From Rhizobium sp. BK399 (GTDB lineage Bacteria; Pseudomonadota; Alphaproteobacteria; Rhizobiales; Rhizobiaceae): 64,000 nt of DNA. Positions 1-64,000 of this stretch are shown here, piece by piece. The stretch lies in the NCBI RefSeq assembly GCF_014194695.1, contig NZ_JACIAH010000003.1, positions 62,001 through 126,000 on the forward strand. The letters run 5' to 3'. The notes under the pieces are model-generated. The model was not told where the DNA came from. It did not search any database and saw only the letters and a list, made by a program, of their open reading frames with translations. The position numbers and the translations under genes are program-made. Every line of letters begins with the position of its first letter. The first letter of the stretch is position 1.

Positions 1-99
1 AGTCAGCCCATTAACGAGCTGCTGGACAAAATATTCCATATGTCATTTCCCCTGGATGCAAGCCAGTTCAGCCAGCATCTCTTGTTATTAGGACCTTAA
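1..99 (+). CDS. Possible C-terminal end of a gene entering from the left edge
   Basis: Frame 1 is open from the first base to a TAA at 97-99, giving 32 residues that start SQPINELLDK and end LLLLGP. The composition is protein-like, but nothing in it identifies a family and the rest lies outside the window. It could equally be a chance open frame. No T-rich hairpin follows it. Confidence 0.3.
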   Translation, partial: SQPINELLDKIFHMSFPLDASQFSQHLLLLGP

Positions 100-485
100 A
101 TGAGCCCTTGATTAAGGATTTCATACCGCTTTCAAACCAAAAGGGAAGTGCAAAATCGCAAAGCCCCAAAGTTCTTTGCCGTTTTGGTGAAAATGACTTT
201 TTTGCGGTCAGGAATTCGCTTTTTTTAGCATGCTAAGCCTAAGAAAGCGCTTTTTGACTTTTAACGGCGCAAGCAACCGAAATTTTTCGCTCGGCGCCAG
301 GCGATGCAGCATATGAAGACGACCGCAGAGATTCTTTTCCGGGAGTGCTGCGCGCATTCGATACATGATTGCACGCATTCGACGGCAACCCGTTGCGCTG
401 ATACGATTCACATCGTCGAGGGAATTCCCTATATAAGAAAAGGCGCTCGAGGTGAGCGCAGTGCGGAAGATCCGGAAGGCGAGCA
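100..485. other. Non-coding stretch upstream of cysQ
   Basis: This stretch is AT-richer than the flanking genes and has several T runs around 200-260. No frame has coding character; the long plus frame running from 304 is the wrong frame of cysQ at its end. It presumably holds the cysQ promoter, but I cannot place a convincing -35/-10 pair. A 9-bp direct repeat within it is listed separately. Confidence 0.45.
353..382 (+). repeat. Direct repeat CGCATTCGA, copies 21 bp apart
   Basis: CGCATTCGA occurs at 353-361 and again at 374-382. The copies are exactly 21 bp apart, about two helical turns, and end about 100 bp before the cysQ start. The spacing would place two bound monomers on the same DNA face, so it may be a regulator site. 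Nine bases is short enough for chance. Confidence 0.3.
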
Positions 486-1280
486 ATGCTCGAAACATTT
501 GAGCGCGCCGCTCTCGAAGCGGGCAAGGCAATTATGCAGGTCTATCTGGAGGGGTGCCCGTCCGCCAGGAAAGCAGACAACAGCCCGGTCACCATCGCCG
601 ACGAGCGCGCCGAGCGCATCATCATTGCACAGCTTGAAGCAGCCTTCCCCGATACCCCGATCATTGCGGAAGAGTCGGTGGCCGCCGGCAACGTTCCCGC
701 GATCGGCGCGTCTTTCTTCCTTGTGGATCCGCTCGACGGCACTCGGGAATTCATCGACAAGCGTCGCGAGTTCACGGTGAACATCGCCTACATCGGAGAC
801 GGGCGGCCCCTCGCCGGGATCGTCTATGCCCCTGCCCTCGGCATCGCGTTTTCTGCAGAGAACGACAAGGCCGAGAAGCTTCTTGTCAACGAGCATTTTC
901 AAGTGATCCGGCGAACCGCCATCCGTGTGCGGCCGCAACCGGCCGACCGGACGGCTTTGGCGAGCCGATCGCACAACAGCCCTGAGACGGATGTCTTTCT
1001 GAGCGCGAATGCGATCTCCCGCTGTACCAACATCGGTTCATCGCTAAAGTTCTGCATGCTGGCTGAAGGGCTGGCCGACGTCTATCCGCGCTTCACGCGG
1101 ACGATGGAGTGGGATACGGCCGCCGGCGACGCCGTGCTACGCGCCGCAGGCGGCTCGACCGTAACGCTGGACGGACTGCCGCTCACCTATGGCAAGACGT
1201 CACAGCCGCATGACAGCGACTTCGCCAACCCTAATTTCATATCCTGGGGCGGCGCGAGATCCGCGCTCGAGCGGGCATAA
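486..1280 (+). CDS. cysQ: 3'(2'),5'-bisphosphate nucleotidase CysQ
   Basis: This is a cytoplasmic, Mg-dependent, lithium-sensitive-type phosphatase of the inositol monophosphatase superfamily. It is expected to hydrolyse 3'-phosphoadenosine 5'-phosphate, the by-product of sulfate activation and sulfotransferase reactions, to AMP. The metal site is complete: the acidic pair EE at 62-63, DPLDGTREF at 81-89, and the C-terminal WDTAAGDA at 209-216. The length of 264 residues is normal for CysQ. The ATG at 486 has a GGAAGG site 6 bases upstream. The gene stands alone, with no sulfate-assimilation genes beside it. An inositol monophosphatase is the alternative, but TREF after DPLDG favours CysQ. 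Confidence 0.92.
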   Translation: MLETFERAALEAGKAIMQVYLEGCPSARKADNSPVTIADERAERIIIAQLEAAFPDTPIIAEESVAAGNVPAIGASFFLVDPLDGTREFIDKRREFTVNIAYIGDGRPLAGIVYAPALGIAFSAENDKAEKLLVNEHFQVIRRTAIRVRPQPADRTALASRSHNSPETDVFLSANAISRCTNIGSSLKFCMLAEGLADVYPRFTRTMEWDTAAGDAVLRAAGGSTVTLDGLPLTYGKTSQPHDSDFANPNFISWGGARSALERA

Positions 1281-1414
1281 CCTTTTCGAAAAGACACGGA
1301 AAATCAGCGAAGCGCGGCTTCCACCGTCCACGCCCCATTAGCAGCATCTAGGATTTTCGGCGAAATTAATCCGTGCCGGGCGCAAGCTCCGGCCAATCCG
1401 GGAGCCGCAAAACC

Positions 1415-2452
1415 GTGTCTGACCAGACCAACAATCTCGCCCTGCCCTATATCCTGCCATCCCAGGCACAAAAGCACGTTACCCACAACGAAGCGCTGCA
1501 GCGTCTCGATGCCATTGTCCAACTGAGCGTCACCGGAGAATCCTCCCTTCCTCCACCCGACGTCTCCGAAGGACAATGCTATCTGGTCTCCGAAGGGGCC
1601 GGCGGTGCTTGGTCCGGCCGGGACGGAATGCTGGCACTCCGCCAGGACGCCGCCTGGATCTATATCGAGCCGAGGCCGGGCTGGCGCGCCTTCTTCATGG
1701 CGCAGGGCCAACTCCGCGCATTGAGCACCGACGGGTGGCATGCGATAGCGCTGGATAACGATAATTCTCTACCGATGGTCGGCATCAATACCTCGCCGGA
1801 TGCCTTCAACCGCCTCTCGGTGGCGTCCGACGCAAGCCTCTTCAGTCACTCCGGCCACGGGCACCAATTGAAGATCAACAAGTCTGCCGCCGGCGAGACG
1901 GGAACGCTGCTCTTCCAGACAGCATGGTCCGGCCGGGCGGAACTAGGCCTCGCCGGCAACGACGATTTCTCGATCAAGATCAGCGGCAACGGCAGCGATT
2001 GGCTGACGGCTCTGACAATTTCGCCGCGAGGGATTGTAAGAACGCCAGCCAAACCCGCCGCTCGTGTCTCCTTGGCGGCGGGAGCATCCACGCCGGCATC
2101 CGGCAGCCGAACTGGCTTCAACGAATTCCATCTGCTGCAAGGCGGCTTCTCTCTTGGCCCGGTCATTTCACCCGGCATTGGCAACCGCCTGCTCATCCCC
2201 GAGACCGGCCTATATCTCCTGCTGCTCACAGCAAGCACGCTGTCTTCGTCCGGACATGAGGCCGTCCTCGAGGCAAATGGCACGGTGGCGCTTGCGGCCG
2301 CTGTCGGTCCTGCTTCGACCGGCGCGGCACGTCATACTGCCTGCACTTTAGCATCGCTGAATGAGGGAGACTCGCTGGCGCTGCTGCACCACGGCAACGC
2401 ACAGTATGAGTTCGGATCTGCGAAAACCGAGCTTTCGGTCGTGATGCTTTAG
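1415..2452 (+). CDS. DUF2793-type protein with a C1q-like C-terminal domain
   Basis: The N-terminus (LPYILPSQAQKHVTHNEAL, about residues 9-27) is the hallmark of the DUF2793 family, found in rhizobial genomes and often in phage or gene-transfer-agent tail regions. The last 130 or so residues look like a jelly-roll: an FNEFHLLQGG entry, a GLYLLLLTASTLSS strand and an alternating hydrophobic end, as in C1q/TNF-like trimerising domains. I chose the GTG at 1415 because GGGAG lies about 10 bases upstream and the conserved part begins at once; an in-frame GTG at 1373 would add 14 residues. No other phage genes are nearby. Function is unknown; a cell-surface or particle-fibre role is only an inference. 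Confidence 0.75.
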   Translation: MSDQTNNLALPYILPSQAQKHVTHNEALQRLDAIVQLSVTGESSLPPPDVSEGQCYLVSEGAGGAWSGRDGMLALRQDAAWIYIEPRPGWRAFFMAQGQLRALSTDGWHAIALDNDNSLPMVGINTSPDAFNRLSVASDASLFSHSGHGHQLKINKSAAGETGTLLFQTAWSGRAELGLAGNDDFSIKISGNGSDWLTALTISPRGIVRTPAKPAARVSLAAGASTPASGSRTGFNEFHLLQGGFSLGPVISPGIGNRLLIPETGLYLLLLTASTLSSSGHEAVLEANGTVALAAAVGPASTGAARHTACTLASLNEGDSLALLHHGNAQYEFGSAKTELSVVML

Positions 2453-2469
2453 ATCAAAGCAACAACCGT

Positions 2470-3210
2470 CTAGAGCAACCTGTAGCGAAACGCGCGGGCG
2501 ATGGCCTGCATGCGATTGACGGAATTGAGCTTTCGCATCGCGCTCTTCAAGTAGCCGACCACGGTATGCGCGGAGAGATCAAGGATGATCGCGATCTCTT
2601 CGCTGCTCTTTCCAGCGGCCGACCAACGCAAGCATTCGATTTCGCGACTGCTGAGGCTTTCCGCGGGCTGCTCTACAGGGTTCTGATGGCCGAGTTGCTG
2701 CAGGAGTTCCATCGCGCGGAAGACCAGCCTCATCGCCTCATCGCGAGCAGGTGACTCGCGCTCACCCGAAAATGCGAACACATAGTGGCGCAGGTGCACA
2801 TCATGCAGCGCAAAGGCAAATGTATTTTTCAGGCCATATCTTTTGAAGACGGCCGTCTGGAGCTGGCCGCCCTGGTTGGTCGCCGCACTCTCGAAGGCCG
2901 CAATGTCATGGAAGACCGGCATCGTCGTCGTCTTCAAAGCTACAAGAAGCTTGCAGCAGTAGAAGAAATCAACCTCTTCGTAGATATCAAGTAGCTCTTG
3001 CGGCCAGTTGCTTGCCAGATGGTTGCTGAGGAAGCCACTGCGGTCGCCGCGTGGAAACTCCGCCAGCAAGTAGTGGTTGAAGTCCGCCTCACTCGCCATC
3101 TCGGCCATGCCATCGCTGAATCGCTGTACAGACATGTTCTGCCCAGACGCGATCCGCGAAAAAACAGCATGCTCCGCGCCATCGCGACTGGCGCGCTCTT
3201 GTTTCTTCAT
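2470..3210 (-). CDS. LuxR-family transcriptional regulator, probably AHL-independent
   Basis: This 246-residue protein has an N-terminal autoinducer-domain-like region (about 25-170) and a C-terminal LuxR helix-turn-helix with SLSSREIECLRWSAAGKSSEEIA and VVGYLKSAMRKLNSVNRMQAIARA. The ligand region departs from AHL binders. In the stretch aligned to the TraR pocket (NWPQELLDIYEEVDFFYCC) one Tyr is kept, but the Trp and the Asp-Pro that hold the lactone are absent. No luxI-type gene is nearby. The ATG at 3210 has GGGGATA about 7 bases upstream; an ATG at 3261 has no such site. It lies next to sciP and fliJ, and rhizobia use AHL-independent LuxR proteins (VisN/VisR) in motility control, so such a role is possible. 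Confidence 0.85.
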   Translation of the reverse strand: MKKQERASRDGAEHAVFSRIASGQNMSVQRFSDGMAEMASEADFNHYLLAEFPRGDRSGFLSNHLASNWPQELLDIYEEVDFFYCCKLLVALKTTTMPVFHDIAAFESAATNQGGQLQTAVFKRYGLKNTFAFALHDVHLRHYVFAFSGERESPARDEAMRLVFRAMELLQQLGHQNPVEQPAESLSSREIECLRWSAAGKSSEEIAIILDLSAHTVVGYLKSAMRKLNSVNRMQAIARAFRYRLL

Positions 3211-3398
3211 TGTCTTATCCCCGGCTCGCTCCGACCCCACCTGCTGCGTTTGTCGACCCATAAAAGGCCGCGCGGCACCGAGCGAAAAGCAAAGGGCGTC
3301 GTATCAAAAGGACACGAAGCAAACAGCTTTAGTCATTCCGGGCGCCACAAGAAGAACGGAGACGGGATCTTGCGCTCACATATGTTGCGCCGCTTATA

Positions 3399-3416
3399 AA
3401 TTGGCGAATATCAATT
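3399..3416. promoter_or_regulatory. Inverted repeat AATTG-N8-CAATT between luxR and sciP
   Basis: AATTG (3399-3403) and CAATT (3412-3416) form an 18-bp dyad in the shared upstream region of the divergent luxR-type and sciP genes. Its size fits a LuxR-family operator, but the sequence is AT-rich and palindromes of this length arise by chance. It lies about 190 bp from either start codon. Confidence 0.3.
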
Positions 3417-3543
3417 GCCCATCAACCATTACGCATGGCTCCTATGCGCCAGTTACAAATTAACGTTGCGGAAGGCAGCTAAAGCGCAAATCGCTTCTTA
3501 GGGCTCCGACGCCTAAATTTCTTATCAAAGTGTTACGATGCGC

Positions 3544-3558
3544 TTAGGCAATTCTTAA
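3544..3558 (+). promoter_or_regulatory. CtrA-like half-site pair upstream of sciP
   Basis: TTAG at 3544-3547 and TTAA at 3555-3558 are separated by 7 bases, one mismatch from the CtrA consensus TTAA-N7-TTAA. The site ends 51 bases before the sciP start. CtrA activates sciP in Caulobacter, so the location fits. Confidence 0.5.
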
Positions 3559-3609
3559 ATGTGACAAGCTAGAGTGACTGCCGTGGTCTTGAGTTGTGTA
3601 GAGAGTCCA

Positions 3610-3885
3610 ATGACCGAAATGATACGTCCCCGAGTAAAATATGTCATCGGCCCCGATGGCAGCCCGCTGACGATTGCTGATCTGCCGCCGCCGAATACAC
3701 GGCGCTGGGTGATCCGCCGCAAAGCTGAGGTTGTAGCGGCGGTTCGCGGTGGCCTGCTGAGCTTGGAAGAAGCCTGCGAGCGTTACACGCTGACTGTTGA
3801 AGAGTTCCTCTCCTGGCAGTCTTCGATCAACAGCCATGGTCTTGCCGGTTTGCGCACGACCCGCATCCAGCAGTATCGCCACTGA
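3610..3885 (+). CDS. sciP: SciP, CtrA-inhibitory small DNA-binding protein (DUF1153)
   Basis: This 91-residue protein matches the DUF1153/SciP family along its whole length: RPRVKYVIGPDGSPLTIADLP, then RRWVIRRKAEVVAAVRGG and the helix-turn-helix segment SLEEACERYTLTVEEFLSWQ. In Caulobacter SciP binds CtrA and DNA and blocks CtrA-dependent transcription outside the proper cell-cycle window. I chose the ATG at 3610 because the family N-terminus starts there; an upstream in-frame GTG at 3574 would add 12 unconserved residues. ctrA, chpT and fliJ follow within 4 kb, so regulator and target circuit are encoded together. Confidence 0.93.
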   Translation: MTEMIRPRVKYVIGPDGSPLTIADLPPPNTRRWVIRRKAEVVAAVRGGLLSLEEACERYTLTVEEFLSWQSSINSHGLAGLRTTRIQQYRH

Positions 3886-3945
3886 CTAGCCCTTTTTGGG
3901 CAACGAATTTTACAAGTCGGGCCGCTTGCATGTCCTGAGGGGGAT

Positions 3946-4059
3946 ATACAGACGGCCCGAATTCGCGACGCAGCGAACTTGCTTCGTCTCGCCATCACCG
4001 ACAAGCTTCACCGCGAATTCCCGCTTCATGGACCACTCAGCTGGAAACTCGATCGGTGA
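3946..4059 (+). pseudogene. Coding-like reading frame without a normal start codon
   Basis: From 3946 the frame reads IQTARIRDAANLLRL, AITDKLHREFPLHG and PLSWKLDR, then TGA at 4057-4059. The codons have the high GC third position of real genes here and the residues are protein-like, yet the frame has no ATG, GTG or TTG. GAGGGGG lies just before an ATA at 3946, where a start would be expected, so this may be an ATG lost by mutation. Its stop overlaps the GTG of the next small frame. I recognise no family. Confidence 0.25.
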
Positions 4060-4202
4060 CGCTGGAACCGCTGCCGGCCCATACCGGCAGCCCTCTCCCC
4101 GCCGACCTCATCGAACACTGTGTTCTCGTCTACCGTCTTGGCGTATGCAATGTGACATGCCACTTTCCCGAACAGCACACTGTTGATGAGGAATGGCAAT
4201 GA
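4056..4202 (+). CDS. Small hypothetical protein overlapping the GNAT gene
   Basis: This is a 48-codon frame starting with GTG at 4056 (VTLEPLPAHTG) and ending DEEWQ with TGA at 4200-4202. The stop overlaps the ATG of the following acetyltransferase gene (ATGA), and its own start overlaps the stop of the preceding frame (GTGA). Codon choice is gene-like, with two Cys (CNVTCH) near the end. It is either a small translationally coupled protein or the second half of a gene broken near 4056. No family recognised. Confidence 0.35.
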   Translation: MTLEPLPAHTGSPLPADLIEHCVLVYRLGVCNVTCHFPEQHTVDEEWQ

Positions 4203-4480
4203 ACATCAAGAACGAAGCAACGACTTCCGGCGGTCGCTACGTTGCAGAGCTAGAGGGCCATCAGGCCGAGATGACCTACTCCCGCACGTCGCCTAAGCTC
4301 GTCATCATCGACCACACCGGGGTACCCGATGCACTGCGCGGCAAGGGCGTCGGCCAGGCACTGGCTCTGCACGCCGTCGAGGAAGCGCGCAAGGGCGGAT
4401 GGAAGATCTTCCCGCTCTGCCCGTTCTTCAAAGCCCAATCCCAACGCCACGCGGAATGGGCAGATGTCATCAACAGCTGA
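4199..4480 (+). CDS. Small GNAT N-acetyltransferase (YjdJ-like)
   Basis: This is a 93-residue single-domain protein of the short GNAT group (Acetyltransf_CG/GNAT_C type). It has the acetyl-CoA loop GKGVGQALALHAVEEARKGG at about residues 44-63, preceded by LVIIDHTGVPDALRG and followed by the family ending KIFPLCPF. Its substrate is unknown. I prefer the ATG at 4199 over the in-frame ATG at 4193, because the GAGGA at 4188-4192 is 6 bases from the former and abuts the latter. The start overlaps the stop of a tiny upstream frame, suggesting coupling. Confidence 0.8.
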   Translation: MNIKNEATTSGGRYVAELEGHQAEMTYSRTSPKLVIIDHTGVPDALRGKGVGQALALHAVEEARKGGWKIFPLCPFFKAQSQRHAEWADVINS

Positions 4481-4581
4481 CATCGCAACGCCAAAAGCCA
4501 TGTATGACGGACGCGGCAGCCCATCATGCATGGCTTTTTCGAGGCGATGTCGAGGCGCCCTAGCGGCGCCCGATTCCTGCC

Positions 4582-4932
4582 TTAGGCTCTTGCCCGGACC
4601 GCGCTGTCGCGCTCTTCCAGCGCGGCCGCACGTGCGTACTCCGCCTGCATCTCTTCGAGCGCCTGTTCCAGCGACTCTTCCTGCATCTTCAGCTCCTTGA
4701 TCGAAACCTGAAGATTGTCCGCCCGCTGGCGCGCTGCCTTTGCGAAAGTCGGATAGGCGAAGTGATTCGGATCGGAAATGCCGGATTTCTTTTCTTCAAC
4801 GAGGATCTGGCTCTCCAAATCCTTCGTCATCCGTTCAAATTCGGACATCATCATCTGCAATTGCTGCAGTTGGCGACGTTTTTCGTTCACCTGAAACTCC
4901 TTCAGGCGAGTTAGGCTCTCACGCGACTTCAT
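4582..4932 (-). CDS. fliJ: Flagellar export chaperone FliJ
   Basis: This 116-residue, highly charged and almost entirely helical protein starts MKSRESLTRLKEFQVNEKRRQLQQLQ, split here as MKSRESLTRLKEF and QVNEKRRQLQQLQ. It is Gln/Glu/Lys rich and lacks proline over two long coiled-coil arms, as in FliJ. FliJ acts in the cytoplasm with the FliI ATPase and FlhA to deliver subunits for flagellar export. The ATG at 4932 has GGAG about 9 bases upstream; in-frame ATGs at 4938 and 4968 are less well placed. It is divergent from ctrA, and no other flagellar gene is in the window. Confidence 0.85.
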   Translation of the reverse strand: MKSRESLTRLKEFQVNEKRRQLQQLQMMMSEFERMTKDLESQILVEEKKSGISDPNHFAYPTFAKAARQRADNLQVSIKELKMQEESLEQALEEMQAEYARAAALEERDSAVRARA

Positions 4933-5090
4933 ACGCATTACTCCAGTGATGCGAGACCCCTGCTCCACTCAAAACCGCCCCTGCGAGCCGCTTTGAAACG
5001 GCCTGCCCAAAAAATTTCCGTCGGTATTAACAAAAACCTACCGCTGGTAACCTTTCGTTTACGGGCATCGTTAATGATAGTGCCGATGAT

Positions 5091-5270
5091 TTAAGGGTCG
5101 GTAAACACAACTACGCGATTTCCGATACCGCTTCATTGGTGAGTCGAATGAATCGCTTACCGGCCATTCTTAATGTAAAAGTTAAGAAGTAGGCTTTGCG
5201 GATTCTCGTTGGAAAACAGCGGAATGGACAAAATATTTAATAAATTGATTACCTCTTGCCAGAGTGAATC
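5091..5270 (+). promoter_or_regulatory. ctrA promoter region with GANTC and CtrA-like sites
   Basis: The 442-bp region between fliJ and ctrA is AT-rich and holds four GANTC (CcrM methylation) sites at 5141-5145, 5150-5154, 5201-5205 and 5266-5270. CtrA-like pairs are TTAA-N7-TAAA at 5091-5105 and TTAA-N7-ATTA at 5237-5251; a TTAA-N8-TTAA lies at 5170-5185. In Caulobacter the ctrA P1 promoter is silenced by full GANTC methylation and both promoters are autoregulated by CtrA. The same logic is likely here. Exact start sites cannot be read off. Confidence 0.6.
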
Positions 5271-5374
5271 AGAATTTGTTAACCATTTCGTGGCAGCTTC
5301 CAAATCACGCAGTGACATATTCGGTATCGTGTAGGGGGCCAGACCACCTTTCGGCGGCGGTAAAGGGGATAAGA

Positions 5375-6076
5375 ATGCGGGTACTACTCATCGAAGATGA
5401 TAGCGCGACAGCGCAGAGCATCGAATTGATGCTCAAATCAGAAAGTTTTAACGTCTACACCACCGATCTGGGTGAAGAAGGCGTGGATCTCGGGAAGTTG
5501 TATGATTACGACATCATCCTTCTCGATTTGAACCTTCCCGACATGTCCGGATATGAAGTGCTCCGCACTCTCCGTCTGTCCAAGGTCAAGACACCGATCC
5601 TGATTCTCTCCGGCATGGCCGGCATTGAGGACAAGGTTCGCGGCCTCGGTTTCGGCGCCGACGACTACATGACCAAGCCGTTCCACAAGGACGAACTGGT
5701 TGCCCGCATTCATGCGATCGTGCGCCGCTCCAAGGGTCATGCCCAGTCCGTCATCATGACCGGCGAACTGATCGTCAACCTCGACGCCAAGACCGTCGAA
5801 GTCGGTGGCCAGCGCGTTCACCTGACCGGCAAGGAATACCAGATGCTGGAGCTGCTCTCGCTCCGCAAGGGCACCACCCTTACCAAGGAAATGTTCCTGA
5901 ACCACCTCTATGGCGGCATGGACGAACCGGAACTGAAGATCATCGACGTCTTCATTTGCAAGCTGCGCAAGAAGCTGGCCAACGCCGCTGGCGGCGCGAA
6001 CTACATCGAAACCGTCTGGGGCCGGGGCTATGTTCTGCGCGAGCCGGATGGCGCTGAGTACGCCGAGACTGCCTGA
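5375..6076 (+). CDS. ctrA: Cell-cycle master response regulator CtrA
   Basis: This 233-residue OmpR-type regulator starts [20 protein letters not shown], with acidic residues at 7-9, phosphoacceptor Asp51 in [11 protein letters not shown], and Lys in [14 protein letters not shown]. Its C-terminal winged helix carries [28 protein letters not shown] and VWGRGYVL. CtrA controls cell division, flagella, DNA methylation and replication in alphaproteobacteria and is phosphorylated through CckA and ChpT. The ATG at 5375 has GGGG at 5365-5368; the frame extends 37 codons upstream but the family starts at MRVLLIEDD. It ends just before an intrinsic terminator. The proteolysis-related Ala-rich tail ends AETA. 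Confidence 0.98.
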
Positions 6077-6100
6077 GTTTTCATCCCCTTTGCCAAATAG

Positions 6101-6133
6101 AAAAAGTCCCGTCCTTGTGGCGGGATTTTTTTC
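6101..6133 (+). terminator. Intrinsic terminator after ctrA
   Basis: An inverted repeat pairs AAAAAGTCCCG with CGGGATTTTTT around the loop TCCTTGTGG and ends in a run of seven T. It lies 24 bases after the ctrA stop. Confidence 0.85.
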
Positions 6134-6144
6134 GTTTCCGGCAT

Positions 6145-6165
6145 AAAAAAGCCGCCCAGGGCGGC
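6145..6165 (-). terminator. Intrinsic terminator of the leftward chpT/receiver unit
   Basis: On the minus strand GCCGCC-CTG-GGCGGC is followed by six T (AAAAAA at 6145-6150 on the plus strand). It lies 26 bases past the stop of the receiver gene. Confidence 0.75.
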
Positions 6166-6191
6166 CTTGATTGGTGAAAGGAGGTTCGCAA

Positions 6192-6554
6192 TTATGCGGC
6201 GATAGCGCGATTGCCGAAAACGGCAGTCAAAATCTTGCGGTCGAACGGCTTGAGCAGAAAATCCGTCGCCCCTGCCCGTTTCCCCATCATCAGCTTCTTG
6301 AGATCGGCTTCGACCACGCAGTAGTAGATCTTGACCTCGTTGCCGCCTTCCATACCGCGGATGGTGGAGATCAGTTCAAGCGCACCGTCCATTCCGGAAT
6401 CGACAATCAGGTAGTCCGGAAGTTCGACCTGGCAATTGGAAAGGGCTTCATAGACATTCGAGGCTTCGCTGACGAGGAAATCCAGCTCAGACAGGATACG
6501 CTTCCCGACCTTGCGAACAACGTCCGACGAGTCGGCGATCATAAACCTCTGCAT
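6192..6554 (-). CDS. Divergent single-domain response regulator beside chpT
   Basis: This is a 120-residue receiver with no output domain. Asp52 (YLIVDSGMDGA) and Lys102 (FLLKPFD) of the phosphorylation site are present, as is Asp8, but the neighbouring second acidic residue is Ser9 (IADSSD), and the usual Thr/Ser near residue 80 is replaced (YYCVVEAD). AAGGAG lies 5 bases before the ATG. It follows chpT by about 110 bases on the same strand. ChpT donates phosphate to receivers, so this protein may be a partner or phosphate sink; that is inference. CpdR and DivK are better conserved and are not this protein. Confidence 0.85.
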   Translation of the reverse strand: MQRFMIADSSDVVRKVGKRILSELDFLVSEASNVYEALSNCQVELPDYLIVDSGMDGALELISTIRGMEGGNEVKIYYCVVEADLKKLMMGKRAGATDFLLKPFDRKILTAVFGNRAIAA

Positions 6555-6666
6555 GGCTGCTCCTTGCCCCAGCTTCTGTCCCGGCTGGCGAATTACTAGC
6601 CAAGGATAAAAACATTAGGCTAAGGATTTATTACCTCGGGGTGCCGAATCGCCGTCGAGGCTTGTA

Positions 6667-7314
6667 TCAAGCCGCGATAACGTCAGCGGTGAAGGTCAGT
6701 TCTTCGGTGGTTGCACCATGGCCCAGCGTCATGCCGCATTCATCGGCAAGCAGCACCGTATAGTACGGCTGAATCGTATGGGCATCGATTGCCTCCTCGA
6801 CTTCCCCGGTCGAAATTTCCACGAACTTCGGCGGCAGGCGCATCAACTTGCCCTTTGCGACAATCTTGAATTTTGCGTCCAGCTCCGGGTTTTCCAGTGT
6901 GACTTCAATGGTGCCGCCACGCGGAATGGACGAATAGGCCACGAGAAACAGATTGAGCAGCAGCTTGACGCGGTTTTTGGCGATGATCGCACGCGGGCCA
7001 CTCCAAGTAACCTCGGTCTTCTTCTCGGCAGCCGCAAAATCCTTCGCCGCGCGTTCGGCTTCACCGGTATCGATCGAGGCGCCGACCGAGCCTGAGGCGC
7101 CGAAGGCAAGCCGGGCGAACTTCAGGCGCACAGACGCGTTGAGCGCGCTTGTCCTGATAAGATCCATCGCATCGGCGTCGGCGCCGCCCTCGTCCAGAAG
7201 CTCCAGACCATTGTTGATTGCGCCGACCGGCGAAATGACATCATGGCAGACGCGGCTGCACAGAAGCGCGGCCAAGTCGGGACCGGTCAGGGTGAGGTTT
7301 GGATTCTTCGACAT
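6667..7314 (-). CDS. chpT: Histidine phosphotransferase ChpT
   Basis: ChpT is the dimeric phosphotransferase that passes phosphate from the hybrid kinase CckA to CtrA and CpdR. The helix LLCSRVCHDVISPVGAINNG carries the phosphorylated His24, followed by an E..LL extension and a degenerate GHKL-like C-terminal fold (YSSIPRGGTIEVTL, MTLGHGATTEELTF). The length of 215 residues is typical. Two adjacent ATGs exist at 7317 and 7314; the latter sits 6 bases from GGAG. An ATG at 7341 would add 9 residues. It is divergent from eipA and upstream of the small receiver gene. Confidence 0.95.
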   Translation of the reverse strand: MSKNPNLTLTGPDLAALLCSRVCHDVISPVGAINNGLELLDEGGADADAMDLIRTSALNASVRLKFARLAFGASGSVGASIDTGEAERAAKDFAAAEKKTEVTWSGPRAIIAKNRVKLLLNLFLVAYSSIPRGGTIEVTLENPELDAKFKIVAKGKLMRLPPKFVEISTGEVEEAIDAHTIQPYYTVLLADECGMTLGHGATTEELTFTADVIAA

Positions 7315-7418
7315 CATCGTCTCCAGGGGCGGCAGGGTCATTCCGCCGTCTATCTTGCGTCATCAAAATTGCGCGAAGTTTGCGGCCGTACTCGGCGCCA
7401 TAATGACACCATATTTGG

Positions 7419-7433
7419 TAAACCGATTGTTAA
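7419..7433 (+). promoter_or_regulatory. CtrA-like site upstream of eipA
   Basis: TAAA at 7419-7422 and TTAA at 7430-7433 flank 7 bases, one mismatch from TTAA-N7-TTAA. It lies about 70 bases before the likely eipA start and about 100 bases upstream of divergent chpT. Brucella eipA is reported to be bound by CtrA, which fits. Confidence 0.55.
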
Positions 7434-7505
7434 GACCATACGCGCAAAATGAATCAAACGCCGGAAACGGCTCATCGTACCGACCATGATGAACGGATGA
7501 CACCC

Positions 7506-8102
7506 ATGCGCGCCCATTTCCTCGGAAGACTCCCGGTCCTCTGCCGGCTTCTCGTTGCGCTGATATTCTCGCCCCTCGTGCTTATCCCCATGCAGGCGGC
7601 GGCGCAGCAGGCCAACAATGGCCAGTACACGATGCAGGAGATCGTTGACGCCGGACACTCGTTTTTCGGCTCAACCAGCGGCGGGCTCGCAAAGGTGGTC
7701 GAAGCGGCCTTTCAGAAATACGGCCTTCCGAACGGCTACATCCTCGGCCAGGAAGGCTCCGGTGCCTTCATCGCCGGACTTACCTATGGCGAAGGTCAGC
7801 TGAACACCAAGAATGCCGGCGAGCATCCGCTCTACTGGCAAGGCCCGTCGCTCGGCATCGACTATGGTGGCCAGGGCACACGCGTCATGATGCTGGTCTA
7901 TGACCTGCCCTCGACCGACGCCATCTATGCCCGTTTCGGCGGCGTCAGCGGTCAGGCCTTCGTCATCGCCGGCTTCGGTATGACGCTTCTCAAGAATGAA
8001 AACGTCCTAGTGGTGCCGATCCGCACCGGTGTCGGGGCGCGCCTTGGACTGAATGTCGGATACCTCAAGGTCACGCCGAATCCGACCTGGAATCCCTTCT
8101 GA
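7506..8102 (+). CDS. eipA: Envelope integrity protein EipA (DUF1134)
   Basis: This is a periplasmic protein of the DUF1134/EipA family, which in Brucella is needed for envelope integrity and interacts genetically with O-polysaccharide synthesis. A clear signal peptide (MRAHFLGRLPVLCRLLVALI, cut after QAAA) precedes the conserved small beta-rich domain: SFFGSTSGGLAKVVE, GEHPLYWQGPSLGIDYGG, RFGGVSGQAFVIAGFGM and GVGARLGLNVGYLKV, ending NPTWNPF. The ATG at 7506 gives 198 residues and an ideal signal peptide; in-frame ATGs at 7497 and 7449 would lengthen the N-terminus. A CtrA-like site lies upstream. Confidence 0.9.
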   Translation: MRAHFLGRLPVLCRLLVALIFSPLVLIPMQAAAQQANNGQYTMQEIVDAGHSFFGSTSGGLAKVVEAAFQKYGLPNGYILGQEGSGAFIAGLTYGEGQLNTKNAGEHPLYWQGPSLGIDYGGQGTRVMMLVYDLPSTDAIYARFGGVSGQAFVIAGFGMTLLKNENVLVVPIRTGVGARLGLNVGYLKVTPNPTWNPF

Positions 8103-8221
8103 TTCTATCGGCGCTGTCGAACTCTCGCTCGCCGTTACCTTTCCGCCACTTGCTCTACGCGTCAGGTCCGCTTAATCATTGGTCCTGACGCAAATCAACT
8201 TTTGGAAGCCGTGGCAACTCC

Positions 8222-9379
8222 GTGATCGAATATGCTCTCTTGTTCGGACTGGGCTTCCTGACGGCAGCGTTCCTCGTTTTCCTGGTGTCGCCCGCTGTCC
8301 ACCGTCGCATCGTCTGGTATACAGAAAATCGGATGCGCGCGACCATGCCGCTCAGCCCGCAGGAGGTGCGGGCGCAGAAGGACATGGTCCGAGCCTTCTA
8401 TGCCGCGGAAAACGCCAAAACGACGCAACAGCTGGTGCGCGAGCGCGAGAAGTCGCTGGCGCTGCAGTTGAAACACGATTCACTGGCGCTCGACGCCGGA
8501 CGATTTGCGGCTGAAATCGGCGGATTGCAGGCGCAGATCAGCGACATGAGTGTCGAAGCAGCGGAACAGCGCTCGCATCTGCGCAAGGATGAAAACTACA
8601 TCAGCCAGCTGAAGACGAGCCTCCACATCGCGGAGCAGGCAAGTGCGGCCAAGGAAGGCGAACTTGAAGCGCTTCGCACGCGCCTCAACAGACTTGCGGA
8701 ACAGAGCGACAATTTGAAGATCGATTTGGCGGCGCGCGAGACCGAAATCGAAAGCATGAGCTTCAAGGCGAATGCGGTCCGCATCGAGCGCGACACGCTT
8801 CGCCAGGACGTGAGCTTGCTGCAGAAGCGCGCAAAGGATGCGGAGCAGACCCTCGCCCAGCACGAGCACGCGGTCATCAGGCTGGAAGATCAGGCAGACC
8901 GCGATGCGGCGTCGGTGGCCGACAAGGATACGCTACTCGGACGCCGCCAGCAGGAAATTGCGAAGCTGAAAGAACAGATCAAGGCGGCGAACGCCGAACT
9001 GCGCAAGGCAAACCGTGCACTGCGCAATGCCGGTCTTCAACCCGTAGCCGCAGATGCGGTTTCAGAGGAGCGGGCAACCGAGGAAACGATGGCAGCCGAA
9101 CTCGATACCGCGGCGATCGCGGCACGCCTGAGCGAAGAAGTGCGCAAGCGCAGCGCCGCCGTTTCGGAACAGTTGAAAGCAAAGTCGGACACGTATCAGG
9201 ATGAAGCCGCACGCGAAGAGATCGCCGACATAGCCGCAAGAATGGTCGCGTTGACAGCGATCAATGAAGGCCCCACGTCGCCGATCCGAGACCTTCTGCC
9301 GGATGCCGCAGACCATCAGGATGGTGAGCGCATCAACCTTGCGCAGCGCGCAGCGACGATCCTGTCGGAACCAGGCTGA
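8222..9379 (+). CDS. Membrane-anchored coiled-coil protein
   Basis: This 385-residue protein has one N-terminal transmembrane helix (about residues 4-25) followed by a short basic stretch and a long Glu/Gln/Lys/Arg-rich coiled coil from about 45 to 270, with heptad patterning and almost no Pro or Gly. A more mixed tail ends in an acidic segment. The start is GTG at 8222; the preceding GTG frame stops at once. The topology suggests a filament-like protein projecting into the cytoplasm from the inner membrane. No catalytic motif is visible and I assign no function. Confidence 0.75.
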   Translation: MIEYALLFGLGFLTAAFLVFLVSPAVHRRIVWYTENRMRATMPLSPQEVRAQKDMVRAFYAAENAKTTQQLVREREKSLALQLKHDSLALDAGRFAAEIGGLQAQISDMSVEAAEQRSHLRKDENYISQLKTSLHIAEQASAAKEGELEALRTRLNRLAEQSDNLKIDLAARETEIESMSFKANAVRIERDTLRQDVSLLQKRAKDAEQTLAQHEHAVIRLEDQADRDAASVADKDTLLGRRQQEIAKLKEQIKAANAELRKANRALRNAGLQPVAADAVSEERATEETMAAELDTAAIAARLSEEVRKRSAAVSEQLKAKSDTYQDEAAREEIADIAARMVALTAINEGPTSPIRDLLPDAADHQDGERINLAQRAATILSEPG

Positions 9380-9381
9380 GA

Positions 9382-10200
9382 TCAGATCCGCTTCACTGCT
9401 GACGCCATGGCGAAAAGAGCGATGCCCGTGGCCGTCGCCACATTGAGGCTGTCCAATCCCTCCGATTGCGGAATGCGCGCGCTGTTGAAGCGCTCAAGGA
9501 CAACAGGCGGCAATCCCTCGCCTTCCGTGCCTACGACCAACGCCATCCTGCCGGCTGGCGGTATCGCCCGGATGTCGGTCTCGCCGCGCGGCGAGAGTGT
9601 CCAGATGGCGAAGCCGTTCGCGGCAAGCCGCGCCAGTATATCAAGTCCAGTGCCCTTCCGCTGGTAAGGCACACTGAGGACGGAGCCGACGGAGACGCGC
9701 AATGCCTTGCGATACAGCGGATCGCAGGACGTTTCATCGAGGAAGATGGCATCGGCCTTGAAGGCGGCCGCGTTGCGGAACATGGATCCGGCATTGTCAT
9801 GATTGGAAATGCCGCAACCGACAAGGACCAGCGAACGCTTAGACAATCGGTCGACGAGATCGACTTCCGCTACCTCGCGCCTGCCGAGGGCCAATACGCC
9901 GCGATGGAGATGAAATCCGACGATCCGGTCCAGAACTTCGGCCTCGGCAACATAGACGGGCACCTCGATCGGCAGCCGCTCGAGAATGGGAGCGACGCCA
10001 TCGACGCGGTTCCTGAGCAACAGCACCTTTTCGGTTGTAAAGCTGCCGCTGTGGCTGGCTTCCGCCAACATGCGAAGCACGACCGTACCCTCCGCAATGA
10101 AGCGGTTCTGCCGACCGGTCAGATCCCGTTCGCGGATATCGCGGAACTCAGCGATGCGAGCATCGTCCGCGCTCTCGATCGCAACGAGCCGAGAAGCCAT
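9382..10200 (-). CDS. TrmH/SpoU-family RNA methyltransferase
   Basis: This is a SPOUT-class 2'-O-ribose methyltransferase for tRNA or rRNA. All three knot motifs are intact: motif 1 SNHDNAGSMFRN (132-143), motif 2 LVVGTEGEGLP (221-231) and motif 3 RIPQSEGLDSLNVATATGIALF (242-263). An N-terminal substrate-binding region (IAEGTVVLRMLAEA) precedes it. The exact RNA target cannot be told from sequence. It starts 4 bases after the stop of the small membrane-protein gene upstream, so the two are probably cotranscribed. Its stop is 3 bases from the convergent coiled-coil gene. Confidence 0.9.
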   Translation of the reverse strand: MASRLVAIESADDARIAEFRDIRERDLTGRQNRFIAEGTVVLRMLAEASHSGSFTTEKVLLLRNRVDGVAPILERLPIEVPVYVAEAEVLDRIVGFHLHRGVLALGRREVAEVDLVDRLSKRSLVLVGCGISNHDNAGSMFRNAAAFKADAIFLDETSCDPLYRKALRVSVGSVLSVPYQRKGTGLDILARLAANGFAIWTLSPRGETDIRAIPPAGRMALVVGTEGEGLPPVVLERFNSARIPQSEGLDSLNVATATGIALFAMASAVKRI

Positions 10201-10204
10201 CGCC

Positions 10205-10591
10205 CTAGCCGCCGTTGATGGTCACATCGGCGACAATGCGTCCTGCCTTGATATCGAAGACGAGCGACTTCATGATCCCGTCGGCCGTGGCCCCAAAGAA
10301 CATGATCTGCCCTCCCGAGAACGACGACGACTGAATGATGAAGCCCGGCGGCAACACGGCCGTCACGGATATAGGCGCATCCGACGGTACGCCGGCCGAT
10401 GTCACGGCTGTTGGTTCGCTCGCGGGAGTCCGCATCGTCTTGTAGACAATGGCGCCGAAGACCGCCATAAGGCTCACGAACATGATGATGCCTGAAACAA
10501 TCTGCAGGCGGATCATCTTGCGCCGGACACGTTCCATCACCGGATCAAGGGGCTTTTCGTCCTGATCACCTTCTGGCTGGATATTCGTCAT
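10205..10591 (-). CDS. Small single-pass membrane protein of unknown function
   Basis: This is a 128-residue protein with an acidic N-terminus, a basic segment (ERVRRKMIRLQ), one transmembrane helix at about 30-50 and a periplasmic tail with beta-strand character ending IVADVTINGG. Similar small proteins are common beside RluA-type genes in rhizobia. It is divergent from the pseudouridine synthase and probably cotranscribed with the methyltransferase gene downstream. Function unknown. Confidence 0.75.
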   Translation of the reverse strand: MTNIQPEGDQDEKPLDPVMERVRRKMIRLQIVSGIIMFVSLMAVFGAIVYKTMRTPASEPTAVTSAGVPSDAPISVTAVLPPGFIIQSSSFSGGQIMFFGATADGIMKSLVFDIKAGRIVADVTINGG

Positions 10592-10633
10592 ATGTGGCGT
10601 TCCGTTCTATAAATCATTCGGAGAAGAAGCGTC

Positions 10634-11668
10634 TTGAGCGACCCCTTTAAACAAGCATCCGGCATTAGAAAAGTCCTCACGGCCGACGAGAGTGCCGAAG
10701 GCCGTCTCGATGCGTGGATGACGGCACAGCTTGGGGAAGAGTTTTCGCGCAGTCGCGTGAAGGTGCTGATCAAGGAAGGCCAGGTCTCGGCGGGCGGCAA
10801 GGTCGTCGCCGATCCGCAGAAAAAAGTGCGTCCAGGCGATGTCTTCGAGATAGTCCTACCGGAACCGCAAGACCCGACGCCCCAGGGCGAAAACATTCCG
10901 CTCGATATTCTGTTCGAAGACGACGATGTCATCGTCATCTCCAAGCCTGCGGGCCTCGTCGTCCATCCAGCGGCAGGGAACTGGACCGGTACGCTCGTCA
11001 ATGCGCTGATCTACCATTGTGGCGACAGTCTTTCCGGTATCGGCGGCGTCCGTCGTCCGGGGATCGTTCACCGCCTGGACAAAGACACCACAGGTGTAAT
11101 GGTCGTCGCCAAGAACGACATCTCTCATCGCCACCTCTCGCTGCAGTTTGCCGATCACGGGCGCACCATGCCCTTGGAGCGCGCCTATCAGGCAATCGTC
11201 TGGGGGCGTCCTCGCGCGCTGACGGGGACGATCAATGCCCCGCTGGGGCGCTCCGTCGGCGACCGTACGCGTCGTGCCGTCAAACGGCCCGAGACGCAGG
11301 ATGCCGACGAGGCGATCACACATTATGAAGTGCTCGAGCGCTTTCATGAGAATCCCGACGCGACTTCGCTCGCCTCACTCATCGAGTGTCATCTCGAAAC
11401 CGGCCGCACGCATCAAATCCGCGTGCACATGGCACATATCGGCCACCCGCTGCTCGGTGACACGGTCTACGGCGCAGGTTTCAAGACAAAGGCAAATCTC
11501 CTTCCGGATGCTGCCAGGAAGACTGTGAATGCCTTTGGCAGGCAGGCCCTCCATGCCTATATGCTGCAATTCGAGCACCCCCGCACCAACGAGGTGATGC
11601 ACTTTGAAGTGCCTCTGCCTGAGGACATGGAAGAGTTGGCAAGCGCCCTGCGGGCCAAGGCGGAGTAA
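10634..11668 (+). CDS. RluA/RluD-family 23S rRNA pseudouridine synthase
   Basis: An N-terminal S4 RNA-binding domain (about 20-75, GRLDAWMTAQ..SRSRVKVLIKEGQV) precedes the catalytic domain with the signature HRLDKDTTGVMVVAK at 146-160, where Asp149 is the catalytic residue. RTHQIRVHMAHIGHPLLGD is the second conserved block. The 344-residue S4-plus-catalytic layout is that of RluD, which modifies helix 69 of 23S rRNA, but RluC is possible. The start is TTG at 10634 with GGAGAAG about 9 bases upstream. Confidence 0.9.
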   Translation: MSDPFKQASGIRKVLTADESAEGRLDAWMTAQLGEEFSRSRVKVLIKEGQVSAGGKVVADPQKKVRPGDVFEIVLPEPQDPTPQGENIPLDILFEDDDVIVISKPAGLVVHPAAGNWTGTLVNALIYHCGDSLSGIGGVRRPGIVHRLDKDTTGVMVVAKNDISHRHLSLQFADHGRTMPLERAYQAIVWGRPRALTGTINAPLGRSVGDRTRRAVKRPETQDADEAITHYEVLERFHENPDATSLASLIECHLETGRTHQIRVHMAHIGHPLLGDTVYGAGFKTKANLLPDAARKTVNAFGRQALHAYMLQFEHPRTNEVMHFEVPLPEDMEELASALRAKAE

Positions 11669-11693
11669 CGCCTTCGTGAAACGGTGTGCGGCC

Positions 11694-11721
11694 TTGAACC
11701 CCTGTTCGGCCATACTTATCT
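11694..11721 (+). promoter_or_regulatory. Candidate rpoH promoter
   Basis: TTGAAC at 11694-11699 and TTATCT at 11716-11721 are spaced 16 bases and lie 110 bases before the rpoH start. The -35 box is preceded by C, giving CTTGAA, the -35 core of heat-shock promoters, so autoregulation is possible. No other good candidate exists in the 162-bp gap. Confidence 0.4.
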
Positions 11722-11830
11722 GTACATTGACTTAGTGCGGGCTCCGATAAAGCCGCACGTCCCCGGTTCGCCTTTTTAACGCAGGGGCGCGTTCCATCGG
11801 GAACCGGAATTCAGATAGGAGGGTGCTTTT

Positions 11831-12739
11831 ATGGCCCGAAATAACTTGCCGTCCATTACCGCCGGCGAAGCCGGTCTCAATCGCTATCTCGACGAGATCC
11901 GCAAGTTCCCGATGTTGGAACCGCAGCAGGAATATATGCTTGCGAAGCGCTATGCGGAACATGGCGATCGCGAAGCCGCTCACAAACTCGTCACCAGTCA
12001 CCTGCGCCTCGTTGCGAAGATCGCGATGGGATACCGCGGCTATGGCCTGCCGATCGGCGAAGTCGTATCCGAAGGGAACGTCGGCCTGATGCAGGCCGTC
12101 AAAAAGTTTGATCCGGAACGCGGCTTCCGTCTTGCCACCTATGCCATGTGGTGGATCAAGGCGTCGATCCAGGAGTACATCCTGCGTTCGTGGTCTCTGG
12201 TGAAAATGGGCACGACCGCCAACCAGAAGCGACTGTTCTTCAACTTGCGTCGTCTCAAGGGCCGCATTCAGGCCATTGACGACGGTGACTTGAAGCCGGA
12301 ACACGTCGCTGAGATTGCCACGAAGCTGAACGTCTCCGAGGAGGAGGTCGTCTCGATGAACCGTCGCCTGTCGGGCGACGCGTCGCTGAACGCACCGATC
12401 AAGGCCTCGGAAGGCGAATCCGGGCAATGGCAGGATTGGCTCGTCGACGACCACGATAGCCAAGAGGCGGTTCTGATCGAGCAGGACGAACTCGACACGC
12501 GTCGCCGTATGCTGGCGAAGGCGATGAGCGTTCTGAACGATCGCGAACGCCGTATCTTCGAGGCGCGTCGTCTCGCTGAAGATCCGGTAACGCTGGAGGA
12601 CCTCTCGTCAGAGTTCGACATCAGCCGCGAACGCGTTCGTCAGATCGAAGTCCGCGCCTTCGAAAAAGTCCAGGATGCCGTGCGCAAGGAAGCTCTGGAG
12701 CGCGCCAAGGCCGTTCGGGTCGTGGAAGCGACAGCCTAA
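11831..12739 (+). CDS. rpoH: RNA polymerase sigma factor RpoH (sigma-32)
   Basis: This is the heat-shock sigma factor. Region 2 is clear (SHLRLVAKIAMGYRGYGLPIGE, LMQAVKKFDPERGFRLATYA, MWWIKASIQEYILRSWSLVK). The RpoH-specific box QKRLFFNLRR is at 132-141, and region 4 ends with the -35-binding helix ISRERVRQIEVRAFEKVQ. The length of 302 residues is normal. A strong AGGAGG site precedes the ATG. Many rhizobia have two rpoH genes; I cannot tell from sequence alone which one this is. A bidirectional terminator follows. Confidence 0.96.
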   Translation: MARNNLPSITAGEAGLNRYLDEIRKFPMLEPQQEYMLAKRYAEHGDREAAHKLVTSHLRLVAKIAMGYRGYGLPIGEVVSEGNVGLMQAVKKFDPERGFRLATYAMWWIKASIQEYILRSWSLVKMGTTANQKRLFFNLRRLKGRIQAIDDGDLKPEHVAEIATKLNVSEEEVVSMNRRLSGDASLNAPIKASEGESGQWQDWLVDDHDSQEAVLIEQDELDTRRRMLAKAMSVLNDRERRIFEARRLAEDPVTLEDLSSEFDISRERVRQIEVRAFEKVQDAVRKEALERAKAVRVVEATA

Positions 12740-12760
12740 AGCGCAAGTTTCCTCAAATGA

Positions 12761-12793
12761 AAAAGGGCGGGACCGTTTGGTCTCGCCCTTTTT
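12761..12793. terminator. Bidirectional intrinsic terminator between rpoH and the acidic protein gene
   Basis: AAAAGGGCGGGACC pairs with GGTCTCGCCCTTTTT around a GTTT loop. A-runs on one side and T-runs on the other make it usable from both strands. It lies 21 bases after rpoH and 19 bases past the convergent gene's stop. Confidence 0.9.
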
Positions 12794-12812
12794 TATTTAC
12801 TCCAACCAGTGA

Positions 12813-15149
12813 TTATTGGCTGGTCGATACGTCGCCAAATGCGGCCCATTCCTTGATCGCGGCGTTGAACGCCTCCGCGCCCGTCGAGCCTTTCTGCATC
12901 GTCAGAAGGGCACGGCGGCCGTTGCGATAGGTGATCGGGATATCGATCCAGTCGCGGCTTCCGAGGAGATCGAGGTTCGCCTTGCGCGCATCCGGATAGT
13001 CATTCAGCGCGATCATATGGAAATCGTCCGTGATCTTTGCGGGAACGGCAATCAACGCGTCGCCGCGATCCTGCTCGGTCCGCTTCATCGAAATGCGCTG
13101 AACGCTCTCGATGGCGCCGCCTTCGAAGTTTGGCGGCAACGAGAAGACGACTTCGACGATGTGGCTTGCAGGCAGCGACGGATCCGAATTGCGTTTGAAG
13201 GTGAGCTGCGCCGACAGGTTGCGTTCCGGAACGGTCACGGTCGCCTGCACGGATGCTTCCTGCCTGCCGTCCGAGCCTGCCTCGTGCTGGAGGCTCCAAA
13301 CCACCGACCCCTGGATAGCAGTCGGCGAACTCTGCCCGATACGCTCTTCATAGAGGAACATTTTCTCATTTGACCCGACCGGCGCGGTTTGTGCTGCACC
13401 GTCCGCCGGCGGCGTCGCCGCTGACGTGGCTGCCGGAGGGGTAGCGCTCGTCGAGGGCGGCGTCGTCGAGGTCGCAGGCGGCGTCGGATCGGCCGCAGCA
13501 ACGTTCTGCTCGGCTACCGACTTTCCTTCGGCCGTCGGCGTTCCTGGAACAGCAGCGGGGCCGCTGTCGACCTCGGTGCCGTCGGCACGAAGCCGCTGGT
13601 TGAACTTGTTGTTGACGGCAGCGCCGTCATTCAACGAGGCGACTTCCTTGTTTGCGTCTGCCGGCTTGGCGTCGCTGGTCTGTGGCGCCGCGGCTGGCGT
13701 CGAAGCATCCGGCTTGGCCGGCGCCTGCTCGTTCTTCGCACTCTGCGACGGAGCGGCGCTGACAAGGTTCTTCAACATCGTCGACAGCGCATCCTGATGG
13801 GTCCAGGCGGCATACCCGCCGCCGCCAACAACGCCCAGCGCAATGAGGATGGTTACGATGGAGCCGATGCCGAACCGGCGGCGCTTCGGCTCCATGCGCA
13901 GATTCTTGCCCTGGAACTTCGCGGCAACGGCGCTGTCGAGATCGGGCGGCGCAGTGCCGTCGTCGTCTTCGGCAACAACGCCGCGGTTGTCGTAGCCACG
14001 AAGCGGCCGTGCCTCCTGCCACGCAGGATTGGTTTCCGGCGCAGCTTTCGCGGTGCCATGGATCTCCGAGAAGAGATCGCCATCGTCGAAATGCGCGTTG
14101 ATCGGAACCTTCTTGCCGCTTTCGATCGGTGGGAGATCGTCGAAGGCTGCTGCCTCCCAGGAGAACCCCTCGTTGGCGGCAGGCATCTTCACGCTAGCCG
14201 GTGCATGGTCGATGCCGGCGATGACGTCCTCGAACGCGCGCGCGGCTTCGTTTGCCGGAGCAACGGGCGCTGCCTCGGAAAACTGCCTCAATTCCTCGAG
14301 CGCCCAGTCTGTCGGGGCATCCTTGGCCGGCGGCGCCGGCGTTTCCTCGACGGGCTCAGCCCATACCGGATCGAAATGCCCGGCGGCGTCCGCATGGAGC
14401 GGCTCTTCCTGGCTGCGATCCACGAATTCTTCCGGCGAGCGATCCAAGCCATAGACTGGTTCGACCAGACGGTTGGTCAGATCGTAGTCGCGCGCCGCTG
14501 GCTGCAAAGCCGGCTCCACGTACGGAGGCTCGGTGGGCTCGGCAACAGGCTCTTCTATGCCCACATGCTCGTCAGAGCCCTGCCGTTCCTCGTGAGCGAC
14601 CTCTTCGGAAGGAGCGGAGCGCAGGTGCTCGACGGGTTCGACTTCTTCAGCGGGAGCCGACGGCTCTTCATGCGGCCAATGCGTGTCGTGCTGGGCAGCA
14701 TATTCCGGCTCGGCAGCGGCAGGCTCTTCGTGATAATGCGCAGGCTCTTCGCGCGGCTCCTGATAGGCAGGCGCAGGCTCTTCAGCTTCTACATGCTCTT
14801 GGTGAACCGATGTCTCGTCTGCCGGCTCGTCAACAGTGGGTTCGGCGGCGACCGGTTCAGGAGCGGTGGCCTCCGGCTCATGGGCGGTCTCGACTTCGGG
14901 CGCAGCCGCCGCGGCAACATCGTCCGCGGACGGAACGGCTTCGGCGTGTTCCGCTTCGACTTCGCGGATTGCAGCCTCGAGCTTTTCAAGCTGCCGTTGC
15001 AGCATCGCTTCCGGCGGACGCGGCTTCATGTTCTCGAGCTGCCGCTGCACAGCACCGCGAGCGCGCTCGTAGACTTTCACCCGCATCTCGGGAGTATTTT
15101 CAGACAGGCCGTCAACCGCCCGCCGGATAACTGCGATAAAATCCGCCAT
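12813..15149 (-). CDS. Large acidic single-pass membrane protein of unknown function
   Basis: This 778-residue protein has four parts. Residues 1-70 are a conserved helical start (MADFIAVIRRAVDGLSENTP, RVKVYERARGAVQRQLENMK). A long low-complexity Glu/Ala/Pro/His region then runs to about 300. A basic patch and one transmembrane helix follow at about 425-450 (IGSIVTILIALGVVGGGGYAAW). After a Pro/Thr/Ala linker, a folded periplasmic C-terminal domain runs from about 600 (KMFLYEERIGQSSP, QGSVVWSL, IVEVVFSLPPNFEGGAIESV). The ATG at 15149 has GAGAAAG upstream. It is convergent with rpoH and follows purA on the same strand by 60 bases. The layout resembles envelope-spanning scaffold proteins, but no known family is recognisable. 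Confidence 0.8.
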   Translation of the reverse strand: MADFIAVIRRAVDGLSENTPEMRVKVYERARGAVQRQLENMKPRPPEAMLQRQLEKLEAAIREVEAEHAEAVPSADDVAAAAAPEVETAHEPEATAPEPVAAEPTVDEPADETSVHQEHVEAEEPAPAYQEPREEPAHYHEEPAAAEPEYAAQHDTHWPHEEPSAPAEEVEPVEHLRSAPSEEVAHEERQGSDEHVGIEEPVAEPTEPPYVEPALQPAARDYDLTNRLVEPVYGLDRSPEEFVDRSQEEPLHADAAGHFDPVWAEPVEETPAPPAKDAPTDWALEELRQFSEAAPVAPANEAARAFEDVIAGIDHAPASVKMPAANEGFSWEAAAFDDLPPIESGKKVPINAHFDDGDLFSEIHGTAKAAPETNPAWQEARPLRGYDNRGVVAEDDDGTAPPDLDSAVAAKFQGKNLRMEPKRRRFGIGSIVTILIALGVVGGGGYAAWTHQDALSTMLKNLVSAAPSQSAKNEQAPAKPDASTPAAAPQTSDAKPADANKEVASLNDGAAVNNKFNQRLRADGTEVDSGPAAVPGTPTAEGKSVAEQNVAAADPTPPATSTTPPSTSATPPAATSAATPPADGAAQTAPVGSNEKMFLYEERIGQSSPTAIQGSVVWSLQHEAGSDGRQEASVQATVTVPERNLSAQLTFKRNSDPSLPASHIVEVVFSLPPNFEGGAIESVQRISMKRTEQDRGDALIAVPAKITDDFHMIALNDYPDARKANLDLLGSRDWIDIPITYRNGRRALLTMQKGSTGAEAFNAAIKEWAAFGDVSTSQ

Positions 15150-15209
15150 TCGTACTTTCTCTAAGAGTGCGGTCCGCCACGCGAACCGCACAAATAATGA
15201 CCCGCGACC

Positions 15210-16508
15210 TTAGTCCTCAAAAGGATCGGTCACAAGTATCGTGTCGTCTCGCTCAGGACTTGTAGACAGGAGAGCGACGGGCGCCCCGATCAACTCTTCA
15301 ACCTGGCGAACATACTTGATTGCCTGGGCCGGCAGATCGGCCCAACTGCGCGCGCCGACCGTCGATTCTTTCCAGCCTTCGAGCGTCACATAGATCGGCT
15401 CGACGCGAGCTTGCGCGCCCTGGCTGGCAGGAAGATGATCGATCTCTTCGCCGTCCAGCTTGTAGCCGACGCAGATCTTCAGTTCGTCGAGGCCGTCGAG
15501 AACATCAAGCTTCGTCAGCGCAATGCCGGTAATGCCGTTGGTGGCAACCGACTGGCGCACCAGCGCTGCATCGAACCAGCCGCAACGACGCTTGCGGCCC
15601 GTCACCGTACCGAATTCGTGACCTTTTTCACCGAGGAACTGGCCGATCTCGTCATGCAGCTCGGTCGGGAACGGTCCCTCGCCAACGCGCGTCGTATAGG
15701 CCTTGGTGATGCCGAGGATATAGCCGAGCGATCCCGGGCCCATGCCAGAACCAGCCGCGGCCTGGCCGGCGACGGTGTTCGAAGACGTGACGAACGGATA
15801 CGTGCCATGATCGATGTCGAGCAGGCTGCCCTGCGCACCTTCAAAGAGGATACGAGCGCCCTTGCGGCGTTCCTTGTCGAGGAAGAGCCAAACCGTATCG
15901 CGGTACGGAAGCACGCGGTCGGCGATCGACGTCAGTTCCGTCATGATCGTATCATGGCTGACCTCGGCAACGCCAAGGCCGCGACGCAGTGCATTGTGGT
16001 GCGTCAGGATGCGGTCGACCTTGCCCGGCAGCGTGTCGAGATCGGCGAGGTCCATCACACGGATCGCACGGCGGCCAACCTTGTCTTCATAGGCCGGGCC
16101 GATGCCACGGCGCGTGGTGCCGATCTTCGTACCGCTGTTGGACGCAGCGTCTTCACGGTAGGCGTCGAGCTCGCGGTGCAGTGAGAGAATAAGCGTCGCG
16201 TTGTCGGCGATGCGCAAGTTCTCGGGGGAAATCTTGACGCCCTGCTTTCCCAGCTTCTCGATTTCGGCAATCAGTGCGTGCGGATCGACGACGACGCCGT
16301 TGCCGATCACAGCCATCTTGCCGGGACGCACGACGCCGGATGGCAACAGCGAGAGCTTGTAGCTGGTTCCATCGATTACCAGCGTATGGCCTGCATTGTG
16401 TCCGCCCTGATAGCGCACAACGATGTCCGCACGTTCCGAAAGCCAATCGACAATCTTGCCCTTGCCTTCGTCACCCCATTGCGAACCGACCACGACTACG
16501 TTCGTCAT
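15210..16508 (-). CDS. purA: Adenylosuccinate synthetase PurA
   Basis: It catalyses the GTP-dependent conversion of IMP and aspartate to adenylosuccinate, the first step to AMP. The phosphate loop [11 protein letters not shown] (8-18) holds the catalytic Asp, GGHNAGHT holds the catalytic His, and [23 protein letters not shown] and [13 protein letters not shown] match the family. 432 residues is standard. AGGAAG lies 7 bases before the ATG. Confidence 0.98.
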
Positions 16509-16704
16509 TCACGTCTTCCTGTTAAAGGCGGATTTAACCGCACCCTTCTCAAACCCGCGCATCTATAAAGCTTTGTCACGGGGAAAGCGACCCTGTTATG
16601 CCGCCGGAATCGGCTTTTTACGTGACAAATCAGCCATCATCGGGCTATTGGCCAATCATATCCTGGGGTTGAGAACGCATCGCCGTCATCTGGAAGAATC
16701 GCCT

Positions 16705-17622
16705 GTGCAGGTTGCCGCTTATATTTCTCTCGTCGTCGCGGCATTGTGCTGGGGCGGAAACGCGGTAGCGGGCAAGCTCGCGCTCGGGCACGTCAGCCCG
16801 ATGACGTTGACATTTCTGCGCTGGTTCCTTGCAACAGCGCTCATTGCCGCCGTTTCGGTCCCGCAATTGAAGCGCGACTGGCCGATCGTTCGCAAGAACC
16901 TGCCGCTTCTCTTCTTCTACGGCGTCGTCGGCTACACGCTTTTCAACGCGATGCTCTACTCCGCCGTCCAGTATACGACCGTGATCAATGTTGCGATCGA
17001 GCAGGCCGGCATCCCGATGCTGATCTTCCTCTTGAACTTTGTTTTCTTCCGCACAGGCGTTTCTACGGCGCAAGTCGTCGGCTTCGCGATGACCTTGGTC
17101 GGGGTCGCATTGACCGCCGCGCACGGCGACCTGAGGACGCTGCTACAGCTCGGCCTCAACCGCGGCGACGGACTCATGCTGATCGCCGTCGCCGCCTATT
17201 CGGTCTATACGATTTTTCTTCGCTGGAAGCCGCCACTCGATTGGCGCACGCTGATGGCCGTTCCCGCACTCGGCGCGACGCTCACTGCCGTGCCGCTACT
17301 CATCTGGGAGGGCAGTCAAGGCGCCATTCAACTGCCCGACAACAGCGGCTGGCTGATCGCCTTTTACACCGCGATCTTCGCCTCACTCCTCGCGCAAATC
17401 CTCTACATCAAAGGCGTTGAGGCGATCGGCGCAAACCGGGCCGGTCTCTTCATCAATCTCGTGCCAGTTTTCGGAACGCTGTTGTCGGTCGCCCTGCTTG
17501 GCGAGCATTTGCAGGCCTTTCACATCGTTGCGTTGGCGCTTGCATTGGGCGGCATCGCCATTGCCGAAAAGGGCCGCCCCCAGACAGCCGTCTCCACCGC
17601 CCCTGCATCACCAATGGATTAG
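16705..17622 (+). CDS. DMT-superfamily (EamA) transporter
   Basis: This is a 305-residue inner-membrane protein with ten predicted helices in two EamA repeats (SLVVAALCWGGNAVAGKLAL at the start of repeat 1; GLMLIAVAAYSVYTIFLRW at the start of repeat 2). The end of repeat 2 carries NLVPVFGTLLSVALLGEHL. The substrate is unknown; relatives export amino acids or metabolites. The frame runs far upstream into purA's start, so I chose the GTG at 16705, with GGAAGA about 7 bases before it and the first helix right after. Its stop overlaps the convergent GNAT gene by 4 bases. Confidence 0.85.
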   Translation: MQVAAYISLVVAALCWGGNAVAGKLALGHVSPMTLTFLRWFLATALIAAVSVPQLKRDWPIVRKNLPLLFFYGVVGYTLFNAMLYSAVQYTTVINVAIEQAGIPMLIFLLNFVFFRTGVSTAQVVGFAMTLVGVALTAAHGDLRTLLQLGLNRGDGLMLIAVAAYSVYTIFLRWKPPLDWRTLMAVPALGATLTAVPLLIWEGSQGAIQLPDNSGWLIAFYTAIFASLLAQILYIKGVEAIGANRAGLFINLVPVFGTLLSVALLGEHLQAFHIVALALALGGIAIAEKGRPQTAVSTAPASPMD

Positions 17623-18464
17623 CCGAGTTCCAGCGTCGTTACACCAAAGACGTTCTTCAGCGGAACGACCGGCGCGGCGCCGCGATACATTCGAGCCGTT
17701 TCGAAGACGGGCGCCAAGCCCATCTCCTCTGCAAGCGCAATCGCCTCGCCGTTGCTGGCGGGGATGTCGATGAAGACCCTCGCTCCTTTTGCCTGCGGTG
17801 CCAGCAACGAAAGCAACGCTGCGGCGCTATCCTTGTCGGCAGCAAACAGCGGGCCGAGCTTGTAGCCGTCGTAACAACGACGGATCGTGCCATACCCGCG
17901 GATCTTGCCGCTCCTGCGCACCACGGCCGAGTGCCTGTCCCTGCGGGCCGCACACCACGACGCCACAAATGCTGGCCGCGGGGCGGGAAAGATGGTCGCG
18001 TCATAGCGCAACAATCCGTCAAGTTTGTCGGAGACAGCCTGCGCGACAAGCGTCGAGGCCGGCAGGGCTGATATCACGCCGCCGTAGCGAACCGTCCGAT
18101 AGGCCTCTTCGAAGCCGGCCTTGCGGTAGTTACCCTGCTGAGCGGCGACGCCATCCAGGCCGATGCTGCGGCCCTCCGCGGACGCCATGCCGGCATTCCA
18201 GATGGCTTTGCCGTAGCCGCGGCCGCGAAAATCCGGATGCACGATATAGAGTCCGAGGAAAGCAAAGTCGTCGCCATACTTGACGACCGAAATCGAGGCG
18301 ACCGGCACCTCCCCGAGCACGCCAACGAAAAATCCGGAGGGGTCCGCATCGTGAAAGGCAATCGAGTCGTCGAGGCCAGGATTCCAGCCCTCCTGACGCG
18401 CCCATTCGAGCACTAGCTCCAACTCACCGGGTCGCATCGGGCGAACGGCAAACTCCGAATTCAT
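17619..18464 (-). CDS. Two-domain GNAT N-acetyltransferase (YitH/Acetyltransf_18 type)
   Basis: The 281-residue protein has an N-terminal GNAT domain with the acetyl-CoA loop HPDFRGRGYGKAIWNAGM at about 77-94, and a conserved C-terminal Acetyltransf_18-like domain (about 150-281) with SGKIRGYGTIRRCYDGYKLGPL and ARVFIDIPASNGEAIALAEEMG. Proteins of this layout are common but their substrates are unproven. AAGGA precedes the ATG. Confidence 0.85.
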   Translation of the reverse strand: MNSEFAVRPMRPGELELVLEWARQEGWNPGLDDSIAFHDADPSGFFVGVLGEVPVASISVVKYGDDFAFLGLYIVHPDFRGRGYGKAIWNAGMASAEGRSIGLDGVAAQQGNYRKAGFEEAYRTVRYGGVISALPASTLVAQAVSDKLDGLLRYDATIFPAPRPAFVASWCAARRDRHSAVVRRSGKIRGYGTIRRCYDGYKLGPLFAADKDSAAALLSLLAPQAKGARVFIDIPASNGEAIALAEEMGLAPVFETARMYRGAAPVVPLKNVFGVTTLELG

Positions 18465-18791
18465 GCAACGTCCTTAAATCAGATCGACCGCAAGCCTATA
18501 CCCGCGGCAAAAGACAAGAATGAAAGTCTAACGGCGCAAAGTCGGCCGGGAGCGAAGAAACATGTTCATGGCCGAGGCGATCTACATCGATCGTCATGAG
18601 GCACGACCCGAAATTCTTCGCATCGCAATCATCATGGAACAGGGAGAATACAATCTCAAGGGAATTACTTAAGAGAACATAAAGACATGGTAAGTTCTCA
18701 GTAACGACCATCAGACGAGCAACTGGATTTTATATCGTGCCAGGATGCCCATCTTCGATAAAAACGCTCCGCAGGACGCGGAAGCGACGCC
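18465..18791. other. Gap between GNAT gene and GreA-like gene
   Basis: No frame here looks coding. A 71-codon minus-strand frame at 18496-18711 has no ribosome-binding site and an implausible composition. The stretch holds the GNAT promoter and the 3' end of the greA-like transcript. I see no terminator hairpin or repeat. Confidence 0.5.
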
Positions 18792-19274
18792 CTACGCGAT
18801 CGCGATAACCTCGAGTTCCTGGCCACCGACAGTGGCGACATCTCCAATCGACTTGCCGATTAGGGACCTTGCCACTGGGGACACGAAGGATATCGATCCC
18901 GCTTTGGGATCAGCCTCGTCCTCTCCAACAACGCGATATGTCTGCACACGCCCGTCGTCGCGGCTGAACGTCACGGTGCTTCCAAAGGCCACTTGATCGA
19001 ACGAAGACGGGTCGGGAATAACCTCGGCGGTGCGAACGCGAGTCGCGAGGTAGCGTAGGTCTCGCAAGGGATTCGCAGCCTGCCGCCGTCGCTCATTGAT
19101 GTCCTCGATAGTGCTTGCGGCATCGAATGCGTCGCGCGCCTGCTGGAGCTGCAATTCCAGAGCCTTCAATCCCGCTTCGGTCACAAGGTTCGGATGCGGC
19201 GAAATTGGACGATCCGGCAGCAAAGTTTCAGATGCGGCTTCAGCACTTTCTTCTTTGACGAAAGCAACACTCAA
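18792..19274 (-). CDS. GreA/GreB-family transcript cleavage factor
   Basis: The 160-residue protein has a short linker (SVAFVKEESAEAASETLLPD), then HPNLVTEAGLKALELQLQQA leading into the GreA-type coiled coil. The C-terminal FKBP-like half contains VAFGSTVTFSRDD, FVSPVARSLIGKSIGD and VGGQELEVIAI. GreA/GreB stimulate cleavage of backtracked RNA by RNA polymerase. I chose the TTG at 19274 because GGAG lies 8 bases upstream and relatives start at SVAF-like sequence; the frame extends 64 codons further with no conservation. Rhizobia often carry this short paralogue besides canonical greA, so its role may be specialised. Confidence 0.8.
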   Translation of the reverse strand: MSVAFVKEESAEAASETLLPDRPISPHPNLVTEAGLKALELQLQQARDAFDAASTIEDINERRRQAANPLRDLRYLATRVRTAEVIPDPSSFDQVAFGSTVTFSRDDGRVQTYRVVGEDEADPKAGSISFVSPVARSLIGKSIGDVATVGGQELEVIAIA

Positions 19275-19564
19275 TTTCGCAACTCCGTTTGGGCGCCTCG
19301 TGGTCTCCCGGCGCACCGGCGACAGGTCATCCCGACTGATGGAACGACAATACCCTGTCCATGTTATAGCATCTCTTCCAGTGGTCCCAGCGGGAAGAAC
19401 GCCGGCTCGGACAAAACCACACCTCCCAACTTGAGCACCGCCGGCGACCACCGCAATGCGCGGCAAATGCCCGCCGACGCAATCTGGTCATGTGCGCGAA
19501 CGTCCCCGCCCGCCCAACATGAAATAGGATCATAGTCCCATTTACTGTTGTGGAGGTCTCAATA

Positions 19565-21418
19565 ATGTTTCTCGGTCTCGATATCAGTGCCGGCTGCCCC
19601 GCCCATCGCGACGGGACCAGGCCGCGCTCCATCGTCGCCTTCGGCGACAGTCTGACGGCAGGCGCGGGCGCGTCTTCGTCAGACCACTCCTATCCCGCTC
19701 TGGCAGCTTCGCTATTCAACCCACCTCGCACTGTCATTAATCGCGGGGTCGGCGGCCAGACCTCGACCCAGATCGCTTCCCGTCAGGGAGGCACGCCCCT
19801 GCTGCTCGCCGTCCAGGGTACTGAAACCAAGAACCTCTATCCCCGCAGCCGAGACTGGATGACCTCGTTTGATGCAGGCGTCATCAACGGACTCACTCAC
19901 GAATTGGTAGCGGCAGGGGTTGATGAAAACGGACTTCCCTATGGCGACGTTCGCGTTCACGGAATGGCAACCGGATCGTTCACGGATGTCGGTCGACAGA
20001 TATACAGCTCCATCGCCGCAAACCTGAAAGTCGAAGCTGGCAGCCGCTGGACTATCTCTGGCGAGGCTCAACTGGTTGGCGGCTCCACCAGCGGCGTGAA
20101 CGGTTTCAATCTCCTGCTCATTCAAGCTGACGAGGCCGGCGGCTACCTCAACGAAATCGCGTCGCCAGGTTTTCCACTCGATGGTGCGCGCAATTCCGTA
20201 TCGGAAAGCGGTGAAGCAACCCACGCCTTTATTCGCTCGACCTTCCTGCTGAATGTTGCCGTCGGCAGCACTATCGACATCACGCTTCGCATCTTTCCGG
20301 GCCAGTTCGAGGCCGGCCCGCTGCGAACCTCCCTGCAACTCACACCTGGCGACGGAACGATCAACCTCTACAATCCGACCTTCTCTACGACATCCCGCTT
20401 CGGCACCAGCGCGAACGGCTGGACCCCGCGCGTCCAGGATGGCCACACAACCCCGCTACGGGTGGAAAGCAGCAAACTACTGGTCAGCAACGACGACGCC
20501 GGAATCCTTCGCGGCTGCGAGATCGCCCTGGCGGCGGTGCCACAGGGCAAAACCATTCGCGTCGGCTTCGATCTCGACTTCATCGAGGGTGGCGGCCTTG
20601 TCCAGATCGGCGGCCTCAATGCACCCGGTGGCAGTTGGGCGGCGGAAACCGCCGAAGGAAATGCAACCTCGGTTATCAGCTACCGTGGCCACCACGAAGT
20701 GATCTTAACCAGTGGCAACAGCACTTTCGGTAACGAGTCGTGCGGTGCGATCGCGTTTGTCAGCAGCGACAGCTATGTCACCTGGTCGCTTGACAACATC
20801 TCCATCGAGTGGGGCGATAGCAGCCCGCAAATTCCCGTCACCTACAAATCCGCGGACATCTTCATCGATTCCGGCGCTCACCGCGGCAGCGCTTCCGGCA
20901 CGCTGGTCGGCATCAAAGGATCGATCTCCGCCGATGCCGCAGGCAATTGGAGCTTTACGCGAAGGTCCGCAGGCGACAGCGCCGGCGTGCCCTATTCCGC
21001 AACCTTCCTTTTGGACGACGCCATCGCGACACGAGGAGACGTCCAGTGGATCTGGGCCGGCCGCAACAACGCCAGCGCTCCAGCTACGGTTATGTCCGAT
21101 ATCGCAGCAATGGCAAATCGGGTAGCACGCGGGCGATATCTCGTTGGCTCGATCCTGCCTGCGGCAAGCGACACACCCGAGGCGATGCAGCAGATATCGG
21201 AGCTGAATGCGGCTCTCAAGACCGTCTACCAAAACCACTTTGTCGATCTTCAAGCTGCCCTTCAGTCCGCAGCCAACCAGACTTCTGGCGATCAGGAGGA
21301 CGTGGCGGCCGGCCTGGTGCCACGATCGCTGCGGGCTGATGCAATCCACCTCAATGATCTAGGCTATGCGGTCGTCGCCGCCGCCTGGGCTGGCGCTACG
21401 ATCGTCCAGGGCTGGTAA
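19565..21418 (+). CDS. SGNH/GDSL hydrolase with an inserted beta-rich region
   Basis: This is a 617-residue esterase/acyl-hydrolase-type protein. Block I (IVAFGDSLTAGAG, Ser29) and block II (NRGVGGQTST) are near the N-terminus. Block III-like WIWAGRNN is near 499 and block V DAIHLND (Asp592, His595) near the C-terminus. The roughly 350 residues between blocks II and III read as beta-sandwich, carbohydrate-binding-like domains (GSRWTISGEAQLVGG; PRVQDGHTTPLRVESSKLLV). No signal peptide is visible. GGAGG precedes the ATG at 19565. The gene converges on, and overlaps by 23 bases, the acetyltransferase ending the polysaccharide operon, so trimming acyl groups from that polymer is a reasonable but unproven role. 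Confidence 0.82.
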   Translation: MFLGLDISAGCPAHRDGTRPRSIVAFGDSLTAGAGASSSDHSYPALAASLFNPPRTVINRGVGGQTSTQIASRQGGTPLLLAVQGTETKNLYPRSRDWMTSFDAGVINGLTHELVAAGVDENGLPYGDVRVHGMATGSFTDVGRQIYSSIAANLKVEAGSRWTISGEAQLVGGSTSGVNGFNLLLIQADEAGGYLNEIASPGFPLDGARNSVSESGEATHAFIRSTFLLNVAVGSTIDITLRIFPGQFEAGPLRTSLQLTPGDGTINLYNPTFSTTSRFGTSANGWTPRVQDGHTTPLRVESSKLLVSNDDAGILRGCEIALAAVPQGKTIRVGFDLDFIEGGGLVQIGGLNAPGGSWAAETAEGNATSVISYRGHHEVILTSGNSTFGNESCGAIAFVSSDSYVTWSLDNISIEWGDSSPQIPVTYKSADIFIDSGAHRGSASGTLVGIKGSISADAAGNWSFTRRSAGDSAGVPYSATFLLDDAIATRGDVQWIWAGRNNASAPATVMSDIAAMANRVARGRYLVGSILPAASDTPEAMQQISELNAALKTVYQNHFVDLQAALQSAANQTSGDQEDVAAGLVPRSLRADAIHLNDLGYAVVAAAWAGATIVQGW

Positions 21419-21989
21419 ACAGCACGCGCTTGCGCAGGAAACGCGCCGGGTTGCCGGCAAAGATCGTCCAGGCCGGGATGTTGCTGAAGGCGACGCCACG
21501 CGCACCGAGGACAGAGCCCTCTTCTAAAATTACGCCGGGGCCGACAAAGGCCTCGGCCGCCACCCAGGCATTGGCCCCGATCGTGATCGGATGTGCCTCC
21601 AGCTGGAAATAGGGATCGTCCACTACATGACTACCGGCGCAAAGATGCGCGCCTTGTGAGATCACGGCATTCCGGCAGATGCGGATCGGCGCCATCGCAT
21701 AGCAAATGACACGCGGGCCAATCAGTGCGTTCTCTTCCATCACCAGGTTCGGTGGATACCAGATCCTTGCCGAACCATGAACGCGGGCGTTGGCCGCCAG
21801 TTGTGCGCCGAACATGCGGAGCAGCATCGCCCGCCATCGATGCAAGGGGGCCGGCGTCCAACCAGCGAGAAGCATCCACGCGACCGCCCACGCGGCCCGT
21901 AACATCCTGTGCTGCAGCGAAAAGCTTGGGCCGCCGGTGCGCGAGCCGCTTTTCCTTGCGTCGAGGATGCCCAAGGCATGCTGTTCCAT
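21396..21989 (-). CDS. WcaF-like hexapeptide-repeat acetyltransferase
   Basis: This 197-residue left-handed beta-helix acyltransferase resembles colanic-acid WcaF. A hydrophobic amphipathic start (MLRAAWAVAWMLLAGW) precedes hexapeptide turns through VHGSARIWYPPNLVMEENA and ITIGANAWVAAEAFVGPGVI, then NIPAWTIFAGNPARFLRKR. It is expected to O-acetylate a sugar of the exported polysaccharide from acetyl-CoA. ATGs at 21995 and 21989 are possible; the second is 8 bases from GGAGG, while the first overlaps the upstream polymerase stop (ATGA). It is the last gene of the leftward operon. Confidence 0.88.
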   Translation of the reverse strand: MEQHALGILDARKSGSRTGGPSFSLQHRMLRAAWAVAWMLLAGWTPAPLHRWRAMLLRMFGAQLAANARVHGSARIWYPPNLVMEENALIGPRVICYAMAPIRICRNAVISQGAHLCAGSHVVDDPYFQLEAHPITIGANAWVAAEAFVGPGVILEEGSVLGARGVAFSNIPAWTIFAGNPARFLRKRVLFTSPGRS

Positions 21990-21991
21990 TA

Positions 21992-23323
21992 TCATCGCCT
22001 CCAAGCTCGAACGGCGGCTAACTGTGCCGGTGGCTGGACGAACCGCCGGAGCGAGACCGAAAGCAGCTTCGCGACAAACAGTTGACAGACGAAAAGCGGA
22101 AGCACCGCACCCACCGGCCCACGCAGAAGAATGGGCAAGGACGCTGCGATGAAGAATTGGAGTACGCGAACCCCGAAGAACCTGTCCTGGTTGAACCGGA
22201 TCATCGCTCCCAGCAGAAATGCACATGCGAAGCCGCCAAGCACGACGCCCACAAACCCGAAATCCATGTAGAAATCGCAGCCGAGAAAGAGGGAGAGGTT
22301 TGGCGTCCCGTACATGCCGGCGGCAAAGAGATCATTGCCGATATCAAGCCCGCCGACGATCGGTTTACCCGGCCAGACGGCGCGGGGAACGAAGAACAGT
22401 ACGACAGCGGTCAGCTTTTCGCCCCACATGAGATCATGCGTCGACATGTAGCGGACGGAGTGGACAGCCATGTCAAACACATCGACGGAAGGGATGTCAA
22501 AGAAGTTCCCGACAACCGAGACCTGCGACAGATCCTGCAATCCCTCCAATCCTGAGCGTGTCGTTATATTGAGGATCGGAAACAGGATCGTCAGCGCCAC
22601 CAGGCCACAAAGGTAGAATTTCGCCGCCGATAGCTTGCCACCAGCGAGTGCCAGGAACACGGGTCCCCACACCGCCAGCAGCACGAAGCGTGGTGCATTG
22701 AACGGGTTTCTGGCGACCGCCAGCAAAACCAGAACGAGCAGCAGCATCGACACCGCGGTAAGCCTACGCGGCGATAAGCGACAGTATGCTGCCACCAGGC
22801 AAGCACTCGCAGATTGAACGGCCAGAAATAGCATGCTCGCGATGAAGGGCTGCGAGCCATCCTGCTCCAAGCGCGATGAAAGCAGCCTTTCGAAGCCACC
22901 TTCGGACATGGCGAACAGGATGAAGGCAACGACGTTGAGGAAGAGGATGAAAGGTATAGCAGGTCGGACATCGGTCGCCGCCGGCTGTTCATCGGATTGC
23001 ATCGACACGAAGAGGAATGGGAAGGCAAAGACAACGACGACCAGCATCGCCAGAGCGTACTCGGCCGGATCGTAGGCGTAGGCCGTTATCGCAGTCGCGC
23101 CACCGATCCGGTCCCCATGAATTCGCTGCAACGGCGAGATCACAAAATAGATAAACAGACAGAACCAGAAAATGTCGCCAATCTCGAAATCGCGCGATCG
23201 CAGGCGCCCCAAACCGACGATCACAATGGCGAACAGCGGCAAGCTCAGGCCGACCACGAAAAGACTGTCGGCGAAAGGCAAGTTGAGGAGGTAGAGTGCC
23301 AGCACCGTCCCGAGCCTGATCAT
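21992..23323 (-). CDS. Polysaccharide polymerase (Wzy-like)
   Basis: This 443-residue membrane protein has about eleven helices and a large external loop between about 290 and 360 (TRSGLEGLQDLSQVSV, MAVHSVRYMSTHDLMWGEK, LFFVPRAVWPGKP). WPGKP followed by a long hydrophilic loop is usual in O-antigen or oligosaccharide-repeat polymerases, which join lipid-linked repeat units in the periplasm. ATG 23323 overlaps the flippase stop (TGATG) and has AGGG 5 bases upstream; an ATG at 23338 is also in frame. The frame is open far upstream inside the flippase gene, but that part is not this protein. Confidence 0.82.
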   Translation of the reverse strand: MIRLGTVLALYLLNLPFADSLFVVGLSLPLFAIVIVGLGRLRSRDFEIGDIFWFCLFIYFVISPLQRIHGDRIGGATAITAYAYDPAEYALAMLVVVVFAFPFLFVSMQSDEQPAATDVRPAIPFILFLNVVAFILFAMSEGGFERLLSSRLEQDGSQPFIASMLFLAVQSASACLVAAYCRLSPRRLTAVSMLLLVLVLLAVARNPFNAPRFVLLAVWGPVFLALAGGKLSAAKFYLCGLVALTILFPILNITTRSGLEGLQDLSQVSVVGNFFDIPSVDVFDMAVHSVRYMSTHDLMWGEKLTAVVLFFVPRAVWPGKPIVGGLDIGNDLFAAGMYGTPNLSLFLGCDFYMDFGFVGVVLGGFACAFLLGAMIRFNQDRFFGVRVLQFFIAASLPILLRGPVGAVLPLFVCQLFVAKLLSVSLRRFVQPPAQLAAVRAWRR

Positions 23324-24621
23324 CACTTCCCTCGCCATGCCGGTAGACCACGACGAAAGAGCAGATACCAAAGGCCCAACGCGCCCGCGGCATGCGAGAC
23401 CACCTCGGCAACCGCAAGCCCAGCAAGACCAAGCCAGTAGCCGAGCGCGGCAGTTGCGACGAAACAGATCAGCATGGCGCCATTGGCCGACAAGGCGACC
23501 GCGCGGTAGTGCCCCAGTGCCTGTGCCGCCTGGGATAGCGTCGACACCAATGCACCGCTCAGTATCCCAAACGAGAAAAGACTGACAACACCGGCCGCTG
23601 CGGCGATCGCAGCATGTGTCGATCCGGCGATCAGCAAACCGGCTATCAAAAGGCCAGATGAACCAGATACGGAAATCCATGTGGCCAAGCGCTGAACGCC
23701 GAATGCTGTCCAAACCGGGCTGACGCTCGTGGCAATCCTGTGTACGAGCAGAGGAAAATGCGCTCGGCGGACAGATTCCAGGACCTGCGAGCCCGCTGCC
23801 GTAATCTGCCGACCGTAGAGAAAAATCGCCGTCGGTCCCTGGCCAAAAAGCAGTGAGCAGATAATGAGCTGGAATCGAAACGACAGCTGCCCCGGCAGTA
23901 GCGCAAGCAAGACCGACACTCCTTCGCGGACAAGGTCCGTGCAGCGTCGCCATGTCACCGATATCCTCCCAGGAGGGCGGCCGACATGGCAAAGGGTCAA
24001 CAACTGCATGGTGACGGCGATGCCGCATCCCATCGACAAGGCCGCCCCGAGAATCAGACCAGACTGGTTGGCCGAAAGACCGCTCGCAGGCAGCAGCGCT
24101 GCCCCAGAGCAGAGGTACGTCGCCATGCCGGTCACCCCGCTCAGTCCACTCAGCTTCAGTCCATCAAGAATGCCGCCGGCGTTGAAAGCCCAGAATATGA
24201 GGGCCGGAGTGGCCGCTGTGAGGTAGGCGCAGCTGAAGTCATCCCACGACCACAGCGCGTACGACAAACCAATCAATGCGACAGCAATGGCCACGCAAAG
24301 CCGCACCATGCTTCCGGACCAGAAGCAGTGTCGGATCTCCGCACCGTCACCCTTGACATCTGCTAAGGCAACTCTGCGGGCGACCGAGGTCATGCATCCA
24401 AAATCGACAATCATCAGCGCGAGAACAGCAAAGGAAAAACATGTCCCGAAGCGCGCCAGTAGCTCGAGTTCCCCCCGACTGACCAGCAGGGTCTGCGCGA
24501 GAAAGATCGATCCCTGCCCTATCCCGAAGCTCGCAATCAACAGCGCTGCGTTGCCGGTTCCCCGCCACGACAGGCCTCGCTCACCACGTACCTTTGCCTG
24601 GTGAGCACCGATCGCCGTCAT
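23323..24621 (-). CDS. Polysaccharide flippase (Wzx/MATE-like)
   Basis: This 432-residue integral membrane protein has about twelve helices and few charged residues within them (ALLIASFGIGQGSIFLAQTL, FSFAVLALMIVDFGCMTSVA near the N-terminus). The pattern fits the PST family, which flips undecaprenyl-linked repeats across the inner membrane. It overlaps the upstream epimerase stop by ATGA and the downstream polymerase start by TGATG, so the three are tightly coupled. Confidence 0.82.
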   Translation of the reverse strand: MTAIGAHQAKVRGERGLSWRGTGNAALLIASFGIGQGSIFLAQTLLVSRGELELLARFGTCFSFAVLALMIVDFGCMTSVARRVALADVKGDGAEIRHCFWSGSMVRLCVAIAVALIGLSYALWSWDDFSCAYLTAATPALIFWAFNAGGILDGLKLSGLSGVTGMATYLCSGAALLPASGLSANQSGLILGAALSMGCGIAVTMQLLTLCHVGRPPGRISVTWRRCTDLVREGVSVLLALLPGQLSFRFQLIICSLLFGQGPTAIFLYGRQITAAGSQVLESVRRAHFPLLVHRIATSVSPVWTAFGVQRLATWISVSGSSGLLIAGLLIAGSTHAAIAAAAGVVSLFSFGILSGALVSTLSQAAQALGHYRAVALSANGAMLICFVATAALGYWLGLAGLAVAEVVSHAAGALGLWYLLFRRGLPAWRGK

Positions 24622-25592
24622 GCGGCCACTCGGATCAACTGGCTCTCGATCCAGGCATAAGTTGCCTCCAAACCGGTAATGAGGCTTTGCGCTGGTCGCC
24701 AGCCCAGCTTCTCCTCGATCAAACGATTATCGGAGTTCCGCCCGCGGACACCAAGGGGACCGGGAATATGTCGCTTCTGAAGCCGCTTGCCGGCGATGGC
24801 ACAGACCATGTCAACGAGCTGGTTGATAGTCACCATCTCGTCCGACCCGATGTTGACCGGTCCCTCGAAACCGGAGCGCATCAGGCGTGTCGTTCCCTCC
24901 AGACATTCGTCTATGTAGAGGAAAGAGCGGGTCTGCAGGCCATCACCCCAGATCTCGATTTCATCGCCATGCGAGGCGATCGCAACCTTGCGGCAGATTG
25001 CAGCTGGCGCTTTTTCCTTGCCGCCTTGCCATGTACCGGAAGGTCCGAAGATGTTGTGGTATCGCGCAACGCGGTTCTTCATTCCATGGTTGCGGTTGTA
25101 GGCGAGAAAGAGGCGCTCGGAGATGAGTTTCTCCCACCCATATTCGCTGTCTGGCGCGGCGGGATAGGCCGATGATTCCGCGCAATTGGGATTGTCCGGA
25201 TCTTCCTGATTGTACGCAGGATAGATGCAGGCCGAAGAGGAGTAGAAAATTCGCTCGACATTCTGACGGCGGCAGATTTCGGCGACATTGAGGTTGATGG
25301 TTGCAGAATTGTGGATGATGTCGGCGTCGTGCTCGCCGGTGAAGATATACCCAGCCCCGCCCATGTCAGCGGCCATCTGGTAGACCTCGTCGAAGCGACC
25401 GTCGATGACCCTCTCGCAAACATCCTGCCGGCGAAGGTCACCCGCAATGAATTCGTCGGCTACCGTCGCTTCATATTCCGGATACTTGAGATCGACGCCG
25501 CGAACCCAGAACCCCTCATGCTTCAACCGTCGGACAAGGTGGCTGCCGATGAAGCCTCCGGCACCACAGACAAGAGCAGTTTTCCCCAGCAC
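24618..25592 (-). CDS. GDP-mannose 3,5-epimerase homologue
   Basis: This 324-residue extended SDR has the NAD site GAGGFIGSHL (10-19). It matches plant GDP-mannose 3,5-epimerase across its length: AADMGGAGYI, SSSACIYP (Cys122), YGWEK (Tyr151, Lys155), GTWQGGKEKAPAAICRK (Lys194), WGDGLQTRSFLYIDECLEG, PVNIGSDEMV and GPLGVRGRNSDN. In the plant enzyme these positions are the catalytic Cys, Tyr and Lys residues that make GDP-L-galactose and GDP-L-gulose from GDP-mannose. The gene overlaps the flippase gene, so an L-hexose in the exported polymer is the natural inference; GDP-mannose genes lie 6 kb away. Other epimerases lack the SSACIYP/EKAPAA pair. Confidence 0.88.
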   Translation of the reverse strand: MLGKTALVCGAGGFIGSHLVRRLKHEGFWVRGVDLKYPEYEATVADEFIAGDLRRQDVCERVIDGRFDEVYQMAADMGGAGYIFTGEHDADIIHNSATINLNVAEICRRQNVERIFYSSSACIYPAYNQEDPDNPNCAESSAYPAAPDSEYGWEKLISERLFLAYNRNHGMKNRVARYHNIFGPSGTWQGGKEKAPAAICRKVAIASHGDEIEIWGDGLQTRSFLYIDECLEGTTRLMRSGFEGPVNIGSDEMVTINQLVDMVCAIAGKRLQKRHIPGPLGVRGRNSDNRLIEEKLGWRPAQSLITGLEATYAWIESQLIRVAA

Positions 25593-25608
25593 CTTACGCC
25601 CCCCAGCG

Positions 25609-26805
25609 CTATTTTGCCTGCAACTCCATCAAGAACAGCCGTTCAAGAATTCCCTCAAATCGATCCGCAATCCGATCAATCCCGAAACTTCTCTCGGCAT
25701 ACGCGCGACCATTTGCGCCAAGCTTCGCCCGGACCTCCGCACGCTCAGCCAACTGACGAAAATTGGTCACGAAATCTGCGTGATTGCCGGGTTCCGAAAC
25801 GAGCCCGGCTTGCTCCCGCTCGAGGATTCTCCGAGCGAGATTTCCTGCGGGGATGGCGGCGAGTACTGGCTTCCCGGAGCAGAGGTAAGTGAGTACCTTC
25901 GACGGCACCGAAAAGATCCCAGCATCGGCTTCGATCATGGCGATCAGTATGTCGGCATCAGCCAACACCCCCGGCAGATCCGAGAATCGAACCCACGGTC
26001 GGACCACGAGGTTGGTTATGCCTTCGGTCTTTGCACGATGCGCGAGCTCGTCTGCCGCGCGGCCCTCGGAGAGGACGTCAATCGTCACGGTCAGCGCTTT
26101 CGCCGCAGAAAGAAGAACCTCGGGATTGTGCTTGTAGCCCAACGTTCCCGCGTAAACGGCGTGTATCGTTCCATTTCCCGGCTTCGCTCGCCCTTGCGCG
26201 CTCACATCATTCAGCGGCGCCCAATTTTCAATGACGGAAATATCGTGAGTTGAGACGCCGTTGTTGCAAAGAAACGGGACAAAGTCGTCCGTGATCGCGA
26301 CGATATGGTCGCTTCCCCTCAAGAGGTCGTATTCGAGCTTGCGATAGCGCTTGGCGACAAGGCTGCCGAGCACCGGAAGCTTACGGGGCAAGATGCGGCC
26401 GATCGCTTCGCTATAGATATCCTGAAGCCAGAAGACGAATTTTGCTCCGATCGCCCGTGTCGCTTTGTAGATCACGGCTTGGGTATCCAGCGGGGCGTTG
26501 GAGGAAATAACGACCTCCGGCCGAAATTGCTGGATTTGAACTGCAACCAACCGTCCGGTTTCGATCTCTTGGGACCTTCGCCTGAGGAAACTGTTCTTGT
26601 GAAAGACTCCGTCCAGACGAACACCTGCGATCTGCAAGCTCGTGGGATCATCCGAACGGTTCGTCAGGTCGCCCTTAGGGGTTTGAAAGCTCTCTGAATG
26701 GACGTGGAAAACCTGATGGCCGCGTTCTGCAAGACAGCGCGACAGCTCGACCTGAAAAGGGTGACCCGAGTAATCATGAATAAGTATACGCCGTCGGCAA
26801 TTCAT
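25609..26805 (-). CDS. Glycosyltransferase family 4 (WbuB-like)
   Basis: This 398-residue GT-B enzyme has an N-terminal acceptor domain (ILIHDYSGHPFQVELSRCLA) and a C-terminal nucleotide-sugar domain with YAGTLGYKHNPEVLLSAAKAL, LADADILIAMIEADAGIFSV and PSKVLTYLCSGKPVLAAIPAG. The E-x7-E-like pair of GT4 is here DAGIFSVPSKVLTY. It resembles WbuB/FcbD-type transferases. ATG 26805 has GAGAAA 6 bases upstream; the frame's earlier start has none. It is the only glycosyltransferase in this operon, so other transferases and a priming enzyme must act in trans. Confidence 0.87.
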   Translation of the reverse strand: MNCRRRILIHDYSGHPFQVELSRCLAERGHQVFHVHSESFQTPKGDLTNRSDDPTSLQIAGVRLDGVFHKNSFLRRRSQEIETGRLVAVQIQQFRPEVVISSNAPLDTQAVIYKATRAIGAKFVFWLQDIYSEAIGRILPRKLPVLGSLVAKRYRKLEYDLLRGSDHIVAITDDFVPFLCNNGVSTHDISVIENWAPLNDVSAQGRAKPGNGTIHAVYAGTLGYKHNPEVLLSAAKALTVTIDVLSEGRAADELAHRAKTEGITNLVVRPWVRFSDLPGVLADADILIAMIEADAGIFSVPSKVLTYLCSGKPVLAAIPAGNLARRILEREQAGLVSEPGNHADFVTNFRQLAERAEVRAKLGANGRAYAERSFGIDRIADRFEGILERLFLMELQAK

Positions 26806-26940
26806 GTCTTTTCTCAGATGAAATGAAGAAAAAGATGCCGCAAATTGACCGCCCCAGCAGAAAGCCGCCGCCACTGCTGTATTCCAACCACCCCCGCGCA
26901 GCCTGCTGCTCGGCTGAAGCCTACGCCACGCACGCAGTTC

Positions 26941-28776
26941 TTAGGCACTTGCAAGAACATAATGCCCTCCAACCGCGAACCACTTGCGTTGATCCCGTCT
27001 GTTCAGCACCGCGATGATTGGCGCTGCATCTCTCGTATGGCCCCTTAGGGCGGTGACTGCCTTTCGCGCGGCCTTTTGAGGCGTAGTCGCCCACTGCACG
27101 ACGAAGAGCACAGCGTCGCTCAGCCGCGCGAGATAGAGGGCATCAACAGCCGCCTCCATTGGAGGCGTGTCGACGATAATGTAGTCGAAGTGCTGGCGTG
27201 CTCGCTCCAGCAGTTTCCTGACCCGCGGCCCCATCAGAAGCTCGTCCGTCGGAAATTCGGCGGGCCGTGCGCCGAGGATCACGGAGAGGTTGGTAGCGTG
27301 ATCTGTCACCACCATGTTCGCGAGACCGGGATCAGGCTCGCCACGCAAAAGATTGACGAATGCCGATGTCGGCTCGCGATCGACATGCCGATGGATGCTG
27401 GGCTTGCGAAGGTCGCAATCGACGAGCAGTGTCCGCTTTCCGGCCAAAGCATAGGTACGTGCCAGGGAGGTCGCGAGCGTTGACCTTCCCTCTCCAGAGA
27501 GCGCCGAAGCAACCATAACGACGACGCCTGTTTCGGTCTCAGGTTCGAGGAGCCCGGCATTTCGCAATAACGTCTGATCCAGCGACACGCGGATGCGTCG
27601 CAGTGATTCAGAGAAGAGCGAGAGCGGGGCTGACATGATTGTGTCGGAAAGGCCTCGCCCGTGCGGCTTTTCAACTTCGCTGCCTGCCTGATCCGGCGTT
27701 ACCGAGGCGAGCGGAATGTTCAGTACTGCGCTTACCTGATCCTCACTTGTAAAGCCGCCTATAAAGAATTCCCGGAGCAAGGCGCCTCCAATGCCCAGAC
27801 CCAGCGCCAGGATGGCCATCACTGCGAGCACAAGACCTTTCCTCGGATACGATGGCTCGATCGGGGCGAGCGCTGCGGATACTATGCGACTGTCGGCGAC
27901 CTGGAGACTCGCCTGCGCCTCGAAATCCTGCAGTCGCGTCAAAAGGTTCTGATATTGGGTCCTTGCGACCTGCGCCGATTGCTGCAGCGCATAGTATTGG
28001 GTGAGGATTTCCGAGGATACACCGCGCCCGTAGCTTGGACCGCGCGCATCGGAGGCGGTTTCGCCAAATTGCGCGTCCGCCAGCCGCAACTGCTGCAGCG
28101 ATCCGGCGGCTTGGAGATTGCCATGGGAGGTGACGAACAGATCGAGATTTCGCTCATTCTGCGCAAGGACGTCTCGAGCGGCCGTGACCTGATGCTCGAG
28201 AATCTTGCCGGCCGAGACTGTATTCGCGACTTTTGCCTCGACCTGTTTCTTGATGTAGACAGCCGTCACAAGATTTGCGAGCCGCGCCGCCTTCTCGGCA
28301 TCCTTCGACGTCACACCGACGGTGATAAGATAGGTCAGACCTTCGCGGCGAACCCGGACCGCGTACCTGAAAGAGTTAAGAACGGCCCCAATCGCCTTGT
28401 CGCCCGACGACGCCGTCCGCTTGAGGCCAACGACGGCCAGTAGCGGTTCCATGAAACCATTGGATGTAAACTCCGGGTCGGAGAGGAGATTGCCGTCCCT
28501 TATGACGTCGAGGAGCACTGCATCGGATCGAACGATGCGAACCTCGCCCTCTACTCGGGAGTTGTCGGTCAGGCCGCTTGTGGCGGCAGTATTGGGGTCG
28601 AGAAGATTCTTTGAACTCGTATCGACAAGAACCAGCGACTGAGCGGTATACCGCGGTGAGAGAGAGAAGAGGACAGCAACACTCAGCAGGAAGATCGGCA
28701 GAGCCACCGCCAATATTGTACGGACTTGCCGGTGGGCTAGTCCAATCAGCATTCGAGGGTCTGCGACATCGTTCAT
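26941..28776 (-). CDS. Wzz/BY-kinase-like polysaccharide co-polymerase with altered P-loop
   Basis: This 611-residue inner-membrane protein is of the Wzc/ExoP type. TM1 is at about 20-40, followed by a Wzz domain with periplasmic coiled coil (about 170-290), TM2 at about 310-330 after a proline-rich PIEPSYPRKG, and a cytoplasmic ATPase domain. Walker A reads ALSGEGRST, with Arg431 where BY-kinases have the ATP-binding Lys. Walker A' (LLVDCDLRKP) and Walker B (IIVDTPP) are normal. The usual C-terminal Tyr cluster is reduced to one Tyr in GGHYVLASA. It likely sets chain length and export with the flippase and polymerase; tyrosine-kinase activity is doubtful. ATG 28776 is preferred over a TTG at 28794. 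Confidence 0.88.
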   Translation of the reverse strand: MNDVADPRMLIGLAHRQVRTILAVALPIFLLSVAVLFSLSPRYTAQSLVLVDTSSKNLLDPNTAATSGLTDNSRVEGEVRIVRSDAVLLDVIRDGNLLSDPEFTSNGFMEPLLAVVGLKRTASSGDKAIGAVLNSFRYAVRVRREGLTYLITVGVTSKDAEKAARLANLVTAVYIKKQVEAKVANTVSAGKILEHQVTAARDVLAQNERNLDLFVTSHGNLQAAGSLQQLRLADAQFGETASDARGPSYGRGVSSEILTQYYALQQSAQVARTQYQNLLTRLQDFEAQASLQVADSRIVSAALAPIEPSYPRKGLVLAVMAILALGLGIGGALLREFFIGGFTSEDQVSAVLNIPLASVTPDQAGSEVEKPHGRGLSDTIMSAPLSLFSESLRRIRVSLDQTLLRNAGLLEPETETGVVVMVASALSGEGRSTLATSLARTYALAGKRTLLVDCDLRKPSIHRHVDREPTSAFVNLLRGEPDPGLANMVVTDHATNLSVILGARPAEFPTDELLMGPRVRKLLERARQHFDYIIVDTPPMEAAVDALYLARLSDAVLFVVQWATTPQKAARKAVTALRGHTRDAAPIIAVLNRRDQRKWFAVGGHYVLASA

Positions 28777-28945
28777 GCGAATGCAAACCCTCAACCGATA
28801 CAGCCGAATACTCGCTCAGGTTTTATCGCGCAAACAATTACCACAGCAGGGACGCTTCACAACCACAGATAATCCTATTGGATTATCACCCCCTGCATTT
28901 GAATGAAGCCTGCCGGATGGTCGAGGGCCATCCGACAGGAGTTGC

Positions 28946-29554
28946 TTAGCGATATGGCTCGAAGAACCTCTGAATGGCATCGATTTCGTTCTGCCTGATA
29001 TCGTGCCCACCGGCATGCCATTCCGTCGTGGTGGAAGCATTCTGCGCCTCAAAATACTCCGCCAAGGCCCTCGTCACGGGCGCAGGACTGATCGGGTCGC
29101 GCTCACCGGCAGTGATCAGTACCTTTCGTCCGCCGAGCGCTGGATTTGCCTTCGGTTGAAACGGGATCAGCGGGTGCATCAGAACCGAAGCATTGAACAA
29201 TCCCTTTTCGATCAGCACGTTGGCAAGGATATTTGCGCCGTTCGAGAAGCCAAGCCCGAGGACATCGGTCGCCTCATGTTCTTTCGCAAGCGTTGCGACA
29301 AAGGACACCATCTTTTCCGTTGCTCGAGCAAGATCCGCCATATCGTAGACGCCCTCGCCGGTACGCTTGAAAAAGCGTGCTGCGCCGAACTCGGAAACAT
29401 CGCCGCGCGGCGATACGATCGTCGCTTCCGGCAACAAGCGTCGCCCAAAATCAAAAAACTGGTTCTCGTCGCCGCCCGTTCCGTGCAGTACGACAAGAAT
29501 GGGCTTTCCGGGTGCACCGGCCTGGAGCCGGTGCACATAGCTGTTATCGGTCAT
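28946..29554 (-). CDS. mhqD: MhqD-like alpha/beta hydrolase (carboxylesterase type)
   Basis: This 202-residue single-domain serine hydrolase has HGTGGDENQF (oxyanion region, 24-33), the nucleophile elbow GFSNGAN near 105, GERDPISP with the catalytic Asp near 152, and GGHDI with His near 184. It resembles the phospholipase/carboxylesterase family and Bacillus MhqD. It lies 11 bases downstream of an mhqO-like dioxygenase gene, the same pairing as in the Bacillus mhq regulon for quinone and catechol stress, which supports that role. GGGGA lies before the ATG. Confidence 0.85.
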   Translation of the reverse strand: MTDNSYVHRLQAGAPGKPILVVLHGTGGDENQFFDFGRRLLPEATIVSPRGDVSEFGAARFFKRTGEGVYDMADLARATEKMVSFVATLAKEHEATDVLGLGFSNGANILANVLIEKGLFNASVLMHPLIPFQPKANPALGGRKVLITAGERDPISPAPVTRALAEYFEAQNASTTTEWHAGGHDIRQNEIDAIQRFFEPYR

Positions 29555-29565
29555 CGTGTGTCCCC

Positions 29566-30498
29566 TTAGGCTTCCAACGGCTGCAGGTGCTGCTCGATAA
29601 GAGCGCGCATGTGCTGATGTTGCTGCGGCAGTTTCAGTGCTTCACCGAGATGCGCCGTGTCCTCGTCACGGTTGAAGCCGGGTTCGTTGGTCGCAATCTC
29701 AAACAAGATGCCACCTGGGGTGCGGAAGTAGATCGCCCAGAAGTAATCGCGGTCGATGACAGGCGTAACCTGATATCCCGTATCCATCAGCGCTTTGCGC
29801 ACTTCGAGCTGCTTCTCGCGGTTCTCCACGGCGAAAGCGACATGGTGCACCGAACCTGCGCCTGGCAGAGCTCGCGAGAGGTTTGGCATGGTTTCCAGGT
29901 CGACGAGATGGGCACCGTTTCCGCCGGGAATGGTCAGGCGCTTCACGCCATCGCGCTCTTCCTGGACTTCGTAGCCCATGAATCTAAGCAGCTCGGACGT
30001 GGCGCCGTCATCGCGCAGTCGCATGGCGACCGAGTGAAACCCGCGGATCGCGTGGTCCTCGCTGATGCCGCCGTGCGTCCAGGGCAGACGATCGTCTTCC
30101 TTGACTTCAACCAGCGCAAAGCCGTCGCCATCGGGACCGCCAAAGTTCAGGCGCTTTTCGCCGAATGCTTCCTCGGTCTTCAGGCCGGTGACATTCAATT
30201 TGTTCAAACGATCGCTCCAGAAACCGAGCGAACCCTGCGGGACAGAGAAAACGGTGGTCCCGACCTCACCGGTTCCCGGACGTCCTTGCGGCATCTTCGG
30301 GAATGGGAAGTACGTCATGATCGTACCTGGCGCGCCGGTCTCGTCACCATAGTAGAGGTGATAGACGTCAGGTGCGTCGAAGTTCACGGTCTTCTTGACG
30401 CGACGCAGACCGAGCGCATTGGTGAAAAACTGGTTGTTGGTGCGGGCATCCTCCGCCATCGATGTGACGTGGTGCAGACCCTTGATTTGATCGAGCAT
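29566..30498 (-). CDS. mhqO: MhqO-like ring-cleaving dioxygenase (VOC family)
   Basis: This is a 310-residue protein with two tandem glyoxalase/VOC domains. Metal ligands are expected at His9 (GLHHVTSMA), His in the SVHHVAFAV block of the second half, and Glu in GGILFEIATNEPG. The family opens hydroquinone- or catechol-type rings and in Bacillus relieves methylhydroquinone stress. It is the first gene of the pair with the hydrolase. A 24-bp dyad lies about 110 bases upstream. No regulator is adjacent. Confidence 0.88.
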   Translation of the reverse strand: MLDQIKGLHHVTSMAEDARTNNQFFTNALGLRRVKKTVNFDAPDVYHLYYGDETGAPGTIMTYFPFPKMPQGRPGTGEVGTTVFSVPQGSLGFWSDRLNKLNVTGLKTEEAFGEKRLNFGGPDGDGFALVEVKEDDRLPWTHGGISEDHAIRGFHSVAMRLRDDGATSELLRFMGYEVQEERDGVKRLTIPGGNGAHLVDLETMPNLSRALPGAGSVHHVAFAVENREKQLEVRKALMDTGYQVTPVIDRDYFWAIYFRTPGGILFEIATNEPGFNRDEDTAHLGEALKLPQQHQHMRALIEQHLQPLEA

Positions 30499-30605
30499 TT
30501 GAGACCCCTTTCTTGCCCGCCTCGCGGGCTTCGGATGGGATATAGATGATCGCTAAGGGTCGATCGGAATAGCCCCGACGACCAGAACGCATTGTCTCCT
30601 TTTAG

Positions 30606-30629
30606 TGAACGACAAATAAAGATCGTTCA
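30606..30629. promoter_or_regulatory. Inverted repeat TGAACGA-N10-TCGTTCA upstream of mhqO
   Basis: Perfect 7-bp arms at 30606-30612 and 30623-30629 flank an AT-rich 10-base spacer, in the 139-bp gap between mhqO's start and ung's stop. There is no T run, so it is not an intrinsic terminator. Size and place suit a MarR- or TetR-type operator controlling mhqOD. Confidence 0.5.
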
Positions 30630-30637
30630 GAAAGAGC

Positions 30638-31339
30638 CTAAAGATCAGTTGGGTTCGTGGGCAACTGCCAGTCGATCGGCGCCCGGCCGCGCGCCTGCAA
30701 GAAGGCATTGGCCTTGGAAAAATGGCCAGAGCCAAAGAAGCCGCTGTGTGCGGAAAGTGGCGACGGATGCGGCGCCTTCAACACCAGATGACGCGACGTA
30801 TCCACGAAGGCGGCCTTCCTTTGCGCATAGGAGCCCCAAAGCATGAAGACCACCGCGTCGCATTCGTCGTTGACCTTGCGAATGACAGCGTCGGTGAAGC
30901 GCTCCCACCCCTTGCCCTGGTGCGATGCAGCCTGAGCCTCCTCGACCGTCAGCACGCTGTTCAGCAACAGCACGCCCTGCCGCGCCCAATGTTCCAGAAA
31001 TCCATGCCGCGCCGGCTGAACTCCCAGGTCGCTTTGCATTTCCTTGTAAATATTGACGAGTGAGGGCGGAATTCGCACGCCCGGTCGGACGCTGAAGCAA
31101 AGGCCATGCGCTTGCCCGAGTCCATGATAAGGGTCCTGCCCGAGGATCACGACCTTGACGTCCGCCAGTGGCGTGAGGTCGAGAGCGCGGAAGTACTCAG
31201 ACCCCTTCGGAAAGATCCTTTTTCCTCCCTGCTTCTGGGCGAGGAGGAACGCCTTTAGCTGCTGCATGTAGAGACTGGAGAATTCGCCAGCGAGTGCGTT
31301 CTTCCAGCTCTCCTCCAGCGCGATCGATTGTTCATCCAT
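30638..31339 (-). CDS. ung: Uracil-DNA glycosylase
   Basis: This family 1 enzyme removes uracil from DNA. The catalytic water-activating loop GQDPYHG is at 67-73 (Asp69), followed by AHGLCFSV, and the C-terminal [21 protein letters not shown] holds the catalytic His and the DNA-intercalating loop. The length of 233 residues is normal. AGGA precedes the ATG. Confidence 0.97.
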
Positions 31340-31491
31340 TGACAGTCCTCATCCGCTTCTGCGCGCTTTCAACTTGCCTCGAGGCGGGAATTGGCGGACA
31401 TTTTATTGTTGGCCGTCGGCAATATTTACAAATGCGGGGTAGATTGCGTTCAAATCGCAGGTGAATTCAAGCGCGTCGGGAACCTTTCAAG

Positions 31492-32916
31492 ATGAAATTC
31501 GGAACAAGTGGACTTCGCGGCCTGTCTGTCGACCTCAAGGGGCGCGCTTCGGCACTTTATGCCACCGCGTTCGGACGCTACCTGCTCGACAGCGGACTGG
31601 CGCGCGCGGGCGACGCCATCCTGATCGGCCGGGACTACCGGGATTCGAGTCCAGAAATCACGGCCAACTGCACTGATGCCCTTGTCAGCCTCGGTTTCGA
31701 TGTCCAGGACTGCGGCACGCCGCCGACGCCAGCCCTTGCGCTTTATGGTCTCCAGCAAAAGGCCGCCTGTCTGATGGTGACCGGTTCGCACATACCTGCT
31801 GATCGTAACGGCATCAAGTTCTATCGGCCGGACGGCGAGATCGACAAAGCAGACGAGGCGGCAATCACCGCTTTGGCAACAGAACTCGATCGTACCGGCT
31901 TTGCGTTTGCGCCCCGCGGCACACGTCCGCACGAGGTTTCGTCCGAATGCCTGACGGCCTTCCGCGAACGGAATGCCAATATTCTTCCCGCGGGCGCGCT
32001 TGCTGGCCTCAAGGTCGGCATCTACCAGCATAGCACGGTCGCCCGCGACCTGCTTGTGGATCTCTTGAAGCATTACGGCGCGACAGTTGTCCCGTTTGGC
32101 CGGTCAGAGACATTCAATCCTGTCGACACCGAAGCCGTTTCCGAAGAAACGATTGCCAAACTGACGGATGCCGCCAGACAACATGACCTCGATGCGATCG
32201 TCTCCGCCGATGGGGATGGCGATCGTCCGCTGGTGACAGATGAGACGGGCACGCCGCTGCGCGGTGATCTTCTTGGATTGATCGCCACAAACTTCCTCGG
32301 TGCGACCGCAGTGGTTACACCGGTTACGTCGAATTCCGGGATCGAATCTGCGGGGCGCTTTAGCGTCATTCGCACCCGCGTCGGCTCCCCCTTTGTGATA
32401 TCGGGCATGCAAGAGGCAATCACAGCGGGCCAGAACCATGTCGCAGGCTTCGAGGCGAATGGCGGCGTGCTGACGGCGAGCGATTCCGAAGTCAACGGCC
32501 ACACGCTGCGCGCCCTGCCGACGCGCGATTGCTTCGTGCCCATCCTGGCGACGCTGTTTCTTGCAGCATCCAGACGGCAGCCGCTTTCGGTCATCGTTGC
32601 TTCCTACGGCCTGCCGTTTACCATGGCTGACCGTCTCGAAGACTTTCCGGTTGAGACAAGTGCCCGTCTGATGGCGCATCTCCGTTCCGGGTCTTCCAAC
32701 CTCGCGGCGTTTCTGGAGCCGATCGGCAAAGTTGGCAGCGTCAGCGATATCGACGGGCTGCGTGTCACGCTGAAGGACCGACGAATCATTCATTTCCGTC
32801 CCTCCGGCAATGCTCCGGAAATGCGCTGCTACGTTGAGGCAGAAGGCGAAGCCGCCGCCGCAGCGTTGCTCGGTGCCGGACTGCAACGCATCCGCTGGTG
32901 GGCCAAGACGAACTGA
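31492..32916 (+). CDS. manB: Phosphomannomutase (ManB/NoeK-type)
   Basis: This 474-residue alpha-D-phosphohexomutase has all four family sites: start KFGTSGLRG, phosphoserine loop TGSHIPADRNGIK (Ser99), metal loop SADGDGDRP at about 239-247, and phosphate-binding RPSGNAPEMRCYVEAE at the C-terminus. It interconverts mannose-6-phosphate and mannose-1-phosphate. manC starts 34 bases downstream, which supports phosphomannomutase over phosphoglucomutase. Rhizobial noeK has this size and partner. Confidence 0.9.
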   Translation: MKFGTSGLRGLSVDLKGRASALYATAFGRYLLDSGLARAGDAILIGRDYRDSSPEITANCTDALVSLGFDVQDCGTPPTPALALYGLQQKAACLMVTGSHIPADRNGIKFYRPDGEIDKADEAAITALATELDRTGFAFAPRGTRPHEVSSECLTAFRERNANILPAGALAGLKVGIYQHSTVARDLLVDLLKHYGATVVPFGRSETFNPVDTEAVSEETIAKLTDAARQHDLDAIVSADGDGDRPLVTDETGTPLRGDLLGLIATNFLGATAVVTPVTSNSGIESAGRFSVIRTRVGSPFVISGMQEAITAGQNHVAGFEANGGVLTASDSEVNGHTLRALPTRDCFVPILATLFLAASRRQPLSVIVASYGLPFTMADRLEDFPVETSARLMAHLRSGSSNLAAFLEPIGKVGSVSDIDGLRVTLKDRRIIHFRPSGNAPEMRCYVEAEGEAAAAALLGAGLQRIRWWAKTN

Positions 32917-32950
32917 TCGACCAAGCAAGAGATAGTCAAGGATATTAGAG

Positions 32951-34378
32951 ATGACGAAGAAGATCGTTCCCGTGATCATGGCAGGCGGCAAAGGTACTCG
33001 GCTTTGGCCATTGTCACGCGCTGCAGCACCGAAGCAGTTCATCCGTTTCGTTGGCGACAAGACACTTTTTCAGGAAACGCTGCGGCGCGTGTCCGATCCC
33101 GCGCTCTACGAAGCGCCCGTGATTCTTACCAACGAAGAATTCCGCTTTCTCGTCGCCGAGCAAGCGCGTGAGCTGGACATCGACCTCGCCGCCATCTTGC
33201 TCGAACCGGTTGCCCGCAATACCGCCGCCGCCGTAGCCGCCGCTGCGACGCTGGTACGCGACCGTTTTGACGAGGACACCATTATGCACGTGCTCGGCTC
33301 CGACTACGAAATCGTTGCCGACGACACCTACTTTGGCTGTGTCAACATTGCTGCCGCAACGGCGGCCGAGGGAAAGCTGGCAACTTTCGGCATACAGCCG
33401 ACCGAGCCTGCAACGGGCTACGGCTACATCGAGGGTGGGGAGCAGCTTCCTTCGGGTGCTCGGGTGGTGGCACGATTCATCGAAAAGCCGCCACTCGCCA
33501 ATGCAGAAGAAATGCTCGCCGCTGGCGGTTTCTATTGGAATTCCGGCATGTTCATGTTTTCGGTTTCGCGTCTGCTCGCCGAAATGCGCACCTATGCTGC
33601 ACCGGTATTGAAGGCAGCAGCCGACTCGCTCGCAAAAAGCGTCAGGGATCTCGACTTCATCCGTCTCGACAAGGCAGCGTTCTCCGCGGCCCCGAACATC
33701 TCGATCGACTACGCGATCATGGAGAAGACGAGCAACGCCGCCGTCGTCCCCTCGCCGTTCAAGTGGTCCGACCTCGGCAGCTGGGATTCCGTCTGGAAGA
33801 GCGGTAGCCGCGATGAATATGGCAATGTGGCAGCCGGCAATACGACGGTCGTCAACACCAAGAACTCGCTCATCATGACACATGGTGTACACCTAGCCGT
33901 CCAGGGCATGGACGATATCGCTGTCATCGCCAGCGAGGACGCCGTGTATGTCGGCCGACTGCAGGACAGCCAGGACGTCGGCAACCTCGTGAAGATGCTC
34001 GCCTCCGCCCCCACGACATCGCAGCTGACCGAGACCCATCCCACCTCCTACCGGCCTTGGGGCGGCTATACCTCGGTGCTGAACGGCGACCGCTTCCAGG
34101 TGAAACGCATCTTCGTCACGCCGGGCAAGAAACTGTCACTACAGAAGCACCACCACCGCTCCGAGCATTGGATCGTCGTCAAGGGCACGGCCGAGGTGAC
34201 CATCGGCGAGAACGTGCAGATGCTGAGAGAGAACGAATCCGTCTACATCCCGCTCGGCGAAATCCATCGCCTGGCCAACCCGGGCAAGATCATGCTCGAG
34301 CTGATCGAAGTGCAGACCGGATCCTATCTCGGCGAAGACGATATCATCCGTATCGTGGACGAGTTCGGCCGCAGCTGA
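32951..34378 (+). CDS. manC: Mannose-1-phosphate guanylyltransferase / mannose-6-phosphate isomerase
   Basis: This 475-residue bifunctional type II enzyme has a nucleotidyltransferase domain (1-290) beginning VIMAGGKGTRLWPLSR (8-23), with FIEKPP and GFYWNSGMFMF. A C-terminal cupin isomerase domain has QKHHHRSEHWIVVKGTAEVT and PLGEIHRLANPGK. It makes GDP-mannose from mannose-1-phosphate and can also isomerise fructose-6-phosphate to mannose-6-phosphate. AAGGA lies 8 bases before the ATG. With the upstream mutase it forms a complete GDP-mannose route, the substrate for the epimerase at 24.6-25.6 kb. Rhizobial relatives are named noeJ. Confidence 0.94.
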   Translation: MTKKIVPVIMAGGKGTRLWPLSRAAAPKQFIRFVGDKTLFQETLRRVSDPALYEAPVILTNEEFRFLVAEQARELDIDLAAILLEPVARNTAAAVAAAATLVRDRFDEDTIMHVLGSDYEIVADDTYFGCVNIAAATAAEGKLATFGIQPTEPATGYGYIEGGEQLPSGARVVARFIEKPPLANAEEMLAAGGFYWNSGMFMFSVSRLLAEMRTYAAPVLKAAADSLAKSVRDLDFIRLDKAAFSAAPNISIDYAIMEKTSNAAVVPSPFKWSDLGSWDSVWKSGSRDEYGNVAAGNTTVVNTKNSLIMTHGVHLAVQGMDDIAVIASEDAVYVGRLQDSQDVGNLVKMLASAPTTSQLTETHPTSYRPWGGYTSVLNGDRFQVKRIFVTPGKKLSLQKHHHRSEHWIVVKGTAEVTIGENVQMLRENESVYIPLGEIHRLANPGKIMLELIEVQTGSYLGEDDIIRIVDEFGRS

Positions 34379-34419
34379 TCACTGTTGTCTTGAACTTATA
34401 AACTTCCCCCTGTAACACC

Positions 34420-34451
34420 ATCGCGGCTCCGCCAACCGGCCGGGCCGCGAT
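34420..34451. repeat. Hairpin ATCGCGGC/GCCGCGAT between manC and rkpK
   Basis: Perfect 8-bp arms at 34420-34427 and 34444-34451 with a 16-base GC-rich loop lie 42 bases after manC and 23 bases before rkpK. No T tract follows, so it may be a factor-dependent terminator or a leader structure. Confidence 0.4.
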
Positions 34452-34473
34452 CGCCGTCTCAGGGAATGAATCC

Positions 34474-35790
34474 ATGCGTATTGTGATGATTGGCTCGGGC
34501 TATGTCGGCCTTGTCTCCGGTGCCTGCCTCGCCGATTTCGGCCATCATGTCACCTGCGTCGACAAATCGGCCGCGAAGATCGACGCGCTGGAAGCCGGCC
34601 AAGTTCCGATTTTTGAACCCGGTCTCGACGCCATCATCGAGCATAACCGCACTGCCGGCCGCCTCGACTTTTCCAAGGATCTGGCGTCTCCAGTTGCCGA
34701 GGCGGATGTCGTCTTCATCGCGGTCGGAACACCTTCGCGCCGCGGCGATGGCCACGCCGACTTGAGCTACGTCTATGCCGCGACCCGCGAGATCGCGGCA
34801 GCCGTTTCCGGGTTTACCGTTATCGTCACCAAGTCCACTGTTCCTGTCGGCACCGGTGATGAAATCGAGCGCATTTTCCGCGACGAGTTCCCGGAGAAGG
34901 ATATTGCGGTCGTCTCCAACCCCGAATTCCTGCGCGAAGGCGCGGCGATCACGGACTTCAAACGCCCGGATCGCATCGTCATCGGCACTGAAGAGCCGCG
35001 CGCCGTGGAAGTCATGCGTGAAGTCTATCGCCCGCTCTACCTCAACGAAGCGCCGCTTTATTTCTGCGAACGCCGCACCTCTGAGCTCATCAAGTACGCC
35101 GCCAACGCCTTCCTGGCGATGAAGATCACCTTCATCAACGAGATCGCAGACCTCTGCGAACAGCTCGGCGCCGATGTGCAGAAGGTCGCCAAGGGCATCG
35201 GGATGGACAAGCGCATCGGCGACAAGTTTCTGCATGCCGGCCCCGGTTACGGCGGTTCATGCTTCCCCAAGGATACGCTGGCACTGGTCAAGACCGCACA
35301 GGATCATGACAGCCCGGTTCGCCTGATCGAGACGACAGTCGCGATCAATGACAACCGCAAGCGCGCCATGGGCCGCAAGGTCATCGCAGCCTGCGACGGT
35401 AATGTTCGGGGCAAGAAGATCGCTATCCTCGGCCTGACCTTCAAGCCGAATACCGACGACATGCGTGACGCACCGTCGATCACCATCATCCAGGCGCTGC
35501 TGGACGGTGGCGCCAAGGTTCACGCCTTCGACCCGGAAGGCATGGAGATGGCGAAGGAAGTCATCGGCCCGATCACCTACGGCAAGGACCCATACGACAT
35601 TGCTGACGGTGCCGACGCCATTGTCATCGTGACAGAATGGGACGAGTTCCGCGCGCTCGATTTCAAGCGGCTGAAGTCTATGGTGAGAACCCCTGTTGTC
35701 GTCGACCTGCGCAACATCTACCCGGTCGCCGAAGTGACAAAGCACGGCTTCAGCTACTTTGCAGTCGGAAAGAAGAACGAGAAGAAGTAG
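34474..35790 (+). CDS. rkpK: UDP-glucose 6-dehydrogenase (RkpK)
   Basis: This enzyme oxidises UDP-glucose to UDP-glucuronate with two NAD. The N-terminal Rossmann site MIGSGYVGL, TKSTVPVGTG, NPEFLREG, and the catalytic loop GYGGSCFPKD with Cys263 are intact, as is the C-terminal LGLTFKPNTDDMRDAPS. The length of 438 residues is normal. The next gene, lpsL, starts on the base after its stop, as in the Sinorhizobium rkpK-lpsL pair, which provides uronic acids for capsule and LPS. Confidence 0.95.
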   Translation: MRIVMIGSGYVGLVSGACLADFGHHVTCVDKSAAKIDALEAGQVPIFEPGLDAIIEHNRTAGRLDFSKDLASPVAEADVVFIAVGTPSRRGDGHADLSYVYAATREIAAAVSGFTVIVTKSTVPVGTGDEIERIFRDEFPEKDIAVVSNPEFLREGAAITDFKRPDRIVIGTEEPRAVEVMREVYRPLYLNEAPLYFCERRTSELIKYAANAFLAMKITFINEIADLCEQLGADVQKVAKGIGMDKRIGDKFLHAGPGYGGSCFPKDTLALVKTAQDHDSPVRLIETTVAINDNRKRAMGRKVIAACDGNVRGKKIAILGLTFKPNTDDMRDAPSITIIQALLDGGAKVHAFDPEGMEMAKEVIGPITYGKDPYDIADGADAIVIVTEWDEFRALDFKRLKSMVRTPVVVDLRNIYPVAEVTKHGFSYFAVGKKNEKK

Positions 35791-36807
35791 ATGCGTTATT
35801 TCATCACCGGCACCGCAGGCTTCATCGGTTTTCATCTCGCCCGCCGCCTGCTGCAGGAGGGCAACGAAGTCACCGGCTTCGATGGCATGACGCACTACTA
35901 CAACATCAAGCTGAAGCACATGCGCAATGCCGCGCTGGCACAGTTTCCTGCCTTCCGCCCGGTGACGGCGATGCTGGAAGACCGCAATGCCCTGGAAGGC
36001 GCCATCGCGGACGCAAGGCCGGATGTGCTGGTCCACCTCGCAGCACAGGCCGGTGTGCGCTACAGCCTGGAAAATCCGCGCGCTTACCTGACATCAAATC
36101 TGGAAGGCTCCTGGAACATCCTGGAGATTGCCAAGGATGTCGGTGTCAGCCATCTCATGCTGGCATCGACGTCGTCCATCTATGGCGCCAATCCGACCGT
36201 TCCATTTCGCGAGACAGACCGTGCGGACGAACCGCTGACCTTCTACGCGGCGACGAAGAAATCGATGGAACTGATGGCGCACAGCTACGCCCATCTCCAC
36301 AAGGTCCCGACGACAGCCTTCCGCTTCTTCACTGTCTACGGCCCTTGGGGACGTCCCGATATGGCCCTCTTCAAGTTCGTCAAGAGCATGATGGAAGACC
36401 AGCCGATCGAGATCTACGGCGAAGGCAAGATGAGCCGCGACTTCACCTATATCGATGACCTCGTGGAGGCGATCCTCCGGCTTTCTTCCGTCGTTCCCTC
36501 GGAAGCGAATCGCGTGACCGACGAACGGGTGGAGACCCTCTCACATCAGGCGCCGTTCCGCGTCGTCAACATCGGTGGCGGTCAGCCCGAAAACCTGATG
36601 ACCTTTGTCGAGACCGTCGAAAGGGCACTCGGCCAGCCGGCCAAGCGCAAGATGCTGCCGATGCAGAAGGGTGACGTGCCGCGCACCTTTGCCAGCCCCG
36701 ACCTGTTGATGGCGCTGACCGGCTACAAGCCGGAGACAACGCTGGATATCGGCGTCAAGGCATTCGTCGACTGGTATCTGGAAGCGCGCGGCGAACTCGA
36801 ACCGTAG
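35791..36807 (+). CDS. lpsL: UDP-glucuronate 4-epimerase (LpsL)
   Basis: This 338-residue extended SDR converts UDP-glucuronate to UDP-galacturonate. It has the NAD site [16 protein letters not shown], substrate and active-site elements [24 protein letters not shown], the YAATKK Tyr/Lys pair and [15 protein letters not shown], which are typical of LpsL/GAE. It is directly abutted to rkpK with no gap, so translation is probably coupled. Confidence 0.94.
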
Positions 36808-36820
36808 ACCTACCGTCTGG

Positions 36821-38602
36821 CTAACGGCGGAGGTTGGCGGCCAGCGCCTCCTTTTTCGATGCAAAAATCCCATCGATCTCGGACGCCGGCAGCGGATGGC
36901 CGAGCGCGAAGCCTTGCAACGTGTGACAGCCGAGCTTCGCGAGCGTCACCGCATGGTTTTCAGTCTCGACGCCTTCCGCAATCACGTCGACGCCGAGCGC
37001 CTTGCCGATCTCGACGATCGACTTGACGACGCGGCGTTGCTCGGACGAAGTATCCACCTCGCTGACCAGCTGCCGATCGATCTTCAGCCGGGCCGGTCGC
37101 AGCCGCACGAGGCCGATCAGCGACGCGTGGCCCGAGCCGAAATCATCGATCTCGATTTCGATACCCATTTGCTTGATGCGATCGACAGCCTGCAGAAGTT
37201 CATCGTCGCAATCATCCAGAAAGATCGTCTCGACGAGCTCGAAAACCAAAGCCCCTTCCGGTATCTCCAGCGTCTCCAAATCTTCGATCAATTGCGGATC
37301 GTAGAGCCGCTGTCCGGAGATATTGACCGAAATTCGCGGTAGGGCAGTTCCGTGCTGCCCCCAGCTCAGCCGATCCGCGAGCACGCGTCGCAGGATCGAA
37401 GCATCGATCTCGGAGGACAAGCCGAACTCGTCGGCGATTTTCAGGAATATACCGGGTGAGAGCGTGCCGCGCTCGCTATGATGCCAACGCGCCAATGCCT
37501 CGATTCCGACGATCTCCCGGGTGTGGGCATCGAGCTGCGGTTGGTAGAATGGAATGATGTCGCCCTGTTCCAGCGCGAGCTTCAACTCTTCGGCAAGACG
37601 CCGCTTACCCATCAAATCGTCTTTGAGCTGCTGCGAGAAGAACTCGATGCGGTCGCGCCCTGATGTTTTTGCCTGATAGAGCGCGATGTCCGACTCTGCG
37701 AGGAGGTTGGAACCCGAGCGATCCGATGACCAGGAAATGCCGATTGAAGCTCCGGATTGCAACATTTCGTGGCCGAAGCGAATCTTCTTCTTCAAGCGTC
37801 GCTGCACGTCGCGCGCCATCCGGTTTAGATCTGTCAGACCACCGAAATTGACCAGCAGGATGACGAATTCATCTCCGCCGATACGCGCCGCCATGGCCGC
37901 CTTCGGAACAGCCGTCTCGATCCGCAAGGCGGCAGCCCGCAACACGGTGTCGCCCGCGACATGGCCATGGCTGTCGTTGATCTGCTTGAACTCATCGAGG
38001 TCGAGATGCAGGACTGCAAGCGTAGAGACCGAGGCATCCTCCGCCAGTTCCGCCAGACGCTTGTCGAAAAGACGACGGTTGGGAAGTCCCGTCAAGTAGT
38101 CGTGTTCCGCTGCATGTTCGATGCGGGCACTGCTCTCCTCCAAGGCCAAGGCACGCGCCTCGGCAACGGTGCGCTGACGGGCAGCCTCGTTCGCGAGCAG
38201 GACGTCCGCCGTAACGTCCCATTCGGCACCAATGAAGAAGGGGGATCCTTCCTCGTTGACATAGAAATGGGCCCGTGACCGGATATGCCGTATCTCACCG
38301 TTCGGCCAAACGATCCGGAACTCTGAATTGTATAGCCCACGCCGCGCAGTCGCTTCCTCGAATTCCAGTTCGGCGCGCTCGCGATCGTCGGGATGAATTG
38401 CATCCGACCAGACAGCCGTCGGGACCGGACCATTGCCTCGTCCGGTCTGGTACAGTCGATGCATCTGGACGTCCCAGGAAATCTCATTCTGAGCGAGATT
38501 GTGCTCCCACACACCAATCTGGGACGCATCGAGCGCAAGCTCAAGGCGCCGCAGGATGTCCTGGAACTCTCGTTCGGACCGTGTGGGACTGCTCGATGCC
38601 AA
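36821..38602 (-). CDS. PAS-GGDEF-EAL cyclic-di-GMP signalling protein
   Basis: This 593-residue cytoplasmic protein has a PAS domain (about 15-135, IGVWEHNLAQNEISWD), GGDEF (about 165-325, RIGGDEFVILL near 241) and EAL (about 340-580). The cyclase motif is intact. The phosphodiesterase residues are also intact: GIEALARW, FELVETIF, DDFGSGHASLIG, LKID and EGVE. Either or both activities are possible, tuned by the PAS domain. There are no transmembrane segments. The only start in frame is TTG at 38602, with GAGG about 11 bases upstream. It converges on lpsL, and c-di-GMP often controls polysaccharide output, so the neighbourhood may be functional. Confidence 0.92.
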   Translation of the reverse strand: MASSSPTRSEREFQDILRRLELALDASQIGVWEHNLAQNEISWDVQMHRLYQTGRGNGPVPTAVWSDAIHPDDRERAELEFEEATARRGLYNSEFRIVWPNGEIRHIRSRAHFYVNEEGSPFFIGAEWDVTADVLLANEAARQRTVAEARALALEESSARIEHAAEHDYLTGLPNRRLFDKRLAELAEDASVSTLAVLHLDLDEFKQINDSHGHVAGDTVLRAAALRIETAVPKAAMAARIGGDEFVILLVNFGGLTDLNRMARDVQRRLKKKIRFGHEMLQSGASIGISWSSDRSGSNLLAESDIALYQAKTSGRDRIEFFSQQLKDDLMGKRRLAEELKLALEQGDIIPFYQPQLDAHTREIVGIEALARWHHSERGTLSPGIFLKIADEFGLSSEIDASILRRVLADRLSWGQHGTALPRISVNISGQRLYDPQLIEDLETLEIPEGALVFELVETIFLDDCDDELLQAVDRIKQMGIEIEIDDFGSGHASLIGLVRLRPARLKIDRQLVSEVDTSSEQRRVVKSIVEIGKALGVDVIAEGVETENHAVTLAKLGCHTLQGFALGHPLPASEIDGIFASKKEALAANLRR

Positions 38603-38786
38603 CGCCGTTCAAGCCTCATACAGCTTTCAGTAACAGTAGGGTATCGGTCCTCGTGCGAGGAATCTCATTATGCGGGCAGAACCAACCTTTTGGCGAGAGA
38701 TTAATTAGGATGCACTAAAAATCCATCAACAACTGTAGGCGAAACACAGCACTCGATCTTGGCAGAGATCCAGTGGACTAGGCAAT

Positions 38787-39683
38787 TCAGCCTTTCGAGG
38801 AACGAAGATTCTTTTGTTCGAGTTGCAACAGCAAGCCGCTATGATCGGTTTCGCCACCGCCATGTTCGACGAACTCCGCAAATTCGGCACGCACCGCTTG
38901 CGTCAACGGCAGGGCTAGAGCGAGACCGTCGGCAGTCGCGATGATGTTGTTCAGATCCTTGAGTTGCAGTTTGGAGGGACCTGCGATTCCGAAATCGCGA
39001 TCAACCATTCGCTGACCGTGAACATCCAGGATCCGGCTTTCGGCAAAACCGCCCCGGATCGCGCGGCGAAATGCCTCACGCGAACCGCCCCCCGCCTCGA
39101 CGAGCAGCATAGCCTCGGCAACGGCGCCGATCGTTATGGCAACGATCTGCTGGTTCCCAAGCTTTGCGAGCTGCCCGCAACCGCTCGGTCCAACATGCGT
39201 AACGCGGCCAAGCGGCGCAAAGACGTCCGCCAGCTCTTCAATCAGCTTGGCGTCGCCGCCTGCCATGATCGCAAGCGTACCGGCAGCCGCGCCGACCACA
39301 CCGCCCGACACCGGCGCATCGAGATGTGCAATGCCACGCTCGGCGAGTTTCGAGGAATGCTCTCGCGCCGCATCCGGGGCAATGGAACTGGAATCGATGA
39401 CGACCGCGCCGGTATCGAGCGCCTCTGCGGCGCCTTGCTTGAACAACACGTCCTCTACTGCCGTTCCGTCAGTGAGCATCGTGAAAACCACCGATGCTCC
39501 CTCGACCGCAGCAGCTGGCGTATCGGCAACCACCGCGCCGTCCCCGGCAAGTTCCTGCGCCTTGGCATGATTGCGATTCCAGACCGTGACGGCAAAGCCG
39601 GCGTGGAGCAAGCGGCGAGCCATCGGTGCGCCCATCAGCCCTGTCCCCAGGAATGCAATGCTGCGCGATTTGCTGGTCGTCAT
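38787..39683 (-). CDS. ltnD: Beta-hydroxyacid dehydrogenase, LtnD-like
   Basis: This 298-residue protein is of the 3-hydroxyisobutyrate/6-phosphogluconate dehydrogenase superfamily. It has the NAD(P) site FLGTGLMGAPMARRLL (10-25), substrate loop DAPVSGGVVGAAAGTLAIM, and catalytic Lys in the GQLAKLGNQQ block. The upstream denD-like gene overlaps it by 4 bases (ATGA). That pairing suggests oxidation of four-carbon sugar acids such as L-threonate; tartronate semialdehyde reductase is the alternative. Confidence 0.8.
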   Translation of the reverse strand: MTTSKSRSIAFLGTGLMGAPMARRLLHAGFAVTVWNRNHAKAQELAGDGAVVADTPAAAVEGASVVFTMLTDGTAVEDVLFKQGAAEALDTGAVVIDSSSIAPDAAREHSSKLAERGIAHLDAPVSGGVVGAAAGTLAIMAGGDAKLIEELADVFAPLGRVTHVGPSGCGQLAKLGNQQIVAITIGAVAEAMLLVEAGGGSREAFRRAIRGGFAESRILDVHGQRMVDRDFGIAGPSKLQLKDLNNIIATADGLALALPLTQAVRAEFAEFVEHGGGETDHSGLLLQLEQKNLRSSKG

Positions 39684-40663
39684 AGCCGTCCTCCCAGTTC
39701 ATCCTCGATATGCACGCGAATAATGTCGTCGAAAGAAGCATCGGCGACGAAACCCAACTTTCTCGCGCGCTCGGCCGCGAATGCCTGCGGCCAACCGGAC
39801 ACGATCTTCATGACTAGCTCATCGGGTTCGCGTCGGATCAGAGTGACGGCCTTTTCTCCTGCGATCTTGCGCAACGCTTCAATCTGCTCCCCCACCGTAG
39901 CGCTGACACCCGGCATCGTCAGGCTGCGGCGGGCGCCAAGCGGCTCGAGATCGATACTGGCGGCATGGATGAGAAAGCCGACGGCCGAACGCGGCGACGC
40001 ATGCCAATGACGGACAGTTTCCGGCACCGGCAGGATTGCCTCCTGCCCGGCCAATGGTTCGCGCACGATGCCGGAGAAGAAACCGGAGGCAGCTTTATTC
40101 GGTTTGCCGGGACGGACGCAGATCGTCGGCAACCGGACGCCGATGCCGTCGATGAAGCCCCGGCGCGTATAATCTGCCAGGAGCAATTCGCCCATCGCCT
40201 TCTGCGTGCCATAGCTCGTCAACGGTGTGAGATTGAAATCGTCAGGGATCACCTCGGGGAATGGTGCTCCGAAGACCGCGATGGACGAGGTGAAAACGAC
40301 GCAGGGCCGATAGCCGTCCTGAAGATGTGCCTCCCGGATCGCCTCAAGAAGCGCACGCGTGCCTTCTAGATTAATGCCGTAACCTTTTTCGAAATCCAGC
40401 TCAGCCTCGCCCGACACGATTGCGGCGAGATGAAACACCACATCGGGCCGCGAGGCGATAATTCGCGCGGCTTGCCCTGGACCAGAAACGTCGATCGCGC
40501 TGGTCTCGACACGCCCGTTGAACCCTTCAGGCGCGGCGGGAATGACGACATCAACAAGAGAAAGCCGATTGATCGACTGGCCTACTAGCCGTCCATCCGA
40601 GACAAGCCGCGCCGTCAATTTGCGCCCGATCATTCCAGCTGCGCCGATAATCGCGATATGCAC
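39680..40663 (-). CDS. denD: D-erythronate dehydrogenase-like SDR (DenD)
   Basis: This 327-residue extended SDR has IIGAAGMIGRKLTARL at the N-terminus, FHLAAIVSGEAELDFEKGY, FTSSIAVFGAP, catalytic SYGTQKAMGE (Tyr/Lys) and GVRLPTICVRPGKPNKAASGF, all typical of DenD. DenD oxidises D-erythronate to 2-oxo-tetronate. The usual kinase (OtnK), decarboxylase (OtnC) and isomerase (OtnI) genes are not next to it, so the pathway must be completed from elsewhere or the pair has another substrate. Confidence 0.82.
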   Translation of the reverse strand: MHIAIIGAAGMIGRKLTARLVSDGRLVGQSINRLSLVDVVIPAAPEGFNGRVETSAIDVSGPGQAARIIASRPDVVFHLAAIVSGEAELDFEKGYGINLEGTRALLEAIREAHLQDGYRPCVVFTSSIAVFGAPFPEVIPDDFNLTPLTSYGTQKAMGELLLADYTRRGFIDGIGVRLPTICVRPGKPNKAASGFFSGIVREPLAGQEAILPVPETVRHWHASPRSAVGFLIHAASIDLEPLGARRSLTMPGVSATVGEQIEALRKIAGEKAVTLIRREPDELVMKIVSGWPQAFAAERARKLGFVADASFDDIIRVHIEDELGGRL

Positions 40664-40752
40664 TGGCTGCCTCCATCAATCGTTGCAGTGTGCGACTCCC
40701 CTCGCCCTGCATCCCTTTTGAGACATAGCCGTATGGCTCTCCCATGAAAACA

Positions 40753-40781
40753 GGAAAGGCGGAGCATTGCTCCGCCTTTCC
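40753..40781 (-). terminator. Terminator hairpin after the RND operon
   Basis: A 29-bp near-perfect palindrome (GGAAAGGCGGAGCA on each arm with one central base) lies 22 bases past the pump's stop. On the minus strand it is followed by TGTTTTC, a weak T tract. Confidence 0.7.
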
Positions 40782-40802
40782 ACGTCTCGCCGCTCGGAGG
40801 GG

Positions 40803-43800
40803 CTATTCGGCAGCGAGTCGTATGATTTCGGCTTCCTCCGCATCGTGCTCGTGCTCCTTGTGCTGGATCAGCGGGCGGTTGCCCGACAGCTTGCGGACCA
40901 GCACGTAGAAGACGGGCGTCATGAAGATGCCGAAGAAGGTGACCCCGATCATGCCCGAGAACACCGCCACACCCATGGCGGCGCGCATCTCGGCACCCGC
41001 ACCGGTCGAGGTGACCAGCGGCACGACACCCATGATGAACGCCATTGATGTCATCAGGATCGGGCGCAGACGCAGGCGGCTTGCCTCGATGGCAGCCTGA
41101 ACCGGAGTCCGTCCTTCGAATTCCAGCTCGCGGGCGAATTCCACGATCAGGATCGCGTTCTTCGCCGAGAGGCCGACAAGGACCACCAGACCGATCTGCG
41201 TGAAGATGTTGTTGTCTCCACCGGTCAGCCAGACGCCCGTCAACGCCGCCAGCACGCCCATCGGCACGATCATGATGATCGCGATCGGCAAGGCAAGGCT
41301 CTCGTACTGCGCAGCGAGCACCAGGAACACCAGCAGCAGCGCCAGCGGGAAGACGATCACGCCCGAGTTGCCGGCCAGGATCTGCTGATAGGTCAGATCC
41401 GTCCATTCGAAGCTGATGCCCTTCGGCAAGGTCTCTTCGGCGATCTTTTCGATCGCTGCCTGAGCCTGGCCGGAGGAGAAGCCCGGAGCAGGACCGCCGT
41501 TGATATCGGCGGAGAGGAAACCGTTATAACGGTTGGTCCGCTCCGGCCCGGTTGTCGCGTTCACCTTCAGGAGCGCAGACAGCGGGATCATCTGGCCCGA
41601 TGCCGAACGAACCTTCAGCTTGCCGATATCCTCGGGCTGCGCCCGGAACTTGGCATCGGCCTGGACGCGCACGCTGTAGGTACGGCCGAAGGCGTTGAAG
41701 TCGTTGACATAGAGCGAACCGAGGTAGATCTGCAGCGTCTCGAAAACGTCGGTTACCGGGACGCCAAGCTGTTCCGCCTTCTCACGGTCGAGATCGGCAT
41801 AGAGCTGCGGAACATTGATCTGGTAGGCAGAGAAGATGCCCGTCAGCTCAGGCGTCTGGTAGGCCTTGGCGATCATCGCCTTGTTGGCCTCGTCGAGCAC
41901 CTGATAGCCGAGACCGGCGCGGTCTTCGAGCTGCATCTTGAAGCCACCGGTCGTGCCGAGACCATTGACCGGCGGCGGCGGGAACATCGCGATGAAGGCA
42001 TCCTGGATCGCCCCGAACTTCTGGTTCAGGGACATGGCAATCGCGCCGCCCGAAAGCGCCGGCGACTTGCGCTCCTCGAAATCCTTCAGCGTCACAAAGA
42101 CGATGCCGGCGTTCGAGGAGTTGGTGAAGCCGTTGATCGACAGGCCCGGGAAGGCGATCGCATGCGCGACGCCAGGCTCTGCCATGGCGATGTCGCTCAT
42201 CCGCTTGATGACGTCTTCGGTACGGTCAAGGCTGGCGGCATCCGGCAGCTGGGCAAAGCCGATCAGATACTGCTTGTCCTGCGCCGGCACGAAGCCGCCC
42301 GGCACGGCATTGAAGAGCCCGTAGGTCGCGCCTGCCAGCACGACATACACAAGCATGACGATGCTCTTGCGCGACAGCAGACCGCCGACGCCCTTGCCAT
42401 AGCCTCGCGAACCGGCGCCAAAGGCCTTGTTGAAGCCACGGAAGAACCAGCCGAAGACGGCGTCCATGGCGCGGGTCAGCCAGTCACGCTTGGCGTGATG
42501 GTCCTGCAGCAGCAGCGAAGCCAGAGCCGGAGACAGCGTCAGCGAGTTGAAGGCCGAAATGACCGTCGAGATCGCAATCGTCAGCGCGAACTGGCGATAG
42601 AACTGTCCGGACAGACCGGAGATGAAGGCGAGCGGCACGAAGACCGCGACAAGCACCAGCGCGATCGCGATGATCGGACCAGACACTTCCTTCATGGCCT
42701 TGTAGGTGGCAGCCCGCGGGCTGAGACCATTTTCGATGTTTCGCTCGACGTTTTCGACAACGACGATCGCGTCGTCCACCACGATACCGATCGCCAATAC
42801 GAGGCCGAAGAGACTGAGCGCGTTGATCGAGAAGCCGAAGACATACATCACCGCGAACGTGCCGATGATCGAAACCGGAACGGCAATCAGCGGGATGATC
42901 GAGGCGCGCCATGTCTGCAGGAACAGAATGACGACGATGACCACGAGCGCGATGGCTTCGAGCAGCGTATCGACGACCTTCTCGATCGACGAACGGACGA
43001 ACTTCGTCGTGTCATAGACGATCTCGTAGCTGACGCCGTCAGGCATGGCGGTCTTCAGCTCTTCCATCGTCTTCTGGACTTCGTCCGAGATGGTGATGGC
43101 GTTGGAACCAGGAGACTGGAAGACCGGAATGGCGACCGCCGGCTTGCCGTCGAGAATCGAGCGCAGCGAATAATCGGCAGCGCCGAGTTCGATACGGGCG
43201 ACGTCGCGCAGGCGGGTGATCTCTCCGTTCGTGCCGGTCTTGACGATGATGTTGCCGAACTGCTCAGGCGTCTGCAGACGGCCCTGCGCATTGACGTTCA
43301 GCTGCAGGTCGACACCCGACAGGCTGGGCGAAGCGCCGATGGTGCCGGCTGCGGCCTGGACGTTCTGGCCACGGATCGCATTGGTGACGTCGCTGGCGGC
43401 AAGGCCATGCTCGGCCGCCTTCTGCGGGTCGATCCAGACGCGCATCGAATAGTCGCCCGAACCGAACACTTGTACCTGGCCGACGCCATCGATGCGCGCC
43501 AACCGGTCCTTGATGTTGAGGACGCCGTAGTTGCGCAGATAGGTGATGTCGTAGCGGTTGTCAGGCGAGATCAGGTTCACGACCATCATCAGGTCGGGAG
43601 AGCTCTTGACCGTCGTGATGCCGATGGTCTTCACCTCTTCCGGCAGACGCGGTTCGGCCTGCGACACGCGGTTCTGGACGAGCTGCTGTGCCTTGTCGGG
43701 GTCGGTGCCAAGCTTGAAGGTGACCGTCAGCGTCATGACGCCGTCCGAGGTCGCCTGGCTGGACATGTAGAGCATGCCCTCGACGCCGTTGATCTGCTCT

Positions 43801-44003
43801 TCGAGCGGTGTCGCGACCGTCTGCGCGATGACCTCCGGGTTTGCACCGGGATAGGTGGCGCGCACGACGATCGATGGCGGAACGACTTCCGGATATTCGG
43901 AAATCGGCAGTGAACGCAGGCCAAGCAGGCCGGCGACCACGATGAGGACCGATAGAACTCCGGCGAACACCGGACGGTCGACAAAGAATCTGGAGAAATT
44001 CAT
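40803..44003 (-). CDS. RND multidrug efflux permease (HAE1/AcrB-like)
   Basis: This 1066-residue inner-membrane proton antiporter has twelve helices in two repeats with large periplasmic loops. The TM4 proton-relay pair is present (GIVVDDAIVVVENVER, Asp near 408-409) and TM10 Lys (GLSAKNAILIVEFA). It begins MNFSRFFVDRPVFAGVLSVL. I chose ATG 44003 with GAGAGGG 8 bases upstream; the frame is open 12 codons more. The adaptor gene lies 124 bases upstream. No outer-membrane partner is encoded nearby. It is 1 kb-scale related to the second pump at 56-59 kb but clearly a distinct paralogue. Confidence 0.94.
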   Translation of the reverse strand: MNFSRFFVDRPVFAGVLSVLIVVAGLLGLRSLPISEYPEVVPPSIVVRATYPGANPEVIAQTVATPLEEQINGVEGMLYMSSQATSDGVMTLTVTFKLGTDPDKAQQLVQNRVSQAEPRLPEEVKTIGITTVKSSPDLMMVVNLISPDNRYDITYLRNYGVLNIKDRLARIDGVGQVQVFGSGDYSMRVWIDPQKAAEHGLAASDVTNAIRGQNVQAAAGTIGASPSLSGVDLQLNVNAQGRLQTPEQFGNIIVKTGTNGEITRLRDVARIELGAADYSLRSILDGKPAVAIPVFQSPGSNAITISDEVQKTMEELKTAMPDGVSYEIVYDTTKFVRSSIEKVVDTLLEAIALVVIVVILFLQTWRASIIPLIAVPVSIIGTFAVMYVFGFSINALSLFGLVLAIGIVVDDAIVVVENVERNIENGLSPRAATYKAMKEVSGPIIAIALVLVAVFVPLAFISGLSGQFYRQFALTIAISTVISAFNSLTLSPALASLLLQDHHAKRDWLTRAMDAVFGWFFRGFNKAFGAGSRGYGKGVGGLLSRKSIVMLVYVVLAGATYGLFNAVPGGFVPAQDKQYLIGFAQLPDAASLDRTEDVIKRMSDIAMAEPGVAHAIAFPGLSINGFTNSSNAGIVFVTLKDFEERKSPALSGGAIAMSLNQKFGAIQDAFIAMFPPPPVNGLGTTGGFKMQLEDRAGLGYQVLDEANKAMIAKAYQTPELTGIFSAYQINVPQLYADLDREKAEQLGVPVTDVFETLQIYLGSLYVNDFNAFGRTYSVRVQADAKFRAQPEDIGKLKVRSASGQMIPLSALLKVNATTGPERTNRYNGFLSADINGGPAPGFSSGQAQAAIEKIAEETLPKGISFEWTDLTYQQILAGNSGVIVFPLALLLVFLVLAAQYESLALPIAIIMIVPMGVLAALTGVWLTGGDNNIFTQIGLVVLVGLSAKNAILIVEFARELEFEGRTPVQAAIEASRLRLRPILMTSMAFIMGVVPLVTSTGAGAEMRAAMGVAVFSGMIGVTFFGIFMTPVFYVLVRKLSGNRPLIQHKEHEHDAEEAEIIRLAAE

Positions 44004-44127
44004 TTCAAAGCCCTCTCCGGGATGAAATTTTGGATGCAACGACCCTCTCCGGCGGTTGGGAGGCCGCCGGTGGGTCGGGTCATTTCGGAATTAACGCGGA
44101 GCGCCGGGACGCTCCGGATGCTTCGAC

Positions 44128-45318
44128 TTACTGAGCCGTCGCGACTTTTTCTTCCGCCTGTGGTGCAACCACTGCACCCGGACGGATACGCTGCAGACCG
44201 TTGACGACGATCTTGTCGCCGACAGCAAGACCGCTTTCGACGATGCGCTGGCCATCCGCCGACGGGCCGAGCTGGACCGGCCGGTAGCTGACCTTGTTTT
44301 CGGCATCGACGACGAACACGAACTTCTTGTCCTGGTCGGTGCCGATCGCGCGGTCGCTGATCAGGATCTTGTTCTCGGCCTTCGGCTCGCCCATGCGGAC
44401 GCGGACGAACTGGCCGGGGATCAGCTTGCCGCCGGGATTGTCGAAGACGGCGCGAACGCCGATCGTGCCGCTGGCAGCGTCAACCTGGTTGTCGATCAGC
44501 TGCAGCTTGCCCTTGATCGGCGTGCCCTGGTCGGCGAGCGTGCCGACCTCGACGGGGATCTGCTCGACAGCGGGAACGGCACCGTCGCCAGCAGGAAGCT
44601 GGGCAAGCGCATTTGTCACCATCTCTTCGCTGGCGTTGAAGCTGGCGTAGATCGGATCGACGGACACGAGCGTCGTCAACGCGGGAGATGCGCTGCCTTC
44701 GGCAACGAGGTTACCGACCGTCACCTCGATCTTGCCGACACGGCCGGCAACCGGGGCGCGGACCTCGGTGTAGCCGAGCTCAAGCTGTGCCGAGCGAAGC
44801 GCCGCCTGGGCGGTGCGGAGACCGGCCTGCGCCTCGGTGAAGGCATTCTGCCGCTGGTCGAAATCGCTTTGCGAAATCGTCTTGTTGTCGGAAAGCCTGC
44901 GGCCACGCTCCAGCTCGATCTGAGCAAGATTGACCTTGGCCTCGGCAGAGGCAGTCTGTCCTTCAGCCTGCGAAACCGCCGCCTGGTAGGGCTCCGGATC
45001 GATGGTGAAGAGCAGATCGCCGGCCTTGACCAGCGCGCCTTCGCGGAAGTGCACGGACTGGACGGCGCCGGCTACACGTGAACGGACCTGCACGCGGTCG
45101 ACGGCCTCAAGCCGCCCCGAAAACTCCTGCCATGTCGTGACGTCACGGCTGGCGACGACGGCAACCGTGACCGGCACAGCGGGAGCCTGCGCAGGTGTGG
45201 AAGCCGCCGTTGCAGTCGTGCTCATCGGCAGTTCGAAAAAGATGGCTGCGGCCGAAACGGACGCAGCAAGTCCCAAGCCGGCGCCCACAAGGGCCCAGCG
45301 CTTTTTACTGGACGTCAT
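44128..45318 (-). CDS. RND periplasmic adaptor (membrane fusion protein)
   Basis: This 396-residue AcrA/MexA-type adaptor has an N-terminal signal anchor (VGAGLGLAASVSAAAIFFEL, no lipobox Cys) and a barrel-sandwich half-motif (RVQVRSRVAGAVQSVHFREGA). An alpha-hairpin spans about 115-190, and the lipoyl and beta-barrel domains contain VRAPVAGRVGKIEV-like and KLIPGQFVRVRMGEP blocks. AAGGAGAG precedes the ATG. It lies 41 bases after the alpha/beta-hydrolase-like gene on the same strand, so the three genes look like one operon. Confidence 0.92.
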   Translation of the reverse strand: MTSSKKRWALVGAGLGLAASVSAAAIFFELPMSTTATAASTPAQAPAVPVTVAVVASRDVTTWQEFSGRLEAVDRVQVRSRVAGAVQSVHFREGALVKAGDLLFTIDPEPYQAAVSQAEGQTASAEAKVNLAQIELERGRRLSDNKTISQSDFDQRQNAFTEAQAGLRTAQAALRSAQLELGYTEVRAPVAGRVGKIEVTVGNLVAEGSASPALTTLVSVDPIYASFNASEEMVTNALAQLPAGDGAVPAVEQIPVEVGTLADQGTPIKGKLQLIDNQVDAASGTIGVRAVFDNPGGKLIPGQFVRVRMGEPKAENKILISDRAIGTDQDKKFVFVVDAENKVSYRPVQLGPSADGQRIVESGLAVGDKIVVNGLQRIRPGAVVAPQAEEKVATAQ

Positions 45319-45359
45319 TGGTACTCTCCTTACGGCCCTCTCTCAGTGGCCGAATTCAA

Positions 45360-46181
45360 TCAGTTCGTCTTCAATGCAATAGGTTGGCTGCTAATATCCC
45401 GAACGAAGCTTTCGAATTGGTCCGTGATCGTCCGTTCCCAATTCGGTGCCTGTTCGCACTTCCCGCCATAAAGCAACGGCCAGCCTGCCCCGGCGGGGAG
45501 GACATTCCGGCGAACTGGAACGCCAGCCTGTTTCAGGCGGTCTGCGTAACCGAGCGTTTCGTCGCGAAGTGGATCATCTTCTGCGGTCAGAACGAGCGCG
45601 GGCGCGACCCCTGAAATCCGCGAACAGAGACACGGCGCCGCATAGGGATGACAACCGCCGCCGCTGAGATAATGACTCCAGCCCTCGGCCCAGCGCTGAC
45701 GCATACCGATGCCGTCCGCCTTGCGGATCGACGACGTACCCATGAAAGGATCAAGCAGTGGCGAAATCAGAATTTGGCCATCGAGCGCATCCGCATAATG
45801 GTCTCGCGCCTTGAAAGCGACACCGGCAGCAATATTGCCGCCCGCCTCTTCGCCAGCAACGATCAGCAACGAATTGCGATCGCCAATGCCGGACGCCCGC
45901 TTGTTGGCGAGATAGGAAAAAACAGAGTAGCCGACTTCGAGCGGCTTCGGAAAGACGTTGCCAAGTGGGGCGTTGTAGTCGGGCACGGCGACGATGGCGC
46001 CCGCTTTCGCCAGGCTCTCGGCAACCACGCTGTCCCTAACGCCCGACTGCAGAAAAGCACCGCCGTGGAAAAACAGCACGATCGGCGACCCCTTGCCGAA
46101 CTCGGCGCCCTGATAGACGCGTGCGGAAACGGGGCCAGTGGCCACCTTTTCCATCACTATGTCTTTCACCTGCACCGTCAT
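45360..46181 (-). CDS. Alpha/beta-hydrolase-like protein lacking catalytic Ser and His
   Basis: This 273-residue protein has the hormone-sensitive-lipase/fold-3 layout: oxyanion HGGAF, nucleophile elbow, LTAEDDPLRDE (acid Asp) and the C-terminal block. The elbow, normally GDSAGG, reads VAGEEAGGN with Glu112 in the Ser position. The catalytic-His block, normally MIHGF-like, reads PAGAGWPLL with no His. It is thus probably not an active esterase; a ligand-binding or regulatory role is an inference. It starts the adaptor-permease operon and is divergent from a LysR gene. ATG 46181 is preferred; a GTG at 46205 is possible. Confidence 0.85.
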   Translation of the reverse strand: MTVQVKDIVMEKVATGPVSARVYQGAEFGKGSPIVLFFHGGAFLQSGVRDSVVAESLAKAGAIVAVPDYNAPLGNVFPKPLEVGYSVFSYLANKRASGIGDRNSLLIVAGEEAGGNIAAGVAFKARDHYADALDGQILISPLLDPFMGTSSIRKADGIGMRQRWAEGWSHYLSGGGCHPYAAPCLCSRISGVAPALVLTAEDDPLRDETLGYADRLKQAGVPVRRNVLPAGAGWPLLYGGKCEQAPNWERTITDQFESFVRDISSQPIALKTN

Positions 46182-46256
46182 CGTTTCGGCTCGCGTCTGA
46201 CCCACATAACGTATTGCGAGCCAAGACGGCTTGCAATTTCTGAAGAAAACATATTG

Positions 46257-46315
46257 TTATTCCATTGTCGGAATAAGAAGCGATAGAGCAATTACACTGT
46301 TCCGAATTTCGAACA
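46257..46315. promoter_or_regulatory. Two palindromes between the hydrolase-like gene and lysR
   Basis: TTATTCC-N6-GGAATAA (46257-46276) is a perfect 20-bp dyad midway between the divergent starts. A second dyad, TGTTC-N8-GAACA, lies at 46298-46315. LysR-type regulators commonly bind two such sites in a divergent intergenic region, so these are the likely operators of the LysR protein encoded to the right. Confidence 0.6.
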
Positions 46316-46348
46316 ATACCGCAGTGCAACCTGCTTAGGTGATTTCCG

Positions 46349-47260
46349 ATGGACCAGCTCTCGGCAATGCGCGCTTTCATCCGCGTCGTAGAGACGGGCA
46401 ATTTCACACGGGCCGCCGACACACTCGCCATGCCCAAGGCGACGGTGACCAATCTCATTCAGGGGCTTGAAGCGCACCTGCACACCAAGCTTCTCAACCG
46501 CACCACACGCCGCGTCATGGTGACGACCGATGGCGCACTCTACTATGAGCGAGCGGCGCAGATCGTCTCCGAACTCGAGGAGTTGGACGGCAGCCTTTCG
46601 AACTCCCAGGGCCTGCCGACCGGCCGCTTGCGCGTCGAAATGGCAGGCGCCTTCGCCGACTGGATCGTCGTGCCCGCACTTTGCGATTTCTACCAGAAAT
46701 ATCCTGATATTCGTGTCGATCTCGGCGTCGGCGACCGCACCGTCGACTACCTCGCGGAGAACGTCGACTGCGCCCTTCGCGGCGGCACGCCGGCCGACCA
46801 GTCACTAATCGCGAGACGCGTATCAGAGGTTGAATTGGTGACCTGCGCAGCGCCACTTTACATCGAGAAATTCGGCGTTCCCGCCCGTCCGGAAGAGCTG
46901 GAAAACGACCACTATTCAGTAAGTTACTTCCGCGCCCAGACGAACAGGACGCTTCCCTTCGAATTCCGCAAGGACAATGAGGATCTGGAGATCAATCCGC
47001 GCTACCTGCTATCGGTCAACGACAGCCGGACCTTCGTGACAGCGGCATTGAGGGGGCTCGGCATTGCTCAACTGCCGCGCTTCATGATCCGCGACGCCTT
47101 GGCCAAGGGCGACCTCGTGGAAATCCTGCCGGAATGGAGCCGCGAACCCCTTCCTCTCTACATCGTCTATCCGCCGAATCGGCACCTCAGCAACAAGGTC
47201 CGCGTCTTCGTCGACTGGCTGGTGAAACTGCTCTCGGATGCGAAGTTGAACGATGCGTGA
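46349..47260 (+). CDS. LysR-family regulator
   Basis: This 303-residue protein has an N-terminal winged HTH (MRAFIRVVETGNFTRAADTL, KATVTNLIQGLEAHL, LLNRTTRRVMVTTDG) and a C-terminal effector domain ending RVFVDWLVKLL. It is of the CrgA/DsdC-like group that often controls adjacent oxidoreductases or efflux genes. It is divergent from the hydrolase-adaptor-permease operon and likely regulates it. It is a paralogue of the LysR gene at 49.3-50.2 kb. Confidence 0.93.
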   Translation: MDQLSAMRAFIRVVETGNFTRAADTLAMPKATVTNLIQGLEAHLHTKLLNRTTRRVMVTTDGALYYERAAQIVSELEELDGSLSNSQGLPTGRLRVEMAGAFADWIVVPALCDFYQKYPDIRVDLGVGDRTVDYLAENVDCALRGGTPADQSLIARRVSEVELVTCAAPLYIEKFGVPARPEELENDHYSVSYFRAQTNRTLPFEFRKDNEDLEINPRYLLSVNDSRTFVTAALRGLGIAQLPRFMIRDALAKGDLVEILPEWSREPLPLYIVYPPNRHLSNKVRVFVDWLVKLLSDAKLNDA

Positions 47261-47262
47261 CG

Positions 47263-47305
47263 CAGTTGCGGCCCGGAAGGGAGTTCCTTCGACGGGCCGC
47301 AACTG
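47263..47305 (+). terminator. Hairpin terminator after lysR
   Basis: CAGTTGCGGCCCG (47263-47275) pairs perfectly with CGGGCCGCAACTG (47293-47305); the loop contains a further GAAGG/CCTTC pair. It begins 2 bases after the lysR stop. The T tract is weak. The 195 bases from there to the next stop (47501) hold nothing I can name. Confidence 0.65.
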
Positions 47306-47500
47306 TCTGTCTTCAAATTCCTTTCAGACCTCGTCGCGCCACCAGGGAAATGGCTCGGCCGGTATCTGAGGTTGGCGCCCGGAGTTGGAGGTCTTCCAGT
47401 CGCCCTTACATCACAAATATAAGCCTGCTTTTTGCCGTTTGTTAAGTGCTGATTCCTGCACAGCAGGTTCGCAAAAACGGAACAATGGCAAATATCACGA

Positions 47501-48400
47501 CTAGTGAACAGCTGGCTTGAGGAGATCTTCCAGCCCGATCCGCCGGAACATTTCGGCGCGAACACGATCAGCAACACCATTGACCACCTCGGCGCCATCT
47601 TCGGACGGATCGACATGGGTACGGAACGGACGCTTGCCGAAAGGCATCGCGACAACCTCTGCAATTGCCGTCGCAACCGAACCGGCATCGGCATCAATAG
47701 GTTCGAGCGCAGCAAGCCCCTGCAGCGCCTGCTCCGGCACACCCTTGTAAGGTCCGTCGTTGTATTCGGCCGCGCGCGCCGCATCAGCCGGCGAGCCGGA
47801 ATGCGCGAAGTGGTTGGTGCCCTTGGTGAAGGCGCCGGGCACGATGATCGCGGTCTCGATGCCCCAGCGAGTAAGCTCGGACGCATAGGAAACGGCAACC
47901 GAGTCCATCGCCGCCTTGGCCGCGAAATAGGGTGCGAGATAGGGCGGCGTGCCGCCGCGCGTGCTGGAAGAAGACACCCAGACGACAAGCCCCTTGCCCC
48001 GCTTGCGCATATGGGGAAGCACGGCGCGGTTCACCCGTTGCGTCGATAGCACGTTGATGTCGAACAGCTCGGCATATTGCTCCGGCGTGAATGCTTCGGC
48101 CGGTCCGAAGGACATATGACCGGCATTGTGGATGATGACATCCAGCCTACCCGCCTCTTCGAGCACCTTGGCAATTCCGGCTGCGATGGAAGCATCCGAG
48201 ACGACATCGAGCTCGACTGAGCGGAGATCGACCTTGTTGTCCCCCGAGAACGTTGCGATATCGGCGACGGCCTTTGCGTTGCGGCCCGCCGTATCGCGGA
48301 TGCCGGCATAGACGATGTGCCCTTCCTTGGCGAGTGTACGGGCGGTGAGAGCGCCGAAGCCGCTGGATGCTCCAGTAATGACGATGACCTGCTTTTCCAT
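47501..48400 (-). CDS. SDR-family oxidoreductase
   Basis: This 299-residue classical SDR has the cofactor motif TGASSGFGALTARTL (9-23), NAG in IIHNAGHMSFG, the Ser in VWVSSSSTRGG, and the catalytic Tyr/Lys as PYFAAKAAMD. The C-terminus is longer than in the 250-residue core SDRs. The substrate is unknown. ATG 48400 has AAGGA 9 bases upstream. It follows a second SDR gene on the same strand by 83 bases, so the two may be co-transcribed from the promoter facing the second LysR gene. Confidence 0.9.
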   Translation of the reverse strand: MEKQVIVITGASSGFGALTARTLAKEGHIVYAGIRDTAGRNAKAVADIATFSGDNKVDLRSVELDVVSDASIAAGIAKVLEEAGRLDVIIHNAGHMSFGPAEAFTPEQYAELFDINVLSTQRVNRAVLPHMRKRGKGLVVWVSSSSTRGGTPPYLAPYFAAKAAMDSVAVSYASELTRWGIETAIIVPGAFTKGTNHFAHSGSPADAARAAEYNDGPYKGVPEQALQGLAALEPIDADAGSVATAIAEVVAMPFGKRPFRTHVDPSEDGAEVVNGVADRVRAEMFRRIGLEDLLKPAVH

Positions 48401-48483
48401 TGTCCTATTCCTTCGAGAAGTGACCGATGACGTCTGATGCGGGAGATCGGCGCCGGGCCGACCCCGCCGCTGCAACGCTGGAG

Positions 48484-49224
48484 TCAGATGATGCCGCCGT
48501 TGGCGCGCAGCACCTGACCGTTGATCCAGGAACCATCGGGGCCTGCCAGGAACGAAACAGAAGCGGCGATATCCTCGGGCGTCCCCAAGCGCTCCAGCGG
48601 GTTCATCTTGGCCATGCGGGCGATCAGTTCATCCGACTTGCCATCGAGGAAAAGGTCGGTCGCTGTCGGCCCCGGAGCCACTGCGTTCACGGTGATTTCG
48701 CGACCACGCATTTCCTTCGACATGATCGCCGTCAGCGTTTCGACAGCCACCTTGGTCGCGGCGTAAACGCCGTAGTTTTCAAGCTTCAGACCGACGACGC
48801 TTGTCGAAAAGTTGATGATGCGGCCGCCGTTGCGCAGACGCTTTGCGGCTTCGCGCAGAGTGTTGAAGGTGCCCTTCAGGTTGACGCTGACCTGGCGATC
48901 GAAATTTGCATCGTCGGCATCGGCAATCGACGAGAGCTGCATGATACCGGCATTGTTGACCAGCACATCAACACCGCCGAAGGCTGCTTCCGCAGCGTCG
49001 AACATGCGGCGGACGGCTGCGGGATCGCTGACATCGGCCTGCGCCGTCAACGCCCTGCCGCCGCTCTGCTCGATCTTTTCCACCAGCGCCTCGGCGAGTG
49101 CTGCGTTACCGGCATAGTTGACGACGACGGTGAAACCGTCCCTGGCCAGCCGTTCGGCGATTGCGGCGCCGATGCCCCTCGATGCGCCTGTGACCAGTGC
49201 GACCTTGTTCTCGTTGTTGCTCAT
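48484..49224 (-). CDS. SDR-family oxidoreductase
   Basis: This 246-residue classical SDR has TGASRGIGAAIAERLA (13-28), NNAG, the Ser block INFSTSVVGLKL, catalytic YAATKVAVE and the PGPTATDLF loop, with the family ending INGQVLRANGG. It resembles 3-oxoacyl-ACP-reductase-like or glucose-dehydrogenase-like SDRs; the substrate is unknown. GAAGGAGAAAGG precedes the ATG. It is divergent from the LysR gene starting at 49347. Confidence 0.92.
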   Translation of the reverse strand: MSNNENKVALVTGASRGIGAAIAERLARDGFTVVVNYAGNAALAEALVEKIEQSGGRALTAQADVSDPAAVRRMFDAAEAAFGGVDVLVNNAGIMQLSSIADADDANFDRQVSVNLKGTFNTLREAAKRLRNGGRIINFSTSVVGLKLENYGVYAATKVAVETLTAIMSKEMRGREITVNAVAPGPTATDLFLDGKSDELIARMAKMNPLERLGTPEDIAASVSFLAGPDGSWINGQVLRANGGII

Positions 49225-49286
49225 TACCTTTCTCCTTCACTGGGTGCGGCTCGCCGCGTTTTGGATGAGGAGAAGATGCCACTTTT

Positions 49287-49314
49287 CGAATAGCGGATAA
49301 TCAGCCATTATTCG
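49287..49314. promoter_or_regulatory. LysR-type T-N11-A dyad between SDR and lysR
   Basis: ATAAT-N5-ATTAT at 49297-49311 contains a palindromic T-N11-A (49298-49310), the LysR-type box, nested inside CGAATA-N16-TATTCG (49287-49292, 49309-49314). It lies 33 bases before the lysR start and about 63 bases before the divergent SDR start. Confidence 0.55.
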
Positions 49315-49346
49315 GCATCACTATCCGGACATGACGAACAAACAAG

Positions 49347-50604
<1,258 letters not shown>

Positions 50605-50634
50605 AGTGTCCGAGCGATCGAAAGCCTGAACCAG

Positions 50635-51225
50635 ATGGCACATGCCGCCGGTGCGATCGGCGCCGCTCCCCTCACCGGCCCTGATCTCACGCGCTTTTTC
50701 GAACGCGATGCGATTGCTGTTGCCCGTGATTTGCTTGGCTGCCATCTCCGTGTCGGTGATGTCGGCGGTCGCATAACCGAAACCGAAGCCTATTTCCCCG
50801 ACGATGCAGCCTCGCATGCCTTCCGCGGCCCTACACCGCGCAACGGCGCGATGTTCGGCAAACCGGGCAACGTCTACATCTACCGTATCTACGGCATGCA
50901 TTGGTGCGTAAATTTCGTGTGCACGACGGGCTCCGCCGTGCTGATCCGCGCACTCGAGCCGGAAGCCGGCATCGCGACCATGATCGACCGGCGCAACAAC
51001 GATGCGTTGACCCAACTCTGCAGCGGCCCTGGCAAGCTCTGCCAGGCGCTCGGCATCGATCTGTCCCTGAACGACAGGCTCCTCGACGAGCCGCCCTTTT
51101 CGATCGCCCCTTCCGCCCCCGTCGAGATTGTCGCCGGCAAACGCATAGGCATAACGAAAAATGCCGAAGCACCTTGGCGCTTCGGCATCTCCGGGTCTCG
51201 CTATCTCAGCAAACCGTTTCGCTGA
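50635..51225 (+). CDS. mpg: 3-methyladenine DNA glycosylase (AAG/Mpg family)
   Basis: This 196-residue protein is of the AAG family, which excises alkylated purines. It has LARDLLGCHL-like entry (VARDLLGCHLRVG), the catalytic Glu in ITETEAYF, SHAFRGPTPRNGAMFGKPGNVYIYRIYGMHWCVN, and the GPGKLCQALGI block. Its 3' end overlaps a terminator that serves the convergent emrB-like gene, whose stop is only 3 bases away. Confidence 0.95.
   Translation: MAHAAGAIGAAPLTGPDLTRFFERDAIAVARDLLGCHLRVGDVGGRITETEAYFPDDAASHAFRGPTPRNGAMFGKPGNVYIYRIYGMHWCVNFVCTTGSAVLIRALEPEAGIATMIDRRNNDALTQLCSGPGKLCQALGIDLSLNDRLLDEPPFSIAPSAPVEIVAGKRIGITKNAEAPWRFGISGSRYLSKPFR
51155..51188 (-). terminator. Intrinsic terminator of the marR-emrAB operon, inside mpg
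   Basis: ATGCCGAAGC (51161-51170) and GCTTCGGCAT (51179-51188) are perfect 10-bp arms. On the minus strand the hairpin is followed by TTTTCGTTAT. It lies 41 bases past the emrB stop yet inside the coding end of mpg, so it is a terminator embedded in a convergent gene. Confidence 0.75.
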
Positions 51226-51228
51226 GCA

Positions 51229-52770
51229 TCATTCCATGACGGCGCTGTGGTCCATCACAGGCGCTACCTTCGGCTTGCGCAGCAGCAGCGCAAGCGGAAT
51301 GACCGCAAGCGACATCAGCATCAGCAGCTTGAAATCGTCGATATAGGCGATGATCGTCGACTGCAGGGTGATCACTTCGTTGAGCGCCGCGCGACCGGCT
51401 GCGGTCAGCGGGTTCATCCCTTGCGCCGCCGTTGCCTCGAAGGCGCGGTTGAACGGGGTCACATAAGCGGCGATGTTCTCATGGTTGACCTGTGCGTTCT
51501 CCACCAGCAGCGCCGAAACGATCGAGATACCGACGCTCGAACCGATGTTACGCGACAGGTTGTAGAGGCCGGTGCCGTCGCCGCGCATGTGCGCCGGCAG
51601 CGTCGAGAAGGCGATCGTCGTCAGCGGCACGAACAGGAAGCCCAGACCGGCGCCCTGAATGAAGCCGACGGACACGATCGTCCACTGCGAGACATCGGGC
51701 GTCCAGCCGGTCATGTCGTACATCGCCCAGGCTGTCAGACCGAGACCCAGCACCAGGAGCAGGCGCGTATCGACCTTGCCGATCAGCTTGCCGACGATGA
51801 ACATGCAAAGCATTGTGCCAAGCCCGCGCGGCCCCATAACGATGCCCGCGGTGATGACGGGGTAGCCCATCAGGGTCTGCAGGTATGGCGTCATCAGCGC
51901 CAGGGAGGCGAGATAGGTTATGCCGATCACGAAGATAAAGAGCATGCTCACCGCGAAGTTCCGGTCAAGGAACAGCCGCGGATTCACGAAGGACTTCTCC
52001 GCCGTCAGCGTATGCACGATCAGCAGGTAAAAGGCGGCGGCGCAGACGATTGCCTCGATCATGATCTCGCCCGATGCAAACCAGTTGAGCTGTTCGCCGC
52101 GATCGAGAAACAGCTGCAGCGACGCGATGCCGAGACTCATCATCCCGAACCCGAACCAGTCGAGCTTCGCCAACGCGTCCAGCTTCGTTTCCGTGACGTA
52201 GATCACGATGCCAGCGAATGCCAGCGCACCAATCGGGACGTTGATATAGAACACCCAGCGCCAGCTGATGTTGTCGGTCAGCCAGCCGCCGATGACAGGT
52301 CCCAGTACCGGCCCGACCATGACCGAGACGCCAAATAAGGCCATGGCCGAGCCGCGCTCCTCGACACTATAAATGTCGAGGAGGATGCCCTGAGAGAGGG
52401 GAACCAGAGACGCGCCGAACAGGCCCTGCAACAGGCGGAAGGCGACGATCTGGTTCAGCGATTGCGCAAGGCCGCACAGGACGGAGGCGAAGACGAAGCC
52501 GGCGATCGCCGCCAGCAACACCCGCTTGCGCCCGAACTTGGCGGCGAGAAAGCCCGACGGCGGTGTCATGATCGCAGCCGCCACGATGTAGGAAGTCAAC
52601 ACCCAGTTGATCTGGTCGGCGCTCGCCGAAACGCTGCCCTGGATATAGGGCAGCGCAACGTTGGCGATAGTCGTATCCAGCGCCTGCATGATGACGGCGA
52701 GAATGACGCAGGCCGTGATCGCGCCGCGATTGGCAACCGGGGTAGCCGGAGATGATGCAACGTTACTCAT
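51229..52770 (-). CDS. emrB: EmrB-like DHA2 multidrug exporter
   Basis: This 513-residue MFS protein has 14 predicted helices of the DHA2 drug:proton antiporter family. LDTTIANVALPYIQG near TM1 and PVLGPVIGGWLTDNISWRWVF (motif C in TM5) are diagnostic. It works with the EmrA adaptor and an outer-membrane channel. ATG 52770 overlaps the emrA stop by 8 bases, so translation is coupled. R. etli RmrAB, a flavonoid-inducible efflux pump, belongs to the same family. Confidence 0.94.
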   Translation of the reverse strand: MSNVASSPATPVANRGAITACVILAVIMQALDTTIANVALPYIQGSVSASADQINWVLTSYIVAAAIMTPPSGFLAAKFGRKRVLLAAIAGFVFASVLCGLAQSLNQIVAFRLLQGLFGASLVPLSQGILLDIYSVEERGSAMALFGVSVMVGPVLGPVIGGWLTDNISWRWVFYINVPIGALAFAGIVIYVTETKLDALAKLDWFGFGMMSLGIASLQLFLDRGEQLNWFASGEIMIEAIVCAAAFYLLIVHTLTAEKSFVNPRLFLDRNFAVSMLFIFVIGITYLASLALMTPYLQTLMGYPVITAGIVMGPRGLGTMLCMFIVGKLIGKVDTRLLLVLGLGLTAWAMYDMTGWTPDVSQWTIVSVGFIQGAGLGFLFVPLTTIAFSTLPAHMRGDGTGLYNLSRNIGSSVGISIVSALLVENAQVNHENIAAYVTPFNRAFEATAAQGMNPLTAAGRAALNEVITLQSTIIAYIDDFKLLMLMSLAVIPLALLLRKPKVAPVMDHSAVME

Positions 52771-53989
52771 GGTCCTTGCCGCCCGAGCGGCCCAAAAGCT
52801 TGGAAACGAAATCCGGAAGACCGCGGGCGCGACCGGTATCAACGTCGACGACCGTGCTCATGCCGACGCGAAGCGGCGGCTTGCCGGCAGCGTCATCGAT
52901 GCTGACGCGCATCGGAATACGCTGCACGACCTTCACCCAGTTGCCGGTCGTATTCTGCGCCGGCAACAGCGAGAAGCTGGAACCTGAGGCCGGGCTGATG
53001 CTCTCGACCTTGCCCTTCCACTCGACGCCCGGATAGGTGTCGACATAGATCGTCACCGGCTGGCCGGGCTTGACGTAGGTCAGCTCGGTTTCCTTGGGGC
53101 TCGCCGCAATCCAGAGATTGTTGTCCGAAACCAGCGAGAAGGCTTGTGTCGACGCCTGCAGATAGGAGCCCGGCTGCAGCGAGTTGACGTTCGTCGCGAC
53201 GCCGTCGAACGGCGCCTTGACGACGCTGTGGTCGAGTTGGCGCTGAGCGTCATCGACCTTCGCCTTGGCCTCGAGGTAAAGCGGGTTCTGGTCCACCGGC
53301 TGATCGGCATTGCCGCCGAGCTGTGCCAGCGTCGCGGCCGCTTCGGCCTTCGCAACGGCGACCTTCTGGTGGCCGGCGTCGAGATTGTGCTTGGCCTGAT
53401 CATAGGCGGTCCGCGTCGCGGCAGAGCTGTTCAGCAGGCTCTGCTGGCGATCGAACTCGGTCTGATAATAGGGAATGTCGGCTTCCGCCTGGGTGATCTC
53501 GGCAAGAGACTGCTGGTAGCTGGCCTGCATGTTCAGGATCTGGTTGCGCACAGCGCCAAGCTGCGCCTCAGCGCCTTCAAGGGCGATCTTGAAGGCATCC
53601 TGCTGCAGGCTGAAGAGCACCTGGCCCTTCTTCACCGCCTCGTTCTCACGCACGTTGATCTGGTCGACGATACCGGAAACGTCGGTCGTCAGCCCGACCA
53701 TGTCAGCCTGGATATAGGCATTGTCGGTCGACATGATACGACCGCCGTTGACATAGTAGTATCCACCGACGACGAGCGCGACCGGCAGCAGGGCGAAGAG
53801 AACGGGCCGCGTGAGACTGCGCCGGCGGCGGACCTGTGTGCCGCCGGGCGCAGCCACTGCAGTAGCGGGCGCTGAATTGGATGAAGGCGCCTCGGCTACC
53901 GTCTCCCCGCGGGGGGAAGTGTCGTTTTCTTCAACTGGGTTCTTGGCATTTGCGTCTGCTACGACGCGCAGGGAGGACTTCTCAGCCAT
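52763..53989 (-). CDS. emrA: EmrA-like HlyD-family adaptor
   Basis: This 408-residue adaptor has a long polar N-terminus, a transmembrane helix at about 55-75 (PVLFALLPVALVVGGYYYVNGG), the biotinyl-lipoyl motif MSTDNAYIQADMVGLTTDVS, a coiled-coil hairpin at about 115-220, and a beta-barrel with PGQPVTIYVDTYPG and TTGNWVKVVQRIPMRV, the EmrA signature. ATG 53989 overlaps the marR stop by 8 bases. It partners the downstream EmrB-like exporter. Confidence 0.94.
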   Translation of the reverse strand: MAEKSSLRVVADANAKNPVEENDTSPRGETVAEAPSSNSAPATAVAAPGGTQVRRRRSLTRPVLFALLPVALVVGGYYYVNGGRIMSTDNAYIQADMVGLTTDVSGIVDQINVRENEAVKKGQVLFSLQQDAFKIALEGAEAQLGAVRNQILNMQASYQQSLAEITQAEADIPYYQTEFDRQQSLLNSSAATRTAYDQAKHNLDAGHQKVAVAKAEAAATLAQLGGNADQPVDQNPLYLEAKAKVDDAQRQLDHSVVKAPFDGVATNVNSLQPGSYLQASTQAFSLVSDNNLWIAASPKETELTYVKPGQPVTIYVDTYPGVEWKGKVESISPASGSSFSLLPAQNTTGNWVKVVQRIPMRVSIDDAAGKPPLRVGMSTVVDVDTGRARGLPDFVSKLLGRSGGKDHE

Positions 53990-54446
53990 GTTTTGTCTCA
54001 TCTTCGGCTACCGGGGTTCGGCAAGCCTGCACTAGGTTCGTCTTCATTGCGGTTAGGATACCGAACAACTGATCGCGCTGCTCGGAAGGGATGCCATCAA
54101 AAGCTTCGCCGCGTGTCAGGTCGCCCAGTTCACGCATCTCGGCCAGAAGCGGATGCGCTTCCTCGCGCACATAGAGAAGCCAGATGCGGCGGTCAGTCGG
54201 ATGCTGGCGGCGCTCGATGAGACCACGATCGGCCAACTTGTCGAGAATGCGGACCAGCGTGATCGGTTCGATTTCCAGGATCTCCGCAAGTCCGCCCTGG
54301 TGGATTCCCTCATTGCTGCGGAGATAGGCGAGCGTCTGCCACTGCGACCGCGTCAGCCCAAGGCAACGCGCGCGCTGCTCGAACCGCTTGCGAAGCAGCC
54401 GTGCAACGTCGTGCAGCAGAAAGCCGAGAGTGGGATTGTCGTTCAT
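53982..54446 (-). CDS. MarR-family repressor of the emrAB operon
   Basis: This 154-residue winged-helix regulator has the DNA-recognition region GIHQGGLAEILEIEPITLVRIL, wing DKLADRGLIERRQHPTDRRI, and dimerising helices at both ends. MarR proteins repress drug-efflux genes and dissociate on ligand binding. As the first gene of the operon it is probably autoregulated; a dyad lies 35 bases upstream. No strong ribosome-binding site precedes ATG 54446. Confidence 0.92.
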   Translation of the reverse strand: MNDNPTLGFLLHDVARLLRKRFEQRARCLGLTRSQWQTLAYLRSNEGIHQGGLAEILEIEPITLVRILDKLADRGLIERRQHPTDRRIWLLYVREEAHPLLAEMRELGDLTRGEAFDGIPSEQRDQLFGILTAMKTNLVQACRTPVAEDETKHG

Positions 54447-54480
54447 TGATATTCGCGCCAATTGTAAGCACACTTATAAT

Positions 54481-54501
54481 ACGCTCAGATATATTAAGCG
54501 T
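54481..54501. promoter_or_regulatory. Dyad upstream of marR
   Basis: ACGCT-N11-AGCGT at 54481-54501 (arms extend imperfectly outward) has an AT-rich centre. It lies 35 bases upstream of the marR start, where a MarR operator overlapping the promoter would be expected. Confidence 0.45.
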
Positions 54502-54602
54502 GTGCGCTGCACAAGTCTGTCGGCCACGAAATCGTGTGTTGCGAGCAAAATGCCGCACCAGCATTCTGGTCGGACTTACACGCATGGCTTCCAGCAGCCC
54601 GT

Positions 54603-54633
54603 GAAATTGCAACCGGTCGGCATTTGCAATTTC
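54603..54633. promoter_or_regulatory. Perfect inverted repeat GAAATTGCAA-N11-TTGCAATTTC
   Basis: The 10-bp arms at 54603-54612 and 54624-54633 match perfectly around an 11-base GC-rich spacer. Half-site centres are 21 bp apart, two helical turns. It lies in the 403-bp gap between marR and the second RND adaptor, 217 bases before the latter. A second small dyad (CACGA-AA-TCGTG, 54525-54536) is nearby. The gap has no coding frame I trust. It is probably an operator for the pump by an unknown dimeric regulator. Confidence 0.6.
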
Positions 54634-54849
54634 TGCCGGAGGCAGTTTATATACGTCCTACAGGTACTTAGCGGGTCTCCGCATTATTCTTTTCTAGCAA
54701 TCGCAGATCGACCGCGCGCCCAGAATGGCGCTCAGGTGCAGAATATCGATACGGGCGACGCTTTTTCGCTCGGACGCAGCAAGACGTGACACGCATTATC
54801 TTATCGACATAGTGGGCTCGCTGGCAGCGGCCCAAATTGGGAGACTGCT

Positions 54850-56025
54850 ATGCCTTTCTCAATTAGAAACATGCTTTTGCTGAGCAGCATGATCCTTTTG
54901 CCTGCAGCAAGCGCAGTCGCCCAGGGTGCCCCGCCTCCCCCACCCGTCACCGTTGCCAAGCCTGTCGTGCGCGATGTCGTCGACAACGATGAATTCATCG
55001 GCCGCTTCGAACCGGTGGATGAGGTGTCTGTCCGTTCTCGCGTCGGCGGCTACCTGCAGGAAGTGCATTTCACGGACGGCGCCGTTGTCAAAGAAGGCGA
55101 CCTCCTTTTCGTCATCGATCAGCGGCCTTTCATCACTGCGCTCAATGAGGCAAACGCTGCGCTGGAGGTGGCCAAGTCCACACAGACCTATGCTGAAGCG
55201 CAGTTCAAGCGCGCGGAGTCGCTGGCGACCAGCGGCAGCCAATCGGTCTCTACTTTGGACGACCGTCGCCGGGAATGGCTTTCGTCGCAGGCGAACGTCC
55301 GCGGTGCCCAGGCGACTGCCGACCGCGCTGCTCTCGATATGGACTATACCAAAATCACGGCACCCTTGAGCGGCCGTATCGATCGCCGCCTGATCTCGAT
55401 CGGCAACCTGGTTCAAGCCGACCAATCGGTACTGACGACAATCGTTTCACTCGACCCGATCGACTTCTATTTCGATGTCGACGAGCGCCGGCTCCTGAAT
55501 TTCGCTGACACTGCTCGCAGGAAGGGCCAGGTGCTTCAGCAGGGCGGCGGAGGCGTCGACGTGACGGTGACGATCAGCGACCCGAACGCCAAGCCCTTCA
55601 CGGGAAAGCTCGACTTTGCGGAGAACAGGATCGACAACCAGAGCGGCACGATCCGGCTTCGCGCCCGCTTCGCCAACCCGGATCTCGTGCTTCAGCCTGG
55701 CCTGTTTGGGCGCATCCAGGTCGCGGCCTCCAATACCTATAAAGCCGTCCTCGTCCCCGACGAAGCGATCGGCTCCGACCAGAATGAGCGCGTCGTGTTT
55801 GTCGTCGGCACCGACGGCAAGGTTTCGACTATGCCGGTACGGCCGGGTCCGCGAATCTACGGCTATCGGGTCATTCGCGAAGGCCTCGACGGCACCGAGA
55901 CGATCGTCGTCAATGGCCTGATGCGCGTCCGGCCCGGCGCAACGATCACGCCGAAGATGATAGAACTGCCGCAAGAACGGCGCGATACGCCGCCCGATTC
56001 CCCGGTCCCGGAGAGCGGCCAATGA
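54850..56025 (+). CDS. RND periplasmic adaptor (membrane fusion protein)
   Basis: This 391-residue adaptor has a signal peptide (MLLLSSMILLPAASAVAQ), then a proline run, RVSVRSRVGGYLQEV-type barrel-sandwich half-motif (EVSVRSRVGGYLQEVHFTDG), an alpha-hairpin at about 100-165, TAPLSGRIDRRLISIGNLV, and PGLFGRIQVAASN. It belongs to the Brucella BepD/MexE-like group. GGGAG precedes the ATG. Its stop overlaps the permease start (ATGA). Confidence 0.93.
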   Translation: MPFSIRNMLLLSSMILLPAASAVAQGAPPPPPVTVAKPVVRDVVDNDEFIGRFEPVDEVSVRSRVGGYLQEVHFTDGAVVKEGDLLFVIDQRPFITALNEANAALEVAKSTQTYAEAQFKRAESLATSGSQSVSTLDDRRREWLSSQANVRGAQATADRAALDMDYTKITAPLSGRIDRRLISIGNLVQADQSVLTTIVSLDPIDFYFDVDERRLLNFADTARRKGQVLQQGGGGVDVTVTISDPNAKPFTGKLDFAENRIDNQSGTIRLRARFANPDLVLQPGLFGRIQVAASNTYKAVLVPDEAIGSDQNERVVFVVGTDGKVSTMPVRPGPRIYGYRVIREGLDGTETIVVNGLMRVRPGATITPKMIELPQERRDTPPDSPVPESGQ

Positions 56026-59000
56026 GATTTGCCCATTTCTTTGTGGACCGGCCGATCTTTGCGGCCGTCATCTCGATCGTCTTCCTCGTCGTCGGCAGCA
56101 TTGCTTATACGCAATTGCCGGTATCTCAGTACCCGGAGATCGCACCACCGACTATCGTCGTACGCACGTCCTATCCCGGCGCCGACCCGCAGACTATCGC
56201 CGACACCGTGTCAACGCCACTCGAGCAGCAGATCAACGGCGTCGAGGACATGCTTTATATGTCCTCCTATTCCAGCGCCGACGGCGCCATGTCGCTGACG
56301 ATTACCTTCAAGCTGGGCACCGACCTGGACAAGGTGCAGGTTCTTGTCCAGAACCGCGTCTCGATCGCCTTGCCCCGCCTTCCCGAAGAGGTGCAGCGGC
56401 TCGGTGTCACCACAGACAAGAGTTCTCCCGACCTGATGATGGTCGTGCATCTGCTGTCACCGTCGCACCGCTACGACCAGCTTTACGTCTCGAACTACGC
56501 GCGCAACCGCATCCGCGACGTTCTCGTTCGTCTAGATGGCGTTGGTGACGTACAGATCTTTGGCGAGCGCCAATATTCGATGCGAATCTGGCTCGATCCG
56601 GAAAAACTCTCCGCCTATCAGATGACATCGGATGACGTTGTCGCAGCGCTCCGCGACCAGAACGTCCAGGTATCTGGCGGCAAGATCGGCGCGCCTCCCG
56701 TTACCGGCAAGAATGCGTTCGAATACACGGTGCGCACCGAGGGACGTTTTTCCGATGTCCGCCAATTTCGCTATGTCATTGTTAAATCAACCGCCAGCGG
56801 CCGGCTGGTCGCGCTGCAGGATGTCGCTCGTATCGAGCTCGGCGCGCAAGACTACGTCACCAATAGCTATCTGAACAACGATCCGGCCGTTGCCCTCGGT
56901 GTCTTCGCCCGGCCCGGAACCAATGCACTGGATACCGCGCATCAGGTCCAGGCGATCATGAAGGACATCTCGCAGAATTTCCCGCCGGGATTGGAATATC
57001 GGATCGTCTACGACACGACCGAATTCATCTCGGATTCGATTGCGGAGGTCTATCGAACCATTGCCGAAGCGGCGATTCTGGTGGCCATTGTCGTGCTGGT
57101 CTTCCTGCAATCCTGGCGCACGGCGATCATTCCGATCGTTGCAATACCGGTATCGCTGATCGGCACCTTCGCGGTGCTGCTGGCATTCGGCTTCTCCCTC
57201 AACATGCTGACCCTGTTCGGTCTCGTGCTTGCCATCGGTATCGTCGTCGACGATGCGATCGTCGTGGTGGAGAACGTCGAACGCAATCTGGCGCGCGGGA
57301 TGTCTCCGAAGGAAGCGGCTCATGTCACCATGGATGAAGTCGGCACCGCGGTCGTTGCGATTTCGTTGGTCCTTATCGCCGTGTTCGTACCGACGGCCTT
57401 TATTCCGGGCATATCTGGCCAGTTCTACAGGCAATTCGCGGTTACGATCTCGGTCACCACGGCAATCTCGGCGTTGAATTCCCTGACGCTTTCACCAGCG
57501 CTGGCCGGGATCCTGCTGAAAAGCCATGACCACGAAACCAAGCGTGTCAGCATAGCAACGCGTTTCGTGCGCAGCCTGGCCAACGGCTTCAACCACGGCT
57601 TCGATCGAATGAGTGCCGGCTACTCATGGATCATCCGGCATCTCGTCAGCAGCTGGGTGGGGCTGACCTGCTCGCTTCTCGTCTTCGCAGGGCTCTTGGG
57701 AGCAACGTGGTACATGGGCACTAAAGTCCCTTCGGGCTTCATTCCGACCATGGACCAGGGTTACGCAATCATCGTCATACAGCTTCCCGATGGCGCCTCG
57801 CTCGCGCGTACCGATGCCGTCGTCAAGCAGGTCGGCGACATCGCCCGGCAAGTTCCCGGCGTCGGCAACGCCGTCCAGTTTGCTGGCTTCAGCGGTGCGA
57901 CCTTCACGAATGCCTCGAATGCGGGTGTGGTCTTCGTTCCGTTCAAGTCTTTCGCCGAACGCGAGGAAGGCGGCGAGACCGCAAACAAGATTATCGGAGA
58001 ACTCTTCGGCAAGCTGCAGAGCATCCAGGAGGCCTTTATCATCGCCATCCCACCGCCCTCGGTACGAGGCGTCGGCAACTCTGGCGGCTTCAAGATGCAG
58101 GTTTCCGATCTTGAAAACGCCGACATGACCCGCGCGCTTGGACTCGCGCGGCAGATGATGGGCGCCGCCGCCACAACTGAGGGGCTGACCGGCGTCTTCA
58201 CAACCTTCTCGGACGCCAGCCCGCAATACTTCCTCGAGATCGACCGTGATAAGGCGCGCTTCCTGAACGTGCCGATCCCCAATATCTTCAACGCCCTGTC
58301 GATCAATCTCGGCGTTTCCTATGTGAACGATTTCAATGCGTTCGGCCGCGTTTACCAGGTCAGGGCTCAGGCCGACCGACAATACCGCATGGACCGAGAC
58401 GACATCCTTGCCCTGAAGGTCCGGTCGGCGACAGGTGCGCTCGTGCCCCTCGGAACCCTGATGGAGATCAAGGATGCAAGCGGCCCGGCGCTTGTCCAGC
58501 GTTACAACATGTACGTTTCGGTGCCGCTGCAGGGAAATCCGACGCCGGGCACATCGACCGGCGATGCCATCAAGAAGATGGAAGCGCTGGCGGCAAAGAT
58601 CCTGCCACCGGGAACCACGTTCGAATGGACGGAACTGGCCTACCAGGAAACCCACACCGGAAACACGGCGATTTACATATTTATTCTGTCGGTGGTCTTC
58701 GTCTTCCTGGCTCTGGCGGCGCAATATGAAAGCTGGGTGTTGCCTCTGGCCATCATCCTCATCGTTCCACTTGCCGTGCTCGCTGCTCTGATCGGTGTTT
58801 GGTTGAGAGGAATGGACAATAACGTCCTGACGCAGATCGGTCTGATCGTCCTCATCGGTCTTGCCGCCAAGAACGCGATTCTGATCGTCGAGTTCGCCCG
58901 GCAGGCGGAAGAGGAAGGCAAATCGCCGGTGGAGGCCGCAGTGGAGGCCAGCCATCTTCGCTTGCGCCCGATCCTAATGACGGCGTTCGCCTTTATCTTC

Positions 59001-59219
59001 GGCGTATTGCCGCTCGCGATCGCCACCGGCCCCGGAGCCGAAATGCGTCAGTCACTCGGGACGGCCGTTTTCTCAGGGATGCTTGGCGTAACGATTTTCG
59101 GCCTGTTCCTGACGCCCGTTTTCTACGTCGTGCTGCGCGGGCGCCGGAAAAAGCCTGCTGTTGCGCAGACCGAAGCCGCGCAACCCTCCGAGGAGGCTGC
59201 CACCGGGACTTCTTCATGA
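56022..59219 (+). CDS. RND multidrug efflux permease (HAE1, BepE-like)
   Basis: This 1065-residue permease starts MRFAHFFVDRPIFAAVISIV and has twelve helices. It has the TM4 Asp pair (GIVVDDAIVVVENVER, near 409-410) and TM10 Lys (GLAAKNAILIVEFARQ), so the proton relay is intact. It forms a two-gene operon with the upstream adaptor. There is no outer-membrane gene and no adjacent dedicated regulator besides the divergent marR. Its last bases overlap the convergent acyltransferase gene by 6. Confidence 0.95.
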   Translation: MRFAHFFVDRPIFAAVISIVFLVVGSIAYTQLPVSQYPEIAPPTIVVRTSYPGADPQTIADTVSTPLEQQINGVEDMLYMSSYSSADGAMSLTITFKLGTDLDKVQVLVQNRVSIALPRLPEEVQRLGVTTDKSSPDLMMVVHLLSPSHRYDQLYVSNYARNRIRDVLVRLDGVGDVQIFGERQYSMRIWLDPEKLSAYQMTSDDVVAALRDQNVQVSGGKIGAPPVTGKNAFEYTVRTEGRFSDVRQFRYVIVKSTASGRLVALQDVARIELGAQDYVTNSYLNNDPAVALGVFARPGTNALDTAHQVQAIMKDISQNFPPGLEYRIVYDTTEFISDSIAEVYRTIAEAAILVAIVVLVFLQSWRTAIIPIVAIPVSLIGTFAVLLAFGFSLNMLTLFGLVLAIGIVVDDAIVVVENVERNLARGMSPKEAAHVTMDEVGTAVVAISLVLIAVFVPTAFIPGISGQFYRQFAVTISVTTAISALNSLTLSPALAGILLKSHDHETKRVSIATRFVRSLANGFNHGFDRMSAGYSWIIRHLVSSWVGLTCSLLVFAGLLGATWYMGTKVPSGFIPTMDQGYAIIVIQLPDGASLARTDAVVKQVGDIARQVPGVGNAVQFAGFSGATFTNASNAGVVFVPFKSFAEREEGGETANKIIGELFGKLQSIQEAFIIAIPPPSVRGVGNSGGFKMQVSDLENADMTRALGLARQMMGAAATTEGLTGVFTTFSDASPQYFLEIDRDKARFLNVPIPNIFNALSINLGVSYVNDFNAFGRVYQVRAQADRQYRMDRDDILALKVRSATGALVPLGTLMEIKDASGPALVQRYNMYVSVPLQGNPTPGTSTGDAIKKMEALAAKILPPGTTFEWTELAYQETHTGNTAIYIFILSVVFVFLALAAQYESWVLPLAIILIVPLAVLAALIGVWLRGMDNNVLTQIGLIVLIGLAAKNAILIVEFARQAEEEGKSPVEAAVEASHLRLRPILMTAFAFIFGVLPLAIATGPGAEMRQSLGTAVFSGMLGVTIFGLFLTPVFYVVLRGRRKKPAVAQTEAAQPSEEAATGTSS

Positions 59220-60221
59220 AGGGCGCCGCTCGACCACGTTCTGTTTGAGCAGGTCTGACGACAGGATCTTCCGGAGCGGCTTCTCGACAAGCTCGTAGGC
59301 TGCCGCTCCGAGAACCGTTCCGCCAACAGCGGCGAGCCCGATCGTCGACGTGGTCGACAACCCGATCATGCCGGCAGCCTTGACGATCACCGAGATCGCC
59401 AGCGTGTGCCAGAGGTAGATCGAATAGGACGCATCGCCGAGATACGTGAGAAGCGGCACACGGCCAATGCTGCCATCTGTCTCGAGCGACACCATGCCGT
59501 AGACCAGCGCCATGGCGAGCGGCCCGCAGATCGTTTCGTCGAAATCGGCACCGATCAGGAAAATCGTCGCAAAGCCGGAGAGCGAGGCACCGACACAAGC
59601 AAGCCCCAGGCTAGTTCCTGCGATCCACCGCTTGATCCACAATTCCGCAATGAAGACGCCTCCGAGGAATTCCAGAATGATCGGCCGGGTATAGGTTTTG
59701 AGCACCGGCGACGCCGGCTCGAAGAGAAGGCCGATCAGGAAAAAGCCACCGAAGATCGCCGTTAGATACAGCAGCCGCCAGCGACGTGGCAGGAAAAGCG
59801 CCCCAGCAAACAACACGTAAAAGAACATCTCGAAACTCAGCGTCCAACCCTGGACGAGGACCGGCCAGATGTCGCCGGTGCTTGGCGACAGGGCCGGAAT
59901 GAAGAACAGCGAGGCAAGGATGTGGGCGCCGGTCAGCTTCAGGTTCGGGAACAGGCCGACCACAGCGCCGGCGATCATCACGCTCGTCACCAGCCAGTAG
60001 GAGGGCGCGATACGCCTAATGCGATCGAGCAGGAACCCTTGGGGTGTCATCGGGCGGCGATCACTGATGACCCACATGATGAAGCCGCTGATCACGAAGA
60101 AAACATCAACGCCAGCGGCACCGATTGCAAAATGCTCACCGGTCTTTTCGGCAGCGTGGAAGACCACGACGGCAAGTGCCGCAAAGGCGCGCAGATATTG
60201 GATGCCGTAAAGTGTCTTCAT
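59214..60221 (-). CDS. exoZ: Acyltransferase family 3, ExoZ-like
   Basis: This 335-residue integral membrane O-acyltransferase has about ten helices. It has YLRAFAALAVVVFHA with the catalytic His (near 22), VDVFFVISGFIMW, RRIAPSYWL, and YLGDASYSIYLWHTLA. ExoZ acetylates the first galactose or glucose region of succinoglycan subunits. Its place after exoQ matches the Sinorhizobium exoY-F-Q-Z order. GAGGAAA precedes the ATG. Confidence 0.87.
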   Translation of the reverse strand: MKTLYGIQYLRAFAALAVVVFHAAEKTGEHFAIGAAGVDVFFVISGFIMWVISDRRPMTPQGFLLDRIRRIAPSYWLVTSVMIAGAVVGLFPNLKLTGAHILASLFFIPALSPSTGDIWPVLVQGWTLSFEMFFYVLFAGALFLPRRWRLLYLTAIFGGFFLIGLLFEPASPVLKTYTRPIILEFLGGVFIAELWIKRWIAGTSLGLACVGASLSGFATIFLIGADFDETICGPLAMALVYGMVSLETDGSIGRVPLLTYLGDASYSIYLWHTLAISVIVKAAGMIGLSTTSTIGLAAVGGTVLGAAAYELVEKPLRKILSSDLLKQNVVERRPS

Positions 60222-60266
60222 CGGTTTCCTCGGGGAGCCGGTCAGGCCGGTCGAAATGTTATGGCG

Positions 60267-61532
60267 TTATTGAGCGATGGGCTCAGGCAACTTGTGGTGT
60301 CGCCAAGAGCTCACCGCCGGCAGTCGACGCGCAGTCGCCAGCTTTCCAGCGGTGAAGTAGAAAAGAAACGTCCCGACGTTGTATGGCGTCAGAATATCAA
60401 TCTCGACGAAGGAGCGGATCGTCAGCAGGACAGCAATCGAGAAAAGCAGATAGGATTCAACATTCCTGAAATCCTCGATGACGCGCCGCAAATGCCCCCA
60501 GAGGATCCGCAGCAGCATCGCCGCGAGGATAAAGACGCCCGCGAGGCCCAGTTCGACGGCCGTTTCGATATAGGTGTTGTGGAAATGGAAGCCGCTCCGC
60601 GACCCGATAAAGAACTCTTCCCACAGCCGCTCCGGCTCGGAGAAGCCCTGGACCCAATAGGCCTGGTAGCCGATGCCGAAGATCGGATTCTGTTTTGCCG
60701 CCTCGATCCCCTGTTGCCAGAGATAGGTGCGCCCGGTCAGCGTCGAATCCTTGCCGAAGATGCCTAGAACGGCGTCGACCGCTCCGAGATAAACGCCGGC
60801 AACGGCGAGAACGATAACGGCGACGCCGCCGCCGACGACCAGCAGTTTTCGGTGATCAGGCGTCAGTGCGAGGACGACATGCAATCCCATCATCAAGGCC
60901 AGCACGACAGCCGTGGTCAGCACGGATGTCGCCGATTGGCAGGCGATGAGGCAATAGGCGGACAAAAGTCCAACGATGCCGGACGCAGCCATCCAGAGGC
61001 GTCTCTCGCCGAAGATGAAGACGGCTGCGAACGAGACGATCAACCCCAGCGACGCGTAGAAGCCGAGCTGGTTCTTTGAGGCGAAGGCCCCCACGAAACT
61101 GAAGGTTCCGTCCAGCGGATCGTACTCGTAGTAGCCGAACAACAACGAATAGATGAGGACGATCCCGACGCCGGCGATCATGCCGACCGTCAGGGTCCTG
61201 ACGTCGAGCACCCGCACCGCAATCAGCGCACAGATGACCTGCGTCAGGTACTGAATGCTGGCTCGCACAGAGATGCTTGGAACGGCAGACCAGAACACCG
61301 ACAGGAAGGCGAGCGCGGCGAAGGCGTAGATCCAGAGGTAACGACCGTGACTGCCGAGCACCTTCTTGTAGTCGACGGCGATCAGCGGCAGCCAGAGCGC
61401 ATAGTAAAGCAGGATCGCCACCTGCCCGAACTTGATCGAGTAGGCGAAGCAAAAAAGTGACAGTGCCACGGCGGGAATGGCATAAGCCGCGTTCCCGCCT
61501 GGCTGAATGAGCGCCGATTTTGCGATCCGCAT
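60267..61532 (-). CDS. exoQ: ExoQ-like polysaccharide polymerase
   Basis: This 421-residue O-antigen ligase/polymerase family protein has about eleven helices and the periplasmic loop GRTYLWQQGIEAAKQNPIFG, then YQAYWVQGF and HFHNTYIETAVELG. HNTYIE after a WQ-containing loop is the Wzy_C signature. ExoQ polymerises succinoglycan repeats to high molecular weight. It starts 10 bases past the neighbouring exoF stop and is followed by exoZ after 45 bases. Confidence 0.9.
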   Translation of the reverse strand: MRIAKSALIQPGGNAAYAIPAVALSLFCFAYSIKFGQVAILLYYALWLPLIAVDYKKVLGSHGRYLWIYAFAALAFLSVFWSAVPSISVRASIQYLTQVICALIAVRVLDVRTLTVGMIAGVGIVLIYSLLFGYYEYDPLDGTFSFVGAFASKNQLGFYASLGLIVSFAAVFIFGERRLWMAASGIVGLLSAYCLIACQSATSVLTTAVVLALMMGLHVVLALTPDHRKLLVVGGGVAVIVLAVAGVYLGAVDAVLGIFGKDSTLTGRTYLWQQGIEAAKQNPIFGIGYQAYWVQGFSEPERLWEEFFIGSRSGFHFHNTYIETAVELGLAGVFILAAMLLRILWGHLRRVIEDFRNVESYLLFSIAVLLTIRSFVEIDILTPYNVGTFLFYFTAGKLATARRLPAVSSWRHHKLPEPIAQ

Positions 61533-61542
61533 TGCGGCCTCG

Positions 61543-62814
61543 TTATCTCATCGCCAGTCCGGCAGTGACCTTGATCAGGTCGCCGGGCAGGAGCGCAGTA
61601 TTTTCCTGAACCGGAATCTCCTTCGCCTTGCCGTCAACTTCGCGGACGATTGAATAGGCGATGCTCGCAGCCCCGGTGCTGGTGTCAAAACGGGCGGCAT
61701 CGGTCGATTGCGTCAACGCCTCCGCCATCAGCGAGTTGCTGGTTTCGAGCTTGAGATTGAGTTCGTCGAGCTGAGCGTCGGCATTCTGGAGCTCCTGGGA
61801 TAGCTGTGCATCCCAGTCGTTCCGAAGCGTGATCTCGTCTTGGTTGGCCTTGCTGATGTCCTGCTTGGCCTTCAGCGAATTGGTATCGATATCGAGGAGC
61901 GTCGCCTCGGTATCAGCTGCCCGCTGTTCAGCGGCCATCTTGCGGGCGCTCAACGCAAGGCCCTTCTCCGCAAGATCTTCGACCTTATCGCGATCCTCAG
62001 TCGCCAGCTGCAACTGCCGGGTCTGGGTTTCGCTCTTCTTGGCAAGTGTCTCGACTTCGCTTTGGAGCAACTGCTTGAGGTCGGCAAGCGCCTGAAGCTG
62101 CAGCGTCAGGCGTTTCCTGCGGGTGTTCATGAGAGCCGTTTCGCTGTCAAGCAGGGGCTTCGCCTCCGGCTTGTCCTGAAGCTCCTTCGGCATGTCAATC
62201 GTATCCTGGTTGGCGATCTCGGCCCGCAGCCGCGCCTGCTTCACCAATAGGCGTGCACGGTCTGCCATGTAGACGACCGCGTCACCCTTTGCATTGATGA
62301 AGTCACGGGCGAACCGTTGCCCGGCGTCTGCACGGCGCAGACCGCCGGCAAGGCTCACGGCCTTGATGATCGTCAGATTCGGCGCAAACGGGTATTCACC
62401 GGGCTTTTCGACGTCACCGGACAGATAAACCGGCCGGAATTCCGAGAGCTCGACCGAGGCAGATGGACGGTCCTTCAGAGCAAATTGCTTCTGCAGAGCC
62501 GTGCCGATCTCCTGGGCGATTGCGTCAGTCGTTTTGCCCGAAGCAGGCATGTCTCCGACGAAAGGCAAGGAAATGCTTCCTGAAGGCCCGACCGTGTAGT
62601 CCCCACTGACGACCGACCAGTCGCGGATGCTGCCATCCGCGGTCTGCCACTCGGCCACCCGAATCTTCAGCTTGTCCATGATACCAAGACGGTAGTCGTC
62701 GGCAGCAGCAAGCGATGAAGACGCCAGAAAAGCACCAAGTCCGGCTGCGACAACAACACCGGATCTTAGCGTGCGAAATCGTCCGGCCTTGCCGTCAAGA
62801 AAGCGTTTTTCCAT
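61543..62814 (-). CDS. exoF: ExoF-like polysaccharide export protein
   Basis: This 423-residue protein has a signal sequence (GVVVAAGLGAFLASSSLAAA), a Poly_export domain from DYRLGIMDKLKIRVAEW (near 40) to about 120, an SLBB-like VYLSGDVEKPGEYPFAPNLT, then a long coiled coil at about 190-365 and a final hydrophilic domain. ExoF is needed with ExoY to begin succinoglycan assembly and export. ATG 62814 follows GGGAAGG; the frame opens 33 codons earlier into exoY's end. It lies 74 bases after exoY. Confidence 0.92.
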   Translation of the reverse strand: MEKRFLDGKAGRFRTLRSGVVVAAGLGAFLASSSLAAADDYRLGIMDKLKIRVAEWQTADGSIRDWSVVSGDYTVGPSGSISLPFVGDMPASGKTTDAIAQEIGTALQKQFALKDRPSASVELSEFRPVYLSGDVEKPGEYPFAPNLTIIKAVSLAGGLRRADAGQRFARDFINAKGDAVVYMADRARLLVKQARLRAEIANQDTIDMPKELQDKPEAKPLLDSETALMNTRRKRLTLQLQALADLKQLLQSEVETLAKKSETQTRQLQLATEDRDKVEDLAEKGLALSARKMAAEQRAADTEATLLDIDTNSLKAKQDISKANQDEITLRNDWDAQLSQELQNADAQLDELNLKLETSNSLMAEALTQSTDAARFDTSTGAASIAYSIVREVDGKAKEIPVQENTALLPGDLIKVTAGLAMR

Positions 62815-62888
62815 TACCTTCCCCGTGTCTCGGCACGACAAGCCGCAAGGCGTTGCCGCGCAGTACTGTTTGGTTTTTGAGATGCGGC

Positions 62889-63569
62889 TTAGTAGCTGCC
62901 GCGTTGAGCGCATACCGCCGGAATTGTGCGTGCGATGATCACGACATCCCGAACCAGCGACCAGTTTTCGACGTAGTGTGTGTCGAAGGCGACGCGAGTT
63001 GCGTAAGAAACGTCATTGCGTCCGCTGATCTGCCACAGGCCCGTCAGGCCAGGGCGAGATTGCAGATAGTAGACGGCCGAATTCTCGTACATTTCGAGTT
63101 CGTCTCGAACGACAGGACGCGGACCGACGACGCTCATTTCGCCGCGGATGATATTGAAGAGCTGGGGAAGCTCATCAAGACTCAACTTGCGTAGAACGGC
63201 ACCCACGGCAGTGACCCGGGGGTCATCCTGCAGTTTGCGCGTTGCACGCCACTCTTCCATGGCCTTCGGATTGTTGCGCAGGTGCTCCTGCAGAACCTTG
63301 TCACCATTGGTGACCATTGTCCGAAACTTCAGGCAACGGAACTCCTGGCCGTTATGGCCGATGCGGCGATGCCCATAGAAGATCGGTCCTTTGTCCGAGA
63401 GCTTCACAAGCAACATCACCATCAAAAAAAGCGGGCTCAGAAAGATGAGCCCGAGGCAGGCGGCGGACATGTCGAATGCCCGTTTCGCGATCCCGCCAGT
63501 CGGCGGAAACACGCTCTGATGAACTACGCCATAAAATGGCGAACTGTCCGATCTCGTCGCAGACTTCAT
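62889..63569 (-). CDS. exoY: ExoY undecaprenyl-phosphate galactosyl-1-phosphate transferase
   Basis: This 226-residue bacterial sugar transferase starts MKSATRSDSSPF, as Sinorhizobium ExoY does. One membrane helix (AACLGLIFLSPLFLMVMLLV) precedes the catalytic part: CLKFRTMVTNGD, RKLSLDELPQLFNIIRGEMS, VGPRPVVRDE, SRPGLTGLWQISGRNDVSY. It primes succinoglycan synthesis by loading galactose-1-phosphate onto the lipid carrier. GGAG precedes the ATG. ExoX, the usual small inhibitor gene upstream, is not visible in the next 430 bases. Confidence 0.96.
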   Translation of the reverse strand: MKSATRSDSSPFYGVVHQSVFPPTGGIAKRAFDMSAACLGLIFLSPLFLMVMLLVKLSDKGPIFYGHRRIGHNGQEFRCLKFRTMVTNGDKVLQEHLRNNPKAMEEWRATRKLQDDPRVTAVGAVLRKLSLDELPQLFNIIRGEMSVVGPRPVVRDELEMYENSAVYYLQSRPGLTGLWQISGRNDVSYATRVAFDTHYVENWSLVRDVVIIARTIPAVCAQRGSY

Positions 63570-64000
63570 AGAGGTAACTCCACTTATGTTTGCCGTTTGG
63601 TCGGGTAGGCTCAGGCCGCTTAGCTAGCGCTGACGAATTCGAAGTGTATGAGGTGATTTTGTTTTTTTAAGCCACAATTTTAAGACCGTGGCGTTACGGC
63701 ATGTTTTTGGAGCCGCCGTTCAACTTTTTTGTTTTTAAGACTCTGCTGAAACAATCATACAATTCTTTGGCGATTTCGAACTAATCTCTGCGTGTACCAA
63801 TAAAAGTCTCTGGCATTGCTATCCGAGCCAAAGATACTGAAGTCTAGGACGTCAGAGCGGGGTGCCGGCAATTGCTGGTTTCCACTGTCGGCTTCTGAGA
63901 AAGGCCCGGTTTCTATTTGCAAAAAGGAGCCACCTATTGCATTGCACCATGCATTTTGCGCTGCACCAGCTAACCGTTTGAAATTAAAACTTTGTAATAA
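63570..64000. other. AT-rich non-coding region upstream of exoY
   Basis: No frame here looks coding. The stretch is distinctly AT-richer than the genes, with T runs near 63659-63667 and 63723-63735. A dyad GCCAC-N12-GTGGC lies at 63671-63692, and TGCACCA recurs at 63943-63949 and 63962-63968. In Sinorhizobium the exoY upstream region is a target of MucR, an AT-preferring zinc-finger regulator; this stretch has the right character, but I cannot pick out a site. Confidence 0.45.

Follow-up and report, generated by a model that had tools for sequence, protein, structure and literature searches.

A predicted bacterial GDP-mannose 3,5-epimerase in a probable Wzx/Wzy-type polysaccharide operon of Rhizobium sp. 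BK399

Introduction

GDP-mannose 3,5-epimerase (GME) feeds ascorbate and cell wall synthesis in plants (PMC8787198), and GM35E of the thermoacidophilic methanotroph Methylacidiphilum fumariolicum, for which a role in LPS was hypothesised, was the first bacterial GME to be characterised (PMC6678494). Here we describe a predicted GME encoded in a 64,000-nucleotide stretch of Rhizobium sp. BK399 DNA (the window). Judging from the text and legends of the GM35E paper (PMC6678494), the two bacterial proteins share their family and the Cys/Lys/Arg and YxxxK set; unlike GM35E, the Rhizobium protein is encoded in a probable Wzx/Wzy-type operon. With the GMEs of Arabidopsis (2C5A and related entries) and Myrciaria dubia (8SG0) it shares the predicted fold and eight active-site residues, whereas its genomic setting is a polysaccharide operon rather than the ascorbate and cell wall pathways of plants.

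The colanic acid (wca) cluster of Escherichia coli offers parallels for these parts of the locus: manC, a mutase, a GDP-L-sugar SDR, a GT4 glycosyltransferase (WcaI), WcaF, Wzx, Wzy and Wzc. That cluster uses GDP-L-fucose (6-deoxy-L-galactose), made by Gmd and Fcl, where the Rhizobium locus has GME instead. Several glycosyltransferases are encoded in wca but one recognised glycosyltransferase in the Rhizobium operon, 22.6% identical to WcaI across 234 residues, and the Rhizobium operon, unlike wca, lacks an initiating transferase.

The monosaccharides listed in a 2017 review on rhizobial exopolysaccharides are D-Glc, D-Gal, D-Man, L-Rha, D-GlcA and D-GalA; neither "L-galactose" nor "gulose" occurs there at a word start, in keeping with the statement of the first-pass annotation that these L-sugars are uncommon in described rhizobial exopolysaccharides. 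A 2006 review (PMC1403797) gave no match for L-galactose or gulose, but none for mannose or L-rhamnose either, and is thus uninformative on this point. Neither a rhizobial GME nor an L-galactose-containing rhizobial polysaccharide appeared in the titles and abstract starts of the matches listed, in a search that covered the subscription literature thinly.

Results

Anatomy of the operon

The genes on which the analysis centred are the following.

19550..21418, plus strand, convergent: SGNH/GDSL esterase, 622 aa (PF13472; synteny)
21396..21995, minus strand: WcaF-like hexapeptide O-acetyltransferase (Hexapep domain; ATGA junction)
21992..23326, minus strand: putative Wzy-like polymerase (position and hydropathy)
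23323..24621, minus strand: Wzx-like MOP-superfamily flippase, 432 aa (AlphaFold2 model and junction with GME)
24618..25592, minus strand: predicted GME, 324 aa, GTG start (PDB phmmer, active-site mapping, tree, predicted fold)
25609..26874, minus strand: GT4 glycosyltransferase, candidate L-sugar transferase (Pfam GT4/GT1 domains; adjacency, tree)
26941..28794, minus strand: Wzc-like polysaccharide co-polymerase/BY-kinase (Wzz, GNVR, AAA_31)

The order wzc, GT4, GME, wzx, wzy, wcaF-like, with the SGNH esterase gene convergent, bears out the earlier placement of GME within a polysaccharide operon, and the analysis supports an operon of the Wzx/Wzy type in which Wzc is recognised by its domains, Wzx by its predicted fold and Wzy by position and hydropathy. 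The overlap of GME with the flippase gene, previously noted, is an ATGA at the 3' end of GME (24618-24621). A Pfam search gave no family match for the flippase, and its assignment comes from an AlphaFold2 model (pLDDT 80.6) that in a fold search resembles MATE, MurJ and WzxE of the MOP superfamily. The Wzy-like product is predicted to cross the membrane several times and has some 110 consecutive residues free of hydropathy peaks; the Pfam Wzy match found in one of its orthologs was not significant (E 4.4). The Wzc-like protein scores 193.5 bits against TIGR01005 (cut-off 411.7). For the WcaF-like gene the listed 276-aa reading frame begins too early and the start is likely at 21995; its product is 42% identical to E. 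coli WcaF and falls under the curated cut-offs for that enzyme (PRK10502, 154.2 vs 192 bits; TIGR04008, 138.6 vs 326.3 bits). Ser34, Asn506/507, Asp597 and His600 of the SGNH esterase are unchanged across four Rhizobium sequences.

The sole initiating transferase in the window lies at 62889-63569, as part of another cluster, and two PGTs in the host genome exceed the WcaJ cut-off. A WcaJ-type PGT on C1 was considered as a dedicated initiating transferase and rejected as generic, since it has relatives in all 53 other Rhizobium genomes searched.

Identity of the epimerase

Family, active site, tree and predicted fold together support the assignment of the window protein as a GME, with the corresponding activity predicted. 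In a phmmer search of the PDB its closest relatives were the Arabidopsis GME entries 2c59, 2c54, 2c5a and 2c5e (8.7e-102 to 6e-101), and 8sg0, the M. dubia enzyme, matched at 3.4e-97; the next family, GDP-L-fucose synthase, followed at only 1.1e-25. Identity to the Arabidopsis fragment is 52%. On mapping onto Arabidopsis GME all eight published active-site residues were found: Cys122, Tyr151, Lys155 and Lys194, rightly matched to the plant enzyme by the first-pass annotation, correspond to Cys145, Tyr174, Lys178 and Lys217, and Ser120, Asn180, Arg222 and Arg285 to Ser143, Asn203, Arg243 and Arg306. The extended SDR signature GxxGxxG/A plus [ST]..YxxxK is present (G10, G13, G16, S120, Y151, K155), as are the catalytic Cys and Lys pair and the Cys-acidifying Arg of GME (EC 5.1.3.18), and C122, K194 and R285 are unchanged in all 67 aligned GMEs.

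The same annotation had called the enzyme plant-type. Its identification as a GME holds, but the label is misleading, because a quick tree places the protein in a pan-bacterial clade with the plant pair outside it. GMEs occur across many bacterial phyla, so the plant connection is nothing special; the window protein is a further member of an already widespread group of bacterial enzymes, one of which has been published before.

GDP-mannose genes nearby

Two genes of GDP-mannose synthesis had also been reported close to the operon.

31492..32916, plus strand: phosphohexomutase, a phosphomannomutase by context (PGM_PMM domains I-IV)
32951..34378, plus strand: manC, mannose-1-P guanylyltransferase/mannose-6-P isomerase (TIGR01479)

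The manC call is sound (650.6 bits, cut-off 372.95). The mutase is certain to the level of the PGM/PMM superfamily; all its NCBIfam matches are under cut-off, the best being archaeal-type GlmM, so the name phosphomannomutase rests on the adjoining manC. Both genes lie on the strand opposite to the operon, with three genes of no evident polysaccharide role (28946-31339) between them and wzc, and thus form a neighbouring unit outside the GME operon. A dedicated supply of substrate by these genes is not supported: manC is a general gene, with homologues in 52 of the 53 further Rhizobium genomes searched, and this GME is absent from 45 of those 53; the host genome also has a second manC with 90% identity. 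An argument from joint loss of manC and the GME operon in a near relative (G001; purA 98%) was dropped, because a run of 100 Ns stands exactly where manC and most of the mutase seemed to be missing.

A GT4 glycosyltransferase recurrently found beside GME

The GT4 protein is the sole transferase recognised in the operon by Pfam and NCBIfam, and it falls under the cut-offs of the WcaI families (PRK10307, 92.4 vs 276 bits; TIGR04007, 25.1 vs 800.45 bits). Nine other genomes of the class carry both genes, and in seven of these no more than about 150 bp separates GT4 from GME. In the genome collection, 12 of the 80 GME loci (nine of the 12 outside Rhizobium) have a GT4 relative of at least 90% coverage no farther than 320 bp from GME. 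GT4 is commoner in genomes with GME (9/26) than in those without (11/358; Fisher p = 7e-7, uncorrected for ancestry). PGT, GT4, GME and manC are contiguous in two loci (L096 and L230), and PGT, GT4 and GME lie near one another in three others (L043, L232 and L233). New in this analysis is the repeated occurrence of GT4 relatives next to GME in distantly related bacteria, in two cases in one contiguous row with genes for an initiating transferase and ManC.

By analogy with colanic acid, the GT4 may add the L-sugar made by GME, at odds that we place nearer to even. Fucosyltransferases are promiscuous toward GDP-L-Gal (PMC8787198). The more specific idea of a WcaI fucosyltransferase switched to L-galactose was rejected: gmd and fcl would be expected at GT4 loci unlinked to GME, and within the stretches fetched both were seen in one of 14 (L228, about 5 kb away), against an adjoining HldE-like heptose kinase/adenylyltransferase gene in eight. 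The same counts led us to keep the GT4-GME link while lowering the claim about the donor. The fetched stretches of two of these 14 loci (L218 and L223) were short.

Discussion

Proposed pathway

The best explanation, to which we assign a probability of about 0.8, is that a bacterial GME serves this Rhizobium polysaccharide operon; the reading is built on family, active site, operon anatomy and conservation, and from it the enzyme activity, the sugar, the donor and acceptor of GT4 and the polymer are predicted. GDP-mannose would be supplied by ManC. GME would oxidise it at C4, epimerise C5 and C3 by means of Cys122 and Lys194 and reduce C4 again, yielding GDP-L-galactose as the principal product; as in characterised GMEs, GDP-L-gulose and GDP-D-altrose might form alongside it. 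GT4 might then move the L-sugar to the first sugar on the lipid carrier, which is probably glucose attached by a WcaJ-type transferase encoded elsewhere in the genome, and the product would be O-acetylated by the WcaF-like enzyme, flipped by Wzx, polymerised by Wzy and controlled in length by Wzc. One ALO-domain protein, checked for a vitamin C role, is encoded elsewhere in the host genome; the setting of GME in this operon favours a role in polysaccharide synthesis over one in vitamin C synthesis.

If this is correct, an L-hexose of a type missing from the monosaccharide list of the 2017 review occurs in a rhizobial surface polymer, in a relative of bacteria associated with plants that have L-galactose in their own cell walls. 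The compact locus would allow the GME-GT4 pair to be tested directly, and may be a source of L-galactosyl or L-gulosyl transferases, a search target named by a GME review (PMC8787198). As a tentative extension, which we consider less likely than not, PGT, GT4, GME and ManC could form a recurrent bacterial module that places L-galactose or L-gulose as second sugar where colanic acid has L-fucose, with the GME-linked GT4 proteins as a family of L-galactosyl/L-gulosyl transferases and a Rhizobium subgroup making a minimal O-acetylated L-sugar polymer.

Alternative explanations

It is highly improbable that the window protein is some other SDR of this kin acting on a different substrate, such as a GDP-L-fucose synthase or a UDP-sugar 4-epimerase. 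Fcl does head the NCBIfam list (108.9 bits), followed by GalE (76.1), but both scores are far under cut-off and the 21 families listed for the protein include no GME model. As published, GME is distinguished from GMER by Lys rather than His as base and Arg rather than Lys as the Cys-acidifying residue, and the window protein has Lys and Arg; at the positions of C122, K194 and R285 the alignment shows C/H/K in E. coli Fcl and E/F/L in Gmd. The quick tree, the check proposed by the first-pass annotation, places it in a group of GMEs that is separate from the rows for Fcl, Gmd and GalE-like proteins (support 88, with outgroup branches flagged as long), and the 14 best fold matches of its predicted structure are GMEs without exception. 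Granted a GME, its product in vivo might be GDP-L-gulose or a mixture with GDP-D-altrose, giving a polymer with L-gulose or D-altrose instead of L-galactose. The products are indistinguishable from sequence here, and BlmG, the L-gulose enzyme of bleomycin synthesis, is reported to be 42% identical to Arabidopsis GME (PMC6678494); with GDP-L-Gal described as the main GME product, we consider this outcome decidedly unlikely.

A less remote alternative, though still rather unlikely, concerns the transferase: GT4 may add heptose, L-fucose or a similar sugar, the L-sugar transferase being encoded elsewhere. The HldE genes at eight of the 14 GME-unlinked loci, accompanied in some by GmhA, point that way, and Fcl-like genes accompany the GT4-GME pair in two loci, full-length beside it in L087 (46%) and partial after GT4 in L107 (53% over 121 residues), so that GDP-L-fucose could be the donor there. 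Against this, the Rhizobium cauense locus (L036) contains no HldE or GmhA match and nothing that reaches 35% identity to Fcl or Gmd, 24 of the 25 rows in the clade around the window GT4 are GME-adjacent (rows partly picked by GME), and no transferase besides GT4 was recognised in the operon.

Distribution in Rhizobium

No Gmd above cut-off was found in the host genome. The near relative G001 lacks the whole block from wzc to the SGNH esterase gene, at a junction free of Ns. The GME operon is also absent from G081 and G016, which still have the mutase and manC (the latter in two pieces in G016). This GME was found in 11 of 89 other congeneric genomes, in every case at the same locus and with complete wzc-to-SGNH synteny, the esterase included.

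The GME operon and its distribution

The genes of the locus in Rhizobium sp. BK399 that contains the GDP-mannose 3,5-epimerase (GME) gene are as follows.

Genes of the GME locus (window coordinates, strand, product)
26941-28794, minus, Wzc-like protein (wzc), first of the operon
25609-26874, minus, GT4 glycosyltransferase, between wzc and GME
24618-25592, minus, GME, 324 aa
23323-24621, minus, MOP-fold flippase (wzx), 3' of GME
21992 to about 23326, minus, Wzy-like membrane protein (wzy), 3' of wzx
21396-22226, minus, WcaF-like acetyltransferase (wcaF), annotated as 276 aa, last of the operon
19550-21418, plus, SGNH esterase, 622 aa, convergent, closing the locus

ATGA overlaps are found at the GME/wzx junction, where the first-pass annotation had already pointed to an overlap, and at the wzy/wcaF junction; as wzx and wzy also touch, the GME-wzx-wzy-wcaF genes are probably translationally coupled. 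The annotated WcaF-like ORF begins about 77 codons too early, its ATGA junction with wzy suggesting a start near 21995. The SGNH residues of the esterase (Ser, Asn, Asp and His) are invariant across four sequences. Promoter-like sites (4 vs 2.5 in shuffled sequences, sd 1.4) and terminator-like sites (11 vs 7.6, sd 2.6) were around chance level.

GME was present in 14 of the 149 other genomes of the relatives search (89 of them of the same genus), namely 11 of the same genus (78–91% identity; 91% in R. cauense HU25) and three from elsewhere in the order (64, 70 and 78%); the next best among the matches listed had 35% identity or less. All 11 same-genus genomes share wzc, GT4, GME, wzx, wzy, wcaF and the SGNH gene between constant flanks, purA/GNAT and mhqD/glyoxalase/UDG/PMM. 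In one of the 11 (L040), wzc is split across two frames. Ten congeners lacking GME were searched by UDG and nine were fetched (G029, at a contig start, was omitted); the operon was absent from the approximately 19 kb read in all nine. The flanks mhqD and greA lie 0.3 kb apart in one genome lacking the operon (G001), and other sequence fills the mhqD-GNAT interval in two more (3.6 kb in G081, 1.3 kb in G016).

Further afield, GME was detected in 26 of 384 other class genomes and 12 of 397 phylum genomes (E up to 1e-50), and in 4 of 72,556 plasmid records (E up to 1e-60). At a loose tblastn limit, at least 544 stretches of the genome collection encode relatives, the best 80 of which (65–91% identity to the window GME, mostly MAGs) come from Proteobacteria, Bacteroidetes, Acidobacteria, Chloroflexi, Nitrospirae, Ignavibacteria and other phyla.

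Identity and phylogeny of the GME

The closest PDB sequence matches of the window GME were the Arabidopsis GME (8.7e-102) and 8SG0, the GME of Myrciaria dubia (3.4e-97), after which the search falls to GDP-L-fucose synthase (Fcl; 1.1e-25). Eight active-site residues are named in a GME review (PMC8787198), and S120, C122, Y151, K155, N180, K194, R222 and R285 are their one-to-one counterparts; they include Cys122, Tyr151, Lys155 and Lys194, which had correctly been matched to the plant enzyme. We aligned 67 GMEs: the window protein, two plant sequences and 64 bacterial ones, from 17 of the best 80 genome-collection matches and 47 of 51 fetched loci (excluding L006, the window itself; L053, with a run of X; and the incomplete L064 and L075). 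Seven of the eight residues are invariant, and the S120 position has Ser in all sequences but one, which has Thr (66 vs 1). In E. coli Fcl the base position is His and that of R285 is Lys. Four further aligned rows are other SDRs from relatives, at about 34% identity; since three of them share the Arg at the latter position, this residue alone is not diagnostic of GME, whereas the Cys plus Lys pair (C122, K194) is. The 14 best Foldseek matches of the AlphaFold2 model (pLDDT 80.3, weak at 123-148) were all GMEs, consistent with a GME fold.

A quick tree of 74 rows placed the window GME within a 40-row bacterial clade (SH-aLRT 99) and the 12 Rhizobium rows together (support 99); two further bacterial groups are separate. 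The position of the root of the GME group is uncertain, because the outgroup has long branches, which were flagged. Both plant sequences fall outside the window GME's clade, so the term "plant-type" in the first-pass annotation is a label for activity and does not denote special kinship. The enzyme is known in kind, a bacterial GME having been characterised in 2019 (PMC6678494).

GT4 as a recurrent partner of GME

Relatives of the window GT4 (E up to 1e-30) were found in 20 of 384 other class genomes: 9 of the 26 with GME vs 11 of the 358 without it (p = 7e-7, a value that ignores shared ancestry and treats two 385-genome samples as identical). Of the nine genomes with both, seven have the GT4 relative no more than about 150 bp from GME, and two (G177 and G215) have it elsewhere. 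Among the best 80 genome-collection loci, 12 have a GT4 relative (coverage at least 90%) within 320 bp of GME; three are Rhizobium, and the others belong to Sphingomonadales, Bradyrhizobium (two), Pseudomonadales, Desulfobacteraceae, Limimaricola, Acidisoma (opposite strand), a gammaproteobacterium and Terracidiphilus. Gene orders on one strand that include an initiating transferase (PGT) are GT4-GME-PGT-manC (L096) and PGT-GT4-GME-manC (L230); PGT, GT4 and GME occur in L043 and L233, and all four in L232, with manC on the other strand.

A role for GT4 confined to GME is weakened by two observations. HldE adjoins GT4 in 8 of the 14 rows not linked to GME, and Fcl-like genes lie near some GT4-GME pairs (L087:5764-6666, full length; L107:10282-10641, partial; more distant in L163). 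L087 and L107 possibly use both GDP-L-fucose and GDP-L-galactose. In the alphaproteobacterial loci L216-L222 and L229, GT4 relatives adjoin HldE-like, and in some cases also GmhA-like, heptose genes, pointing to a family with changing donors. The 45 GT4 rows were partly selected by GME, so that the 31 adjacent ones do not give an unbiased rate, and the set omits partial matches and one R. cauense duplicate (L086).

Proposed pathway

The proposal follows the colanic acid cluster of E. coli K-12, in which WcaI bears a fucosyltransferase annotation and the product name of WcaE implies O-acetyl-L-Fuc on Glc-PP-Und. By this analogy, a WcaJ-type enzyme would place the first sugar, GT4 would add the L-sugar, the WcaF-like enzyme would perform O-acetylation and Wzx/Wzy/Wzc would carry out export. 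The BK399 genome has two transferases above the WcaJ cut-off, one of them by a small margin (412.2 vs 410.75). As a single transferase is recognised in the operon, the repeat would most simply be a disaccharide. An L-galactose or L-gulose residue had been called uncommon in described rhizobial exopolysaccharides, in agreement with the sugar list in a portion of a 2017 rhizobial review, which lacks L-galactose (PMC5748678); the R. favelukesii EPS is given as Glc:Gal 7:1 in PMC7902896. GME use in Rhizobium was not found among the literature matches listed.

GDP-mannose supply and neighbouring genes

Phosphomannomutase and manC had been proposed to supply the GME substrate. The window manC is genuine, and the mutase is assigned at superfamily level only. 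A manC homologue occurs in 52 of 53 other Rhizobium genomes searched (E up to 1e-100; all except G001), although 45 of these 53 have no such GME, and BK399 carries a second, 90% identical copy (contig C12:136346-137770) with another Bac_transf gene some 9 kb away; manC is therefore general, which tempers that proposal. No Gmd was found above the cut-off in the BK399 genome, where seven weak SDR matches fell below it.

At 34474-36807(+), a UDP-glucose dehydrogenase-like gene abuts an NDP-sugar epimerase gene; as both are retained in G001 without the GME operon, they probably serve general sugar-nucleotide supply. Immediately adjoining is a PAS-GGDEF-EAL protein gene (36821-38602(-)), a possible c-di-GMP link. 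A D-erythronate dehydrogenase gene (NF043036, over cut-off) and an adjoining 3-hydroxyisobutyrate dehydrogenase-like gene (38787-40663(-)) probably form a sugar-acid catabolic unit. A succinoglycan-type exo cluster begins at 59214-63569(-), some 34 kb away from the GME operon, where genes for an Acyltransferase, a Wzy_C protein, a Poly_export protein and a Bac_transf protein follow consecutively in what we take to be the order exoZ-exoQ-exoF-exoY.
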